A stretch of 64,000 nt of DNA from Siphonodentalium dalli (taxonomy: Eukaryota; Mollusca; Scaphopoda; Gadilida; Siphonodentaliidae), in NCBI GenBank assembly GCA_032622095.1, contig CP136066.1, positions 144,861,559-144,925,558 of the forward strand, given 5' to 3'. This document shows, in pieces, positions 1-64,000 of this stretch. Both the position numbers and the translations under genes were made by a program. Numbering within the stretch: the first letter of the stretch is position 1; the number at the start of each line of letters is the position of its first letter. The notes beneath the pieces are model-generated. The model saw nothing but the letters and a program-made list of their open reading frames with translations. It did not search any database and was not told the origin of the DNA.

Positions 1-622
1 ACAATTACGCTGATGCCAGTAAATAATACAGAAAAATATGAAAATACCGATTAGAAGAGTTGAAGTAAAAACATTCACTATTGGTGCAGGGCTTAGATAA
101 AAAATTGAAGATCACCTTTTTCAAGGACAATTGCCAAAGAGACTTTTCATAGGCTTGGTACCAAACAAAGATATGAATGGCGATATTGAAACGAACCCAT
201 TTCATTTCCAACACTTCAATCTGAGAAAACTTGAAGTTAGTCAGGACGGACATACCATCCATAACCGACCATTTGAACCAAACTTTGAATCAGAACAATG
301 CCTAAGATCTTATTTATCACTGTATCAGTCTTCGGGTATGTTTGGACAAAACAATTCCTTTGGTTTGAATCTCGAAAAATACATGAATGGTTATTGTTTC
401 TGCGGTTACGACCTCACACCTGACCATGGAGCAGAGGAAGGACATTTGCATCCTATAAAAACCGGTAACATACGGTTAGAGCTTCAGTTTGCTGCAGCTC
501 TAGCTTCAGTGATCAACGTGATAGTCTATGCTGAGTTCGATAATCAAGTTGAAATCAACAGTTTGCGAGAAATAATAAGATTATTAAAAACATGGATGGA
601 TTGCATTTGGAGGAAAAATTGA
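1..622 (+). pseudogene. F54H12.2-like Polinton-associated protein, C-terminal remnant
   Basis: The open part runs from TTG 131 to TGA 620-622 (163 codons), but coding character continues to the left window edge. In the frame of position 38, a stretch starting at 38 leads into the same frame and is cut by an in-frame TAA at 98-100. Further left, the similarity seems to hop frames, with stops at 11 and 20, so this copy is broken. From memory of the family, the pattern (a basic LPKR-type turn, a DLTPD motif near residue 96, then VIVYAEFDN near residue 135) matches the C-terminal region of the large F54H12.2-like proteins encoded by Polinton/Maverick-type virus-like elements, which I take to be capsid-related. 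The role is recalled, not shown by the sequence. The next ORF overlaps its end, as expected for a compact viral cassette. Confidence 0.6.
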
Positions 623-1047
623 GACTGGAAGTTGGAGGACTCGATTTCATTCCATATGTTTCTATCCTTGACAAAGTTCGGAAAACTTTCGAGAAATGTT
701 TCGTTCATGAAATACAAAATCAAATTTCAAAAGAAGTGACACTCAATTGTGAAGGATGTAAAATAGATCATCCAAGTCAGACACGACATTTACTTTGTCT
801 TTGGACACCACCTATACAATGGGTAGATATGTTCATTGATATAGCACTACTTAAATTGAACATCTACCGATTTATGGAACAATGGTATCCAGAAATAGAA
901 TCATTTACACCACAAGAGAAATTTGAGGCATTCAAACTTTGGAAAGATATAAAGGAAGTTGTGCATGCAAACTGTATCCAATTTAATTCGGTTTTTGTTG
1001 ACTTGTGGTGTGAAAAAGTAAAAAATAACTACGAAGATGAACACTAG
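592..1047 (+). CDS. Polinton-type cassette protein with C-C-H-H-C motif
   Basis: A 151-codon ORF beginning at ATG 592, inside the end of the preceding gene, and ending TAG 1045-1047 inside the start of the protease gene. Around residues 53-70 it has Cys-x2-Cys-x3-His-x5-His-x2-Cys, including an HPSQ tetrapeptide, which could bind zinc. The rest is predicted helical and rich in aromatic and charged residues; I see no signal peptide or membrane segment. I recall small proteins with this motif lying beside F54H12.2-like and protease genes in virus-like elements of invertebrates, but their function is not known to me. The ORF is intact, unlike the gene to its left. The true start could be further upstream in a different frame if the cassette was spliced or frameshifted. 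Confidence 0.5.
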   Translation: MDGLHLEEKLRLEVGGLDFIPYVSILDKVRKTFEKCFVHEIQNQISKEVTLNCEGCKIDHPSQTRHLLCLWTPPIQWVDMFIDIALLKLNIYRFMEQWYPEIESFTPQEKFEAFKLWKDIKEVVHANCIQFNSVFVDLWCEKVKNNYEDEH

Positions 1048-1567
1048 CGAACTTCAGCATATACTAGACAAATCATCCTACCTCTGTTCATTGTATGGTG
1101 TGGTGTGTGCAAAAGATCAGTTACCACACGAGAAACCTCATCATGTAAAAGCATACATAGTAAATACACATACGTCAGAAAAGCCAGGAGAACACTGGGT
1201 TGCAATATTCTTCAATGGGAACATTGCAACATATTTCGATTCGTTTGGGATACCAGTTATTGATAAATATATCAAATCATTTATTCAAAGAAATTCGATC
1301 GAATGTAAAATAAACGTTGGACGGTTTCAACATCACGGTACAAACGTATGTGGTATCTACTGTATATTTGCTTTACATTTCTTGAAAAGCGGATATGGTA
1401 TAAAAGTATTAGTTGAAATGAATTTTGATGGTGATTACTTCAAAAATGATAGAAAAGTATTTGATTGGTTTCATAGAAACTATGAGCCCTTGCGAAAAGA
1501 ATCAGAAACATTACCCAAAACATGTATTTCACAAACTTGTAAGACTTACTGTGAATTTCAGTGTTGA
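1037..1567 (+). CDS. Adenain-type cysteine protease of a Polinton-like element
   Basis: A 176-codon ORF with the catalytic layout of the adenovirus-type maturation protease (peptidase family C5). His53 lies in GEHWV, Asp68 in YFDSFG, the oxyanion Gln98 seven residues before Cys105, and Cys105 in NVCGIYC. The His-to-acid and Gln-to-Cys spacings match the family, and the length is slightly below the roughly 200 residues of adenain. In Polintons this enzyme is thought to process capsid proteins. The ATG at 1037 overlaps the preceding stop by 11 bases, a compact arrangement. The reading frame is complete and all active-site residues are kept, although the capsid-like gene upstream is broken. The C-terminus is cysteine-rich (QTCKTYCEFQC). 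A cellular Ulp1-type protease is less likely given the short length and the neighbours. Confidence 0.85.
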   Translation: MNTSELQHILDKSSYLCSLYGVVCAKDQLPHEKPHHVKAYIVNTHTSEKPGEHWVAIFFNGNIATYFDSFGIPVIDKYIKSFIQRNSIECKINVGRFQHHGTNVCGIYCIFALHFLKSGYGIKVLVEMNFDGDYFKNDRKVFDWFHRNYEPLRKESETLPKTCISQTCKTYCEFQC

Positions 1568-1850
1568 TAAAATGTGTTCATTACCAATTGTTTAAACATG
1601 TTAAAATCATAATCATTTTGTAAATATGTTGATTGTTAATGATGAAATGAGTTACCAAATGTAAATTATGTTCATTGCATTACCAATTATTGATTGTAAA
1701 TATGATAATTTCATGATCAGTTGTAAATACCGCAAGGTATATTTCCACCTCTCATCGAGGGTTCGCTTGTGTTTCGGGAGTTGGATCAAGAGGATGGATT
1801 TGAGTTCCTAAAGATCCCTTATCCACTTTTCTTGTGATCTAACGTAAAAC
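1568..1850. other. Non-coding spacer after protease
   Basis: AT-rich sequence with repeated short words (ATTACCAATTG, TTGTAAATATG). All three forward frames are closed by stops and I see no histone-like peptide before the stem-loop that follows. Confidence 0.5.
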
Positions 1851-1871
1851 GGCCCTTTTCAGGGCCACCCA
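1851..1871 (+). promoter_or_regulatory. Histone-type mRNA 3' stem-loop
   Basis: GGCCCTTTTCAGGGCC (1851-1866) followed by ACCCA is a perfect six-base-pair stem with a four-base TTTC loop and the A/C-rich flanks typical of animal replication-dependent histone mRNAs. AAAAC precedes it. In histone genes this structure binds SLBP and directs U7-dependent cleavage. No clear purine-rich downstream element is visible in the next 20 bases, and no histone reading frame lies upstream; the nearest gene is the protease ending at 1567. Confidence 0.7.
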
Positions 1872-1918
1872 AAACCTGCTATCAGATGACTCTTACATGC
1901 ACATTTTACAACGCTATC

Positions 1919-1940
1919 GTCTTCGAATTTATTCGAAGAC
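1919..1940. repeat. Small perfect hairpin
   Basis: GTCTTCGAA and TTCGAAGAC form a nine-base-pair stem around a four-base loop. It lies 50 bases after the histone-type stem-loop. Its function is unknown. Confidence 0.6.
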
Positions 1941-1974
1941 TTTCGCTTTTGTTAAATATGCACTGGTAAAGTAA

Positions 1975-2105
1975 CACAATTTACCAACACATCTATTTTT
2001 TCTCGGTATTATTCTAAGTTCAGTTAGTCCAGCGAAAGGGAGCGCCCTTCGCTTACCACACTGACATTAGAATCCGAGAAAAAATCGATACATTGGTAAA
2101 TTGTG
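1975..2105. repeat. Foldback element, about 130 bp
   Basis: Imperfect inverted repeat of about 60-base arms. CACAATTTACCAA at the left pairs with TTGGTAAATTGTG at the right; TTTTTTCTCGG pairs with CCGAGAAAAAA further in; the axis lies between GCGAAAGGG and CCCTTCGC. The arms have diverged by scattered substitutions, as in an old hairpin MITE. Confidence 0.7.
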
Positions 2106-2183
2106 CTCTTTTCTGTCAAAAAATCCCTTCGAAGCGCTCACCTTACTCATTGGAATCTAACACAACCTCTAGACCCGATCCTG

Positions 2184-2275
2184 GGCTGTCACTCTGGCCC
2201 ACCCCCTCGCTCGATGTCACTCTGGCCCATGGGCCAGAGTGACATCGAGCGAGGGGGTGGGCCAGAGTGACAGCC
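2184..2275. repeat. 92-bp perfect palindrome
   Basis: Two 46-base arms are exact reverse complements with no spacer; the axis falls inside CCATGG at 2229/2230. Each arm itself carries the word TGTCACTCTGGCCCA or its complement twice. The perfection contrasts with the degraded sequence around it, suggesting recent origin or ongoing correction. Confidence 0.9.
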
Positions 2276-2282
2276 AATACTA

Positions 2283-2379
2283 CTTCGGCCGTGGTAGCAC
2301 CTGGACCTCCACATAATCTTCAGCACATTGAGGGCGATGGAGTATCAAGTAGATAGATAGATAGATAGATAGATAGCCG
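2283..2379 (+). mobile_element. Truncated SINE with GATA tail
   Basis: Contains GGCCGTGGTAGCACCTGG, shared with the SINE near 26.9 kb. A block ending in GGGCGATGGAGTATCAAG follows, shared in inverse orientation with the SINE at 9066-9232. It ends in a GATA tetranucleotide run (about 2352-2378), the kind of simple tail SINEs use. The tRNA-like head is missing. Confidence 0.55.
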
Positions 2380-2865
2380 GCAACTACGAGTCCTGTAACG
2401 ATTTTTTCATGCTTTCCATGTGAGAATTCAAATTACTTGTACGAAGTTCATTAGCTGCCAGTAAGTAAATTTGTAAAATTGTCTATGGCCATTAACTTAT
2501 GTAACGTCACGGTGACACGTCATGGGCGTTGAACGTCACCAGAAGCAGGACAACAAATTGAGTTTGATAGTTAATATATGAGTGTTTAGAATTCCTCAAA
2601 TATATCGCATGCAGGTTTTGGTACATGGTAATATGTCTTTAAATTAACAGAACATGATTTCCGACAGATATCCCTTTTCTTGGCGCTAAAATACACCGAG
2701 AATATACCCGAGGCGGCAGAGTTCCATGGAAAACAAGATGGCGTCTATCGACCTCATATGAATCCATATACCCCTTGTGGCTTTCGATATGGCGTCGGTG
2801 CAATCAACGTGAACCTAATATGCCCTCATTTCCTGTCAGTAGATCTCCATTCTCATTGGTCAATC

Positions 2866-3595
2866 TAATACGCCAGCATGATAAGGAGTCAAATGGGGTT
2901 TGTTTTCTTGCTACACGTAATAAGTTACATTTACTGGGATGGAAAGCCATGAGCCAGTGATTCTCCCATTTGGCTGTATTATCGATATCAGTTTGCAGCT
3001 TGGTCATTGGTATTTCGAATGGGGCGATAGATTATACTGTCATCTGCAAATAGTCGTAAGGTGCTATGTTTTAGGTATTCATTAAAGTTATTTATGTATA
3101 GAAGAAAGAGGATGGGGCCCAGGAGATATCCCTGTGGTACCCCAGAGGTGACTGGTATGTTAGAAGATTTATGTCCTCACAAGACAACTGTTTGGGTCCG
3201 GTTTGATAGGAAGTTTGAGACCCAATCAGTGGTCTGCTGATTGATACCATAATACTTCATCTTGTATATTAATCTGCCGTGGGGAACTTTGTCAAAAGTT
3301 TTGGAGAAGTATGATGTCAGTTTGTGTACCTTTATTGAAGTTTTCAGAAATGTCATGGATAAATTCAATTAGTTGGATTTCGCAGGAATGTTTGCGTCTA
3401 AAACCATGTTGTTTTTCATAGAGGATGTTTTTTTGATTCCAGGAAGTTCATGGTTTTACTGCTGATTATGTGTTCTGAGATTTTGCATGATATGCAGGTG
3501 AGTGAGATTGGTCGGTAGTTTATAGGGTCATGCTTGTTTCCCATTTTGTAGACTGGGCACACATGGGCACATTTCGCCGATAACAAGTTAAACTA
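2866..3595 (-). pseudogene. CR1/Jockey-type LINE reverse transcriptase fragment
   Basis: On the minus strand, reading from 3595 down, I can follow reverse-transcriptase blocks. NYRPIS-type sequence comes near 3500, then a QHGFR-type block with a frameshift near 3410, then FSKTFDKVPHGRL near 3290. GVPQG followed by LGPILFLLYIN lies near 3110-3150, and the catalytic motif FADDS near 3036-3050. The thumb-region pattern WLMAFHPSKCN follows near 2930. Both ends are missing and several frames are used, so this is a dead piece of a non-LTR retrotransposon. ORFs at 3177-3368 and 2804-3007 are its longest surviving open parts; the last 60 bases of the second are probably not element sequence. Confidence 0.75.
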
Positions 3596-4200
3596 GAGGT
3601 GTGACTGTCCCAATGGGACTACGGATACCCCCTGTTTTTAAAATACTAGGATGTTTCACATGTCAGTAAACATTTAGTTAAAATAATAAAATAACAGTTC
3701 CCATTGCAGGGTAAAACCAACCATAACCATAATCTTAAACCTATTGACAGAAAAATGTAGGAATAAAAGCTTGGACAAAATTATGCATGTTGCGAAAAAA
3801 AATTCGAAAAAGGGGAATAACTCCACACAAAAAAATGTCGAACAGACGTCATAATTGCAGGTGCACAGGTTCCCATGGTACTAAATATCAGTGCCAAGAT
3901 TAAAAAACATTGACCGAAAAATGTAGGAATAAAAGCTCGGCCTAAATTATGCATGTTGCAAAAAAAATTCTAAGTCGAAAAAGGGGGATAACTCCACCAA
4001 AAAAGGTCAGACAGACGTCATAATGACAAGTGCACAGGTTCCCATGGTGGTTGATGTCTGTGCCAAGTTTCAAGGAAATTGATCAAAAAACGACTGAGAA
4101 AAACTCCGGACAAATTTGTGTCCACGGACGGACGGACGGACGACGGATGGACGGACAAGCTGACTCCAGTATACCCCCCTAACTTCGTTGCGTGGGGTAT
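3596..4200. repeat. Tandem degenerate repeat with GGAC tetramers
   Basis: Two diverged units of roughly 165 bases share AAAAATGTAGGAATAAAAGCT, CAGACGTCATAAT and GTGCACAGGTTCCCATGG. They are followed by a CGGACGGACGGACGG run at about 4127-4155 and the end TTCGTTGCGTGGGGTAT. No coding content. It looks like part of a dispersed non-autonomous element of the kind common in marine invertebrates. Confidence 0.5.
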
Positions 4201-4481
4201 AAAACAATTATTAATTTAATTTTATGTATTAACAATTATAGTTGAGATATACGCAATAAATTCAATAACAATATTTGTTTATGTTGATGGCCTCTATCCA
4301 TCGATGTATCGATTAAAATATCGGTTCACCAAACAGCGATCGAAACCCTATAATTTATAGGCCGTGGCTAGAGTACCGTATACGGCACTTTAGCCGAACT
4401 GTTAAAGTATCGTATACGGCACTTTAGCCAGTGCGTAATTTATATATAGGCCTAGGCCTAGGATGCTTTATAAAATAAGCG
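4201..4481. other. AT-rich spacer with a short duplication
   Basis: A phrase containing CGTATACGGCACTTTAGCC occurs twice about 40 bases apart near 4375-4432. Nothing else is recognised. Confidence 0.4.
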
Positions 4482-4485
4482 TTAA

Positions 4486-5126
4486 AGGGGTACTGTACAC
4501 CAATTTCAATAAATTCCCCGCGACAATAGCGATATAATATGAATATTATATTATAAAATAACTAATTTGAGTCGACGATGTCTACTCAAAACGTTCCGGC
4601 AGGCTATTGTAAAAGTAAAATTGAATTATTTAATATAAATTCATTTATGGCTGGAGTCATAAAATAGCGAATTATGCCATTACGAGTTACCGTTCTTGAA
4701 ATCGCATCTGCTGCGTGTCTTTTATTGACGACCGTTCGAGAACATTATTGAGTTGCAAACAAAACATGTTACCTGCAAAAGGAAGGCCCGTTATAACCGA
4801 TACGGAAAAAAGGAGAAAGAAACAAGGGTCATAAAGCGTCAAGTACTTTTATGGGGAGTGAGATTGTTCGATGGAAGAGATAGAATGCACCAATCGAAGC
4901 TGTGAGTAATGAACTTCCGGTTCTTCCTGATACCTGCGTCTTCTCCGATGAAGGTCAAAAACATGGCGCGTAGTTTGAAATCGTAATATTTTTCTTTCCA
5001 AGATCAATATTTTCTTCGCTAAATTAGGTTTATACGAAACTCATATAACACGAACACAATCTAACTTGAAAGTTATTTCAATGGGAGTAAAAAAAAAAAT
5101 TGCCTATCTCTGTGTACAGTACCCCT
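4486..5126. mobile_element. TTAA-type MITE, 641 bp
   Basis: The 15-base terminal repeat AGGGGTACTGTACAC is exact at both ends. The left flank is TTAA (4482-4485); the right flank is TTAG (5127-5130), one change from TTAA. A TTAA target and short terminal repeats are piggyBac hallmarks. No transposase ORF is present inside, so it is non-autonomous. Confidence 0.75.
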
Positions 5127-5542
5127 TTAGTTGGCTGAACGAATAATACAACGCCATCAAAATATTTAACGCTCGTTATGTATTGATAAAATTAAAGGCA
5201 TGATTGGATATCCGATCGGAACATATTGACGTTATAGTACAATGTAGTAGCCTATAATTTTCGTTTTACATTTATATTTTTTAGTTTTCAGTTTTTATAT
5301 TTTTGATGGCTATGAATTTTGCGACCTTTAAAAATACAAATATGAACATAATATTGATATTATTATATATTATGAACTATACTTGAACATGTTAACTTTA
5401 TTCCTATGCCTATGTAACTATATATATAAATTAGCAGGACCTGCATGGAATCCGCAATGTTTGGAATATCAAACCTAGTGACAAAACTCTAATATATTTA
5501 GCAACGGGTTTGTGCTAAAGGTAATATGCATAATATATCATA
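5127..5542. other. AT-rich spacer
   Basis: Very AT-rich sequence (for example 5330-5430) with no ORF of note and no repeat I could match. Confidence 0.3.
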
Positions 5543-6560
5543 CTAGCCGATGAGCCCGACGTTGTCCGGGCTATTCAAAAACCAAATTTCAAGTCGATAG
5601 CTCCACCCGCTTCCGAGATCTCGTCTGCGCATGCACGGGCTCGGCGACCCGATAAAATTCGTATCCGGGGCAAGATACATTCACATACCAAATTTCAAGT
5701 CGATAGCTCCACCCGTTTCCGAGATCTGGTCTGCGCATGCGCGAAGCTTGCGTCGCACGGGCTGGGCGACCCGATAAAAATCGTATCCGGGGCAAGATAC
5801 ATTCACATAGCAAATTTCAAGTCGATAGCTCCACCCGTTTCCGAGATCTCGTCTGCGCATGCACTGCACGGGCGTTGCACGGGCTCGCCAATACGACAAG
5901 GACGACCGCCTGGTCAAACTACACACACGTACCAAGTTTCGTCCCGATCGGTCGCGAATCGTAGACGGGCTCGCCAATACGACAACGACGACCGCCTGGT
6001 CAAACTACACACATCTTGAACCAGTGGCGTTGGTATCTGATGCAAAAGACGAAATTGTGAATGTTGGTTTGTAACCGGGATTTCTGAGAATAGAAGAATT
6101 ATGCCTATATCCACACTAACTACCCCCCTAAGCCCTGACCTAAGTGTCATACATACTATAACAATGATGCTGAACACTTTGAGGCAATTATATTGCAGAA
6201 ATGTTGTAAGAGTACTATGGCCCGTATATCTCTCTGCAGATGCTAGTAACGTTGAATGGTAAACAAACGCTCTTTATAGCGATGCGTCAAAAACAAACGC
6301 TCATTAAATTATCACTTGATTAACCACCGCAGTGCCGTTTTTATGACTGAGAGTGGAGAACGGGTGGTCTGAGCTTCTCCAAAACGCGACGCCGACGGTG
6401 TCCGTGAGATTTTACCTTTGGATAGGAAGTTTGGTCTCGATCTGTCAACCCGTTTTCGATTCTATAAAGGACAGACAGACAGACAAACAGAGGTCTTCAA
6501 AACATATATGATATTCTTGATCTATAGGCCTACCATATAGCAGAATGATACATGATGAAA
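5543..6560 (-). mobile_element. Helitron-like element, 3' end at 5543
   Basis: On the minus strand the element ends in CTAG followed by T. A hairpin lies a few bases before it (AGCCCG/CGGGCT arms at 5552-5571). A hairpin, then CTRR, then T is the Helitron 3' signature. The stem carries CGGACAACGTCGGGC, closely matching the hairpin at 40,471. Inside are three tandem units of about 110-125 bases (5579-5850) sharing CAAATTTCAAGTCGATAGCT, and two units near 5885-6010 sharing ACGACCGCCTGGTCAAACTA. A GACA tetramer run at 6470-6492 corresponds to the TCTG run in the other copy. The 5' end is not resolved; 6560 is a guess. Confidence 0.5.
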
Positions 6561-6603
6561 TACAAACAACTATAGGAAAAAAGAGATTGCTCTGTTTCCT
6601 TAA

Positions 6604-8161
6604 CCCTTTGAACCCGTAACACCGATATTTAGGTGCAAACGAACCGTGACTATATCCCGTAACACCGATATTTCGGTGCAGCGACGACATGATTCGGTAG
6701 CAAATTTATATATAGTATAACGAGCGTCAGACCAACTGATTTATATTTAAATTGCCCCCACATATGTCAGCGGCGCCCATGGTGCGTATGGAATGGTTGA
6801 CCGCTAGTATCGGGTAGAAATATATGCGCATAGCATATAATCTACAAAAACATACGATATTTTAAGCGAACTGTGCCGCTATATTTAGGGCATATAATTT
6901 CGTGTTCCCCGTTTGTGTACAGAACAGACATAATTTAGACACACAATTTCAGTTTAAATTACCCTCGTGTATATTAACCAGTGTTCTGCTACATATGGGG
7001 AAGGGTCTATCCCATATGAAGTTGATTTATTCGCGCATGCGCAGACTAGCGCAATGACAAATAAATGGTTTTATAACGTACTTATACACGACATACCCAC
7101 TAATATATATATTTAAATTGGCCTATTGAAGTCAGCGCTGGCAAAGGTGTCTATATGGATTGGCTGCCCGCTAGAAACGGCCAGGAAAATATGCGCATGG
7201 GCGCAGGCTATAATTCATTTTAAAAAATGCGTTTAAGTGAAATGTGGCGCTATATATGACATTTTGTTGCATGTTTCACATATTAGTACAGTAGACACAA
7301 TCTAGACAGCTTACTTGAACAATGGGGCCACGATATATGTTACGGGAAATTACGTTGTTTCTGGTCTCTATGATATCAGTCTCTGTTGTGCCACATGCAG
7401 CAAAAAGTCTATCGCATATCAAGTTGACTTACTCGCGCATGGTCAGGTATATCTTAATTTCACATTAGGATATTGGTTGCATCGAAACGCAATTCGCTGA
7501 TGTATAATTACAACGTTGTAGGCTAGAATTCGTTTATCCTGCAAATTTCGGGTAGTTGCTTAGTAACCGTTTCTAAGGCGAGATCGGGTGGCAAAGTCTC
7601 CCGATCTTACAATGATCAGTGGTCCGTGCATGAATATATCATGCCTGCACAGTTTCAGGTAGGTGTCCCCTTTCAACATAACCAACACCATGCGACTAGA
7701 CACTGTCTAAATTAAGGCAAAACATACCACTGAATGGTTAGTGCAATTATGTCATTCGATCAGTTGTGGTATTTGCTTAGCAACGGTTGCTACCTTTAAA
7801 TGGGATATTTGGTTCACTATTCTGGTCGGGTATATCTCAAATTTCACGTTAGGGTAGTACCTGCATCAAAAAACGCAATCACTGAGGTTGAATTACGACG
7901 CTATAAGCTATATTTACATTTTCCAGTCAATTCCGGGTAGTTGCCTAGCAACCGTTACCAAGGAGTTGCCACGAGGCAAAGTCTCGCGATCTTATAATGA
8001 TTTCTGATCCATGGGGGACAAACCTGTAAAGTTTCAGACCAGTGTCGCAATTTGAACATAATCAACACCATGATACTAGACACTGTCTAATTTAAGCGGA
8101 CATACCACAGGGAGCCCCGGGTCAGGGTGTCGATCACTGTGGGGCGCCAGGGTTCAAAGGG
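6604..8161. mobile_element. TTAA-type element, 1.56 kb, CCCTTTGAACCC termini
   Basis: Terminal repeats CCCTTTGAACCC (6604-6615) and its exact complement (8150-8161) are flanked by TTAA on both sides (6600-6603, 8162-8165). The interior has diverged direct duplications: about 6990-7040 resembles 7390-7440, and about 7440-7700 resembles 7810-8060. It also has a 40-base tandem around CGTAACACCGATATTT at 6616-6690. No transposase frame is visible; the longest ORF (7315-7500, 61 codons) looks accidental. Non-autonomous piggyBac-like element. Confidence 0.7.
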
Positions 8162-8405
8162 TTAAACAACACATACCAAATAATGATACCTATTATACAA
8201 ATCGAACCGGACCGACAAAATAGGTGGGAAATAAAAGATTGCTCTGTCTCCCCTGCAGACCATAAATATATTGGATCTGGACAAAGAGGCGTGCATGAGC
8301 CTGCGTCCAATTACTACATATAAGGTAACATATTAAGGTAACATAGCTCAATCTGGAAGAGAACAAGTTAGTTAGTATTTAATAAGCGACATCACTGAGT
8401 GGCTA

Positions 8406-8593
8406 CCATATTGGATCCATCCAGCCCCGTTCCGCGCATGTAGTGAAACAGGTCAACGTTCTGGAGTAGCATTCCATATATGGAGCTTTTGAATATTCAT
8501 GAATATTAAAAACTCCACATACGGAATGCTACTACAAAACTTTGACCTGTATCACTTAAGCCGCGGAATGGGGACTGGATGGATCCAATTGTG
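8406..8593. mobile_element. Foldback MITE, about 188 bp
   Basis: Near-palindrome: TTGGATCCATCCAG at the left pairs with CTGGATGGATCCAA at the right; GTAGCATTCC pairs with GGAATGCTAC. The axis is GAATATTCATGAATATT. The same family recurs near 63.1 kb. Confidence 0.7.
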
Positions 8594-8604
8594 TCATTGT
8601 GAGC

Positions 8605-8720
8605 GGGGGGGGGGGGGGGGTCAGGAAAACAAAATTACGGATACAAGGTGGAAAGTTTTTTCCACCCAGGTCTGGGACACCCACCCGGGACCGTAAGTTT
8701 TTTCCACCCAGGTATGAGAC
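8605..8720. repeat. Poly-G tract and tandem repeat
   Basis: Sixteen consecutive G (8605-8620) are followed by two copies of a 50-base unit containing GTTTTTTCCACCCAGGT. The segment up to about 8690 matches in inverse orientation the block at 11,386-11,460, so these are members of one dispersed family. Confidence 0.5.
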
Positions 8721-9065
8721 ACCCACCCCCAAAATTGATAAAAATCTTGTAAATTCTACTAAATAATGTGTTGTTGGCAGGGTAAGGGTATCTCATTGTG
8801 TCTGCACCGGAACTGAGAGAACGCTGATAAAGTACACCCACAAAAAAATAAACAAACAAAGCACATAGCTGAAAAATATGCCAACAAAACTAGTGACAAA
8901 ACCTTTAAAACCCCAAATATTTATGGTTATAAAGGTAACATACCCATTTTAACAGGATATTTGTGTCCCTTATTAGCAATAGGTTAAAATATGTGAATGT
9001 GTAAGGTAAAAACACCAACAATTTGATTAAATAAACACAAATTTGATTTTGAGACAGGGCAAATT
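8721..9065. other. Unassigned AT-rich stretch
   Basis: No recognisable gene or repeat. A short minus-strand ORF (8635-8859) overlaps low-complexity sequence and is not convincing. Confidence 0.3.
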
Positions 9066-9232
9066 ATTTTGGGAGTGCACATCTACTTGATACTCCATCG
9101 CCCTCAATGTGCTGAGGATTATGTGGAGGATACATCTACTTGATTGGGTGGGATTCGAACCGCAGCCCATGATGGCGAGCGCGCCTTGCGACTCAAAGTC
9201 CGACGTCAATACCACACGGCTAGACCCGAAGC
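9066..9232 (-). mobile_element. tRNA-derived SINE
   Basis: On the minus strand, an A-box-like TAGCCGTGTGGTA (9210-9222) lies upstream of a B box GGTTCGAATCCC (9150-9161), the spacing of a tRNA-like RNA polymerase III promoter. Its 3' body contains CAGCACATTGAGGGCGATGG, shared with 2309-2355. The head matches the copy at 10,277. It is not a functional tRNA because no cloverleaf closes around the boxes. Confidence 0.65.
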
Positions 9233-10270
9233 CACGACAACTAGTTTTCACGGCTGGCTCAACCAATTTTCGTGGCTGGTTATCTAGCTAAGCCGGCTCA
9301 GTCGCGACATTCGTGGCTGACGAAATATGGCAGCTCAGCGCGACTGAGACGTTATCATTCAGCGTATTTCGTTTCAGAAATTATCCTAATCCCTGGTTAT
9401 AGACACCCGCTAGTTTTGGCGTTTGTTGTGAACCCGTAGAAGTCCAGACCACGTGCATTCTTTTGGTGTTGGGCTTTTCCATTATGGCGAAGTACACGAA
9501 GGAGTCAGTAAAGGACTGGCAGGGATTGCTAATTATATGTAGTTTCCCATCTATATAATCGGTATAAGTTACATTGGGGCTTCTGTCGACTTCAGACGGC
9601 TATATCATCACTGACATCTTGCGATATATGCATTCATCATTTGATGCTGAATCCGATAGTATTGATATATAATATTTCAAACTATTTTCTATTCTCTTCT
9701 ATGGCTTATATGCATATATTGACAAATGTCAGCGATGTCTGAGACTGAGTCGTGTCGAAATAAACAATTTATACTTTAAACCCTTTCAATACTGAATGGA
9801 TGCTCCCACTCCGTTATATGGATGCATGCACTGGAATAGTCTATTCCATGCACAATGAGAGGCCCCGGGTGTTCTGAAAGTGTAACGACCATGCCGTGTC
9901 CATACGAGAATGCCAATATTAGGCAATGCGGTTTAGTTATTTGTGATTCGCAGTACAGCTGTCCTTAACATATAAGTCCATGCCATGGCTCAGCCATTTT
10001 ACAATTCCGGCGGCGGAGATGTTTTCATGTGGCTGGCGTTGGAGATAATATGGCTGGCGGCGGCTTGTGGCCAATATGGCTGGCGGCAGCATGCGATGGC
10101 GGCTTCGGGCTCCACACATGGCCACCGAAGCAACCCCAAAAAAAGGAAGCTCAAATGGCCGCTGTATTCTGACGTCGCACTTAGGAAACTATACATGTAT
10201 ATGCACATTTTAAGGTCTCTATAGTATATATATATATATATGAGATAGAGCACAGTACAGTGGCCATTTG
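9233..10270. other. Unassigned stretch with GGCGG-rich repeats
   Basis: 9240-9350 repeats CGTGGCTG-type words. 10,000-10,110 repeats ATATGGCTGGCGGCGG-type words, giving spurious open frames on both strands. A TA dinucleotide run lies just inside at about 10,221-10,241. I see no gene. Confidence 0.35.
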
Positions 10271-10375
10271 AGCTTCTGGCCGTGTGGTATTTACGTCGGA
10301 CTTTGAGTCGCAAGGCGTGCTCGCCGTCATGGACCGGGGTTCGAATCCCACCCAATCCAAAAAAAATTGCACCGT
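10271..10375 (+). mobile_element. tRNA-derived SINE head
   Basis: The A-box-like TGGCCGTGTGGTA (10,277-10,289) and B box GGTTCGAATCCC (10,338-10,349) are nearly identical to the inverted copy at 9.2 kb, followed by an A-rich run. The 3' body of the family is missing here. Confidence 0.6.
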
Positions 10376-11569
10376 CTCAAAAATAAAATTTGCTTCTAAA
10401 AATAGGCACCTGGTGTGTTGTATATTCCCAAGCATGTTCTAAGGGCCAGCTCGGCTCGGCATGTTTCGGAGGCAATAAATATAACATTGCTACTGTGCTA
10501 TATCTCCTATTAAAATAAACACAGTTCCAGTCCTCTCCATATGGTGAAATCACTAGTGAGCAATGAGGAGCTCCCCTTAAAATAATTCTAGGCGAGTGGC
10601 GAGTAGCTCTCCTACAAAATGTCGAGGCGAGTAGTACCCCAAGCAGGAGAGGGGGAGTACGGGAGGGGTCAGGGGGCCTCCCCCGGGTAATTAAAAAAAT
10701 TAGATGCTCTGAGATTGAATCTGGAGCCTTTTAATGCTCCAATCAGTGAACAACACGTTATTATGTGACTTAAGTCACTGTAGTGATGTATCGACATCGA
10801 CCATTTACTTCGAGCGGTTTTTTGTCTTTTTGACAGCAAATCAATCTAATGAATGGGTCATACTTTACCGGTATTTATTTAAAAGTACTAGGGTTTCCAG
10901 TGGGATTTCAAGGAATGAGGGAACCAAGAACTGCAATATGAATTTCTATGTTAGTTACTATTTATGTATTTTGTTGTATTGATGTTACATTAGTTATGTT
11001 GTATGCAGTTGTATACAGTTTTATATGTTATATCTCACTGTGACCACTCATGACATACATGACATACTTCCGGTATTTACTCAAAACACGCAGGTATCCT
11101 CTATGTATAATAAAAAAAAATTTAAACCATGATAAACTATGCGAAAATATGAGAATGGATTTTTTTTTCATTGCAATTTTTTTCCTCGCCCAAAACCGGA
11201 CACACCCCATGGTTTCAACTGTTACAGGGAGAATTTGTTGACAAAAACTTAAAATATAGAGCCCCCCCTCACTTGTATAAGGCTATAACATGTACTACTA
11301 TATGAATCTGATTGTTTCAATTCATGTTGAAGCTGTAATTTGTCTTAGAAATGATTTTGGAAAAAATGACATCAGAAAAAATCTGCATTCCGGGCTCGGG
11401 GACACCCACCCACCCGGTCCTTGTATCCTGTAATTTTTTTCCGACCCCCCCCCTGCTGTGAGCCGGAAATTACGGAAGCCCTTGCAGAACATTCAAGTCC
11501 AAAATGGAAACATCTATGCAAGATAGAATTCAATCAATCTCAAAATTGCTGATACATATATAGGCTCCC
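10376..11569. other. Unassigned stretch
   Basis: Contains a degenerate GGCGAGTAG-type repeat near 10,590-10,640. A C-run block at 11,386-11,460 is the inverse of 8605-8690. No coding region is recognised; ORFs of 60-80 codons here lack any family feature. Confidence 0.35.
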
Positions 11570-11735
11570 ATGTTTATAATGTTTTGTATGCAAAAATGGT
11601 AATACACCAGAGTATAATGTAGGTGGGATATGCCATACACGGGTACGGTATGTCATTTTTACATGGGTTTTACATGTCCTTTTACCAGAGAAAGTTTACA
11701 CGGGCATGAGCGATAACTCTATTTCACAATAGAAC
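11570..11735. repeat. TTTACCAGAGTA-motif repeat
   Basis: Carries ACCAGAGTATA, GGGTTTTACATG and TTTTACCAGAGAA words and ends with GAGCGATAACTCTATTTCAC. That end recurs in inverse orientation at about 59,706-59,735, next to the same kind of motifs. Confidence 0.5.
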
Positions 11736-12059
11736 ATTACGCAGCTGTTGTGTTTTCTGTCTTTTTTTGTGAGAATAAAATCATAGTTTGTTCGATAATC
11801 AGTGGAAAACAATTGTACCCGGTGTCATTCTCAAACGTTATCAGAATGGGGCAAGACTATTCTTATAAATAAGTCAGCTGTCCAGAAGAGTTGAACACCT
11901 TGCATAATAATCAAATGTGCCATTCATATGACCTCCAATCTATTGTCTCAAATTTTAAAGCTTACATACAAGGCTTACTCACATCCTGGCATAATACCTT
12001 GGTGAAATACAAAGTTGGCACACATTAGCATGCATGTTCTTGTTTATGGGCCAAGCTGG

Positions 12060-12410
12060 ACCAATTAAACGGTCCGGTGGGGTGGCCCACCCCAAGTTAT
12101 CTTAGAAAATAATCCGAAATACCACTCCAATCTAGCCCGTGCGGTGGCCACAGGAGGCGGCAAAAGTGGCACCCATTAGCGAAAAAAATCTTGATTATGG
12201 GCCGGTTTTGACTGAATAAACGGTGCCTTTGTGGGTTGGCCCATATAGCTCCAAGTTATCTTTTTGAATAAGGGGGGTTTTTGACCAAACAAACGGTGCG
12301 ATGGGTGGCCCACCCCGAATTAATCCCAGAAAATCAGAAAACCGCATGCACCGCTCTAGTCCGTGCGGAGACAACAGGGCGGGAAAAGTGACATACATTA
12401 CCGTTTCGGA
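12060..12410. repeat. Diverged direct duplication
   Basis: A block of about 118 bases at 12,064-12,180 is repeated at 12,286-12,404. The copies share AAACGGTSCG, GTGGCCCACCCC and CCGTGCGG words, and a partial third lies between them. No gene. Confidence 0.5.
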
Positions 12411-12527
12411 TATCCAAACTGGAACAATGCATGGTTACCATGGCAGCCATTTTGATGAAAGCGCCTATTTTTCTCCCAATTTTAGCCAGTATGCATTGCT
12501 GTTGCCCAGTAATATAGGCCAGTAATA

Positions 12528-12669
12528 GTCCAGCAACTTAGGCTATTCGGATTAAGAGGAATTTTAATATTTGGATATTTACGAATCTCTTAATCTATAA
12601 GGATTAAGATAATCATAAATGTCCAAATATTAATATATATCTTAATCCGAATAGCTTAATTTGTTGGAC
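12528..12669. mobile_element. TA-flanked hairpin MITE, 142 bp
   Basis: The inverted repeat spans nearly the whole element: GTCCAGCAAC at the left pairs with TTTGTTGGAC at the right, and CTATTCGGATTAAGA pairs with TCTTAATCCGAATAG. TA lies at each boundary (12,526-12,527 and 12,670-12,671), as expected for Tc1/mariner-type insertion. Confidence 0.75.
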
Positions 12670-12839
12670 TAGGCCAGGGATGCTGGGATATCGCTGGTAA
12701 GTTCAACTACTGGCTAATTAGCTGTAGTTACTAATAGCTTGTTTTAATTATCATAAATGATGTGACATGACAATCGCCTTCATGATACGAAATTATTTTA
12801 GGGTTGATTCTTGATCTTTTGTATCCAGTATATATATAT

Positions 12840-13075
12840 CCTCCTGGGCCAGTGTGTGTTAAAATTGTATAACTGTGTTTACTGTGAGCGTGCTTTGATC
12901 GTGTCTGATATGTGTGACCGATTATTGTGTATCTTCGTCTAGCGTTTGGGTTTCTGTTGTAGTAACACGTGGTTTCGGTCCGAAGGGAATAAAGTTATCT
13001 TTCGTTGGCATTCTGTGTTGATTCATTGATTACTGGTCGTCTTCACTTAATGGCGTGGTGGCAGCGTTGTTGTAC
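12840..13075 (+). mobile_element. Possible LTR end with primer-binding site
   Basis: The sequence GGGAATAAAGTTATC (about 12,988) resembles a polyadenylation region. It is followed near 13,051 by TGGCGTGGTGGCAGCG, which resembles the TGG-initial tRNA primer-binding site placed directly after a 5' LTR. An ATG-initiated frame near 13,107 runs only about 28 codons. The block 12,849-12,896 recurs at 14,631-14,683. No gag-pol frames remain, so this would be a remnant. Confidence 0.35.
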
Positions 13076-13279
13076 AAACTCTTGTAACTCAACTCCAGAA
13101 TCGAACGATGACCAGGTTGCAGACAAAGTTGCAGATCTTTGACCACATCGCAAATATTAGCGGCAGGTGCCCGTTCAAAACGTTGTTCGAAAAAACGATC
13201 GTCGACTGAGTTCCCGCTATTTTGACCGGAACACGTATATCAGCATTCCGTTAAAACGACACTCGCCTCACCCTATCTC

Positions 13280-13640
13280 ACCCAGGATGCCCCCACCCCC
13301 ACCCCCCCTGGAATACGGAATACCACTTAACACAGAGGGTGGAATACGGAATACCAGTTAACAGCCATATGGATAAATTTTCTACTGCCGTACGAACGCC
13401 GGCCATCCCGCAGTGTCCACGTCTAAAATGATCTAAAATGACGATGATCGACGATCTGCATGTCAAACCGTGAATTTATTGTACAAAAATCATTTATATT
13501 ATTATATTATTATTATGATCATTTTTTGGAAGGTCGGCGTACGAATACCGGTATTTTTGGAATACCGAATACCTCCTAACAGAGGGGTCGGAATACGGCG
13601 TACCTCATAACAGGGCATGGAATACGGCGTACGAAAGGGG
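13280..13640. repeat. GGAATACGG minisatellite
   Basis: The phrases GGAATACGGAATACC and GGAATACGGCGTAC recur at intervals of 30-40 bases in two clusters (13,308-13,360 and 13,530-13,640), with C-runs nearby. They explain the proline-rich accidental ORFs here. Confidence 0.55.
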
Positions 13641-15170
13641 GGTGGGGGCCTCACCCAGCTAGGGAAGAGTTTTGAGTATATGTAGGCGGGATTGGTGTTG
13701 CCCGATGAAGTCGACAATTATTCAGTCGGTTCTTGGTATACGTCACACCTCCTCTGCAGTTCATCTACATTGACTGCCGTGCATAGACTGTATATGTTGT
13801 GCTCGAATACTTGCCAGCTATTGAATGATGATGGGAGTGCTATGTTATTGAATGACCACTTGGGCATGCGCCGTTGTGCTTTTACCATGTATCATGAACA
13901 CTATTATAGCCAGGTGACCTGATGGAAGTATGATGAGGTTTCATATTTCTTTTATATCCAGTTGCCAAGGATTGGAAGAACTTGGTCTGTTTTCAATTGT
14001 ATAATTACTTCTGTTTAATGGCTCCCTGTGGCAAGAAGGCACATAGCACACATGATGCATCGCATTCACATACATTTTATTTACTATTCGTTCTGTATGT
14101 ATGTTCCACACAGCCTTCAACACTTTGGTTACCTGATCAGTTTGAATATGGATGTTTGTTCCAAGGATCTAGTTCTCCATCGCTCTTACCTGTACCGTAT
14201 GCATCATCAATTTTCAATTACTGCATGACTCAGACTGAGTTTACAGTAATGACATTCTCCTGACAATAACTTTCAAGCTACTTAAAGTGTATACCTTGAC
14301 ATTCAGTTCACACCACCACTTGGACCTTGGCCATGCTCTGACATTTGAAAATACTGACTGCTCTTAAAGTTATACTGGTATCGGGATATGACATTTGCAA
14401 GAAGCTGTAACATTTGTTTTTATTTCGTTACATAACTTTGTTTTATTATGCCTCGTTGAGTATATATCCTAAAAGAGACCGGGGAGAGAGTTAAGAGAAA
14501 AATGGTTGCACCGGTTGCACCAGTGTGTATTCATGTTGTGTGGCGCTTATATATTATTTTATATATGTGTGACTTCACCAGTTTATATTAATGGTGTGTG
14601 TTTGCCGAAAGGCCAGAGAACTGGTCACACGCCAGTGTATGTATGTGTTAAAGTTGTATAACTGTGTTTACTGTGAGCGTGCTTTAACACACACTGGCGC
14701 TGGATATATTAAATTTCGTTGAATAATATGTTGATAAATAATACGTTTTGGGCAATCGTATACTGCAGTTTACCATGGTTAGCATTATTTTGGGGCAATT
14801 AATCGATTCTGATAACTGAAGCGGCATTTAAAAAAATGTTGTTGTTGTTGTTGGAATCTGATGATATGGGGATAATCGAATCGGATTGGGTACCTTTAAA
14901 AGCCCCGTATGCTCACTTCTATACCCCAGTCCCAAAATAGACCGACAGATATATTGAAAAAACCTTTATACCGACATTATTTTTGCAACATAATTAGGAC
15001 GTATATTTAAGTCATAGAAGTTAAGCAAGTCGGGTTTCGATTTTTCTTCACCATGCAAGGAAATATGAAGAGCTTAATTCCCTGTTAACCCATTCCTGGT
15101 TTGTTAAAGAGCGTTTATCTCTTTTCTATGGGAAGTGTTTTTTCTTCTTCAGAATGTACAAAGTATATTA
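13641..15170. other. Unassigned stretch with repeat pieces
   Basis: 14,631-14,700 forms a hairpin (GTGTGTTAAAG near its complement CTTTAACACACACTGGCG). 14,705-14,905 is a diverged copy of the right part of the TTAA element at 25.57-25.97 kb, ending in CGGATTGGGTACCTTTAA. The ORFs between 13,692 and 14,263 overlap in several frames and show no family signature. Confidence 0.4.
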
Positions 15171-15176
15171 TGCCGT
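15171..15176 (+). repeat. Left 6-bp target-site duplication TGCCGT
   Basis: TGCCGT directly abuts the first base of the giant palindrome. The same hexamer in the same orientation directly abuts its last base at 24,643-24,648. Polinton/Maverick integrases generate 6-bp duplications. Confidence 0.7.
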
Positions 15177-15550
15177 AGAAGAATAGGCGTCTCGTTGGTG
15201 TCACATCTAAAAATAGAATCTTTGGGGTCTAAAATTGGTTGTACTAAAATATTCCCAAAATATCAAAAACCCAAAAATTATTTTTCCAAAAAAAATTTCA
15301 AAACTTCCAAAATTTATTTTTTCCAAAAAATTTAAAAACTTCCAAAAAATTTCAAAACCCTAAAATTTCAAAAGAAAAAATTTCAAAACCCTCAAAATTA
15401 TTTCTCCAAAAAAAGTTTAAATAAAAAATTTATAACGAGTTTTAGGTTTCTGATAATCTCGATATTAAAATGTCGAATGTTAAATTATTTGCGCGTAATA
15501 TCTTTCGTTATTTTTTTTGTTCAAATATTTTTCAATGTATTTATTAATCG

Positions 15551-15943
15551 ATGTTTAGAAATAGCTTTATTGGACATTGTGACCATCGATATGAATGCAT
15601 ACATTCCAGTGTTTTATCGGACGCAGTTCATATAATTGTCATACCTGAAAATAGACACTATTACTTTTACATAAATAATAAAGAGCGTTTATTCTTTACA
15701 CTCTCTCTATCCCATATGACAGGTGTGTATTATCGTGAATTATTGGAAGTATTGAGACTAACGGTCGAAAATTGTAATGTGAAATTACAACCCTCCAGAA
15801 TGAATTGTCATATTCGCTGTACACGCAATCACACACGCGACATTGGTGGTAACAATGTGTCTTTCACACCTTTGCTTTACCAAATGAATTATATTATTTC
15901 CCCGTTCACAGTTATATGCTATTCAGAAAACATATCGATTTAA
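15551..15943 (+). CDS. Unassigned 130-codon ORF in left arm
   Basis: Encodes a histidine- and cysteine-containing protein of no family I recognise; its mirror at 23,876-24,268 on the minus strand differs at one residue (Leu versus Ser near residue 65). Conservation between arms says little, since the arms are near-identical throughout. There is no TATA box or AATAAA at tidy spacing comparable to the zinc-finger gene. It could be a small element gene or simply an open stretch. Confidence 0.25.
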   Translation: MFRNSFIGHCDHRYECIHSSVLSDAVHIIVIPENRHYYFYINNKERLFFTLSLSHMTGVYYRELLEVLRLTVENCNVKLQPSRMNCHIRCTRNHTRDIGGNNVSFTPLLYQMNYIISPFTVICYSENISI

Positions 15944-16651
15944 TGTCTGAACAAACGGGTTAGTATCAATTAAGGTTGATAAACTGTGTCATTCACACGA
16001 TAATTAGTTAGCCAAAAACATGCATACGTCCAGGACACTCAATTATAGAAATTGCTTTGATGACATTGTTATAACAACATTACGTAATAACCACTTATCG
16101 CCCCACATTCATACTTACGCTTTGGACATTTTATCAGTTTATCACGTGATCACTAAATGTGGCAATCGGGTATCCACCGATGCCTGCAATATATTATTTA
16201 TAATAATTGGACTCATTGATCTCACGTGAATAATACTCTTAGTTGTTCCAATAAAATAGTTATCAAATTCGATCACCAATAGATTTGACTGTGGAATGTA
16301 ATGACCTTTTAACTTATTTATCGATCTAAAGGGACACTCATTATGAATGAATGTTAACAATACAAGCGCACGAATGAAGAGCGTTGAACATATACGAAAT
16401 TACTACACGAATTAATTGAACCTTGAAATTTATATTTCACATCTTACCAACAACAGTTACAGACATAATCATAGTATTATACTGTCTTGCATGTACACAC
16501 GCTATGACATCATTAAGGGCGGACAATCCACTCACGGTGTGACAACAGATACGGACATAGGCATAGTGTTATACAGTCTTCTATGTACCCACGCTATGAC
16601 ACCATTAACGTACATTGGATGTTAGGTCTATGACTCTTGAGTATGCACCAA

Positions 16652-17176
16652 TCAATGAGCAAATGAGCAAAAAAATGAGCAAATGAGCAAAAAAATGAGC
16701 ACATGAGCAAGAAAATGAGCAAATTAGCAAGAAAATGAGCAAATGAGCAAGAAAATGAGCAAATGAGCAATAAAAATGAGCAAATGAGCAAAAAAATGAG
16801 CAAATGAGCAAAAAAATGAGCACATGAGCAAGAAAATGAGCAAATGAGCAAGAAAATGAGCAAATGAGCAAGAAAATGAGCAAATGAGCAATAAAAATGA
16901 GCAAATGAGCAAAAAAATGAGCAAATGAGCAATAAAAATGAGCAAATGAGCAAAAAAATGAGCAAATGAGCAAGAACATGAGCAAATAAGCAATAAAAAT
17001 GAGCAAATGAGCAAAAAAATGAGCAAATGAGCAAGAAAATGAGCAAATGAGCAAGAAAATGAGCAAATGAGCAATAAAAATGAGCAAATGAGCAAATAAA
17101 TGAGCAAATGAGCAAAAAAATGAGCAATAAAATGAGCAAATGAGCAATAAAAATGAGCAAATGAGCAAAAAAATGG
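16652..17176. repeat. AGCAAATG minisatellite, left copy
   Basis: About 525 bases of alternating TGAGCAAA and TGAGCAAAAAAA/TGAGCAAGAAAA words, roughly 20 bases per compound unit. On the minus strand all three frames stay open, giving artificial Leu/Ile/Cys/Ser/His/Phe proteins that look like membrane proteins. The right-arm copy is about 110 bases longer. Confidence 0.9.
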
Positions 17177-18479
17177 GCATACCTGTATGTAGGCCTATCA
17201 GTGGAAGAATAGTCTGCCGGAGAAGTACTGTGTAGACAGGTCTTGACGGTAAGAGAGTCAGACGAGAAGTGAAGGCTTGGCTATTAAAACATAGTAATGC
17301 GATAGCGAACATCAAACGAGTCTGCGCACACATATCTGTCAAAAGGATACAATAGCAGTCATTGGTCAATTTATCCCCGGTGTCAGCTCAGTACCCAATC
17401 GGGACGAAGCCGAAGGTCAACTCATTTTTTTTTTGTGCTCATTATAGTACGTCACTTGGACATTTTATCAGTTTATCACGTGATCACTAAATGTGGCAAT
17501 CGGGTATCCACCGATGCCTGCAATTTATTATTTATAATAATTGGACTCATTGATCTCACGTAAATAATACTCTTAGTTGTTCCAATAAAATAGTTATCAA
17601 ATTCGATCACCAATAGATTTGACTGTGGAATATAATGACCTTTAACTTATTTATCGATCTATGTTAGAACATGGTCTTAACAAAAAACTTGACCATAACA
17701 AAAATTACCTTACATTTATGCATGAATCTAATTAGACCATACGTAAATATTGTCAGCTTATCGTCTGATGAGCAAATCCGATGTTTATCAAAAATAGTAC
17801 AACTTCCAGTTGGTAATTACTCTTACGAATGAAGAGCGTTGAACATATACGAAATTACTACACGAATGAACTGAAATTTATATTTTCACATCTTACCAAC
17901 AACAGATACAGACATAGTCATAGTGTTATACTATCTTACATGTACCCATGCTATGACATCATTCGAAGGGGCAATACACTCAAGGAGTTAAAGTGACACG
18001 AAACAAGGGACGTGATGTAATATTGGTATTTGAATCTTAAAGGAACACAAGACACTCTAAAGGGACACTCATTATGAATGAATGTTAACAATACAAGCGC
18101 ACGAATGAAGAGCGTTGAACATATACAAAATTACTACACGAATGAATTGAACCTTGAAATTTATATTTCACATCTTACCAACAACAGCTACAGGCATTAT
18201 CATAGGGTTATACTGTCTTGCATATACACACGCTATGACATCATTAAAGGCGGACAATCCACTCACGGTGTGACAACAGATACAGACATAGGCATAGTGT
18301 TATACAGTCTTCTATGTACCAATGCTATGACATAATTAAAGGGGGATAATACACGCACGGTGTGGAATGTTAAAGTGACACGCGGTAAGGGACGTGATGT
18401 AATATTGGTGAAACCCCCTCCCCCACTTATAGATATATAACGAAGACGAGAATAACATGTTGATGAAGTTTATTGAAAT

Positions 18480-19082
18480 TTAATCATTGTCTGAATCTTC
18501 GCCCGTTAGATTTACTTCTAAGAGTTTCTTGAATTTTCTCATCGCTTCATCCGCAGCCCATTCATTATTATATCCGTGTTTGGTCAGTTTGACCATTTTC
18601 TTCATGATAGCGTTATGTATGCGGGATGTTTTCAATCGATGCTGGTATTCTATCAATCGTCTGTAACTTTTGAGAAAGAGAGAAAACTCTGTGTCGATGC
18701 GTTCTAGCTGAGCTTTTCCATCATCCTCTTCTCCCGACACGCCCTCTTCTTCCATCAGTTGATCAAACTTATCAGACAATGCTTTCACATCATCGATGAC
18801 GCGTTTCATCATACTTTTGAATGTGTTCATCTCATTGACGCATCGCGCAGCTTTCTTACGGCCGAATACCGTTCTACTACCGGCGATAGTATCATCCTCT
18901 GAATCTGATAGAGTTCCCCGTTCATCTTCATCTGAATCTAGACCCGCTTCGTCAGATTCATCGGTATCTTCTCCGAAGAGAGTTGGTTTTGTCTCGGACA
19001 TAACTCCGTGTTTAATCTGTTTATGTCTTTGTAGATTGTAGTTCGTCGATAAAATAATGCCACATAAATCACACCCGTGCAT
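18480..19082 (-). CDS. C2H2 finger / acidic / helical protein, left arm
   Basis: 200 residues. One classical finger, Cys-x2-Cys-x12-His-x4-His, occupies about residues 4-25. An acidic Asp/Glu/Ser stretch (about 36-66) and a basic turn near residue 74 (GRKK) follow, then a long charged helical region to the end. It differs from the right-arm copy at one residue (Leu versus Val near 126). By architecture it resembles the C2H2 proteins I recall from F54H12.2-type virus-like elements; a DNA-binding or replication role would be inference. Its ATG lies within the end of the upstream finger ORF (19,069-19,278), so the two may form one two-finger protein by frameshifting, or a coupled pair. An AATAAA signal follows the stop within a few bases. 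Confidence 0.65.
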   Translation of the reverse strand: MHGCDLCGIILSTNYNLQRHKQIKHGVMSETKPTLFGEDTDESDEAGLDSDEDERGTLSDSEDDTIAGSRTVFGRKKAARCVNEMNTFKSMMKRVIDDVKALSDKFDQLMEEEGVSGEEDDGKAQLERIDTEFSLFLKSYRRLIEYQHRLKTSRIHNAIMKKMVKLTKHGYNNEWAADEAMRKFKKLLEVNLTGEDSDND

Positions 19083-19159
19083 TATCGCGAATTATTGGAA
19101 GAACCATCACTCTTATAAGTATTTGTTGTTGTTGTTGTGGCTGATGTGGCTGATGATAC

Positions 19160-19190
<31 letters not shown>

Positions 19191-19278
19191 CTGAAGGTGT
19201 GTGTTTAACTTTGATATGACGCTTCAAACTATCTTGCCAAGCATAGACACTTAAGCACTCTTCACATTGATACTTCAT
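19069..19278 (-). CDS. Small C2H2 finger protein with polyglutamine, left arm
   Basis: 69 residues: a C2H2 finger (Cys-x2-Cys-x12-His-x4-His, residues 4-25) and then a CAA-encoded glutamine tract of ten, a His/Pro/Gln stretch and a second glutamine run. The C-terminal residues overlap the start of the next ORF in another frame by 14 bases. The right-arm copy has one glutamine fewer, a simple CAA slippage. Upstream on this strand is the same TATATAAATA box as in the right arm (mirror of 20,378-20,387). The short leader between box and ATG implies a viral-style compact promoter. Confidence 0.6.
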
Positions 19279-19540
19279 TTTCCTATATAATCAGTGAAAT
19301 CGAGCGTTCTTCTATGCACCTATATTTATATAGAACAGAAACAAGGGAAACGTGGTGGACTAGTTAACTAGTTCAGGCTGTCGTTCACAACGTCTCTTAT
19401 TGTTGTTTGTACTGGATACAAATTTATCACATTAGCTACAATACAACCTACCTATCCAAATGTCAATGCAATTATGAGTGATTTCAATATGAACACTCTA
19501 TTATATAGATATGTGTAACCTGGTGACTGACATGATGCTA

Positions 19541-19755
19541 CAGTTATGCACTAAATAATGGACTGCTTAACCACAGCAGAATTATAGGTAACTTTTCAGG
19601 AGTTAGTCGGAAATATGGCTTGTTGCCATTCATCGGAAAGCTCTCACCGCCGCCGGCGGCGGCGGCGGCGGTATTGCGATATTTTACTGCGGCGGCGGTG
19701 TCGCCACCGCCGCCGGGGTCCGCCGCCGTCGGACCCCACAGTAAAATACTGCAAT

Positions 19756-19786
<31 letters not shown>

Positions 19787-19896
19787 GCGGTGAGAGCTTT
19801 CCGATGAATGGCAACAAGCCATATTTCCGACTAACTCCTGAAAAGTTACCTATAATTCTGCTGTGGTTAAGCAGTCCATTATTTAGTGCATAACTG
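19541..19896. mobile_element. TA-flanked foldback element at palindrome axis
   Basis: Starts CAGTTATGCACTAAATAATG after TA and ends with its complement before TA. The arms share CACAGCAGAATTATAGGTAA, GTCGGAAATATGGCTTG and CATTCATCGGAAAGCTCTC with the 213-bp foldback at 47,672-47,884, in the same order. Between the arms sit CCG/CGG trinucleotide runs and the words GTATTGCGATATTTTACTG / CAGTAAAATACTGCAAT. Confidence 0.75.
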
Positions 19897-19990
19897 TATC
19901 ATCATGTCAGTCACCAGGTTACACATATCTATATAATAGAGTGTTCATATTGAAATCACTCATAATTGCATTGACATTTGGATAGGTAGG
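19709..19990. repeat. Central 282-bp spacer: extra copy of right inner arm
   Basis: After a short unique GC-rich join (GGGGTCCGCCGCCGTCGGAC), this segment repeats almost exactly the sequence found again at about 20,015-20,264. The right side therefore has two direct copies of the inner arm where the left has one. Confidence 0.7.
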
Positions 19991-20377
19991 GGTGGCGACA
20001 CCGCCGCCGCAGTAAAATATCGCAATACCGCAATGCCGCCGCCGCCGCCGCCGCCGGCGGCGGTGAGAGCTTTCCGATGAATGGCAACAAGCCATATTTC
20101 CGACTAACTCCTGAAAAGTTACCTATAATTCTGCTGTGGTTAAGCAGTCCATTATTTAGTGCATAACTGTATCATCATGTCAGTCACCAGGTTACACATA
20201 TCTATATAATAGAGTGTTCATATTGAAATCACTCATAATTGCATTGACATTTGGATAGGTAGGTTGTATTGTAGCTAATGTGATAAATTTGTATCCAGTA
20301 CAAACAACAATAAGAGACGTTGTGAACGACAGCCTGAACTAGTTAACTAGTCCACCACGTTTCCCTTGTTTCTGTTC

Positions 20378-20387
20378 TATATAAATA
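20378..20387 (+). promoter_or_regulatory. TATA box of right-arm finger gene
   Basis: TATATAAATA stands 54 bases before ATG 20,432, so transcription would start about 20,408 and give a leader of about 25 bases. The mirror site occurs in the left arm. Confidence 0.6.
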
Positions 20388-20431
20388 TAGGTGCATAGAA
20401 GAACGCTCGATTTCACTGATTATATAGGAAA

Positions 20432-20638
20432 ATGAAGTATCAATGTGAAGAGTGCTTAAGTGTCTATGCTTGGCAAGATAGTTTGAAGCGTCATATCAAA
20501 GTTAAACACACACCTTCAGAACAACAACAACAACAACAACAACAACAGTATCATCAGCCACATCAGCCACAACAACAACAACAAATACTTATAAGAGTGA
20601 TGGTTCTTCCAATAATTCGCGATAATGCACGGGTGTGA
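20432..20638 (+). CDS. Small C2H2 finger protein with polyglutamine, right arm
   Basis: 68 residues, identical in plan to the left-arm copy: one C2H2 finger at residues 4-25, a CAA-encoded nine-glutamine tract, a His/Pro/Gln linker, and a C-terminal tail out of frame with the next ORF. It ends TGA 20,636-20,638, nine bases beyond the ATG (20,625) of the following ORF. The gene reads outward from the palindrome axis behind a strong TATA box. Finger proteins of this size are often DNA-binding regulators, but the target is unknown. An intron cannot be excluded, though I found no good donor-acceptor pair that would fuse the two ORFs. Confidence 0.6.
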   Translation: MKYQCEECLSVYAWQDSLKRHIKVKHTPSEQQQQQQQQQYHQPHQPQQQQQILIRVMVLPIIRDNARV

Positions 20639-21227
20639 TTTATGTGGCATTATTTTATCGACGAACTACAATCTACAAAGACATAAACAGATTAAACACG
20701 GAGTTATGTCCGAGACAAAACCAACTCTCTTCGGAGAAGATACCGATGAATCTGACGAAGCGGGTCTAGATTCAGATGAAGATGAACGGGGAACTCTATC
20801 AGATTCAGAGGATGATACTATCGCCGGTAGTAGAACGGTATTCGGCCGTAAGAAAGCTGCGCGATGCGTCAATGAGATGAACACATTCAAAAGTATGATG
20901 AAACGCGTCATCGATGATGTGAAAGCATTGTCTGATAAGTTTGATCAACTGATGGAAGAAGAGGGCGTGTCGGGAGAAGAGGATGATGGAAAAGCTCAGG
21001 TAGAACGCATCGACACAGAGTTTTCTCTCTTTCTCAAAAGTTACAGACGATTGATAGAATACCAGCATCGATTGAAAACATCCCGCATACATAACGCTAT
21101 CATGAAGAAAATGGTCAAACTGACCAAACACGGATATAATAATGAATGGGCTGCGGATGAAGCGATGAGAAAATTCAAGAAACTCTTAGAAGTAAATCTA
21201 ACGGGCGAAGATTCAGACAATGATTAA
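20625..21227 (+). CDS. C2H2 finger / acidic / helical protein, right arm
   Basis: 200 residues, ATG 20,625 to TAA 21,225-21,227. The finger (residues 4-25), acidic segment and helical C-terminal half are as in the left arm. In its own frame a stop lies at 20,613, so the frame opens only 12 bases before the ATG; any fusion with the upstream finger must therefore occur within about 20 bases, or the ATG is used by reinitiation. AATAAA at 21,233-21,238 gives an extremely short 3' region. Tight TATA-to-AATAAA packing is typical of DNA-virus genes rather than animal host genes. Confidence 0.65.
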   Translation: MHGCDLCGIILSTNYNLQRHKQIKHGVMSETKPTLFGEDTDESDEAGLDSDEDERGTLSDSEDDTIAGSRTVFGRKKAARCVNEMNTFKSMMKRVIDDVKALSDKFDQLMEEEGVSGEEDDGKAQVERIDTEFSLFLKSYRRLIEYQHRLKTSRIHNAIMKKMVKLTKHGYNNEWAADEAMRKFKKLLEVNLTGEDSDND

Positions 21228-21232
21228 ATTTC

Positions 21233-21238
21233 AATAAA
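21233..21238 (+). terminator. Polyadenylation signal
   Basis: AATAAA begins five bases after the stop codon of the right-arm finger gene; the mirror signal serves the left-arm gene. Confidence 0.6.
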
Positions 21239-22529
21239 CTTCATCAACATGTTATTCTCGTCTTCGTTATATATCTATAAGTGGGGGAGGGGGTTTCACC
21301 AATATTACATCACGTCCCTTACCGCGTGTCACTTTAACATTCCACACCGTGCGTGTATTATCCCCCTTTAATTATGTCATAGCATTGGTACATAGAAGAC
21401 TGTATAACACTATGCCTATGTCTGTATCTGTTGTCACACCGTGAGTGGATTGTCCGCCTTTAATGATGTCATAGCGTGTGTATATGCAAGACAGTATAAC
21501 CCTATGATAATGCCTGTAGCTGTTGTTGGTAAGATGTGAAATATAAATTTCAAGGTTCAATTCATTCGTGTAGTAATTTTGTATATGTTCAACGCTCTTC
21601 ATTCGTGCGCTTGTATTGTTAACATTCATTCATAATGAGTGCCCCTTTAGAGTGTCTTGTGTTCCTTTAAGATTCAAATACCAATATTACATCACGTCCC
21701 TTGTTTCGTGTCACTTTAACTCCTTGAGTGTATTGCCCCTTCGAATGATGTCATAGCATGGGTACATGTAAGATAGTATAACACTATGACTATGTCTGTA
21801 TCTGTTGTTGGTAAGATGTGAAAATATAAATTTCAGTTCATTCGTGTAGTAATTTCGTATATGTTCAACGCTCTTCATTCGTAAGAGTAATTACCAACTG
21901 GAAGTTGTACTATTTTTGATAAACATCGGATTTGCTCATCAGACGATAAGCTGACAATATTTACGTATGGTCTAATTAGATTCATGCATAAATGTAAGGT
22001 AATTTTTGTTATGGTCAAGTTTTTTGTTAAGACCATGTTCTAACATAGATCGATAAATAAGTTAAAGGTCATTATATTCCACAGTCAAATCTATTGGTGA
22101 TCGAATTTGATAACTATTTTATTGGAACAACTAAGAGTATTATTTACGTGAGATCAATGAGTCCAATTATTATAAATAATAAATTGCAGGCATCGGTGGA
22201 TACCCGATTGCCACATTTAGTGATCACGTGATAAACTGATAAAATGTCCAAGTGACGTACTATAATGAGCACAAAAAAAAAATGAGTTGACCTTCGGCTT
22301 CGTCCCGATTGGGTACTGAGCTGACACCGGGGATAAATTGACCAATGACTGCTATTGTATCCTTTTGACAGATATGTGTGCGCAGACTCGTTTGATGTTC
22401 GCTATCGCATTACTATGTTTTAATAGCCAAGCCTTCACTTCTCGTCTGACTCTCTTACCGTCAAGACCTGTCTACACAGTACTTCTCCGGCAGACTATTC
22501 ATCCACTGATAGGCCTACATACAGGTATG

Positions 22530-23165
22530 CCCATTTTTTTGCTCATTTGCTCATTTTTATTGCTCATTTGCTCATTTTATTGCTCATTTTTTTGCTCATT
22601 TATTTGCTCATTTGCTCATTTTTATTGCTCATTTGCTCATTTTCTTGCTCATTTGCTCATTTTCTTGCTCATTTGCTCATTTTTTTGCTCATTTGCTCAT
22701 TTTTATTGCTCATTTGCTCATTTTCTTGCTCATTTGCTCATTTTTTTGCTCATTTGCTCATTTTTATTGCTCATTTGCTCATTTTCTTGCTCATTTGCTC
22801 ATTTTATTGCTCATTTGCTCATTTTCTTGCTCATTTGCTCATTTTCTTGCTCATTTGCTCATTTTATTGCTCATTTGCTCATTTTCTTGCTCATTTGCTC
22901 ATTTTTTTGCTCATTTGCTCATTTTTATTGCTCATTTGCTCATTTTCTTGCTCATTTGCTCATTTTCTTGCTCATTTGCTCATTTTCTTGCTCATGTGCT
23001 CATTTTTTTGCTCATTTGCTCATTTTTTTGCTCATTTGCTCATTTTTATTGCTCATTTGCTCATTTTCTTGCTCATTTGCTCATTTTCTTGCTCATTTGC
23101 TCATTTTCTTGCTCATGTGCTCATTTTTTTGCTCATTTGCTCATTTTTTTGCTCATTTGCTCATT
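22530..23165. repeat. AGCAAATG minisatellite, right copy
   Basis: Reverse complement of the left array, about 636 bases, so roughly 110 bases longer. Three plus-strand frames are open throughout (up to 295 codons), but the protein is purely repeat-encoded and I do not treat it as a gene. Confidence 0.9.
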
Positions 23166-23875
23166 GATTGGTGCATACTCAAGAGTCATAGACCTAACAT
23201 CCAATGTACGTTAATGGTGTCATAGCGTGGGTACATAGAAGACTGTATAACACTATGCCTATGTCCGTATCTGTTGTCACACCGTGAGTGGATTGTCCGC
23301 CCTTAATGATGTCATAGCGTGTGTACATGCAAGACAGTATAATACTATGATTATGTCTGTAACTGTTGTTGGTAAGATGTGAAATATAAATTTCAAGGTT
23401 CAATTCATTCGTGTAGTAATTTCGTATATGTTCAACGCTCTTCATTCGTGCGCTTGTATTGTTAACATTCATTCATAATGAGTGTCCCTTTAGATCGATA
23501 AATAAGTTAAAAGGTCATTACATTCCACAGTCAAATCTATTGGTGATCGAATTTGATAACTATTTTATTGGAACAACTAAGAGTATTATTCACGTGAGAT
23601 CAATGAGTCCAATTATTATAAATAATATATTGCAGGCATCGGTGGATACCCGATTGCCACATTTAGTGATCACGTGATAAACTGATAAAATGTCCAAAGC
23701 GTAAGTATGAATGTGGGGCGATAAGTGGTTATTACATAATGTTGTTATAACAATGTCATCAAAGCAATTTCTATAATTGAGTGTCCTGGACGTATGCATG
23801 TTTTTGGCTAACTAATTATCGTGTGAATGACACAGTTTATCAACCTTAATTGATACTAACCCGTTTGTTCAGACA

Positions 23876-24268
23876 TTAAATCGATATGTTTTCTGAATAG
23901 CATATAACTGTGAACGGGGAAATAATATAATTCATTTGGTAAAGCAAAGGTGTGAAAGACACATTGTTACCACCAATGTCGCGTGTGTGATTGCGTGTAC
24001 AGCGAATATGACAATTCATTCTGGAGGGTTGTAATTTCACATTACAATTTTCAACCGTTAGTCTCAATACTTCCGATAATTCACGATAATACACACCTGT
24101 CATATGGGATAGAGAGAGTGTAAAGAATAAACGCTCTTTATTATTTATGTAAAAGTAATAGTGTCTATTTTCAGGTATGACAATTATATGAACTGCGTCC
24201 GATAAAACACTGGAATGTATGCATTCATATCGATGGTCACAATGTCCAATAAAGCTATTTCTAAACAT
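23876..24268 (-). CDS. Unassigned 130-codon ORF in right arm
   Basis: Mirror of 15,551-15,943 with a single residue change. No recognised family. If the palindrome is a defective viral genome, this could be a terminal small gene of that virus. Confidence 0.25.
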   Translation of the reverse strand: MFRNSFIGHCDHRYECIHSSVLSDAVHIIVIPENRHYYFYINNKERLFFTLSLSHMTGVYYRELSEVLRLTVENCNVKLQPSRMNCHIRCTRNHTRDIGGNNVSFTPLLYQMNYIISPFTVICYSENISI

Positions 24269-24642
24269 CGATTAATAAATACATTGAAAAATATTTGAAC
24301 AAAAAAAATAACGAAAGATATTACGCGCAAATAATTTAACATTCGACATTTTAATATCGAGATTATCAGAAACCTAAAACTCGTTATAAATTTTTTATTT
24401 AAACTTTTTTTGGAGAAATAATTTTGAGGGTTTTGAAATTTTTTCTTTTGAAATTTTAGGGTTTTGAAATTTTTTGGAAGTTTTTAAATTTTTTGGAAAA
24501 AATAAATTTTGGAAGTTTTGAATTTTTTTTTGGAAAAATAATTTTTGGGTTTTTGATATTTTGGGAATATTTTAGTACAACCAATTTTAGACCCCAAAGA
24601 TTCTATTTTTAGATGTGACACCAACGAGACGCCTATTCTTCT

Positions 24643-24648
24643 TGCCGT
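24643..24648 (+). repeat. Right 6-bp target-site duplication TGCCGT
   Basis: Direct match to 15,171-15,176, immediately after the last base of the right arm. Confidence 0.7.
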
Positions 24649-25570
24649 GTGTTTATCGACGTATATATCCTATCAATGCGTCGATATCACACAGGAAAAA
24701 TATCACATTATATACAATATGCCATATTATATACCACCTGAAAGAGGAAGCTCCAAAACATTGTATTATCAACTTATCCGGTGTTATAAACTGGTTGCGG
24801 TACGACGTGTTTTTGTGCTTAAGTTTCATCTGTATTGTACTGGAAAGCCTATATTATTTTCAATGGGATGGGAATAACTATGTCTTAGTTTGAATTCTGT
24901 TGAATTCTGGGAGCTAGACCGGGGAAATGTTTCTATGATTTCAGCTATTTTCTATTACTCTATGGGCACCTTCTGAGACACAGACGTTCTAAATGGTGAT
25001 GAATTATAGTATTTTAATCATACTTTATGTCATAGATTGTTATTAAAACCGTATATCAGGGCACTATAAACAAATAGTCAGTGACTCGAAAATGAAATGG
25101 GCCCTTAACGTGCTTAACGCGGATACATTCAATGATGCTTCAACATTTGCAAGCTGAACTCTCCGAGAATGTCCTGTAATTCCCATTCCAATCAGCGGCA
25201 TCACACCTCCAACACAGATGTCACTTTCGAGATCAATGATCTAATAGCAAATATTCTTTAGTTGTACTTTGCCCGGGTATACACGAGCACCGGTGACGTA
25301 CATTGACATCACACGCTAAGGACGATGGCACGACAATATTCCACTTATAAATATTGAGCACCGCAGGTAACAACGTTGACCCGCAGCACATGTCGCATTT
25401 CAAAGAATTTTTAAAAGGAACCCACTGATAACCGGCGTTTGGTGTGATCGAAAAACAAATGCGAGTAATTTGAACCCGTGGGCTTGACATTTAAAATGAT
25501 ATTATCTATCTTGACCTGCGCAATTTAATATCGTCGCATCAGTGCTATAAGGTCGTAAGTCCATTTATAA
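24649..25570. other. Unassigned stretch after palindrome
   Basis: Two overlapping open frames (24,615-24,893 and 24,647-24,877) carry no recognisable motif. The remainder is unique AT-rich sequence without clear repeats. Confidence 0.3.
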
Positions 25571-25973
25571 AGGTACTCAATCCGATTAAACACCCCTAAA
25601 TTACTATTTCTTTGGCTTCTGGTGTAAAAAATATGTGATTCGAGTCGAGGAACCTAAGCATCAAAGCTCAGAGTGATCAGATATCGATTTTTGAAGTTTG
25701 CTATTTCAATTGTTTGTGGCCCAGAAATACGTCGTAAAATGGACGGTCTCAAAATTGCGGATGAAGATGGATAGCTCTAAAAATAGGCCATATTTCGTTG
25801 AACAAAATGCTGATAATTAACACGTTTTTGTGGAAATTTGATACCATAGTTGACAGTGGTTAGCATTATTTTGTTGCAATTAATCGATTCTTATAACTAA
25901 AGGGTATTTCGAAGAAATGTTGTTGTTATTGTATCTTGATGATATGGGGACCCTCTGATCGGATTGAGTACCT
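25571..25973. mobile_element. TTAA-type MITE, AGGTACTCAATCCGA termini
   Basis: Left end AGGTACTCAATCCGA and right end TCGGATTGAGTACCT are exact complements. The right flank is TTAA (25,974-25,977); the left is ATAA. Part of the left half recurs at about 36,965-37,090 and part of the right half at 14,705-14,905. The duplicated block around the LINE begins inside its right terminus. Confidence 0.7.
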
Positions 25974-26764
25974 TTAAATTTTCCGAGAAATTCGGGTTTG
26001 AAGTTTTGGTCGCTCAGTTTTCATATTTGCTTTGTTCTCGCCGCTTTGGAACTATGCGAATATTATCCATGACATCGACATACACCTAGATGTGACACTT
26101 CACAGTGTAATATGCACTCCATCCAGGGGGGGGGGGCGAATTTTTTTTTACGAGACGTGAGGTAGGGGGGGGGGGTAGGTGGGTACCCGAGGCCGGAAAC
26201 AGTTTTTGACCACTTTTTTTTGCATTTTTTGTTCATTGACATATTTTCAACTGTTTTAAACATATTTGTTTATATGTTGTGGCTTGTTGCAATATGAGAA
26301 GCACTTTTATATTCAATATTGTTATAATTACCCCCCCCCCCCCCCATAAGTTGATATAAAATGGAAAATAGTGAATATTGTGGGGGTGGGTCCCAAAATT
26401 TTCATTGATTTTATTTTTGCGTGCAATTTTTTTTTATTTTGTCTGTTTCAGCTTGCTTGGCAGTTTTTACAATGAAAATTGTCTAGTTCACGGTGTAGCT
26501 CAATAAAAAAATACTTCCGATAGCTCTAGGGTAGGGTGAACTTAATGCAGTCTGACAATATCAGCTAACAACTCATGACAGAATATTAATTACAATAATT
26601 CTTAGACTCTAAATTTATTCATACAGTTAGTTGATGCATGAGTGTAATGTATGAAATAAGTATTTGTATCAGTGTTTGTACACTAAAATTGATTGCATAT
26701 CAGCATATGTGATACAATTATGGCCATGTGACACTCAACGCAGGGCAACTCATTTTATTTTTAA

Positions 26765-27497
26765 CCCTTCGAACACTATGGCCCCAGAGCATTAGTAGCA
26801 CCCTGGCGCGGGGCTCCCACTCGTTCTGTATCTGTATCTGTAGATATTACAGTGCAGGAACCAATTCTGGTTGTAGACGCACTGGTCCAGGTGCTACCAC
26901 GGCCGAGTGACTTTATAACCCTGTGGTGACTCCAGTAGCGTTCTTTAACGTGCACACACCGAAGCGTGTACACGGGTCAGCCATTAATTTCCGCGCCCGA
27001 TCGGACAGCGTACTGCACCCACGACAACATACCTGGGCAAGTGTTGTAATGGGGGGAAGTCGGCATTTTGCATTCGGATCTTTATTCAGTGATCTCGAAT
27101 GAGACTTTTCAGCCTGACAAACTTGGTATCTGACCGAGTTCTGATTTTTGTCAGAATACCCTGACCAGGTTGTGAACCCCGGTCCGCTAGCACGAGAGAC
27201 CAGTACGCTACCTCTCGGCTATACCGACTTCCCTATCAAATAACCGCCGGTATTCTCAGTGTATCAGCATAATGTATAGTTAATAATATATAGTAGACAC
27301 AGGTAGACATATAATAGTAAATCAAGAGTACAACCGGTATACCGTAAACAGAAGACCAAATTGGAGTTATCTTCCCTACACCAACACAATGACGTTACGC
27401 TTACTGTGACCTCATCTCCACGGTCACATGTCACTAAAGTGCACATCTGTGTATATGGATTTGGCACTAAATTGACCATCCGCGTTAACTCAAAGGG
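26765..27497. mobile_element. TTAA-type element containing a SINE
   Basis: Begins CCCTTCGA after TTAA (26,761-26,764) and ends TCAAAGGG before TTAA (27,498-27,501). Most of the interior is the SINE at 26,770-27,236, so either a SINE entered a MITE or the TTAA element captured it. Confidence 0.6.
26770..27236 (-). mobile_element. tRNA-derived SINE
   Basis: Minus strand: A box TAGCCGAGAGGTAGCG (27,206-27,221) and B-box-like GGTTCACAACC (27,168-27,178) lie at tRNA spacing. A body with CTTTAACGTGCAC-type sequence (its complement near 26,945-26,957) and GGCCGTGGTAGCACCTGG follows. The latter phrase recurs at 2283-2305. The right-hand duplicate is at 34,645-35,111. Confidence 0.6.
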
Positions 27498-28479
27498 TTA
27501 AACAATATTTTAGGCCTAGTCCTAAGTCATAATGCGAGGTCGCGGTCGGTGGCATACATAAAAGCTAATTCATATGCACATTTTCCTTTTTGGTATTACT
27601 ATAGGCTCTAGGCCTACTAGTTGATGCTGGTTGATGTCTGAAAAAAAGATAAATTTAATTTTGTGTAATTTTGTATTCTATTATATAGGCCCTAACACTG
27701 GCCCTAGTTATTTTTTGTTGTCATTCCAGGGGATTCAACATATTTTTCATCTACTCACACAGATGAATAGGCTGGGTTATAAATTTGCCAATATAATCAC
27801 ATCATATTCTACCTTTGTTGATTGCTTAGAGTTCAATTTAGTTGAGATTATCGCTGATTACTGCTGATTATCGCATAAATATCAGCCAAGAAAATATTTG
27901 TCTTGTACATGTTTGTAAACAGGAAGTAACATTTAATTTGGTCTTTCAATATAGAGGGATCAATATAGAGCGGTTGGCCGTTTTTACAGAGGGGACCAAC
28001 ATAAAGCGTTGGGGTTTTTGGGTGGGTGTCTAAAATTTTATGAAAAAAAAAATGCAAGAAAGGGTGGGCGGGTGTAAAAAAATGGCAATGTAAAAAAAAA
28101 CCACCCCCACGTCTAGCAACTTTGTTACGCCCCCCCCCCGCTCCATCGCTAGAAAACGACGAAAACGTGTTTGGAGATACGACTTTTACGGAACATAGTG
28201 CGAGTGCGATTATAATGCTGTATAGTAGGAGATACAACATTGATGCACGCAAACGAAATCGTCGTAATTGTGTGTAATAGTGCCGAATGTAAAAGTTATA
28301 GTTGAAAACTCTCCAGATAATATATTATTATTATATCTTTATTTCCTCCAGATATTGAAGATTTTACAAAGAATATAACATTGTTATGCACAACATAATG
28401 AATAGATATCATTATTAAATTTTATAGAAACAACACAAATAAATATGATAAGCAAGACGTATTTACATTTCTACAATGG

Positions 28480-28850
28480 TGGATATACTGACGATGATGA
28501 TGATGATGATGATGATGATTGTGATGATGTTGAGAACGACGACGTTGATCGATGATGACGATGTTAATGTTGAACATGAGGAAGAAGATGACTATATTGA
28601 TGATGATGATGATAATGATAATTATGATGATGACGATGATGATGATGTACATGATGATGAAGATGATGTTGAAGATGAGGAAATTAGATTATGACGATGA
28701 CGTCAATGGTGACGGTGGCGATGACGACGATGAAGATTATGATGATGACATGGACGACGGCGATGATGATGACGATGATTATGCCGATGGTGGTGACGAC
28801 GACGACGATGATGATAATGATGATGATGATGATGGGCTGACTGATTTGTA
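28480..28850. repeat. GAT/GAC trinucleotide expansion in LINE 3' region
   Basis: Long runs of GAT with GAC, GAA and GGC interruptions produce Asp-rich frames on the plus strand and His-rich frames on the minus strand. I treat the ORFs here as artefacts of the repeat. Confidence 0.8.
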
Positions 28851-28862
28851 TTATTCAATGGA

Positions 28863-29204
28863 CTAGGAAATATTTCTCTGCAAGAGTGCATTGTACCACA
28901 TCCATAATTTGGCAGTAATCGTTACCATGAAGTCCAGAAAGACGTCTATATCATCAACTGCTGTACACATATCACCAGTAATATGAGTCAAATGAAGCAA
29001 GATCATTTCGTCCATTGAAAGATCACCAATCTTGATAAAACATTCTACGCCATAACGATCAATAATATAAAAAAACATATTATTCCGTAGTGATGTCAGG
29101 GAACTGCATTCAATGAGAACGTGCTGTACTTTATCAAGGTACATTTTATAGCAGTTAGGACACTGGATTAGTGCTTCGTTTAAGTACGTTGTTGCATCGA
29201 TCAC
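28863..29204 (-). CDS. LINE ORF2 C-terminal Cys/His segment
   Basis: 113 codons from a GTG in a frame different from the main reverse-transcriptase ORF, whose stop lies 14 bases upstream. It contains Cys-x2-Cys-x7-Asp-x3-His-x4-Cys (residues 15-33), the C-terminal knuckle common in CR1/Jockey-type ORF2 proteins. It is most likely the shifted end of ORF2 and not a separate gene. Confidence 0.6.
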   Translation of the reverse strand: MIDATTYLNEALIQCPNCYKMYLDKVQHVLIECSSLTSLRNNMFFYIIDRYGVECFIKIGDLSMDEMILLHLTHITGDMCTAVDDIDVFLDFMVTITAKLWMWYNALLQRNIS

Positions 29205-29215
29205 AAGAGCTGTGG

Positions 29216-30496
29216 TTAGATAGGAATGTTTATTATGTGAAAAAGATCAGATATGTTTAGGTTGTCATGTACATTCCGAAACCGATTGAATGATGGGTCA
29301 ATTTCCGTTCTAATTTTCCAATCTGACTCGGTTGTGTTTCGAATATTATTTCTCGTTAGCGCCTTCCACGACTCTTTCGAGAGAAATACGCCAGACCTGA
29401 TGTACTCATATACTGCATCAGTCAAGTTGTATTTCACGAGTAATGAAAATACTTCGCCAATAAAAGTTGTTGTCGGGTTCTGTGAGTAAACGTAATCAAA
29501 CAGCCTAGTTTCAAAGATTGTTTTACAAGCCTTTCCAGGCGTTAGTCGACAAAGGGCTCCAAAGAGTGAAATTTTTCTGGCATCAATACTAACTTGAAGT
29601 GGATATGTTCCTAGCAGGCCAGTAACGACATCGGTCCTGCATCGGGCAGGTAGGCCCTGAATACGCTTCAAGCAAAATCTGTGAACTCTTTCGAGCTTGA
29701 TCAAGTTTGAGGCTGATAAGCCACAGAGAAATTCTGAACCGTAAAGTCCACGAGAAAGTACCACTGATTTATATATTACCATTGAACTCTGAGGTGTTAT
29801 GCCTCCTGCGTACAGACCAGCAGTGCTTAACATAAGATATGTCGACCGAATTTTTGAGCTTACACTTTCTGTAAGAGTGTTTGGAAAGTCACTTTTGTGT
29901 AATGGTATGCCCAGGTGCGTGATTGAATCCGTTTTATTAACTGCTATGCCATTTAGCATCCATGTGCGATTGATAGAGGCGTATTTAGATTTCTCATTGA
30001 AGATAATTACCTGACATTTCTGTTGGTTATACATAAATCGCCATTTTTTACTGTAATTGCCACATATATTACACATTTTTTGTATGCCATATGATGAAAG
30101 CGAGAGGAGGGTCATATCATCTGCCTGTGTGGGAGACGAGCAGTTGATATCTCGCAGCCTGAAACCAAAGTTCGAGTGTTCGAGCTCACTGAGCAAACTG
30201 TCTATGTAGATGGCGTAGAAAATCGGAGCGAGGGTACTTCCCTGCCTTGTTCCCTGGCTAATAGATATTATACGTGATGTAAGATTTTCGTGACGTATAT
30301 TGCAGCTCACGCCAGTTAAGAATTGGTTGAATAAACGCAAAAGACCACAATTTGCTCCCCGTTCAAAAAGCTTGTATAGAAGGCCGTTGATCCAGACAGT
30401 ATCAAAGGCTTTGCGTACATCTAGAAAACATGCGAAAAGACGTGAATTATTTTCCCCTGCATACGAAATGCTTTCCTGAATTATGTATGATGACAT
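29216..30496 (-). CDS. LINE reverse transcriptase (ORF2 middle part)
   Basis: 426 codons. Early motifs are FLDVRKAFDTVW (about residues 24-35) and QGTRQGSTLAPIFYAIY (about 80-96). The catalytic block is QADDM (about 123-127), in place of the usual YADD or FADD. The thumb region and a long C-terminal connection follow. The enzyme copies element RNA onto nicked chromosomal DNA (target-primed reverse transcription). The frame joins the endonuclease ORF through a 50-base overlap at an A-rich run (complement of about 30,507-30,516), so the full ORF2 needs one frame change here and another near 29,216. Confidence 0.85.
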   Translation of the reverse strand: MSSYIIQESISYAGENNSRLFACFLDVRKAFDTVWINGLLYKLFERGANCGLLRLFNQFLTGVSCNIRHENLTSRIISISQGTRQGSTLAPIFYAIYIDSLLSELEHSNFGFRLRDINCSSPTQADDMTLLSLSSYGIQKMCNICGNYSKKWRFMYNQQKCQVIIFNEKSKYASINRTWMLNGIAVNKTDSITHLGIPLHKSDFPNTLTESVSSKIRSTYLMLSTAGLYAGGITPQSSMVIYKSVVLSRGLYGSEFLCGLSASNLIKLERVHRFCLKRIQGLPARCRTDVVTGLLGTYPLQVSIDARKISLFGALCRLTPGKACKTIFETRLFDYVYSQNPTTTFIGEVFSLLVKYNLTDAVYEYIRSGVFLSKESWKALTRNNIRNTTESDWKIRTEIDPSFNRFRNVHDNLNISDLFHIINIPI

Positions 30497-32327
30497 AAGA
30501 CAGCTTATTTTTTTTTTGAAAACCGTGTTGTAAAGGGTGGGTTGTTATCAGGTTAGGGGCGTTTCTCTCCATGCGGTTCAGAACGATTCTTTCAAGTATT
30601 TTGTATATGACTGGGAGTAAGGTGATGGCTCGGTAACTGTCGAACTTTGATTTCGATTTGCCCCCTCCCTTGTACAACGACACAATCACACCTAATTTAG
30701 CTCTTTTGGGGATATGTGAAAAACGAAGCATATATGAGAGTAGCTTTGCTAAGTGTATAATTAAGTGATGTCCACCATATATGATGTGTTCGTAACATAA
30801 TAAATCTGAGCCGGCAGCTTTGCCTCTTTTCAGTGATTTTAAGACCGTTGTCAGTTCTTCCATGGACACAGTGTATGTCATTATGTCATCGTATGGCCCA
30901 CGGTCGGGGTCATTTAAGAGATCAGACACCAGTTCATTAATGTCGTTAAAGAAAGAGTTGTCAAATTCATCGGACCTAAGCGGGGAATATAAAGTTTCAT
31001 AATAATTTGCCCATGCATCAGTTATTTCATTGCGTGTTCTAAGCGTGATGTCATCAACCACAAATATGCTGCTATTTGTCTCTTTTCGTTTAGATCTAAC
31101 CGAATTAAATTTTCTAAAAAATAGTTCCTGGTCCATTTCGGCAGCTTGATCTAATTTATTATTCTGGTCAGCTATGAATTTCGAATTGCATTTGCGTAAT
31201 TCTTTTCGAAATAATCGCTTTGATTCTTTATACAACGAGTAACTTTGGTGCGAGTGCCCTCTAGGCCTTCCCTCTGATAACCATGTGCTGCGATAAGAGC
31301 GCATTTCTCTGTGTAATTGTTTTAGTGAAGTATTCCAGTATGGTTTAAGAAAAGGCTTAAATGATTTTTTCGGGATTGTGAATTCAGCTGCAGTTTGAAT
31401 TGCTGCCACTGTTCTATCGTAAACAATGTCAAGCATTTCAGTATCAGACACATTGCAAACTGGTAAAGTTGCTTCTAGATTAGAATGGTAGCATGTCAGC
31501 ATGTTATTATTAGCCAGAAAGTTTCGCCAGTCCCAAGTCGGGCACCGCGTTTCAGTATCTATATTTACTCGATCACACGTAATCTCCATAAGGATTGGCC
31601 TGTGGTTAGAAGTGTTTTCCCCGTGATCATCAAGCACTACTACTCGGCGGACTCTGTGGAATTCATCATTATGTATTAATATATGATCAATGATAGTCCC
31701 ACATGTTCCGTCCGCGGGGACAAACGTTGTGAGACGATCTTCACAAAGAATTGAGTTGTTGGCGGACATATATCTACGAGCATTCAGCATATCCCGAAAA
31801 CATCGGTTACGCGAGTCTGTTTTCTCAAGATTTCCGTTGAAATCTCCAATAAAAATGACTTTACCTAAAGATGAATAGGCTATTATTAGATCAGAAACTT
31901 TCTCAAGATATTCTTTGTAAAATTCGACCGAATAGTTAGTCGATGGCAGATAGACTTGGAAAATATAAAGATAGTTGTGTTCTGAGAGCTGGATTTGGAT
32001 TCCAATTATTCGATCATCATTGTACTCTACAGTAGATATTACGCTATCGTAGCGTTTGTGCCAAAAAAGAGAGACGCCACCTTTGTACCTGCCACGCTGT
32101 AAAGGTATTCGATGTGAGAAATCGCAAACAGCGAAATATGAATAATGTTTGCTGATAGCCTCAAGAAATGAGACATTGTGTTCCGGTAACCAATGTTCAC
32201 TAATTCCGAAAATGTCTATCGACTCGTCCGATAACAACCGACTGAGGTAACTACTGCTCCCTATTATACCTGTGGCATTCCATGTGCCTATTTTCAAAGA
32301 GCATCTTGTGGAAGACATTGTTAACAA
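30447..32327 (-). CDS. LINE endonuclease and N-terminal reverse transcriptase (ORF2)
   Basis: 626 codons. The N-terminal 230 residues are an apurinic-type endonuclease: WNATG near 15, SEHW near 43, IGDFNGN near 161, and DDH...SNHRP near 235 in place of the usual SDH. The reverse transcriptase begins with a GKAAGSD-type block near residue 513 and FDSYRAITLLPVIYKILE near 570, then runs into QHGFQ. There the frame is lost at a run of nine A. It nicks target DNA and starts reverse transcription. The break could be a single-base slip in the genome or assembly, or a site of programmed shifting. Confidence 0.85.
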   Translation of the reverse strand: MLTMSSTRCSLKIGTWNATGIIGSSSYLSRLLSDESIDIFGISEHWLPEHNVSFLEAISKHYSYFAVCDFSHRIPLQRGRYKGGVSLFWHKRYDSVISTVEYNDDRIIGIQIQLSEHNYLYIFQVYLPSTNYSVEFYKEYLEKVSDLIIAYSSLGKVIFIGDFNGNLEKTDSRNRCFRDMLNARRYMSANNSILCEDRLTTFVPADGTCGTIIDHILIHNDEFHRVRRVVVLDDHGENTSNHRPILMEITCDRVNIDTETRCPTWDWRNFLANNNMLTCYHSNLEATLPVCNVSDTEMLDIVYDRTVAAIQTAAEFTIPKKSFKPFLKPYWNTSLKQLHREMRSYRSTWLSEGRPRGHSHQSYSLYKESKRLFRKELRKCNSKFIADQNNKLDQAAEMDQELFFRKFNSVRSKRKETNSSIFVVDDITLRTRNEITDAWANYYETLYSPLRSDEFDNSFFNDINELVSDLLNDPDRGPYDDIMTYTVSMEELTTVLKSLKRGKAAGSDLLCYEHIIYGGHHLIIHLAKLLSYMLRFSHIPKRAKLGVIVSLYKGGGKSKSKFDSYRAITLLPVIYKILERIVLNRMERNAPNLITTHPLQHGFQKKNKLSYVIIHNSGKHFVCRGK

Positions 32328-32447
32328 TAATTATTGTTATTTATAATGACAGTGAGTTATAAATATGATATTGATCTGAATAAATTAATATGTCTTGTAT
32401 GTATTGATTTCTATGAGCTTAAATTAAAGTAGATTAATAATCTAGAG

Positions 32448-33797
32448 TTATTCTTCTTGTTCGGCAAAACCGCCACTCACATTGATACTATTTATATCAA
32501 CACTGTCTCTGCTGTGGTATGAAGATCGCCTGTGATGCGTGTAGTCATCATGTCGATGTGAGTGCCAATGTGGTCTTCTATATGAGTCATTCTTTTCGAA
32601 ATTTTGTTGAGACAGCCAATATCGACAGAATGCATTACCATGCCAGAAATAGTTCTCGAATACCACAGACACATCATCGCGATGCACATTGATTCTTGCT
32701 GATACGAATTTCGAGTTATTTCGGCTTCTCATTATCCTTACAATGGAGAAGCGAACACCAAAGTGATCCAAGTGATTCGCCAAGTCTTCATTTGTTGTGT
32801 CAGTTGGAAGATTACCGACAAACACGCGTTTTGTTTTTATCGGACCGTTGTTTCTGTGTCGTCTCTCTCCATGACTGTTGTTTGGAACCGAGGAACTATG
32901 AGTTGGTGTTCTACTCGTATTTATGTGGTCGAGATTGGTAGTGTTGTTGTTGTTGTTGTTGTTGTAGTTGTTGTTGTTCATGTTGTTACGACTTTTGTCG
33001 ACTGTACTTCCAGTAGTAACATTCCCTGGTCCAATTACTTCTAGGAAGAATCTCTTCAGTGCACTTCTGCCTGCCATATTGAAATGAATTCCTTTGCGGT
33101 CTTTCGCTTTGCTCTTATACAGCTCGTCCCTGATTCCATTCGCGGATGCAAAAACTTCAGACGTATCCACAAATTCAAAATTTGCATTTCGATCACACAA
33201 GGAAGAGATAACATCGTTAACAGCATAAACTGCAGAGTTGTGGTCATCAGTTTCAGGATCATGATCATTTCCTTTTCTCTGTGGCACACTGCATAGAACA
33301 ATCTTGGCATTTGGCAGCAGCGTGTTAATTTTAGTAACAGATTCTGTAATGTTCAAGACAACGGGTGTGACATTATACCTGTGTTTTGTTATATCGTTGG
33401 TACCGAGGTGAATGACGACAGAGGTCACATTGCCCAGCGCATTCCCTACTACGGGATCTCTCGCTATTGACTCCAAAAGAACAGATATGTCACCGTAACT
33501 GGCTCCGCTCACAGAATAGTTTTTAACATTGGGGTTTTCAAGGTCAATTCCAGCACAGTTACTTGCGCCCAATATAACAGTGTCAACAGTCTCATGAACT
33601 GATGGAGAGATGTCACCAGATAGGTTAGATTTGGAATCAGAATATTCATCTTCATTAGTGTTGGAACATGGTGCATGGTGTGAAGAAGGTGAAAAGACCA
33701 TAGATGGGTCCGACGATATTGACATATTCTGGAAGTAAGCTGGCGATTTTATTGCTCGTATAACATTGTAAGCGAACTTGTTCAATTCACCGAACAT
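32448..33797 (-). CDS. LINE ORF1: SGNH/GDSL hydrolase plus RRM
   Basis: 449 codons. Residues about 70-270 form an SGNH hydrolase-like domain: ILGAS (block I, Ser79), SGASYGD (block II), HLGTND (block III) and D-x2-GIHFN with the catalytic His (block V). An Asn-rich linker from AAC repeats follows. Then comes an RNA-recognition motif at about 325-395 with RVFVGNLP (RNP2) and KFVSARINV (RNP1-like), and a basic His/Arg tail. ORF1 esterases are known from CR1 elements; an RRM is known from L1/I-type ORF1 proteins. The protein probably binds element RNA. The frame stays open upstream of ATG 33,797 to the junction at 33,834, so the N-terminus may be missing. Confidence 0.8.
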   Translation of the reverse strand: MFGELNKFAYNVIRAIKSPAYFQNMSISSDPSMVFSPSSHHAPCSNTNEDEYSDSKSNLSGDISPSVHETVDTVILGASNCAGIDLENPNVKNYSVSGASYGDISVLLESIARDPVVGNALGNVTSVVIHLGTNDITKHRYNVTPVVLNITESVTKINTLLPNAKIVLCSVPQRKGNDHDPETDDHNSAVYAVNDVISSLCDRNANFEFVDTSEVFASANGIRDELYKSKAKDRKGIHFNMAGRSALKRFFLEVIGPGNVTTGSTVDKSRNNMNNNNYNNNNNNNTTNLDHINTSRTPTHSSSVPNNSHGERRHRNNGPIKTKRVFVGNLPTDTTNEDLANHLDHFGVRFSIVRIMRSRNNSKFVSARINVHRDDVSVVFENYFWHGNAFCRYWLSQQNFEKNDSYRRPHWHSHRHDDYTHHRRSSYHSRDSVDINSINVSGGFAEQEE

Positions 33798-33834
33798 ATG
33801 AGCAGAGAAGGTATTCAGGTCGCTTGTCCAAGCT

Positions 33835-36196
33835 TCGGATTGAGTACCTTTAAATTTTCCGAGAAATTCGGGTTTGAAGTTTTGGTCGCTCAGTTTTCAT
33901 ATTTGCTTTGTTCTCGCCGCTTTGGAACTATGCGAATATTATCCATGACATCGACATACACCTAGATGTGACACTTCACAGTGTAATATGCACTCCATCC
34001 AGGGGGGGGGGGCGAATTTTTTTTTACGAGACGTGAGGTAGGGGGGGGGGGTAGGTGGGTACCCGAGGCCGGAAACAGTTTTTGACCACTTTTTTTTGCA
34101 TTTTTTGTTCATTGACATATTTTCAACTGTTTTAAACATATTTGTTTATATGTTGTGGCTTGTTGCAATATGAGAAGCACTTTTATATTCAATATTGTTA
34201 TAATTACCCCCCCCCCCCCCATAAGTTGATATAAAATGGAAAATAGTGAATATTGTGGGGGTGGGTCCCAAAATTTTCATTGATTTTATTTTTGCGTGCA
34301 ATTTTTTTTTATTTTGTCTGTTTCAGCTTGCTTGGCAGTTTTTACAATGAAAATTGTCTAGTTCACGGTGTAGCTCAATAAAAAAATACTTCCGATAGCT
34401 CTAGGGTAGGGTGAACTTAATGCAGTCTGACAATATCAGCTAACAACTCATGACAGAATATTAATTACAATAATTCTTAGACTCTAAATTTATTCATACA
34501 GTTAGTTGATGCATGAGTGTAATGTATGAAATAAGTATTTGTATCAGTGTTTGTACACTAAAATTGATTGCATATCAGCATATGTGATACAATTATGGCC
34601 ATGTGACACTCAACGCAGGGCAACTCATTTTATTTTTAACCCTTCGAACACTATGGCCCCAGAGCATTAGTAGCACCCTGGCGCGGGGCTCCCACTCGTT
34701 CTGTATCTGTATCTGTAGATATTACAGTGCAGGAACCAATTCTGGTTGTAGACGCACTGGTCCAGGTGCTACCACGGCCGAGTGACTTTATAACCCTGTG
34801 GTGACTCCAGTAGCGTTCTTTAACGTGCACACACCGAAGCGTGTACACGGGTCAGCCATTAATTTCCGCGCCCGATCGGACAGCGTACTGCACCCACGAC
34901 AACATACCTGGGCAAGTGTTGTAATGGGGGGAAGTCGGCATTTTGCATTCGGATCTTTATTCAGTGATCTCGAATGAGACTTTTCAGCCTGACAAACTTG
35001 GTATCTGACCGAGTTCTGATTTTTGTCAGAATACCCTGACCAGGTTGTGAACCCCGGTCCGCTAGCACGAGAGACCAGTACGCTACCTCTCGGCTATACC
35101 GACTTCCCTATCAAATAACCGCCGGTATTCTCAGTGTATCAGCATAATGTATAGTTAATAATATATAGTAGACACAGGTAGACATATAATAGTAAATCAA
35201 GAGTACAACCGGTATACCGTAAACAGAAGACCAAATTGGAGTTATCTTCCCTACACCAACACAATGACGTTACGCTTACTGTGACCTCATCTCCACGGTC
35301 ACATGTCACTAAAGTGCACATCTGTGTATATGGATTTGGCACTAAATTGACCATCCGCGTTAACTCAAAGGGTTAAACAATATTTTAGGCCTAGTCCTAA
35401 GTCATAATGCGAGGTCGCGGTCGGTGGCATACATAAAAGCTAATTCATATGCACATTTTCCTTTTTGGTATTACTATAGGCTCTAGGCCTACTAGTTGAT
35501 GCTGGTTGATGTCTGAAAAAAAGATAAATTTAATTTTGTGTAATTTTGTATTCTATTATATAGGCCCTAACACTGGCCCTAGTTATTTTTTGTTGTCATT
35601 CCAGGGGATTCAACATATTTTTCATCTACTCACACAGATGAATAGGCTGGGTTATAAATTTGCCAATATAATCACATCATATTCTACCTTATGCTTAGAG
35701 TTCAATTTAGTTGAGATTATCGCTGATTACTGCTGATTATCGCATAAATATCAGCCAAGAAAATATTTGTCTTGTACATGTTTGTAAACAGGAAGTAACA
35801 TTTAATTTGGTCTTTCAATATAGAGGGATCAATATAGAGCGGTTGGCCGTTTTTACAGAGGGGACCAACATAAAGCGTTGGGGTTTTTGGGTGGGTGTCT
35901 AAAATTTTATGAAAAAAAAAATGCAAGAAAGGGTGGGTGGGTGTAAAAAAATGGCAATGTAAAAAAAACCCACCCCCACGTCTAGCAACTTTGTTACGCC
36001 CCCCCCCCCCGCTCCATCGCTAGAAAACGACGAAAACGTGTTTGGAGATACGACTTTTACGGAACATAGTGCGAGTGCGATTATAATGCTGTATAGTAGG
36101 AGATACAACATTGATGCACGCAAACGAAATCGTCGTAATTGTGTGTAATAGTGCCGAATGTAAAAGTTATAGTTGAAAACTCTCCAGATAATATAT
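33835..36196 (+). repeat. 2.36-kb direct repeat, copy 2
   Basis: Begins TCGGATTGAGTACC and ends CCAGATAATATAT exactly as copy 1 does at the other side of the LINE. It carries its own TTAA element (34,640-35,372) and SINE. The sequence to its right (AGTCGTTCTGAATG) continues as the presumed original flank. Confidence 0.9.
34640..35372. mobile_element. TTAA-type element with SINE, duplicate
   Basis: Duplicate of 26,765-27,497, flanked by TTAA at 34,636-34,639 and 35,373-35,376. It was copied as part of the larger block and is not an independent insertion. Confidence 0.6.
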
Positions 36197-36355
36197 AGTC
36201 GTTCTGAATGTATCCCAAATTCATGTACATGAATCTTGTATACGCAGAACTATGGTGCATTTTAAAACGTCAGTACTATACTAGAGCGTGACACAGACAG
36301 GACCACGTTACCACACATCGGGAAGATGATGTGATTGGGACAAGAACCAGTCTAA

Positions 36356-36800
36356 CCCTTTACCCAACAAAACGGCCAAAAACGCCCAAATAAAGCTTCA
36401 ACAGCCTAAAATATCTTCGGTCTGTCTCAATAACACCATACAATATGGATATCATTGGAACCGGTTCATTGACCACATTGTGATGGTTACAGTTATGCAC
36501 TGTGCCAATGCATTCTCTTATATATGCGAATCGACCATAGGTCGCCTCGCATATATAAGAGAATGCATTGGCCTAAAACAAATCTTTTTTAAAACTTTTT
36601 ACCATTTTTTCTTACTTTCTTTAACAATTTTATAATTTTTTCTTACATTTTTTATAATATTTTTCTACATTCTTTGACAATTTTATCATTTTTAATATGT
36701 GTTAAGCCAATGCATTCTCTAATATATGCGAGGCGACCTATGGTCGACTCGCATATATAAGAGAATGCGTTGGCACAGGGCCGTTCTGTTGGGTAAAGGG
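36356..36800. mobile_element. TTAA-type MITE with two hairpins
   Basis: Termini CCCTTTACCCAACA and TGTTGGGTAAAGGG are complementary over about 22 bases with one or two mismatches. The right flank is TTAA (36,801-36,804), the left CTAA. Two internal hairpins (36,504-36,572 and 36,706-36,774) share GCATTCTCT and TATATGCGA stems. Confidence 0.7.
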
Positions 36801-36959
36801 TTAAAAGTATAATGAAATGCAACTGTACAGTATACCTCCCATTGAAGAAACATTTTAGGTCGGAAATAAATCACAAACAGGAAAACGTGAATTATCAACT
36901 TGAAATGACATCAAATATAAGTGTCTTGTACGTGCACGCTTGAAAGCATCATTAATTAT

Positions 36960-38115
36960 ACACAATCCGATTAAATGCCTCTAAATTACTACTTCTTTGG
37001 GTTCGGGAGTAATACATATTTGATTCGAGTCGAAGAACCCACACACCAAAGCTCCGAGTGATCAGATATCGATTTATGAAATGTGTTATATTTCAGCACA
37101 GTAGCTTAACACAAAATCGTTCACTTTTGGATTAAAGCATGAAACGTTCAGGGTTGGTTTGGTATGTTGTCCACATCAACCAGTTAGCTGGTTCCAGGAT
37201 TTTGGTGACCCCTTGGCCTTCAAATTGACCGTGACATTTCGAAAATTGGAGATTTAGTGGTATCTATTTCATATCAAATATAAATGGCTGTAATAAACGA
37301 TATATAGCCACTGAAGATTGTCGAAGCGATACCATGGATGTCCGCCTTTGTATCCACATTCAATTTGTCTACGATAATCCAAAATGGCCGCCATAATGGA
37401 CGGCAAAATTACAAAATTTGACGTTTTTTCACTAATATCTTTAAAATCAGTTTCTGCTTTTTGGAACTGTTTGAGAATTGTAGCTTTGTTTTGTATTGGT
37501 CATGTTAACTGAACATTGGAAGCAATGAAATGTTACATTCATGGGCTCCCTGCATGCTACCACCAATCCCTTAAAAATTCGATTTGACAAAGCACGGTAT
37601 AAATATTCACTAAAATTCACCATTGGGATTTTAGTCATATTTCGTCAATAAATGGGAAGAACTGTGCAATCTGAGTGACAAATTCCATTTCTTATGAATA
37701 TTCCAACTCAATTGTACTCAAATTGTCACTTTGGATCAACATGGCTGCCAAAATGACAGCCAAAATATGGAAAAAATGTAAATATTGCCCCCAGCGAGTC
37801 ATGCAACCGCATACAAGTTGTGGTTGATGAAAAAATTACTATTCTGTCTTATAGATATTGAATACGACCAGTTCTGATGCACCTTGGTTAAGTGTTACTA
37901 TTATAAACACCTACCAGAATTATTGGATTTTTCTATCACAAACTTGACATCAAAATCGGCAAAAATTCACTTTTCAGGTTAAGACAATTTTCGCAAGTAA
38001 AATGGAACTATCTTTGGTATCGAAGGTGTATATTGTTTTGATCTGTCTTAAATGGGTCACACTGATCTGTTTTTGGACATGGTTTGCAAAATGGCAACCA
38101 AATCTCTCTATGTAT
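36960..38115. repeat. Diverged repeats around 37 kb
   Basis: 36,965-37,090 matches 25,575-25,700. From 37,200 to 37,800 two diverged units recur, with words such as AAAATGGCCGCCATAATGG against CATGGCTGCCAAAATGACAG. No gene. Confidence 0.4.
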
Positions 38116-38119
38116 ATAT

Positions 38120-38146
38120 ATATCTTCTTATATCTATATTTGCGAA

Positions 38147-38181
<35 letters not shown>

Positions 38182-40499
38182 GTTCTATAGAAATGTACAG
38201 GGGACCATCTAGATGATGCCAAAGGGGTCTACTAGGAGTAGCTTTTTACGAGAAAGATAATGGTCAGGATTAGAATTTTCTAAAGTGACGCCGTTGTTGT
38301 CAGGGGCAGAAAAGGGGGAGGGGAAGAAACAAAATTTGTCGCCGATTGCCACCAAACTTATATATAATCATCCCCATAATATGAGGAATCTAATGGTGTG
38401 GTTTAAATATGGCAAAAGTCGCGCTGTTCACGTCAGGGGTCCCCGGAAGGGGGAGGGGCAGATTTTTGTTCTGTCGCCGATTGTCACGAAACTTACATAT
38501 AATCATCCCCATGATATGAAGAATCCAACGGTGTGGTTTAAATATGTCAAAAGTGGCGTCGTTCGAGTCAGGGATGCACGGAAGGGGAGAGGGGCACCAA
38601 AATTGATAAAACTAATTTTAGCGCCGATTTCCACCAAATTGATATATATTCTTCTTCGTGATACAAGGAATCTAATTGTGCGATTTAACAACGCCAAATT
38701 GTTGTCTTTTGGTGAGAGATTGGGAGGGGGTGGGCACTAAATTTGATAATAATTGGTTTAGTCGCCGATGGCCACCACACTTATACAAAATCATCCCTAT
38801 GGTATGAAGAGTCTAATGGTGGGGCTTATATCTGTCAAATGTGGCATCATTCGAGTCAGGTTTGCATTGAATGGGACAGGGGCACCAAAATTGATGCACA
38901 ATTATTTTACCGCCAATTTCCACCAAATTGATACACGTTCTTATCCATGCTAACGAGGAATCTAATCGTGTGATTTAAAGACGCCATAGTGGTGCTGTTT
39001 GGGTGAGAGATGGGGAGGGGACGGATTGGCACCAAATTTTATTAAAAAAAAATTGTTTAGTCGCCGATTATAACCAAACTTATAAACAATCATCTCCATG
39101 ATATCAGGAGTGCAATCTTGTGGTTTAAGGATGTCACAAGTGGGTTCATTCGAGGCAGTGGTGTATAGAGATGAGAGGGACACAAAAAATGATATATATA
39201 TGTTTAGTGCCGATTTCCACCAAATTGATACATATTCTTCTCGGTGATACGAGGAATCTTATCGTGTGGTTTAGATACACCAAATTGATGCCCTATGGGT
39301 GAGAGCTATGGGGGACCTTAAATTTTATACGAATTTGTATACTCGCCAATTTTCACCAATTTCATGTATATGCATCTCTAATGAGTCTTAGTGTGTGCAG
39401 CTTGAGTCCGAAATAGGGACGGGAGGGTCACCAAAACTGATACAAAATATTTTTAGTACCAATTACCATCAAATTCAGATGGTTCTTTTCAAATGATACA
39501 AGAAATCAAATCGTGCTGTCTGTCCGTCTGTCTTTCTGTCAGTCGGTGTGCGTTCTATATATAACTTCACGCGGTACAATCGAGATGGCACAAGGCGTTC
39601 TAAGAGAGGTAACTTTTTACAAGGAATATAATGGTGCGGGTTAAAATTTTCTAAAATGACGCTGTTGGTGTCAGGGGAAGAAACGGGGAAGGTCGGCAAA
39701 ATTAAAAAAATATGGTGGGTGAAATAGTTTTGTCGCCGATTTCCACCAAACGAATACATAATCACCTTCGCAATATGGCGTTGTTCGAGTCAGCGTTGCA
39801 TCAACAATTGATTTAATAAACTATTTTTAGCCCAGATTTCCACCAAATTGATATATTATTCTTCTCTATGATACGAGGAATATGATCGTGTGAATTAAAG
39901 ACGCCAAATTGCTGTCGTTTGGGTGAGAGATGTGGGGTCATAACTATTCCCAGAATTTGTTTAGTTGCTGATTACCACCAAACATATATATAATCATCGC
40001 CAGTATATCATGCATCCACGAGTCTAATGGGCCTGGTTTAAGTATGTCAAAAGAGGCAAAAGCTGATACAAATATATTTGGCACCAATTTCCACCAAATT
40101 CATACACGTTTTTCTCTAATGATATCTTCTTAACTTTAATTTATATGGGGATGGCAATCAGAGCATTCACACAATGAGCTAGCAAAAAGAGATACATATA
40201 ATAAGAAGCATTAAACGTATATTTATCATTCTATTGAAGAGATACATATATTCGTGCAAACTGAGAGACCTCGAACCGTCAGAGGATTGCATATATATTA
40301 TAACAAAAGTGAGTCTGTTCCATTCAATAGAGTTTCCACAAAAAAGTTACAATTTGTCACGAGATATGGAAGGCTGTCTTTTTTATGAGAAAACGTATAA
40401 CACTTTAAGCAAGGGCATTTTCTATTACCAACAAATATCCACAGCATACAGATGGTTTCACATCGCATTAACCTGGGCAACGCCGGGTAACCCTGCTAG
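38120..40499 (+). mobile_element. Helitron-like element with internal tandem array
   Basis: The right end has a hairpin (ACCTGGGCAACGCCGGGT, 40,471-40,488) and then CTAG (40,496-40,499) followed by T. The interior is ten or so diverged units of about 200 bases (38,280-40,130) built on CCACCAAATTGATA, GATACGAGGAATCTAAT and GGGTGAGAGATGGGG-type words. A TCTG tetramer head (38,148-38,180) is repeated near 39,517. No Rep-helicase frame is visible. The unit family recurs inverted near 62,550-62,850. The left boundary is approximate. Confidence 0.5.
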
Positions 40500-41515
40500 T
40501 GTTCTATATATACCAATACCCGCTCACACGACCATTCATACACTCCATATTTGCATATACACCTCACTCATGACAATATACTAATAACCACATTCGTGGT
40601 CATATAGTCAATCATTGTTAACCAATTCACATCACCATTGGCCATATGGTTACTCCATATACACATATTGGCCATACCAATGGTCATATAGCCACTAAAG
40701 ATTTACACCCCACCCATGCCTATAAAGTCACTCCAGGTATACATTTACACCTCACCAGTGGTCATGCAGCTTTCAAGACATACCAATACCCTGCTCATCA
40801 CCTTCACCGTTGGCCATACGGTCACTCCATGTATACCTATTGACCACACCCATGACCATATCGCCACTCAATATCTACATATACACTCCACTCATGACCA
40901 TATAGTCACTCCAGTTGTACGTATACACCTCACTAATTGCCGTACAACACTGCAAGACATACCAGTACCCTGTACACCACCTCACCTATGGCCATATGGT
41001 ATCTCCCTCATACGTTTGTGCCACATACATGGCATATAACCATTCAAGATATACATATACACCCCACACATGGCCATAGAGTCATTCCATGTATACATAT
41101 ACACCTCTGCATTGGATGGGTACACCAATACCACACGGCCATTTGTATACTCCAGACTTGCATATACACATCACACATGACAATTCAACCATTCGTTGTA
41201 TACTCATACATCCGATCAATGATCATACAGCGACTCCCCTATATATACCCCCTAATGACAATACACCAACAGCAAAGATGCACATACATACCATATAATC
41301 CTATGATCACAATGACACTTCATATATACAAACACGCCCGCCAATGACCATTCATCTATAAATGTATGCATATACACTTCAACAATCATGACCATACAGC
41401 CGTTCCATGTACACCTATAATTATTATACCCATAAGTATACAACCACTCCGTATTTGTCCATACACCCACCCATGACCATACAACCAACATATGTATACA
41501 TATACACCCATCCAT
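40500..41515. repeat. CCATATAGTCACTCC minisatellite
   Basis: About 1 kb of diverged units of roughly 50 bases, such as GACCATATAGTCACTCC, GTATACATATACACC and CATACCAATACCC. The His/Thr/Ile-rich ORFs in all frames are artefacts of the repeat. It starts directly at the Helitron-like end. Confidence 0.75.
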
Positions 41516-41529
41516 GACAGAAGGTATCA

Positions 41530-41615
41530 CCCCCCCCTGAATCCTGAATACGAGTTAATTTTGGGGGGTGAATCCTGAATACGAGTTAATTTTGGGGGGT
41601 GAATCCTGAATACAT
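41530..41615. repeat. 34-bp tandem repeat
   Basis: Three units of TGAATCCTGAATACGAGTTA plus a TTTTGGGGGG tail. Confidence 0.75.
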
Positions 41616-41938
41616 GTTAAGAAATAATATGCGATAAATGACATAAAAATTGACTGTTTTAATATCAGACAGATACAAGCAGAAGTTTCATAGACACATT
41701 ATGATGCCGGTCGCGTGTGAGGCCGTTATGATACCATCAATGATACTTTATGATCAGGGACGTGGCTACTAGCTAGAGGGTTTCCGTTGGGGGTGTCCAC
41801 CTTGGGAAATTCCAACTGCACCCCCCCCCCCCTCCTTGAGTCAGAATCAGACCGAACACAAGTTTTGCATAATTCCATTTGCACCCCCCTTGCGCCTCAG
41901 TGTTTAGGCCTAATATCCTATATCTTCATAAACCATGG

Positions 41939-41941
<3 letters not shown>

Positions 41942-41970
<29 letters not shown>
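41942..41970. repeat. TA dinucleotide run
   Basis: Pure alternating TA of nearly 30 bases. Confidence 0.9.
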
Positions 41971-41972
<2 letters not shown>

Positions 41973-42019
41973 CCGGTATAAGACCATTCAGATATTTTAA
42001 CCTGAAACATTGCATAAAT

Positions 42020-42560
42020 CCTAACATCTAGTGGTCTAACTCCATACAAATGGACACGGCTACGGGCAAGAGACCACGACACATCGAGCTGACCAACGTT
42101 GTTCGGCCGGTGTGTGTGAGAAAATTTTGAAATTTGAACAAGAAAATTGCAAATCCTAGCATCCAGACTGGCCTCAACTAAAGCTTTCCTATAGTGTTGG
42201 AAATTTCAAACGTCATACACCCCCTCAGGTTGGAAAATTCTCCAATTGATGACCACAAGTTTTACCAAATGTAGTAAAATAATGTTAAACTTATTAGCAT
42301 TTTTGTATTGGCCACAGGGGAGAGACAATGCCACACCGGGCCGACCATGGTTCGGCCCGGTGTGCGAATTTTTTTTTTTAATCTGAACAAGAAAATAGCA
42401 AAATCCTAGCATCTAGACTAGCGTCAAGCATTCTTCGAGTTGGAAATTTCAAACCTGACACCCCACTTAGGTTGGAAAATTTACAACTGATGACAATTCC
42501 AAAGTTGCTTGCCCCTACATACGGGGTTGGTTCTGCCATCGCCGAACACGTACCAGACCA
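42020..42560. repeat. Two diverged 250-bp direct units
   Basis: Units starting near 42,050 and 42,310 share CGGCCSGGTGTG, AACAAGAAAAT, GCAAATCCTAGCATC and AGGTTGGAAAAT. No coding content. Confidence 0.55.
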
Positions 42561-43305
42561 AACCAATGAGACTATAGTATGATAATTAAACAAACTCAAC
42601 CAAGAACAATGCAGTTTCAGTGTGCTATAAGCCTTCTGCGTATGTTGGCACCGTTAGGTTTCAACAGAAGGCGAAAAATAAGCACAATGTCACACAGAAA
42701 CCTATCAAAATAACTATATTAATAAATTATTGTCACTACACGCTTTAAGAAACAATCGCTACGTTCTATTTGATAGTTGTATTGCATCATTACATAAATC
42801 ATTGAATTTATCGCCTTGGACCATTAAAGAGCGTTCAACATGAATTATTTCCCGATATGGTTAAAATAAAGAGCGTTAGTTTACACGTAGGCCAATCACT
42901 TCGTCTTTCCACAGTGTATCGTTACGCTCAAGCAAGAATGATAAATTCGAGACTGAATCTTTGTAGTTTAATGAAACCTATTAAATAGCGTTTAATTAAA
43001 CGGAATTTCATCATGATATAAGAAATACGTTTTACATTGTCCATATTTATGTAAATATATTATCTGATGGCGTGGCAATTATATAATCGTTCATTATATA
43101 TACATATATGTACTAAAAACAACTGTTATCTGTATCACTTTGCCCATATACAGAGTCCCGTGGTCACAATTACCTTTATAAAGTACGTCAGACCCCTCCC
43201 ATATTCAGGGCGCTGTAGAAAATTTTCCCCAAAGCGGATTTTAGCGGATTTTGGATATGTTATACACGAAGGTATCCTCTTTCCAACGATACCAAATTTA
43301 GCTTG
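42561..43305. other. Unassigned stretch with two AAAGAGCGTT motifs
   Basis: AT-rich. The decamer AAAGAGCGTT occurs at 42,826 and 42,868 outside any repeat I could delimit. Confidence 0.35.
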
Positions 43306-43309
43306 TTAA

Positions 43310-43799
43310 AGGCACGTGAGGCCTTAGTTGTCGAAAATATTCATATTTGTTCCACTCACCGTAAACAGAAAAACATTAAAATGCATACAGTTTCGTTCAT
43401 ATATACCATGACCATCGCGTAAACAGCATGTTATCATAAATACTATATTTTACCTAAGCAAGAGTCTGATTGTGTTACAGAAGACAGCACAATACTACTG
43501 GCTAATCACACAAAAATTGCATAAACGCTCTTTATTAGTTCCATATCAGGAATTCACCAACAAAGAACGCTCTTTATGTTTACCATCATAATATAAACAA
43601 ACACCAGAAAAGTAACTTTTTATGCTTTTGTTTACATAACAATGGTCAAAAATATGATAATAACATACTGTTTATGCGATATTTCTTGTTTGTATACGGA
43701 CAAAGTCTGTCTACATTTTTATGTTCTTTCTGTTTGTGGCGGTTTTTGACGGGTGGAAATATTTTCACAGGATACCCACCGCCAAGGCCAACCGTACCT
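43310..43799. mobile_element. TTAA-type MITE (AGGCACGTGAGGCC), copy 1, 490 bp
   Basis: Left terminus AGGCACGTGAGGCC and right terminus GGCCAACCGTACCT are partial complements, flanked by TTAA on both sides (43,306-43,309; 43,800-43,803). It contains two AACGCTCTTT motifs and no transposase. Confidence 0.8.
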
Positions 43800-43803
43800 T
43801 TAA

Positions 43804-45440
43804 GAAATTTTTCCGGGTAGGTCCTATATTTCAGCTCCGACAGCCAGACTATGTAGTGTACACACAAGATACTAGGTACAGTTATCTGTGGTCAGGTTGG
43901 CCTCAGAATGTTTTGATTATTTGGTCCCTTCTAATACTAAGTAAACCTTCGTGAAATTTTTAACTGCGCTGGCCCACCTGGGTTGGATAACCACTTGGTA
44001 TGTAAATATATTATAATGAACTCTAAAGACAAATAAACCACATAAACTTCAGTAAGTAAAATAAAATATCACATTACCACTATCTGTGGTATCAAACTGA
44101 AATTCAACTCTCCAAGTCTGATATGAAACTGAAATAATGTGTAATATAAATGTAGAACATGCCTGTTCTCTAATCTATAAACATGTTTCTGGCACAAAGT
44201 TACTAATACTATAAAAGACAAAAGTGCTACAGTGTTACATACCCAACTATTAATGAACAGACATTCACATGGATCTCTATCAGTCTCAACAGCATTTTCT
44301 TAGTAAAACATGACTGTCTTTCACTTGTGAAATAATGAGATATTATTTATTTATATGCGCTATTCTACAACCATTTAGCTATTGTTAATATTAAAATGAT
44401 CCATCTAACCACGTACACTGCATATTGTAAAACAGGCAAGAAACAGTTTGATATGTGTCTAGTCTGAAATACTTGGGTAATTTTGTACCAGAAAATGTAA
44501 CCAAAGTTTCTTGTTAAACTCATTCATTTCTTAATCCAGATTAGATAAAGATTTTGTAAGTCACTTTGCACAACGATAATTGAAACTTCACCTGAGTTTA
44601 AATTAACTTAAATAATTCTTCAATCAGCTTTAACGTTTTTCAAAATTCAATTTAGAAATGTCAGTTGAACGACATCGATGATAAAATGAAAATGAATATA
44701 TCTGATACATTTTGCATCGAAAGTCACTGCTATATATATACATCTGCCTCCATTAAATCCAATAAGATCGGAGTGGATCGTTCATAGGAAACTATATTAA
44801 TACCACCAGTCAAAACACTTATAAGGACACACTTCCAATGGAAATATATAGGACATACACTTTATGAAATACTGCATAACAAAAAGAGCTGAACTGTCTC
44901 AGCACAAGCAATACACTCATATGAGATTTAAAACATTTATATAGAAAACCCTATCTCAACCTGGGCAGCATATCATTTTCCGGTGTGTCAGGGTGTGTTG
45001 TGTGTTTACAACTTCACTTTAACTAGCAACTTAAAAATATATATAAAGTAAACACGAGTGCATTTCATGGATAAAAGCAAATTACACAAAGTCCAGTGCA
45101 AAGTCTGGAATAAATAATTAGAAAAAATATTTTTTTAAAGTTGTTTCACTGGTTGTGTCAGCTGGTTGTGTTGAGTTTTTCATGATAAATGTTTTTAATC
45201 TCATGAGTGTATTGCTTGTGCTCATAGTTATTATTTATTAGTATTGAGTTTAACTGGTGGCGAAAGTACACCTAAGTTGGATGATGCTTGAAAAAACAGA
45301 ATGGTCAAATTACGAATGACTGATAATTATTATATATGTTCATTCTAATTTAACCATTCTCTGTTTCTCAACATCAGCCACCTTCACTGGACATTCTACA
45401 CCCTGATGTTTTTGCCTACTGGCTCTCCAGCTTGATAAAT
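43804..45440. other. Unassigned AT-rich stretch
   Basis: About 1.6 kb with no ORF over 80 codons and no repeat match. A weak hairpin lies near 45,297-45,365 (ACAGAATGGT / ACCATTCTCTGT). Confidence 0.35.
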
Positions 45441-45454
45441 TTCATTCAAATGTG

Positions 45455-45605
45455 ACTGGAAAGGGGGGGGGGGTCCCAAAAACCATGAGTGGAAAAAATA
45501 ATATTTGTTTTTCACAAAGAGGGGGGGGGGGGTGGGGGTCCAAAGTGCTGCAAAAAAAAATATTCAGCGTTGTGCATGCAAATTTTTTCCTGGCCCCCCC
45601 CTGCT
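45455..45605. repeat. G-run / C-run block
   Basis: Two G-runs of about 12 and a C-run flank TTTTTCACAAAG and AAATTTTTTCCTGG words, resembling the blocks at 8605, 11,386 and 26,120. Confidence 0.4.
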
Positions 45606-46499
45606 TTGTATAGACATTTTTGTTGGTTCATCCCTCGTAATTGTCAAGTTTTGTATCTGTGTATATATATATATGGGACAAGATTGAACATCAGAGCAGC
45701 CTTCTGATAATTAAAAAAATAGCACTTACGCATCTGTCCTTTGATGTGTTGCTCCAGGCGGAACACAAAAAAAAACCCGAACCCCATCCGATTGGGCTAG
45801 TATGCAACTGTCTCCGGGTGTGGAAGACTTTTGATCGATCCTGGTGATATTGGGATGGGGTATCATGAAGAGTTTCGATCAGTACCACCGTGCAGTATGT
45901 GAACCACGATTCTGCGGCACACAAGAATCCAACCAAAGAATAAAATATGTAACCTCTGGCAGATCCGCGCATATTGCATCCAAAATGTTACACACAGCAC
46001 TCTGAGCACTGGCAATCGCATTTGCGTCCCTTTCCGCGATATTTCCGCTCCAAACAGCGTGAATATTAAGAGTCGAAGAACACGCATGTGCAAATATTAA
46101 CGTAGGCAGATTGGGCGGAGGGTATATCAGAGTGAACTACAGGCCGCTGTGATTGTGTTGGGGAGGTACGTGTTTTAGGGGAGGGGGTAGGGTGCGATTA
46201 TTACTAGCTGCATATAGTTATATGAAAAGGATTCCTATTGTGGAAACGTTCAGATACTAAGTTCAACATTGTCGTATTATCTGGACATTTCCCGCTCAAA
46301 TGGAACTATACATAGTTATTACCAATCAATAGCGTTAACCAATCGATCTTGAACAATCGAGCGGACAGAATGAAAGGTTATACCCCAACTCGTGTCGCAT
46401 CATAAACCAATAGTCTAAATAATATGTCGCACATAGCCATGCGGTGTTCCTTTTGAACGCCCACGTTGAAATACGAAACAAAGGCGCGCAATTAGTATC

Positions 46500-46907
46500 T
46501 TACACAGAAATGTGTCGAACACGCTGTGGTATCGGACGCCAGCCCGGATGGAGTGCAGCTTGGAAATTTGAATAAAGAAATGCTTGGTGGTGTATCGTTT
46601 GACTATATTACTGAAGTATTGCCATCTTGGGATAGAATTGCGAGGCAACATGCTGGGTTTTCCGACGTCAATTGGATTGAAGTGCTGCGTTATATTCAAC
46701 GCAATTACAAAACTGTCGGTACTGATGACGTATTATTTCCAGTTTCGAGGAGACACCATCTACGAACAGGGACGAGCCTATAGAGAGTCTCAGTTGCATG
46801 TGGGCTTCGGGCGTCTCACTTATAATATCCAACCCAAATGCACACCCATTGTAGGCATTGTAGACAAACATTTCCAACATTGGGAAACTTTGTATACCAT
46901 CCCTTGA
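46500..46907 (+). other. Unrecognised coding-like fragment in two frames
   Basis: A frame open from about 46,496 to 46,783 (ORF from GTG 46,526) reads as a well-mixed protein, with WDRIARQHAGF and WIEVLRYIQRN. At about 46,740 protein-like sequence appears to pass into the next frame (46,584-46,907) with YRESQLHVGFGRLTYNIQP and a stop near 46,905. Codon composition looks more protein-like than the AT-rich surroundings. I do not recognise the family. A decayed gene or captured sequence with one frameshift fits; chance is not excluded. Confidence 0.3.
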
Positions 46908-46929
46908 GTTGGATTGTTCCATGATACAG

Positions 46930-47660
46930 GATATACAAGAAAATATTCACGGATACAAGGTTGAACATTTCTGGAACTCGACATACACCTCGTGAACGCG
47001 CACTCTGACACCATGCATCCAACGCAAGCTTCTTCCATGGGCTACTGGGGATCCACCCCCCCCCCCAACTTAAAAAACAAGAAAATACTGGGATTAGGCA
47101 GAACAAGGGTGTAGAATGTTTTTTTTTGCTGTAAATTCACGTGGAATAGAAATCAAGATAACGTAATGAACACAACCCGAAGTTTCAGAAAATCTAGAGA
47201 AATCGCACAACATCTACCAATAAAACTCATTTATAAAGGTTCAACATACATATCCACATGTGAACCACATACTGAATCACGACTTACTATATATGTGACA
47301 CCACAGGGTCGTGTCGTTAAAACGAGTAAAATTAAATAAACAAATATATCAATTTAAAACGAGCACGCAACTTTAAAATTTGCATCGCTAAACAATACAT
47401 TATCTTTATCAGATGCCTCCTCACTTCTAACGGCCATCATTCACAAACTCCTGAACCGATTATTAAAATGCCAACGCCCATCGATAGGGTAAAATCTATA
47501 TTTTCCAATTACATCTATAATACACAATTCTATGATAATCTGTTAAAAAACTATGAAAACAGACACTGAACACAAAATAAGGGGAAATATATCGCCCATT
47601 TCAAAGTAATTAATTATCGATACTCCACCCCCTCCACATTTTGTACAAAATATCATCATG
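46930..47660. other. Unassigned stretch
   Basis: Contains a C-run near 47,056 and otherwise unique AT-rich DNA. Confidence 0.3.
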
Positions 47661-47671
47661 ACATTATTGTA

Positions 47672-47884
47672 CAGTAATGCCCAAAGTAATTGAGCACTTA
47701 ACCACAGCAGAATTATGGGTAATTTTTCAAGATTTAGTCGGAAATATGGCTTGTGACCATTCATCGGAAAGCTCTCGTCGAGAGCTTTCCGATGAATGGC
47801 AACAGGCCATATTTCCGACTAAATCCTGAAAAATTACCCATAGTTCTGCTGTGGTTAAGTGCTCAATTACTTTGGGCATTACTG
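47672..47884. mobile_element. TA-flanked foldback element, 213 bp
   Basis: Near-perfect palindrome: CAGTAATGCCCAAAGTAATT pairs with its complement at the other end, with the axis at GAGAGCTTTCC / GGAAAGCTCTC near 47,777. TA flanks each side. Same family as the element at the giant palindrome's axis. Confidence 0.85.
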
Positions 47885-48266
47885 TATAGACATATATAAT
47901 ATTAATCTCCCCAAATCAATCATATATTTGAATCCAAGTCTGCACTCTTTTCCTATATTTAACAATAATTACGAAGCGACTTCTGAGTACATAAATTAAG
48001 CGTGATGCCGGTTTAACCAATCACCGATCAATATACTCAGTGCGTGCTCGTCAATACATGTAGGTCATTGAGTTCATGTTCAATGTAAAAACTAATTTGA
48101 AATTAATGCTGAAATATGGGAGTGTCCACTTGGAATGAAATGTGCGATTGATTTCGGGATATGGTTTTCTCCAAATTTGTCGACATGAATGTCCAGGTAT
48201 TGTTTATAAGAGTTCATTAGAATTGTTCCTCATTCCAATTTAGCTCATCTTGACGAATTCAAGTTT

Positions 48267-48676
48267 ACAGGGATGTGTCGGTACAGCCCTTCTACGATAC
48301 GATACGTATCACAATTTTTGCTCACGATACGATACGATATGCATATCGCAAATCACTTTAGACTTAAACACTTATTGAAATTTAAACTCGTATATAGTGA
48401 CGAATTGTGGCCTTGAATTGTATAATGATTTCTCATTTCAAGTATTATGCAACATACCATGCGCTTATATAGTCACACTGAACCAATTGATTTTATATTT
48501 AGCTTTAGTTGGATACTATACTCACAGCCACTGAGGAACTTTACATACATGTGTATACGTAGTCGACAAAGTATAGCAAAATATGGGAATAAGCGCATCG
48601 TAATACATGTACTTCTATTAAAACATATCGCTATACAATTTATCAGAACGAATCGCGATTAATCGTCACACATCTA
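48267..48676. mobile_element. Possible hAT-like MITE
   Basis: Begins CAGGGATGTGTCGGTACAG, a hAT-style CAGGG start. The interior holds ACGATACGATAC words and the end CGTCACACATCT is a partial complement. No clear 8-bp duplication is seen. Confidence 0.35.
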
Positions 48677-48679
48677 TTT

Positions 48680-50060
48680 CCATGGGTTAGCGTCCGTCGT
48701 CGGTCCACGCGTCCGCCCATTCTTCTGTCAACAATTTCCATCGCCACACCCTACATGCCACATCCATCATTCAGTCGTCACCAAGCTTCATATGGATAAT
48801 TGGGGTGACCTCTAGATGGATGGGAACCATCGAAATTTTACGAAAAGCAATGCCGCCAGCCGCCATCTTAAATTAACATTTTAATTCATTGGCACACCCT
48901 GCATCCAACATTTAACAAGGCCGCCGGCAGCCACATTGGATTTGACTCTATGCATGACTAAATCATTTGGCACATGCATTATACCGATCACACCACTAAA
49001 TGGAGCTGTCGAATGTCTCCGAATATTGTTTGAAAACATGGCCGCAGGCAGGCATCTTGGATTTTACTCTGTGCACGACAAAATACTTTAGCAAATTATA
49101 CCGATCACATCCCTCATCCAATCGGCACAAAACTACACACGGATCTTCGGGGCGACCACTAAATGGGAGTCGTCGAATGTCTCCGAATTTTGTTAGAAAA
49201 CATGGCCGCCAGCGACCATCTTGGATTTTACTCTTTACATGACTAAATCCTTCGGCACCACATCCCTTATCAGATCGTCACAAAACTTTATGTGGAACTT
49301 CTAGATGGGAACCATAAAATGTTTTCGAAATTCGTTTATAAAACATTGCCGCCAGCATCCATCTTTCATTTTGAATTCATCGGAGCACCCAGCGTAATGT
49401 TTTAAAAATACACAGCCCTGTTTAGGATTAGCTCTAGAAGGAGAATGTCGAATTTCAAATACTTTTCGATGAAAAACATGGCCGCAGGCAGCCATCTTTG
49501 GGCTAATTCTTCGTGTGAATAAATTCGGCACGCCACATAAGATGCATCCGTAATCCGATTGTCAACAAACTTTTTCTGGATCTTCGTGGCGACGTCTATA
49601 TGGGAGCTATAGACCATTGCAGAATTCTTTGGAAAACTTGGCCATATTGGACTTCACATTATAAGCCATCGACACACCCGGCAACCCACATTTTTCTAAG
49701 AAATAGTTTGAAAATTTACAGGCATGTTTGTGATCTCCTCCAGACGGGGGCTATTGAAGTTGAACTATTTTCAATGAAAAACATCATAGCTGCGGGCAGC
49801 TCTCTGGAATTTCATTATGTGTATGACTAAATTCATCGGCACAGCCTATAGGCCATACCCGACATCCGATCGTAACCAAACTTCACATTTATTTTCAGGG
49901 TGTCATTCAATAACTTATTTGAATTAGTTATTGAATTTTTCCGCATTTCGTTGGAAAATATTGCCGCCAGCAGCCATCTTGGAATTCACATTTGAATCCA
50001 CCGATACACACTGCAATCCACATTTCTTGGATAAATGCTTGAACTGAAAACAATTTCATC
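48680..50060. repeat. Degenerate 170-bp satellite
   Basis: Seven or so diverged units carry AAAACATGGCCGCCAGC, CATCTTGGATTTTACTCT and CTAGATGGGAACCAT words. Boundaries between units are eroded. ORFs here are unit shadows. Confidence 0.65.
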
Positions 50061-50228
50061 TGCACAGTACACTCCCTTCACTAAAACGGTTTGACTGTCC
50101 TTATTCTCTATCGTTCACTTGATTAGTCAGTGCATGGTCAGCATATCATTAACGCCTTTGTCTGAGTTAAGCTACAGTGTCATTCAAAATTTCATCAATT
50201 ATCTCAGGAAGTAGATCATGTCATGAAT

Positions 50229-50700
50229 CTCTACTCTGGCTAACGCCCGTAGAGATCATATTCCATCAGTACAAAACCTGCGAACTTTTTGATGTTCTGA
50301 CCCGTTATGACAGGGAACTTTAGAACATTGAACAAACAAGGCAGGGAATATATTTCTTTGTTAATACGTGTCCTCAATAATCTACTTCACATTGGGGGTG
50401 GTCCAAACTCGAGATTGCATGTTTTTTTCTGTGACTTTTGTGAGCCGATGTCGCAATAAACATTGAATTAATTGCCCAGGAGAAATTCCATAATTTTAAG
50501 CGACGCAAAGTAAAAATAGTGACTTAAATCGTTCAATTTCTAGTTGGGACCTTCACCTGCAGTGAAGTACATTATTAAGGAAAAAAAGTAATAACTAAGA
50601 GATATATTTTTCAACTTTTTTGGTTCCCTGTCAAAACTTCAAAAAGTTCCCATGTTTTGTACTGGTGGAATATGATCTCTACGGGCGTTATCTACTCAGG
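50229..50700. mobile_element. MITE-like element with 80-bp inverted ends
   Basis: The left end (50,229-50,318) and right end (50,623-50,700) are complementary through GCCCGTAGAGATCATATTCC and GTACAAAACVTG, and end in GACAGGGAAC. Target duplication not resolved. Confidence 0.65.
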
Positions 50701-51890
50701 AAGAAGAATCTCAATGCAATATTTTGGCTACAATAGGTACCACGCTGGGGCCACAGTGAGGTGAATATCACATTGCGCAATCAAATGGACCATCCAGTAA
50801 CATACAAATTTTGGCGATGCTGATTCGAACCCCGATAAGCGTGGATTTGTGATCCAATTAGCAAGAGAAAATAGGGAAACCTCAGTCGTGTATCTGGCCA
50901 AGTTTGTCAGTTACTTTTCGGTGTCGGTGTCGTCTACATATAGTGTGGTGATTTCACAGTCAAATTTCCATTTTGTTCGGTATTTCACCCGCCTTTAAAA
51001 TGGTAATGTCTATAGCATATCGTTTGAAATGACAATAAACCAAGAACTAAAACTAAACTAAACTTTGTGTATTTAGACAGAACTATGTTTGAAAAAAAAT
51101 GATGTTCCAACCATGGTTCTCTATTTGTCAGGTAGGCATCTTATGGGATGACGTACTCCTCATTTGTTTTAGATATCAGAAGTTGTGCTTATAAGTGTAA
51201 CTCAGCTTTTATTCTGCCAGCGTGTGTTACAACTTCCATTCCGGTATATGCTTTATCATCTGATCCAAGATATCATATATATGGAAATTGAGAATGAGAA
51301 TGCAGATGATTTTTTTCCCCACAAAATATGGACAGAAGAAAATAAAGAAAGACATCACAAGGAATTATTCTCAAGGATCGTACCGCATCGTACATTAATT
51401 CAGGAATTATGTACAGCTTTCAATATTTATAGCATATGATGTATCAGAAGAAAGGTGTGATATGTAGTTGGCATCACAGACATGATTTTAAGGTTAAATC
51501 AGTCACGAAATCCTGGTACAACTGGTGGAAAAGTTTTTTCCTGCATTTTCCTCTTCCGAAACACGAACCTCCCATGGTATCGGGTCACAGATGGACAAAT
51601 ATTGAACAAAATGTAGGCCTTGAGCCCCCACTTGACTAATGATTTGTGGTTGTTTAATTAATCAGTCTGAAATGTTAAACTCATTCTGGTCGGGGGGAGT
51701 GTCTGCAGAAAAATTCCTTACACAGGGCCGGGGTGGGTGGGTGGGTCGTGGGTCGAGAAAACACGTTTTTTCCGGTGTTTGCAAATTTTGTCCTTTTGGA
51801 TTTTCTTCACCTAATTACAAGGTAATTACCCAAAATGGTGATTGTTTCATTGTGTTACTTTTTTTTACTTTAAACATATTTTATTTGTAT
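50701..51890. other. Unassigned stretch with short ORFs
   Basis: The ORF 51,185-51,439 (84 codons) has an acidic-basic C-terminal half and could be an exon, but I recognise no family and see no strong splice signals. A G-rich run lies near 51,726-51,760. Confidence 0.25.
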
Positions 51891-52117
51891 ATCGAATAAT
51901 ACAAAAGGGGTTGGGGACAAGTTACAAAACTTACTTTGCCCCTCTCCCTGTTTACAATAATATTATTCATACAAAATGTTGAAGGAGAGATTCAAAATCA
52001 TATATAGGTTAAACATATTTACATTTACAAATGAGTGGGTTCGGGGTTTGGGGTGGGAGGTGCCAAAACCGATTTGTGACTAATTTGCTTTTTGTGGCTA
52101 TTCTGAAATGCGTTTGA

Positions 52118-53296
52118 TTATCCGACTTCGAATCGTTTAGTCGCTGTTATATATCGATGGACTATTTTGAAGAGAATTTTGTTTCTTCTATTTGAGATAT
52201 CGGGAATTCCGAGAAGTAAATCATTGATATGTGTAATTTTCAGTCCTTTTTGGTATAATTTTTGACACATTTCCATTCGTTCGGTGTGAAATAGGGGACA
52301 CGCCCAGTGGTAGTGGTAAGTATCTTCGCATGGATTTCCACAATGGCATTGGGGGCTGTCAGAGATATAATTTTGGAACATATCGGAACGTAGGCTGCTG
52401 CATTTGTTACGCAATTTGGCATGGGCGACATTAAGCGTTCTACGACCTGTATAGTAGTATGATGGTGGTTTTACTGTAGGATCTATTAATTCGAGATAAA
52501 ATTTGAAGTCTGCGATAGATTCGGCATCTGTTATTTCTGTGGGTATGTCATTCCACGATTTTAAAGTAGCGGGGAAGAATGATATTTTAAAATGCTCGGT
52601 GTTACAGAAGTAAGAATAGAATTTTCCCAGTTTTCTCAGATTATATCCAGAGACTACAGATGATCTAGGTGTTAGAAGATATTGTAGATATTCGGGGGCA
52701 TCGTCATTTACTATTTTATACATTGCTTGAAGTTTATGGATCTCTCTTCTCTTGCTCAGTGTTGGCCAACCAACTTCATTTAGGAGGTTTATATTGGACA
52801 CTGATCGTGTGAGGCCACTAACTGTTCGGGCGGCATCGCAATGTAATCGGTCGAGCTTCTCGGTTAGGTATTTGGGGGCACAATCCCAGACTACATCGGA
52901 GTAATCAAATAGTGGTAGGATAAAAGTTTTATAAATGCTTTCAAGCGATCTTCGGTCAAGCTGATACTTAAATCTTCGGAGCTGTGCTAAGCGTGAGGCT
53001 ATTCTGTTTTTTATACCATTTAGGTGATTATTCCATTTTAAGTTGGCTTGGAGTTCCAGACCGAGGTGTTTATGTGTTTCAACAAATGAGATTGGATCCT
53101 GTTTAAAGGTTAAGTCGGGGGCTTCCCCAGAAGTTCCCGTTAGTGCATAGGACATACTAATTGTTTTAGAAGGGTTAAAGTTTACTAACCAGTTTTCAGA
53201 CCATTGTGCTATGATTTGGAGGTCACTATTCATGACGCGGCCTAATTCATTTAGGTCATAGTGACTATTTGTTAGACATGTGTCGTCGGCGTACAT
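52118..53296 (-). pseudogene. LINE reverse transcriptase, C-terminal part
   Basis: 392 codons starting at the catalytic YADDT (residues 2-6). The thumb (WLVNFNPSKT, near 38), HLGLELQ near 77, and an arginine-rich connection domain follow. The C-terminal Cys/His motif is near residues 330-345 (CHCGNPCEDTYHYHWACP). The in-frame sequence continues upstream through GPFLFLVYINDLP to the stop codon at 53,366. The ATG is therefore not a natural start. Confidence 0.8.
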
Positions 53297-53549
53297 TCTC
53301 GTAAAAGAAAGTATGTTGTCTGGTAAATCGTTGATATATACAAGGAAGAGGAAGGGTCCTAAGATTTAGCCCTGTGGTACACCAGCTGGGATGATCTTGT
53401 ATTCAGAAAAGGTGTTATTTACTAAGACTCTTTGTTGCCGTTTATGAAGGTAGTCCTCTATCCATCTCAATGTTCTCCCGCGAACTCCATAATTATATAG
53501 CTTATATAACAGTCCCCTATGCCAAACTCTCTCGAAGGCTTTGGAAATA
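53297..53549 (-). pseudogene. LINE reverse transcriptase, finger/palm segment
   Basis: In the same frame as the C-terminal part, the complement reads CDISKAFERVW near 53,540, then YLHKRQQRV and AGVPQG, and is cut by TAA at 53,366-53,368 where a serine codon is usual. One base change would explain the stop. Confidence 0.75.
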
Positions 53550-54101
53550 TCACAGTAAACAGAGCATGTATATAGTCCTTATTTGTTTTAGTACAAGTTT
53601 TTCAAACGCTTTCCCAAGACAAGGACGCAGGGAGATGGGTCGATAGTTTTTTGTGTCGGCTGGGTCATCTTTTTTGAAAATTGGAACAACGTTAGCCTTT
53701 TTCCAGGTAGATGGAAACTTTGCGTTGTTGAAGGATTTATTGAAAATTATTGACAGAGGATATGCTATTGATTCAGCTGTTGAATTTAACATTTTCGCAC
53801 TTATTCCATCATGACCATGGGCTTTATTCAGTTTGAGCGATGTTAATACAGAAATGATCTCATCCTGCGTAAATTCCAATTCCGTTAGTTCTTTTTCACA
53901 ACGCGATTTGAATGGTGGTAATTTATGGGATGAATCGTTAATCGAAGAATTGGAAATGAAACTTTTATTCAGCAGGTTGGCTTTGTCCAGATCGTCTGTT
54001 ACGTAGAGTTTTCCGTTTATATCAACCGTGTTTCTCGTGTTGGGGAAAGAGCTTGGAGTAGATAGGGGTGGGATACAATTTGTTTTCTTTTTACATAGCA
54101 A
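53550..54101 (-). pseudogene. LINE reverse transcriptase, N-terminal part
   Basis: 183 codons with AHGHDGISAKML (near 94), SIIFNKSF, FPSTWKKANVVPIFKKDD and NYRPISL near 155. It ends in the deletion junction after EKLVLKQI. Sequence in the same frame extends upstream to about 54,165 through DFWQLINFL, so the listed start is arbitrary. Confidence 0.8.
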
Positions 54102-54167
54102 GAAATTTATTAATTGCCAAAAATCGCGGGGGGATGATGAGTTTTTAACCCGATTTTCCAGTTTCTC

Positions 54168-54968
54168 TTAAAATTTTACTTTTGCGAACTTTTTCATGTT
54201 ATTAATTTTGTTTCTGGTATTCTTATACTGTTGCCACGTATCAGGGCGATTGTTTTTTAGCGCTTTGTTTCGTAATTTTTCTCTTTTGCGGATTTCTTTT
54301 CTAATGTCGGAATTAAACCAAATTTTGTCTTTTGGGCGTATTGTCACTTTTGACTGTGGGATTGTTTGATTCATGATGGAGAGAAATGTCTCCTGAAAAT
54401 TGTTAACTATAGTATCTATGTCTGGTGCAGATAGGAGATCATCCCAGTTTGTGTTACTAAGCAGGCTATTTGCTCTTTCAAAATTTGCTCTAGTATAATT
54501 CCAAACCGTTCTCTGGAAAGAGGTGGTGGGGGAGTAATCGTATTCTAATGTTACATAAACACCACGGTGGTCTGAGACTCCTGGGTTAATGACGTCGGTG
54601 TCAAGAACGCGGAAGGTATTGCTGATTACAATTGGATCAAGAAGTGTGCTCGATGTATTTGTTATCCTAGTAGGGGCTGTTATCACATTTTTAATACTAT
54701 AAAAATCTATAATTTCTTTAAGTTTGGAAGAGCTATCTAGAAGGTTAGAATTAAAGTCACCTGTAATGATAACATTTTCGGTTATTTCTAAAGCATCTGC
54801 TATTGAGTTATCAAGGTACTCCCAATAGTTTGGATCACAGTATTGTTCTGATCTATAGGACATTCCTAAGAGAATGTGAGTTTTCTTCGAGAAAATATCA
54901 AACCATAATATCGAGGAATCGAATTCTAAATCGTGTCTTCGTCTATGGACTATGTGATTTGCAAACAT
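54168..54968 (-). pseudogene. LINE endonuclease fragment
   Basis: 266 codons covering the C-terminal part of an apurinic-type endonuclease: ITGDFNSNLL (near 69-78), SDHRGV (near 131) and a linker rich in Lys/Arg before the reverse transcriptase. The first 100 residues normally present are missing, consistent with 5' truncation. It ends at a TAA produced by a one-base frameshift. Confidence 0.8.
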
Positions 54969-55150
54969 TTCATTGTGTTATGACCTATGTAACGCATATT
55001 AACATACTAAATATACCAAAAACAGGTCCCATGCAGTGATCAGGTTGGCCAAAGAAAGTTGAAGTGTTTGGTGACTATAATTCAAATCTGTGTCTGTGCG
55101 CATCTACTGTCATTGGTGTATGGTATCACAGCTAAGCGTAATGCTCTTAA

Positions 55151-55622
55151 AGGCACGTGAGGCCTTAGTTGTCGAAAATATTCATATTTGTTCCAATCAC
55201 CGTAAACAGAAAAACATTAAAATGCATACAGTTTCGTTCATATATACCATGACCATCGCGTAAACAGCATGTTATCATAAATACTATATTTTACCTAAGC
55301 AAGAGTCTGATTGTGTTACAGAAGACAGCACAATACTACTGGCTAATCACACAAAAATTGCATAAACGCTCTTTATTAGTTCCATATCAGGAATTCACCA
55401 ACAAAGAACGCTCTTTATGTTTACCATCATAATATAAACAAACACCAGAAAAGTAACTTTTTATGCTTTTGTTTACATAACAATGGTCAAAAATATGATA
55501 ATAACATACTGTTTATGCGATATTTCTTGTTTGTATACGGACAAAGTCTGTCTACATTTTTATGTTCTTTCTGTTTGTGGCGGTTTTTGACGGGATACCC
55601 ACCGCCAAGGCCAACCGTACCT
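55151..55622. mobile_element. TTAA-type MITE (AGGCACGTGAGGCC), copy 2, 472 bp
   Basis: Same orientation as copy 1 and nearly identical, lacking 18 bases near 55,594. TTAA at 55,147-55,150 and 55,623-55,626. Confidence 0.8.
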
Positions 55623-55639
55623 TTAATGACACTGCATTG

Positions 55640-56280
55640 CACGTGTCGGGATGAACAGGTTTAGTACATTTACCGATTGGACTAAAAGTCTCAATCAAAA
55701 TACTAACTATATATAGGTTCAATCGTCCGATGAGAATGCGCGTCACCACACAATGTCACTTACGTTAATTTACGCGTATATATATATATAGCCAGTTGTT
55801 TGCATTTTTAAATTTTGGCGACAAAAGTTTTTCCGAACCCGTTTACCACGGCAGGGTGATATAACAGCTCCCTCCCCCGGTTGCCCACGTTCTCGGCAGA
55901 CCGATACATCGGTCCCTACTCCCTAGTTAAATAAACTTTGACATAATCTTGTCACTGTTGCACGTGACTAAACATATCCATGATATGACTAACCGAATGG
56001 TGTTATTTTAAATTGGTAACAGCGTCATCCGAGTCAGAGATGGGACAACAACAATCGAATGGTCTGATTTAAATGAACCAAAGTGGCCATGTCCAAGTGC
56101 AGGATGGAGACACGAATCTTGCACCAACGTTGCCGAAGATTGTTTGTAACCGATTTCCCAATATACCACCATCTTGCATGGTTACTGATTACATTTCGGC
56201 GATCACAATACGAAAATTAACTTTTTCGTAAAAATCATTGGTACAATAATCAACAGAGAACATGCGAACTTGACCAATTT
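55640..56280. other. Unassigned stretch
   Basis: A TA run near 55,775-55,790 and otherwise unique sequence. Confidence 0.3.
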
Positions 56281-56286
56281 ATCTTT

Positions 56287-56356
56287 ACTTGGTCGGCCAA
56301 ACTGGATTGATTTGAGCTGCAACTTGGTCGGCCAAACTGGATTGATTTGAGCTGCA
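56287..56356 (+). repeat. 35-bp perfect tandem duplication
   Basis: Two exact copies of a unit beginning ACTTGGTCGGCCAAACTGG lie about 280 bases upstream of the signal-peptide exon. The unit contains the near-palindrome TTGGTCGGCCAA. Confidence 0.9.
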
Positions 56357-56570
56357 TGGTGGACACGTGATGTCGACCAATCATATTGACTTCGGGTGCG
56401 ATTGTCGACACAAGCTGTTGTGAAAAATGTGATTCCTGTCATAAAGAAAAAACAATCCACTTGTGTTTTAGATATCGATAATATTGACAAAACGGCAGGG
56501 TTTTGGTGACAGGTAATTTCTCCATCAAGTATAGTATGACAGGGTGTGACGTAGGGTGGTAGGTTGGTTT

Positions 56571-56579
56571 CGTATAAGA
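56571..56579 (+). promoter_or_regulatory. TATA box
   Basis: GTATAAGAG lies about 62 bases before ATG 56,634, predicting a start near 56,600 and a leader of about 33 bases. Confidence 0.5.
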
Positions 56580-56633
56580 GGGCATGGTGCCGCGGTTGAG
56601 GTCCATCAGAACGCGAGAGACAAACCAGCAGCA

Positions 56634-56712
56634 ATGAAGACAACACACGTTCTATTCGCTCTTTTCCTGGCAGGAATGCTGCTTCTACATGCTGTAGTTG
56701 CGGACGGAGACA
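56634..56712 (+). CDS. First coding exon of a secreted peptide
   Basis: ATG 56,634 opens MKTTHVLF followed by a strongly hydrophobic core (ALFLAGMLLLHAVVA) and an Ala-x-Ala-type cleavage point before Asp-Gly-Asp. This is a textbook signal peptide of about 23 residues. The reading frame meets a splice-donor-like ACA|GTGAGT at 56,712/56,713, giving a phase-1 exon. The TATA box and short leader support a real promoter. A possible acceptor lies at 60,951. The mature product is unknown: venom-like, antimicrobial or neuropeptide precursors often have this exon layout. It is the best candidate for a host gene in the window. Confidence 0.5.
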
Positions 56713-57642
56713 GTGAGTTATATTTAATATATGTCATTACTTATTTTTGAAATTTCACACGAAGCTTCGTTCAGACAGCTGGAAAAAAATGCAAAGCAAA
56801 TTACCTTGAAGATATTGGCTATCTATTACACAGTTTTGAGTGCACAATTTCTGAATTACAGAATATGTGTCTTCGATTACTTCATCGGCTATTTGAGCTA
56901 TCAAATAACGCGGGTGCGTGGTTGCGTCAATGAGTTTTATGGATAAACGGAAATGGCTCATTCCAGCTCCCAAATTTTGTCTACGTAATTTGGATGAAGG
57001 TATAAGATAGATTGACAAAATTTAATACACGAAATATTGATTTACCGGCTCCACAATTCTGATCTGAAAATGACTTTCCATGGTCACAGCCATTTCCCAG
57101 CTTTAACAATATTTCGCACAGGAATGAAAAAAACCACCCTTTATGTCTAACATATCATGAATAGACTAACACACACGGAGCGCTCTTTTCTGTTCCATGA
57201 CAGCGCACATGGTTGTTGTTGTTGTTTTTTGGTTTTATTTGGGACCCAAACGCTGTGTTCAAAGTTGTATTTTCTGTGACTTCAATGCGTCTTTCTGGAA
57301 CATATAATGCCGTAGAAGGTAGTTCAAATATTTATCGATCTTTTTCGATACCGAAATTTTATTATGTTTTTTTTTTGGAGCGCAAACCGGCATGGGGCTT
57401 TAAGGCTAATTTCGGGCAAATTTCAGTTCTGCAATAACGTATCCAATTAAAGACAGTTCACGTAGTAAACCACCTGATTCACATCGCGTTATAGATGTAA
57501 AAATATACTTAATCCGGCCCACATTACATATTAATTATTATATTAGTGGTGTTTGTTCTTCTTATATGAGTAGTTTGCCTTTATATCCTAACAATCTATA
57601 CACCTCAGCGGCGAAATTTTCCTTGAAAGACTGCCAAATGAC
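56713..57642. other. Putative intron, left part
   Basis: AT-rich with short ORFs and GTT repeats near 57,215. No exon recognised. Confidence 0.3.
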
Positions 57643-57646
57643 TTAA

Positions 57647-58476
57647 CCCTTTCACGACTGGAGCTTCCTGAAATTTTGCGAAAACCCTGTGCCAACAACA
57701 GTGTGTATACGTACCCTACCGCGACAACAGCATAAGTATTATAGTTGATGACTGGGGCATGTTTCCGTATATATGCTTTTTCGCTTAATTGTAATATTTA
57801 GCTTTGCCTAACACTGATTGCCAGACTCGTTCTGATTGGTCGGTATCTTACAGGGCATTGTATAACCCTTGTTAAGCATCGTTCATAAAACTGGCACAGT
57901 TACCTGGCACAATTGTTGATGAATTCTGAGCTATCTATTACACAATATTGAGTAATAATTTTATACAGAATATGTGTCTGTCATTGGTCTTTTGCGCTAA
58001 TTCGAGCGATGAAATGACACGAGTGTTTACACGGTTGATTCTTATAACCCTTCCATAACAGGAGTTTCCTGATTGTTTTCTGGGCCCATGTATTCTCTTA
58101 TATATGGGAGTTTCCCATAGCTGGCCACGCATATATAAGATAATACATTGGCCTAACAATATTTACATTGACATTGTAAGCCAGTGCATTCTCTTATATA
58201 TGCGAGGCTTCCTATATATGGGTGACTGTCATATATAAGAGAATGCACTGGCACAGGATCTTTAGAGATGAGACATGCAGTCGGACTCTTACTTATTGAT
58301 AATGAACATGCACAATATTTTATCTTCCTTTTTTGGTTGATTTAAATTAAATCTAAAATACACGAGAGGTGAATGGGGAAACTCGGTCTTTGAGGCCATC
58401 CTAGAGTTAGCCACCCAAAATATACTTTCATCAGGATCTTTAGCGCTGCCCCAGCTCATCTCCCGCCATGAAAGGG
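57647..58476. mobile_element. TTAA-type element with double hairpin, 830 bp
   Basis: Termini CCCTTTCA and TGAAAGGG, with TTAA at 57,643-57,646 and 58,477-58,480. Internal hairpins at 58,084-58,152 and 58,180-58,252 are of the same type as in the 36.4-kb element, although the outer ends differ. Confidence 0.65.
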
Positions 58477-58689
58477 TTAATTGATTGATATTCTAAGGAA
58501 TGTATAGCGCACAGAGGTGCTATATTGGCTAATTATTCTTAGTTTGAAAGAAATAATTGTTGCTATATATCAGCTACATGTGCCCGACACAGAGCGATAT
58601 TTTTGTATGTGTTAGTCTGTAATAAAAAGATCCTCTGTATCGGGTTTTATAATACTTGAGAGCAATTCTAACTTGTCATCCTCTGACGG

Positions 58690-59000
58690 CTCAAGCCCTT
58701 ATTTAAAAACACTCTGGTAAGTGATGGTAAAAACACTCTGGTATTTACTCTGGTGATTGGATCATGTAATATGATGTCATTTTACCAGGGTGTTACTCTG
58801 GTAACATTTATCTAGTGAATCGGCAGCATATTATTCGCACACATGTAGACGCACCAGTTTATTTTCACTCAAGTGAAATGGGCCCATTTCACCAAGGTAT
58901 TTTACCAGAATATTTTACCAGGATATGTGGTGTTGCTACTAGAGTAATTGTACCAGAGTAATTTACCTCGATATTAAGGTAATTTACCACGATAGTACCG
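58690..59000. repeat. ACTCTGGTAAA-motif cluster
   Basis: ACTCTGGTAA-type words and complements (TTTACCAG) recur every 15-30 bases. Same family as 59,745-59,935 and 61,730-62,330. Confidence 0.55.
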
Positions 59001-59110
59001 GGGTACTTTTTGGAAACCTTAACATTTGAAACAACAGACTGGAAGTCATATGAATGGCACAATGATTTAGCTGACTTATTTATAAGAATATTCTTGTCCC
59101 ATTCGGTTAA

Positions 59111-59603
59111 AGGTACGGTTGGCCTTGGCGGTGGGTATCCTGTGAAAATATTTACACCCGTCAAAAACCGCCACAAACAGAAAGAACATCAAAATGTAGA
59201 CAGACTTTGTCCGTATACAAATAAGAAATATCGCATAAACAGTATGTTATTGTCATCTGTTTGACCATTGTTATGTAAACAAAAGCATAAAAAGTTACTT
59301 TTCTGGTGTTTGTTTATATTGTGATGGTAAACATAAAGAGCGTTCTTTGTTGGTGAATTCCTGATATGGAACTATTAAAGAGCGTTTATGCCATTTGTGT
59401 GTGATTAGCCAGTAGCATTGTGCTGTCTTCTGTAACACAATCAGGCTCTTGCTTGTGTAAATATAGTAGGTCTTTGTGATAACATGCTGTTTACGCGATG
59501 GTCATGGTATATATGAACGAAACTGTATGCGTTTTAATGTTTTTCTGTTTACGGTGATTGGAACAAATATGAATATTTTCGACAACTAAGGCCTCAAGTG
59601 CCT
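59111..59603. mobile_element. TTAA-type MITE (AGGCACGTGAGGCC), copy 3, inverted
   Basis: Reverse orientation relative to copies 1 and 2, 493 bases, flanked by TTAA at 59,107-59,110 and 59,604-59,607. It has a few substitutions relative to copy 1. Confidence 0.8.
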
Positions 59604-59705
59604 TTAAAGTTTGAGTATGGCATCAGGTAAACTTTTTTTTCACCGATTGACGAATACAATAATATTTTATTCTAACAGAAGAGACACAAAATACCTTAAC
59701 TGCGA

Positions 59706-59935
59706 AATGTGCTATTGTGAAATAGAGTTATCGCTCTCCCTGTGAAAATACTCTGGTAAAAGCCAGGTAAACCATGGTTTACGTGGTTCTACCCTAGTAA
59801 AATATGGTACAGTTGGGTAAACAATGATACACTCTGGTAAAAACCATATAAAGTTCATGTAAAAAAGACACGCCCTTGTAAATTGAAAGTAAATGCATGG
59901 TGTACCCCAGTTACATTATACTTTGGTAAATTATG
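59706..59935. repeat. ACTCTGGTAAA-motif repeat with conserved end
   Basis: Begins with the complement of GAGCGATAACTCTATTTCAC found at 11,708 and continues with ACTCTGGTAAA words, so the two loci are ends of one dispersed family. Confidence 0.5.
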
Positions 59936-60097
59936 CTGTATTAACATTACATACAAAACAATAACCAACATGGGAGCCTATCTATATACCATAATTTTTT
60001 ATATTGATTGGACTCCACCTTGCAGAGTTGTTCACGCTTTGGACTTATATAAAACAAACGAACAATAAACACAACCCGACCCACTTTGATTCTTGCC

Positions 60098-60623
60098 CAG
60101 TGTTCGCGCTGCCACTTGCCAAATTTGCCAATGGCAAAAATAATTCACATCTGGTGAAAAATATTTTCATTTGGCAAAAATTTGGCAAGACACTTTTTAA
60201 TTCCTCAAGAAAGTTGAAAAATATTGGTCAATCAATACCATTCGTTTCAGGAAACTCTCATAATATAAAACAATATTAGTGGTGTTTTATAAGGTCTAGG
60301 AAAAGTTAACACCTTTTTTAGATGCGGTTAATCTGATAGCATTAGTATCGATGCGTGGAGGGATTACCCATATTTAGTGTGGCGGTGGTGTTTGGATAGC
60401 TATTCCTCTTGTAATGTGCCCGTCTGATGAAGCAACCCTTCTACAATTTTATTGATCGGTGATTGTTTTATTTTTGTATGATAAACCACAAAATAAGACT
60501 CAATTTCGTAGAAAATTATTCTATCAAGGATAGCATTTGGCATTTCTAACAGAATTTGGCAAAAAATATTTTTATGTGGCAAATTATTTGGCAAAAGTAA
60601 ATTTTGATTCAGCGCGGACCCTG
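60098..60623. mobile_element. hAT-like MITE, about 526 bp
   Basis: Starts CAGTGTTCGCGCT and ends AGCGCGGACCCTG, a hAT-style CAGNG terminal repeat. Subterminal TTTGGCAA words occur at both ends in opposite orientation. The 7-base TCTTGCC occurs at both sides but is offset by three bases at the right, so the target duplication is uncertain. Confidence 0.55.
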
Positions 60624-60951
60624 TAATCTTGCCTCTGCATGGTTGAAATATGTTTTGTAGGATCAGTGTAGACTTAAATCAAGTCTGAACTGCTCCAAAG
60701 ACAAGACACCAGACTTTAGTCGAGAAATACGACTAAGATGCATACTATCATTCCCTTGTATTACTTGTATATTGTTATATGGTATTACCTCTCCTCATTC
60801 GAAATAACACGATGTGTTATTAGCTACCATATAACAACAATACTAGGACATGTAGAACTCAATTATTCACAAAATCCATCGCTGACTGTAGCGCCAGATG
60901 TTGCAGTAACTGACGACTTTTAAAGTAACCCGTTTTTTCTTTTCTTCACAG

Positions 60952-60971
60952 AAATCTATATTGACTAAATA
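60952..60971 (+). other. Possible terminal exon of the secreted-peptide gene
   Basis: A pyrimidine-rich tract ending TTTTCTTCACAG (to 60,951) precedes a short frame that, joined in phase to the exon at 56,634, would stop after seven more codons, giving a product of about 32 residues. Other exons may lie between or beyond. Confidence 0.2.
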
Positions 60972-61720
60972 ACGCAGTTATTAAAGAGAGTAGAATTTTC
61001 CATAAATGATTTTAAAGAGGTGGTACTAGAGTATATCCCGTTTCGCCAAGGTTTTATTAGAGTATAATTTAATCATAAGAATACGGAATATTGTAAAACA
61101 ATTGGCAGACACAGATTTTGCCATTCCGGTTATTTCTCGATAACCTAAATTTCTTGATTACTTTCCCCGCTACAAAAAATTAATGACAGCAGCGCCGAAT
61201 TACCACGCATATACCCCGTGCCTAAAATGTACATGGAAACTGTTCGATACTTCCTACCATTTGACATGAAATTCCGGCATCATGATTCCTTCGGGTCTGA
61301 CTGTATTGACAATAACCATACTAGATGTTAATATTCAGTACAAAAGTAAACAAACAAATCAACAAGATGTAACAAAAACACGGAAATTAAAACTAACAAG
61401 GGTTTGTGCCGCCCGCGGTCGAATATCAATTCCACTTGCGTGATCAGTTGCGATAAGCCAATACAAAACGCTGAATTTCCGACGTGACAAAGTTTTGAGT
61501 GACAGGAGTCTCTTTCAACTTCACGTGTCATTTTCGTCGGAAATAGTCTCAATGTTGTACGCTCGTTATATTTCCAACTTCTACTTTTTGGTGGTTCTCC
61601 TGTGAAATGACGGATTAGTTTATAAGAAATAACCCTTGTTTCGATTAAGGTTTTGAGTTATAACCGAACAGTTTGAAGATAAACTTTCTATAACTGCATT
61701 AAACGAAACAAGAGTTATGT
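60972..61720. other. Unassigned stretch
   Basis: Unique sequence with no convincing ORF or repeat. Confidence 0.3.
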
Positions 61721-61729
61721 CTTAAATAA

Positions 61730-62330
61730 TATGTTACACTATAACTCCATCAAGAATTTACTAGAGTATGTTCTATTTACTTGTGTTTACATGGCTTTCA
61801 CTCATGTATGCCCTGTTTCACCAGTATTTTACCCGAGTAAAGCGTGGTACATCATGCACGTCTTTACTAGGAATTTATACGGGTATAGCATTTGCACATG
61901 GGTTTTACATGGATTTTACCATAGTACATAATTGTTTACCAGGGTTTTTTCAAAGTATAATTTTGTTACACCATGACTCCACGAGAATATACTCGAGTAC
62001 GTCCTGAATTATATTGGTTTACAGGGGTATTACCCATGTATGTTCTGTTTCACCATGACTCCATCATGGTTAACTAGAGTATGTTCTGATTGACTTGGAT
62101 TTACATGGGTCTTACCTGGGCATGTCCTGTTTCGCCAGTATTTTACAAGAATAAAGTGGGGTACACCATGCCTTTACTTGGAATTTACAACAATATATCG
62201 TCTTTACATGGACTTTACATGACTTTACCAGAGTTTATCAATGTTTACCTGAGTTTACCATATTTTAGCAGAGTAGAACCATGTAATCCATGGTTTACCT
62301 GGCTTTTACCAGAATGTTTATTTTACACAT
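61730..62330. repeat. TTTACCAGAGTA-motif array
   Basis: Some 600 bases built from TTTACCAGAGTA, GGTTTTACATGG, CCTGTTTCACCAGTATTTTAC and CATGACTCCA words at irregular 15-30-base spacing; Phe/Tyr/Thr-rich ORFs are artefacts. Confidence 0.6.
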
Positions 62331-62539
62331 TTTTCAAGAATAAATGTATCTCTTAAATAGAATGATACATATGTTACTTTTAATGCTTTCTTCTATGCAT
62401 CTGTTTTTGTTAGCTCGCTATATGAATGCCATGATTCCCGTCCCCATATGAATATGACAGTTGAGAAGATATATTTGTTCAAGTGACTAAATTCGGTCAC
62501 CATTTGTCGAGGATTTGAAATTGTTATGCTAAAAACGAC

Positions 62540-62860
62540 AATTTTGTTATCAATATTAGTACCCCTCCCCCTCAATCCGTGACCCAAACGGCACAAAATG
62601 TGGCGTCTTTAACCCACATGATTTGATCCATCGTTGACGACGCGTGAATGAATTTGGTGGAAATTGAATATATTTTGTTAAGATTTTGGTGCCCCTCCCC
62701 GTGATCCCATCGCATTTATGACTCGAACCGTGCCACTTGTAACATATTTAAACCACACCATTATACTCCTGATAGCATGGAGAATATTATGTATAAGTTT
62801 GGTGGTAATCGACGAATAAAAAAATGCTTATCAAAGTTGCACCGTGCCACGACAGAGGCA
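62540..62860 (-). repeat. Inverted piece of the 38-40-kb array
   Basis: Words GGTGCCCCTCCCC, TTTAAACCACACCATTA and AAGTTTGGTGGTAATCG are complements of the unit words at 38.3-40.1 kb. Confidence 0.5.
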
Positions 62861-63086
62861 TTTCAAAAACTGTTGTTGTTGGATGACTCATCTAACTGAT
62901 TAATGCAAAACTATTGATATTATATATATTTGTCCCCGTGATAATTTTAATGCAAATACGTATGGACATATAATAACTGATGTATATTATGCATTAAAAA
63001 GCCAAATTGCACTCAGAGGTGTATGTATTCCACGGAGAGGCGTCCATTTGCATTGAAAGACCGCGAATAAGTTCTGTCGCAGAGTT

Positions 63087-63240
63087 GCGGCCATATTTGA
63101 TTCATCCAGCTCCCACTCCGCGGTTTTTAAGTGCTACAGGTAAAGTTCTGGAGGTGCATTCCATATCTAGAGCTTTCGAATATTCATGAATTCCATATAT
63201 GGAATGCACCTCCAGAACTTTGATCTGTAGCACTTAAAGT
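63087..63240. mobile_element. Foldback MITE, second family member
   Basis: AAGTTCTGGAGGTGCATTCC pairs with its near-complement at 63,203-63,222 around GAATATTCATGAATTC. Same layout as 8406-8593. Confidence 0.7.
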
Positions 63241-63498
63241 GACGTGAAACACTCTGGTAGGGTAATTAAATAGAAATTGAGAATAATCTTGCTCAAAGTA
63301 GTTATTTTTTACGAATATTAATCCAAATTCCATATCTAGAGCTTTCGAATATTCATGAATTCCATATATGGAATGCACCTCCAGAACTTTGATCTGTAGC
63401 ACTTAAAGTGACGTGAAACACTCTGGTAGGGTAATTAAATAGAAATTGAGAATAATCTTGCTCAAAGTAGTTATTTTTTACGAATATTAATCCAAATT
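63158..63498. repeat. 169-bp tandem duplication
   Basis: 63,158-63,326 is repeated almost exactly at 63,327-63,495, starting at ATTCCATATCTAGAGC. The duplicate cuts through half of the foldback element. Confidence 0.85.
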
Positions 63499-64000
63499 TA
63501 TAACACAAAAGGCCATTTTCATATAGTAATTAAATGAGTTTTAATAGAGAAATAAATTGTGTTAGTTTATCGTCAAAAGTTGCGTCCCGAATCGAGATGT
63601 AAATATTTACAATTGAGCGTAGTTCACACGATCCTTTCTATATATGGAGTGGTATGGTCGATATCTTTGAAATTTTCGGCGATGTTAGTAGAATGCTACA
63701 TTCTCCAGGTTGCCATATCGCATAAGTACTATAAATTATCGATTTCGCGCACCCGAACAAGTCCATAATATGTCTTTAGAGCACAATCCCATGTTTGCAA
63801 TCGTTCCCTGAATTTGTGTAAAGCACACCAATTCCCAAGGCTGGCTAAGGAATAGTTCAACGATTACCCCATTGTTAGGCACACGCAACTCACAACAGAC
63901 AAATAGCACGGGCGCTTCTACGTGGCTTCAATTACCAGAGGCCATAGGGGCACGAACAGCGCTCTGCTTCCCCCAAACATATAATAATTGAAGCTACATT
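63499..64000. other. Unassigned right edge
   Basis: No gene or repeat recognised in the last 500 bases. Confidence 0.3.

Follow-up and report, generated by a model that had tools for sequence, protein, structure and literature searches.

The insert at positions 15177 to 24642 of the window (the whole 64,000-nucleotide stretch of DNA analysed) is best explained, with a probability of about 0.7, as one copy of a palindromic, non-autonomous Polinton satellite family that a helper Polinton seems to copy and insert, probably via a hairpin form. The features of the insert and its boundaries are as follows.

15171 to 15176, no strand: left target-site duplication TGCCGT, read directly
15177 to 16119, plus strand: left Polinton terminal inverted repeat, starting (AGA)2 and equal to arm bases 1-943
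15551 to 15943, plus strand: 130-aa open frame within the terminal repeat, probably not a gene
16120 to 18479, plus strand: satellite-specific part of the left arm, in which no gene was recognised and 284-, 188- and 41-bp duplications are dispersed
16654 to 17179, plus strand: 20-bp minisatellite (AATGAGCA/AATGAGCAAAAA), left copy
18480 to 19082, minus strand: zinc-finger gene, left copy, 200 aa, without the ATPase domain of fuller relatives
19072 to 19278, minus strand: left C2H2-finger open frame, 69 aa, matching the N-terminal part of the fuller gene
19640 to 19800, no strand: palindrome axis, a GC-rich hairpin with a two-armed (T-shaped) tip, fold z -14.8
19739 to 20263, plus strand: 273-bp tandem duplication, which shifts the axis off centre
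20432 to 20638, plus strand: right C2H2-finger open frame, 68 aa, with a TATA-like box 52-54 bases upstream
20625 to 21227, plus strand: zinc-finger gene, right copy, 200 aa
22528 to 23165, minus strand: 20-bp minisatellite, right copy
23700 to 24642, minus strand: right Polinton terminal inverted repeat
24643 to 24648, no strand: right target-site duplication TGCCGT, the same hexamer as on the left

The preliminary description of this DNA reported near-identical inverted arms of 4.53 and 4.65 kb, with TGCCGT abutting both outer ends in the same orientation, and both observations were borne out. The left arm runs from 15177 to 19708 (4,532 bases) and the right arm from 24642 to 19991 (4,652 bases). 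Global alignment of the two gave 4,509 identical columns, 12 mismatches in 4,521 aligned bases and four length differences, comprising 120 and 8 bases in the 20-bp minisatellite, 3 bases in a TGT run and 11 bases in a GCGGC run. In the centre (19709-19990), the inner end of the right arm is repeated once more as a 273-bp tandem copy. At the outer ends, TGCCGT abuts the outermost mirrored letters, AGAAGAATAGG/CCTATTCTTCT, on both sides; the chance of an exact abutting 6-mer match was 0.0003 in 20,000 random pairs of window positions. When up to three mismatches were allowed, the 17-mer of the element end was found within the window only at both ends of the insert, with 0.03 occurrences expected.

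The 2.23-Gb assembly of the same genome was searched for related elements. Two 16-kb Polintons were read that carry PolB and integrase and end in the same ∼0.94-kb repeat as the insert. One (L020/L021) encodes PolB (PF03175, 1.8e-51) and an rve+chromo integrase, besides weak matches to C5 protease and AAA/A32; the other (L024/L025) likewise has PolB and integrase. A 600-aa protein of the helper Polinton gave no Pfam or PDB match. The AG..CT ends, the 6-bp duplications and these same-genome Polintons with a common terminal repeat support the Polinton-type relatives proposed earlier. The DNA common to the insert and the two Polintons read is limited to arm bases 1-943, at 92.5-94.5% identity. 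The suggestion that the arm might be one terminus of a full Polinton therefore holds for bases 1-943 but not, in these two Polintons, for the remaining ∼3.6 kb, although the whole arm might be present in a Polinton not yet seen. No PolB or integrase domain and no capsid match were detected in the three element open frames scanned, nor any other known Polinton domain in the window frames scanned; the helper Polinton likewise yielded no capsid gene. Given that PolB and integrase domains are absent and that the match to Polinton DNA stops at base 943, the insert is a non-autonomous derivative rather than a Polinton. All 50 PolB copies scored, of 2,324 candidates, were 99-100% identical and without stops. 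Divergence between terminal repeats is 0-1.15% for the two of one element, with a median of 2.33% in comparisons between elements, and in a tree of these repeats satellites and Polintons are intermixed. As a separate observation, the mirrored form read at L047/L048, one of seven convergent integrase gene pairs listed, belongs to another Polinton family.

Seventeen elements were read at both ends; given that they were selected as best matches of the element end in the window, proportions among them are biased towards kin of the window copy. Fourteen are palindromes, two are the full Polintons and one (L028) is obscured by a 5-kb run of N; the copies read are thus mostly mirrored. A 6-bp target duplication was present in 16 of the 17. 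Element ends consist of (AGA)2, with (AGA)1 or (AGA)3 at one end in three of the 17, as expected if terminal priming slips; the end slip in L029 is of 1 base, not 3. The ∼3.6 kb of each arm inside the terminal repeat is a separate module with its own gene, common to a large palindrome family. Among the matches listed, two-member clusters were divergent in 46 of 46 cases for the zinc-finger gene and in 21 of 21 for the zinc finger-ATPase gene (67 of 67 together); single-gene clusters numbered 46 and 35, respectively. The ATPase clusters were counted from 77 main matches, with 19 short N-terminal fragments set aside. In one cluster, all four zinc-finger genes are on the same strand. Four zinc-finger singles were read: in two the element is palindromic but the partner is rearranged, and in the others the partner gene has been lost. 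Scored frames were free of stops in 144 of 150 cases for the zinc-finger gene and in 67 of 77 for the zinc finger-ATPase search.

Fuller members of the family encode a zinc finger-A32 ATPase-zinc finger protein, the ATPase of which is 31% identical to that of the helper Polinton over 206 aa (5.5e-27 to 9.2e-27). Variants within this domain, drawn from 17 copies at 9 of the 14 loci searched after matches spanning ≤191 residues had been dropped, comprised 7 synonymous and 5 non-synonymous changes (p 0.006, with the split into shared and singleton variants made after the data had been seen), and the domain shows signs of purifying selection. A 566-aa relative from L016 has 161 relatives in the protein database, and those with a named source are mostly from bivalves. 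Gene models from Mya and Mytilus join the zinc finger-ATPase to integrase, chromo or C5 protease domains, which suggests that this gene is probably part of a full Polinton elsewhere. Neither the three element open frames scanned nor the fuller L016 and L027 proteins contained a Rep/NS1 nuclease domain.

The window copy itself belongs to subfamilies in which the ATPase has been lost. Its 200-aa protein had no relatives in the protein database at E≤10, in viral contigs or in the PDB, and the terminal 18-mer had no exact match in viral contigs. Comparison of the 200- and 189-aa zinc-finger genes gave a dN/dS of about 0.60, indicating weak constraint only. Two further candidates were set aside. 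The 130-aa frame looked coding, but it is broken in most family members read and is therefore probably no gene. A TATA box, taken as a promoter clue, preceded only 2 of the 9 satellite genes tested and 4 of the 14 Polinton genes, compared with 19% of background windows.

The hairpin at the palindrome axis is kept in 13 of the 14 palindromes read at both ends, and it matched the genome at 803 places compared with none in a reversed control. Ten loci were picked by the hairpin from 28 chromosome-1 loci away from scored genes (among 100 places listed of the 803), passing over two multi-motif loci and L026, and all ten were palindromic. The same axis hairpin lies between unlike flanks in different subfamilies. 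It is not essential, given that the axis of L009 has no hairpin and that of L034 a different GC-rich one. The order of the tip arms, which by our own reading is reversed in L019 and L026, was rejected as a sign that the hairpin flips, given that elements may insert in either orientation.

Protein-primed replication and a viral nature are commonly attributed to Polintons; to our knowledge, direct evidence for either in animals is scarce. In the proposed mechanism, the protein-primed PolB of the helper would start at the (AGA)2 ends and its integrase would insert the replication product. The extrachromosomal form would probably be a hairpin, capped by protein at one end, double-stranded along the arm and turning back at the axis. 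Copying through this turn would yield the palindrome, keep the arms alike and supply the two ends that the integrase needs, while the zinc finger-ATPase would probably steer satellite DNA into helper particles. Dependence on a helper for replication and packaging is suggested by the absent replication genes and common ends. It is also conceivable, but doubtful, that the family represents a new animal satellite virus with a linear genome that has a Polinton end capped by protein and, opposite it, a T-shaped hairpin, and of which palindromic dimers are made by the helper Polinton and integrated, and whose own zinc finger-ATPase takes over helper packaging. Here, the dimer would integrate because only the dimer has two integrase-competent ends. 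The changes in AGA copy number at the ends of integrated elements resemble a trace left in the genome by terminal slippage. A packaging-type ATPase under selection in a satellite family would mean that there are helper particles. Owing to the mirrored layout, the replication intermediate can be tested for within a single species.

The preliminary description took the whole arm to be one Polinton terminus mirrored into a defective genome. This was not upheld, given that only bases 1-943 match the two Polintons read and that the interior has its own gene and recurs in a large family of palindromes. Snap-back may have been the origin of the family, but its copies have more the look of satellites that propagate than of isolated defective genomes. 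A recurrent version, in which palindromes do not breed as such but are made afresh by PolB fold-back on a perhaps unseen zinc finger-ATPase Polinton, with the hairpin as a folding hot spot, is improbable but is the strongest competitor. It would account for the differing axes of L009 and L034, for the mirroring of the L047/L048 Polinton (1,959 bases repeated in inverted form at 100% identity on either side of convergent integrase genes) and for the joined gene models of Mya and Mytilus, and protein-primed linear plasmids such as kalilo reportedly yield hairpin and duplex deletion derivatives, as attributed to Vierula and Bertrand (1992). Against it stand the same axis hairpin amid unlike flanks across subfamilies and the many mirrored copies of the 200-aa subfamily with near-identical genes. 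Moreover, no scored copy joins the gene to PolB, with none of 56 zinc finger-ATPase clusters lying within 42 kb of the 50 PolB genes scored (of 2,324 candidates). This spacing also weighs against the satellite reading, as do the weak constraint on the zinc-finger gene, the axes of L009 and L034, the 1-base slip of L029 and the missing target duplication of L022/L023.

An inverted duplication of host DNA, or folding of the assembly, is very unlikely for the family and nearly excluded for the window copy. One element (L022/L023) speaks for it, having no target duplication and host flanks mirrored for a further 1.87 kb at 99.5%, but the other 16 of the 17 have direct 6-bp duplications. That the assembler folded a single arm is further disfavoured here because the arms differ by substitutions and in repeat number and because no second match was found for the left flank (14904-15176) when 40 of 1,537 candidates were scored. 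The same 40, searched via the near left flank, yielded no empty insertion site. Least credible of all is a cut-and-paste foldback-type transposon unrelated to Polintons. The long inverted repeats with internal tandem repeats recall Galileo of the P superfamily (PMC3573991), but the 0.94-kb terminal repeat common with PolB-bearing Polintons already contradicts it, and the insert differs in its helper, in its AG..CT ends and in its 6-bp duplication as opposed to the 7-bp sequences that flank Galileo. IS3EU/GingerRoot elements have 6 bp but mostly TA..TA ends, in contrast to the AG..CT ends of the insert.

The palindromic satellite preferred here resembles several known systems in part. Like the derivatives of kalilo, and like pGKL1, where a hairpin plasmid derives from a protein-primed linear plasmid, it is a mirror-image deletion derivative of a protein-primed linear element; unlike them, it is chromosomal with target duplications, has been amplified to a family and carries a gene and a conserved axis hairpin. 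The parvovirus ITR is likewise a GC-rich T-shaped hairpin with two tip arms, but no sequence or gene relation to parvoviruses was found and the other end of the insert is Polinton-like. Phage satellites that redirect packaging are small elements with their own version of a helper packaging protein, a role that may be paralleled by the zinc finger-ATPase. In its ends the insert is like vertebrate Polinton/Maverick elements, which have 6-bp duplications, AG..CT ends of repeated (AGT)2 or (AG)3, compared with (AGA)2 here, and terminal repeats of 46-1,447 bp (PMC8097293); the insert differs in having mirrored arms of 4.5 kb and no known Polinton domain in the open frames scanned.

In an alignment of the two arms of the insert (window 15177-19708 against 24642-19991), 4,509 columns are identical, 12 are mismatched and the remaining differences are of repeat length; direct reading of the ends placed TGCCGT immediately outside both. 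The mirrored arms and flanking duplication of the preliminary description were thus borne out. The centre holds an additional 273-bp tandem copy of the inner part of the right arm. Given that copies of a 284-bp repeat inside one arm diverge by ∼5%, far more than one arm from the other, the last equalisation of the arms was recent.

The assembly (2.23 Gb, 9 contigs) was searched with the terminal 524 bases of the insert. Many of the best 40 of 1,761 candidates scored form inverted pairs spaced 7.9-20.5 kb apart, and these terminal-repeat matches included two full 16-kb elements. Polintons encoding PolB and integrase therefore exist in the same genome:

C5:74540018-74556135, full Polinton (loci L020 and L021) with PolB, rve + chromo integrase, and TBP and PC4 homologues
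L021 42-530 and 666-1190, + strand, PC4-like (PF02229, 2.1e-15) and TATA-binding-protein (PF00352, 2.9e-32) homologues (Pfam)
C2:55909562-55925752, full Polinton (loci L024 and L025) with PolB and integrase

Further proteins of the first element resemble C5 protease and AAA/A32 ATPases, weakly and under the cut-off, and the PC4-like and TBP genes suggest a full Polinton with its own transcription factors. Because all 50 PolB copies scored (best 50 of 2,324 candidates) are unbroken and 99-100% identical, this helper Polinton has probably spread recently.

The only DNA match of the insert to the two full Polintons lies in arm bases 1-943 (92.5-94.5%). The hairpin at the insert's axis was not found in either, and the window's 200-aa zinc-finger gene gave nothing significant against these two at the protein level; its fuller relative, encoding an ATPase between zinc fingers, matched the helper's ATPase. 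On these comparisons, the arm was not carried over whole as a terminus of these Polintons, and the earlier proposal that it represents one Polinton terminus, mirrored, is not upheld.

Seventeen elements read at both ends comprised 14 palindromes, the 2 full Polintons and one element (L028) with its centre hidden by N, a palindrome share biased towards kin of the insert, since all were picked from the best matches to its own end. In L028, exactly 5,000 N (2751-7750) lie mid-element between matching inverted ends. Family match counts are lower bounds, the best candidates having been scored. The zinc-finger protein gave at least 150 matches (best 150 of 3,442 candidates) in 95 clusters, of which 46 are single, 46 have two members, divergent in every case, and 3 are larger, including one of four genes all on the same strand. 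The fuller protein gave at least 77 main matches, with 21 of 21 pairs divergent and 35 singles, at least one of which (L017) is a palindrome. Frames are stop-free in 144/150 and 67/77 matches, respectively. Among four singles read from the 200-aa group, L030 and L033 are palindromic with the partner rearranged, and L031 and L032 lack part of one arm as far as the hairpin tip. The latter are two distinct deletions (L031 3140-3240; L032 3355-3460), both stopping beside the same stem of that tip. In L013, L014, L015, L018, L019, L022, L023 and L026, bases 28-224 of the terminal repeat recur beside the axis in diverged form (76-79%). One compound element may be an inserted replication concatemer:

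C2:199640860-199661413 (loci L010-L012), 20.5-kb compound with several satellite arms, target-site duplication AACGAA

Folded as DNA, the insert centre gave -92 kcal/mol against -47.6 for shuffles; any palindrome must fold, so conservation rather than fold energy is the informative point. The stem GCAGTAAAATAC(Y)GCAATGCC with its GC tip (at least one half, ≤3 mismatches) is present in 13 of the 14 palindromes read at both ends. The sequence flanking it differs among them: most members of the 189-aa subfamily have (TTG)n there, and the window, L016 and L017 have flanks of the GAAAGCTCTC type. No hairpin was found at the axis of L009, and L034 has a GC-rich axis hairpin unlike the conserved one. 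Genome-wide, the axis motif gave 803 matches at ≤1 mismatch, against 0 for the reversed pattern. Ten of ten loci selected by this motif, distant from scored genes, are palindromic (95.7-99.0% across nearly the whole 4.4 kb read), and nine carry the gene pair.

The fuller gene has 564-580 codons in L009, L016, L027 and L029; the L016 and L027 proteins contain C2H2 fingers and Pox_A32 (Pfam; 25-26 bits, cut-off 22.8), and the ATPase domains of L009, L016 and L027 share 31% identity with the helper ATPase over 206 aa (5.5e-27 to 9.2e-27). The window's gene is without this domain. By our own pattern, a finger lies either side of Walker A in 32 of the best 120 of 161 relatives, named sources among these being scallops, mussels, clams, pearl oyster and Solemya. 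Because certain Mya and Mytilus gene models fuse a relative with integrase, chromo or C5 protease domains, full Polintons bearing this gene probably exist there. Across 17 ATPase-domain copies from 9 loci, 12 variant codons comprised 7 synonymous and 5 nonsynonymous, possible changes being in the ratio 412:1,496 (p = 0.006); the ratio was 6:1 for variants in at least two copies and 1:4 for singletons, a split made after the data had been seen. On these small numbers, the pattern fits selection during replication and neutrality once inserted. Counting against selection, dN/dS between subfamilies of the short zinc-finger genes is ∼0.6.

Terminal repeats diverge by 0-1.15% within an element (15 elements), against a median of 2.33% between elements. 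Mates are mutually closest in 12 of the 15, tied in 2 and not closest in one Polinton. Since repeats of the same element are the closer, the arms were probably equalised at replication. A hairpin replication intermediate would yield alike arms, a conserved axis and the mirrored form of the inserted copies read, and a mirrored molecule would offer integrase two ends, so that inserted copies would be mirrored. The main rival, that repeated snap-back produces the palindromes, draws support from another Polinton family with mirrored integrase ends, in which the integrase gene and its surroundings form inverted, convergent copies identical over 1,959 bases (100%; L047, C3:293380900-293382900; L048, C3:293385200-293387200). 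Six more convergent integrase pairs, spaced up to about 10 kb, were seen among the matches listed.

Among the papers listed by full-text search, with most subscription papers outside coverage, none describes a palindromic Polinton derivative in its title or the opening of its abstract. No paper matched phrases in which a Polinton or Maverick is called non-autonomous, miniature, satellite or palindromic, and among the matches listed (15 of 31) none combined Maverick/Polinton with palindrome or snap-back. Elsewhere, the window contains the following repeats:

25959-28325 and 33835-36196, 2.37-kb direct repeat (99.5% identity) enclosing a LINE with GDSL-esterase/RRM ORF1 and endonuclease-RT ORF2
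43306-43803, 55147-55594 and 59107-59607, ∼0.45-0.5-kb repeat, three copies 95.6-99.8% identical, one inverted
63158-63498, 169-bp tandem unit, two perfect copies

The window is eukaryotic, carrying LINE genes with relatives that, where a source is named, include those of bivalves (Ylistrum, Mercenaria and Argopecten) and also records labelled symbiont MAGs; on this basis the host is a probable bivalve.

At the ends, 12 of the 17 elements have an exact 6-bp direct duplication and (AGA)2 at both termini. Three require a 3-base shift at one end, with (AGA)3 in L017 and L025 and (AGA)1 in L028, and in L029 the duplication matches after a 1-base shift. The remaining element (L022/L023) had no target duplication when both ends were read. 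The host flanks of this satellite (L022, L023, L035 and L036) are mirrored, for a further 1.87 kb at 99.5%, as an inverted duplication or an assembly fold. The repeated end units, and their gain or loss, are consistent with the sliding-back initiation of protein-primed polymerases. Vertebrate Mavericks have termini of (AGT)2 or (AG)3 (PMC8097293), compared with (AGA)2 here, the end units being repeated in both.
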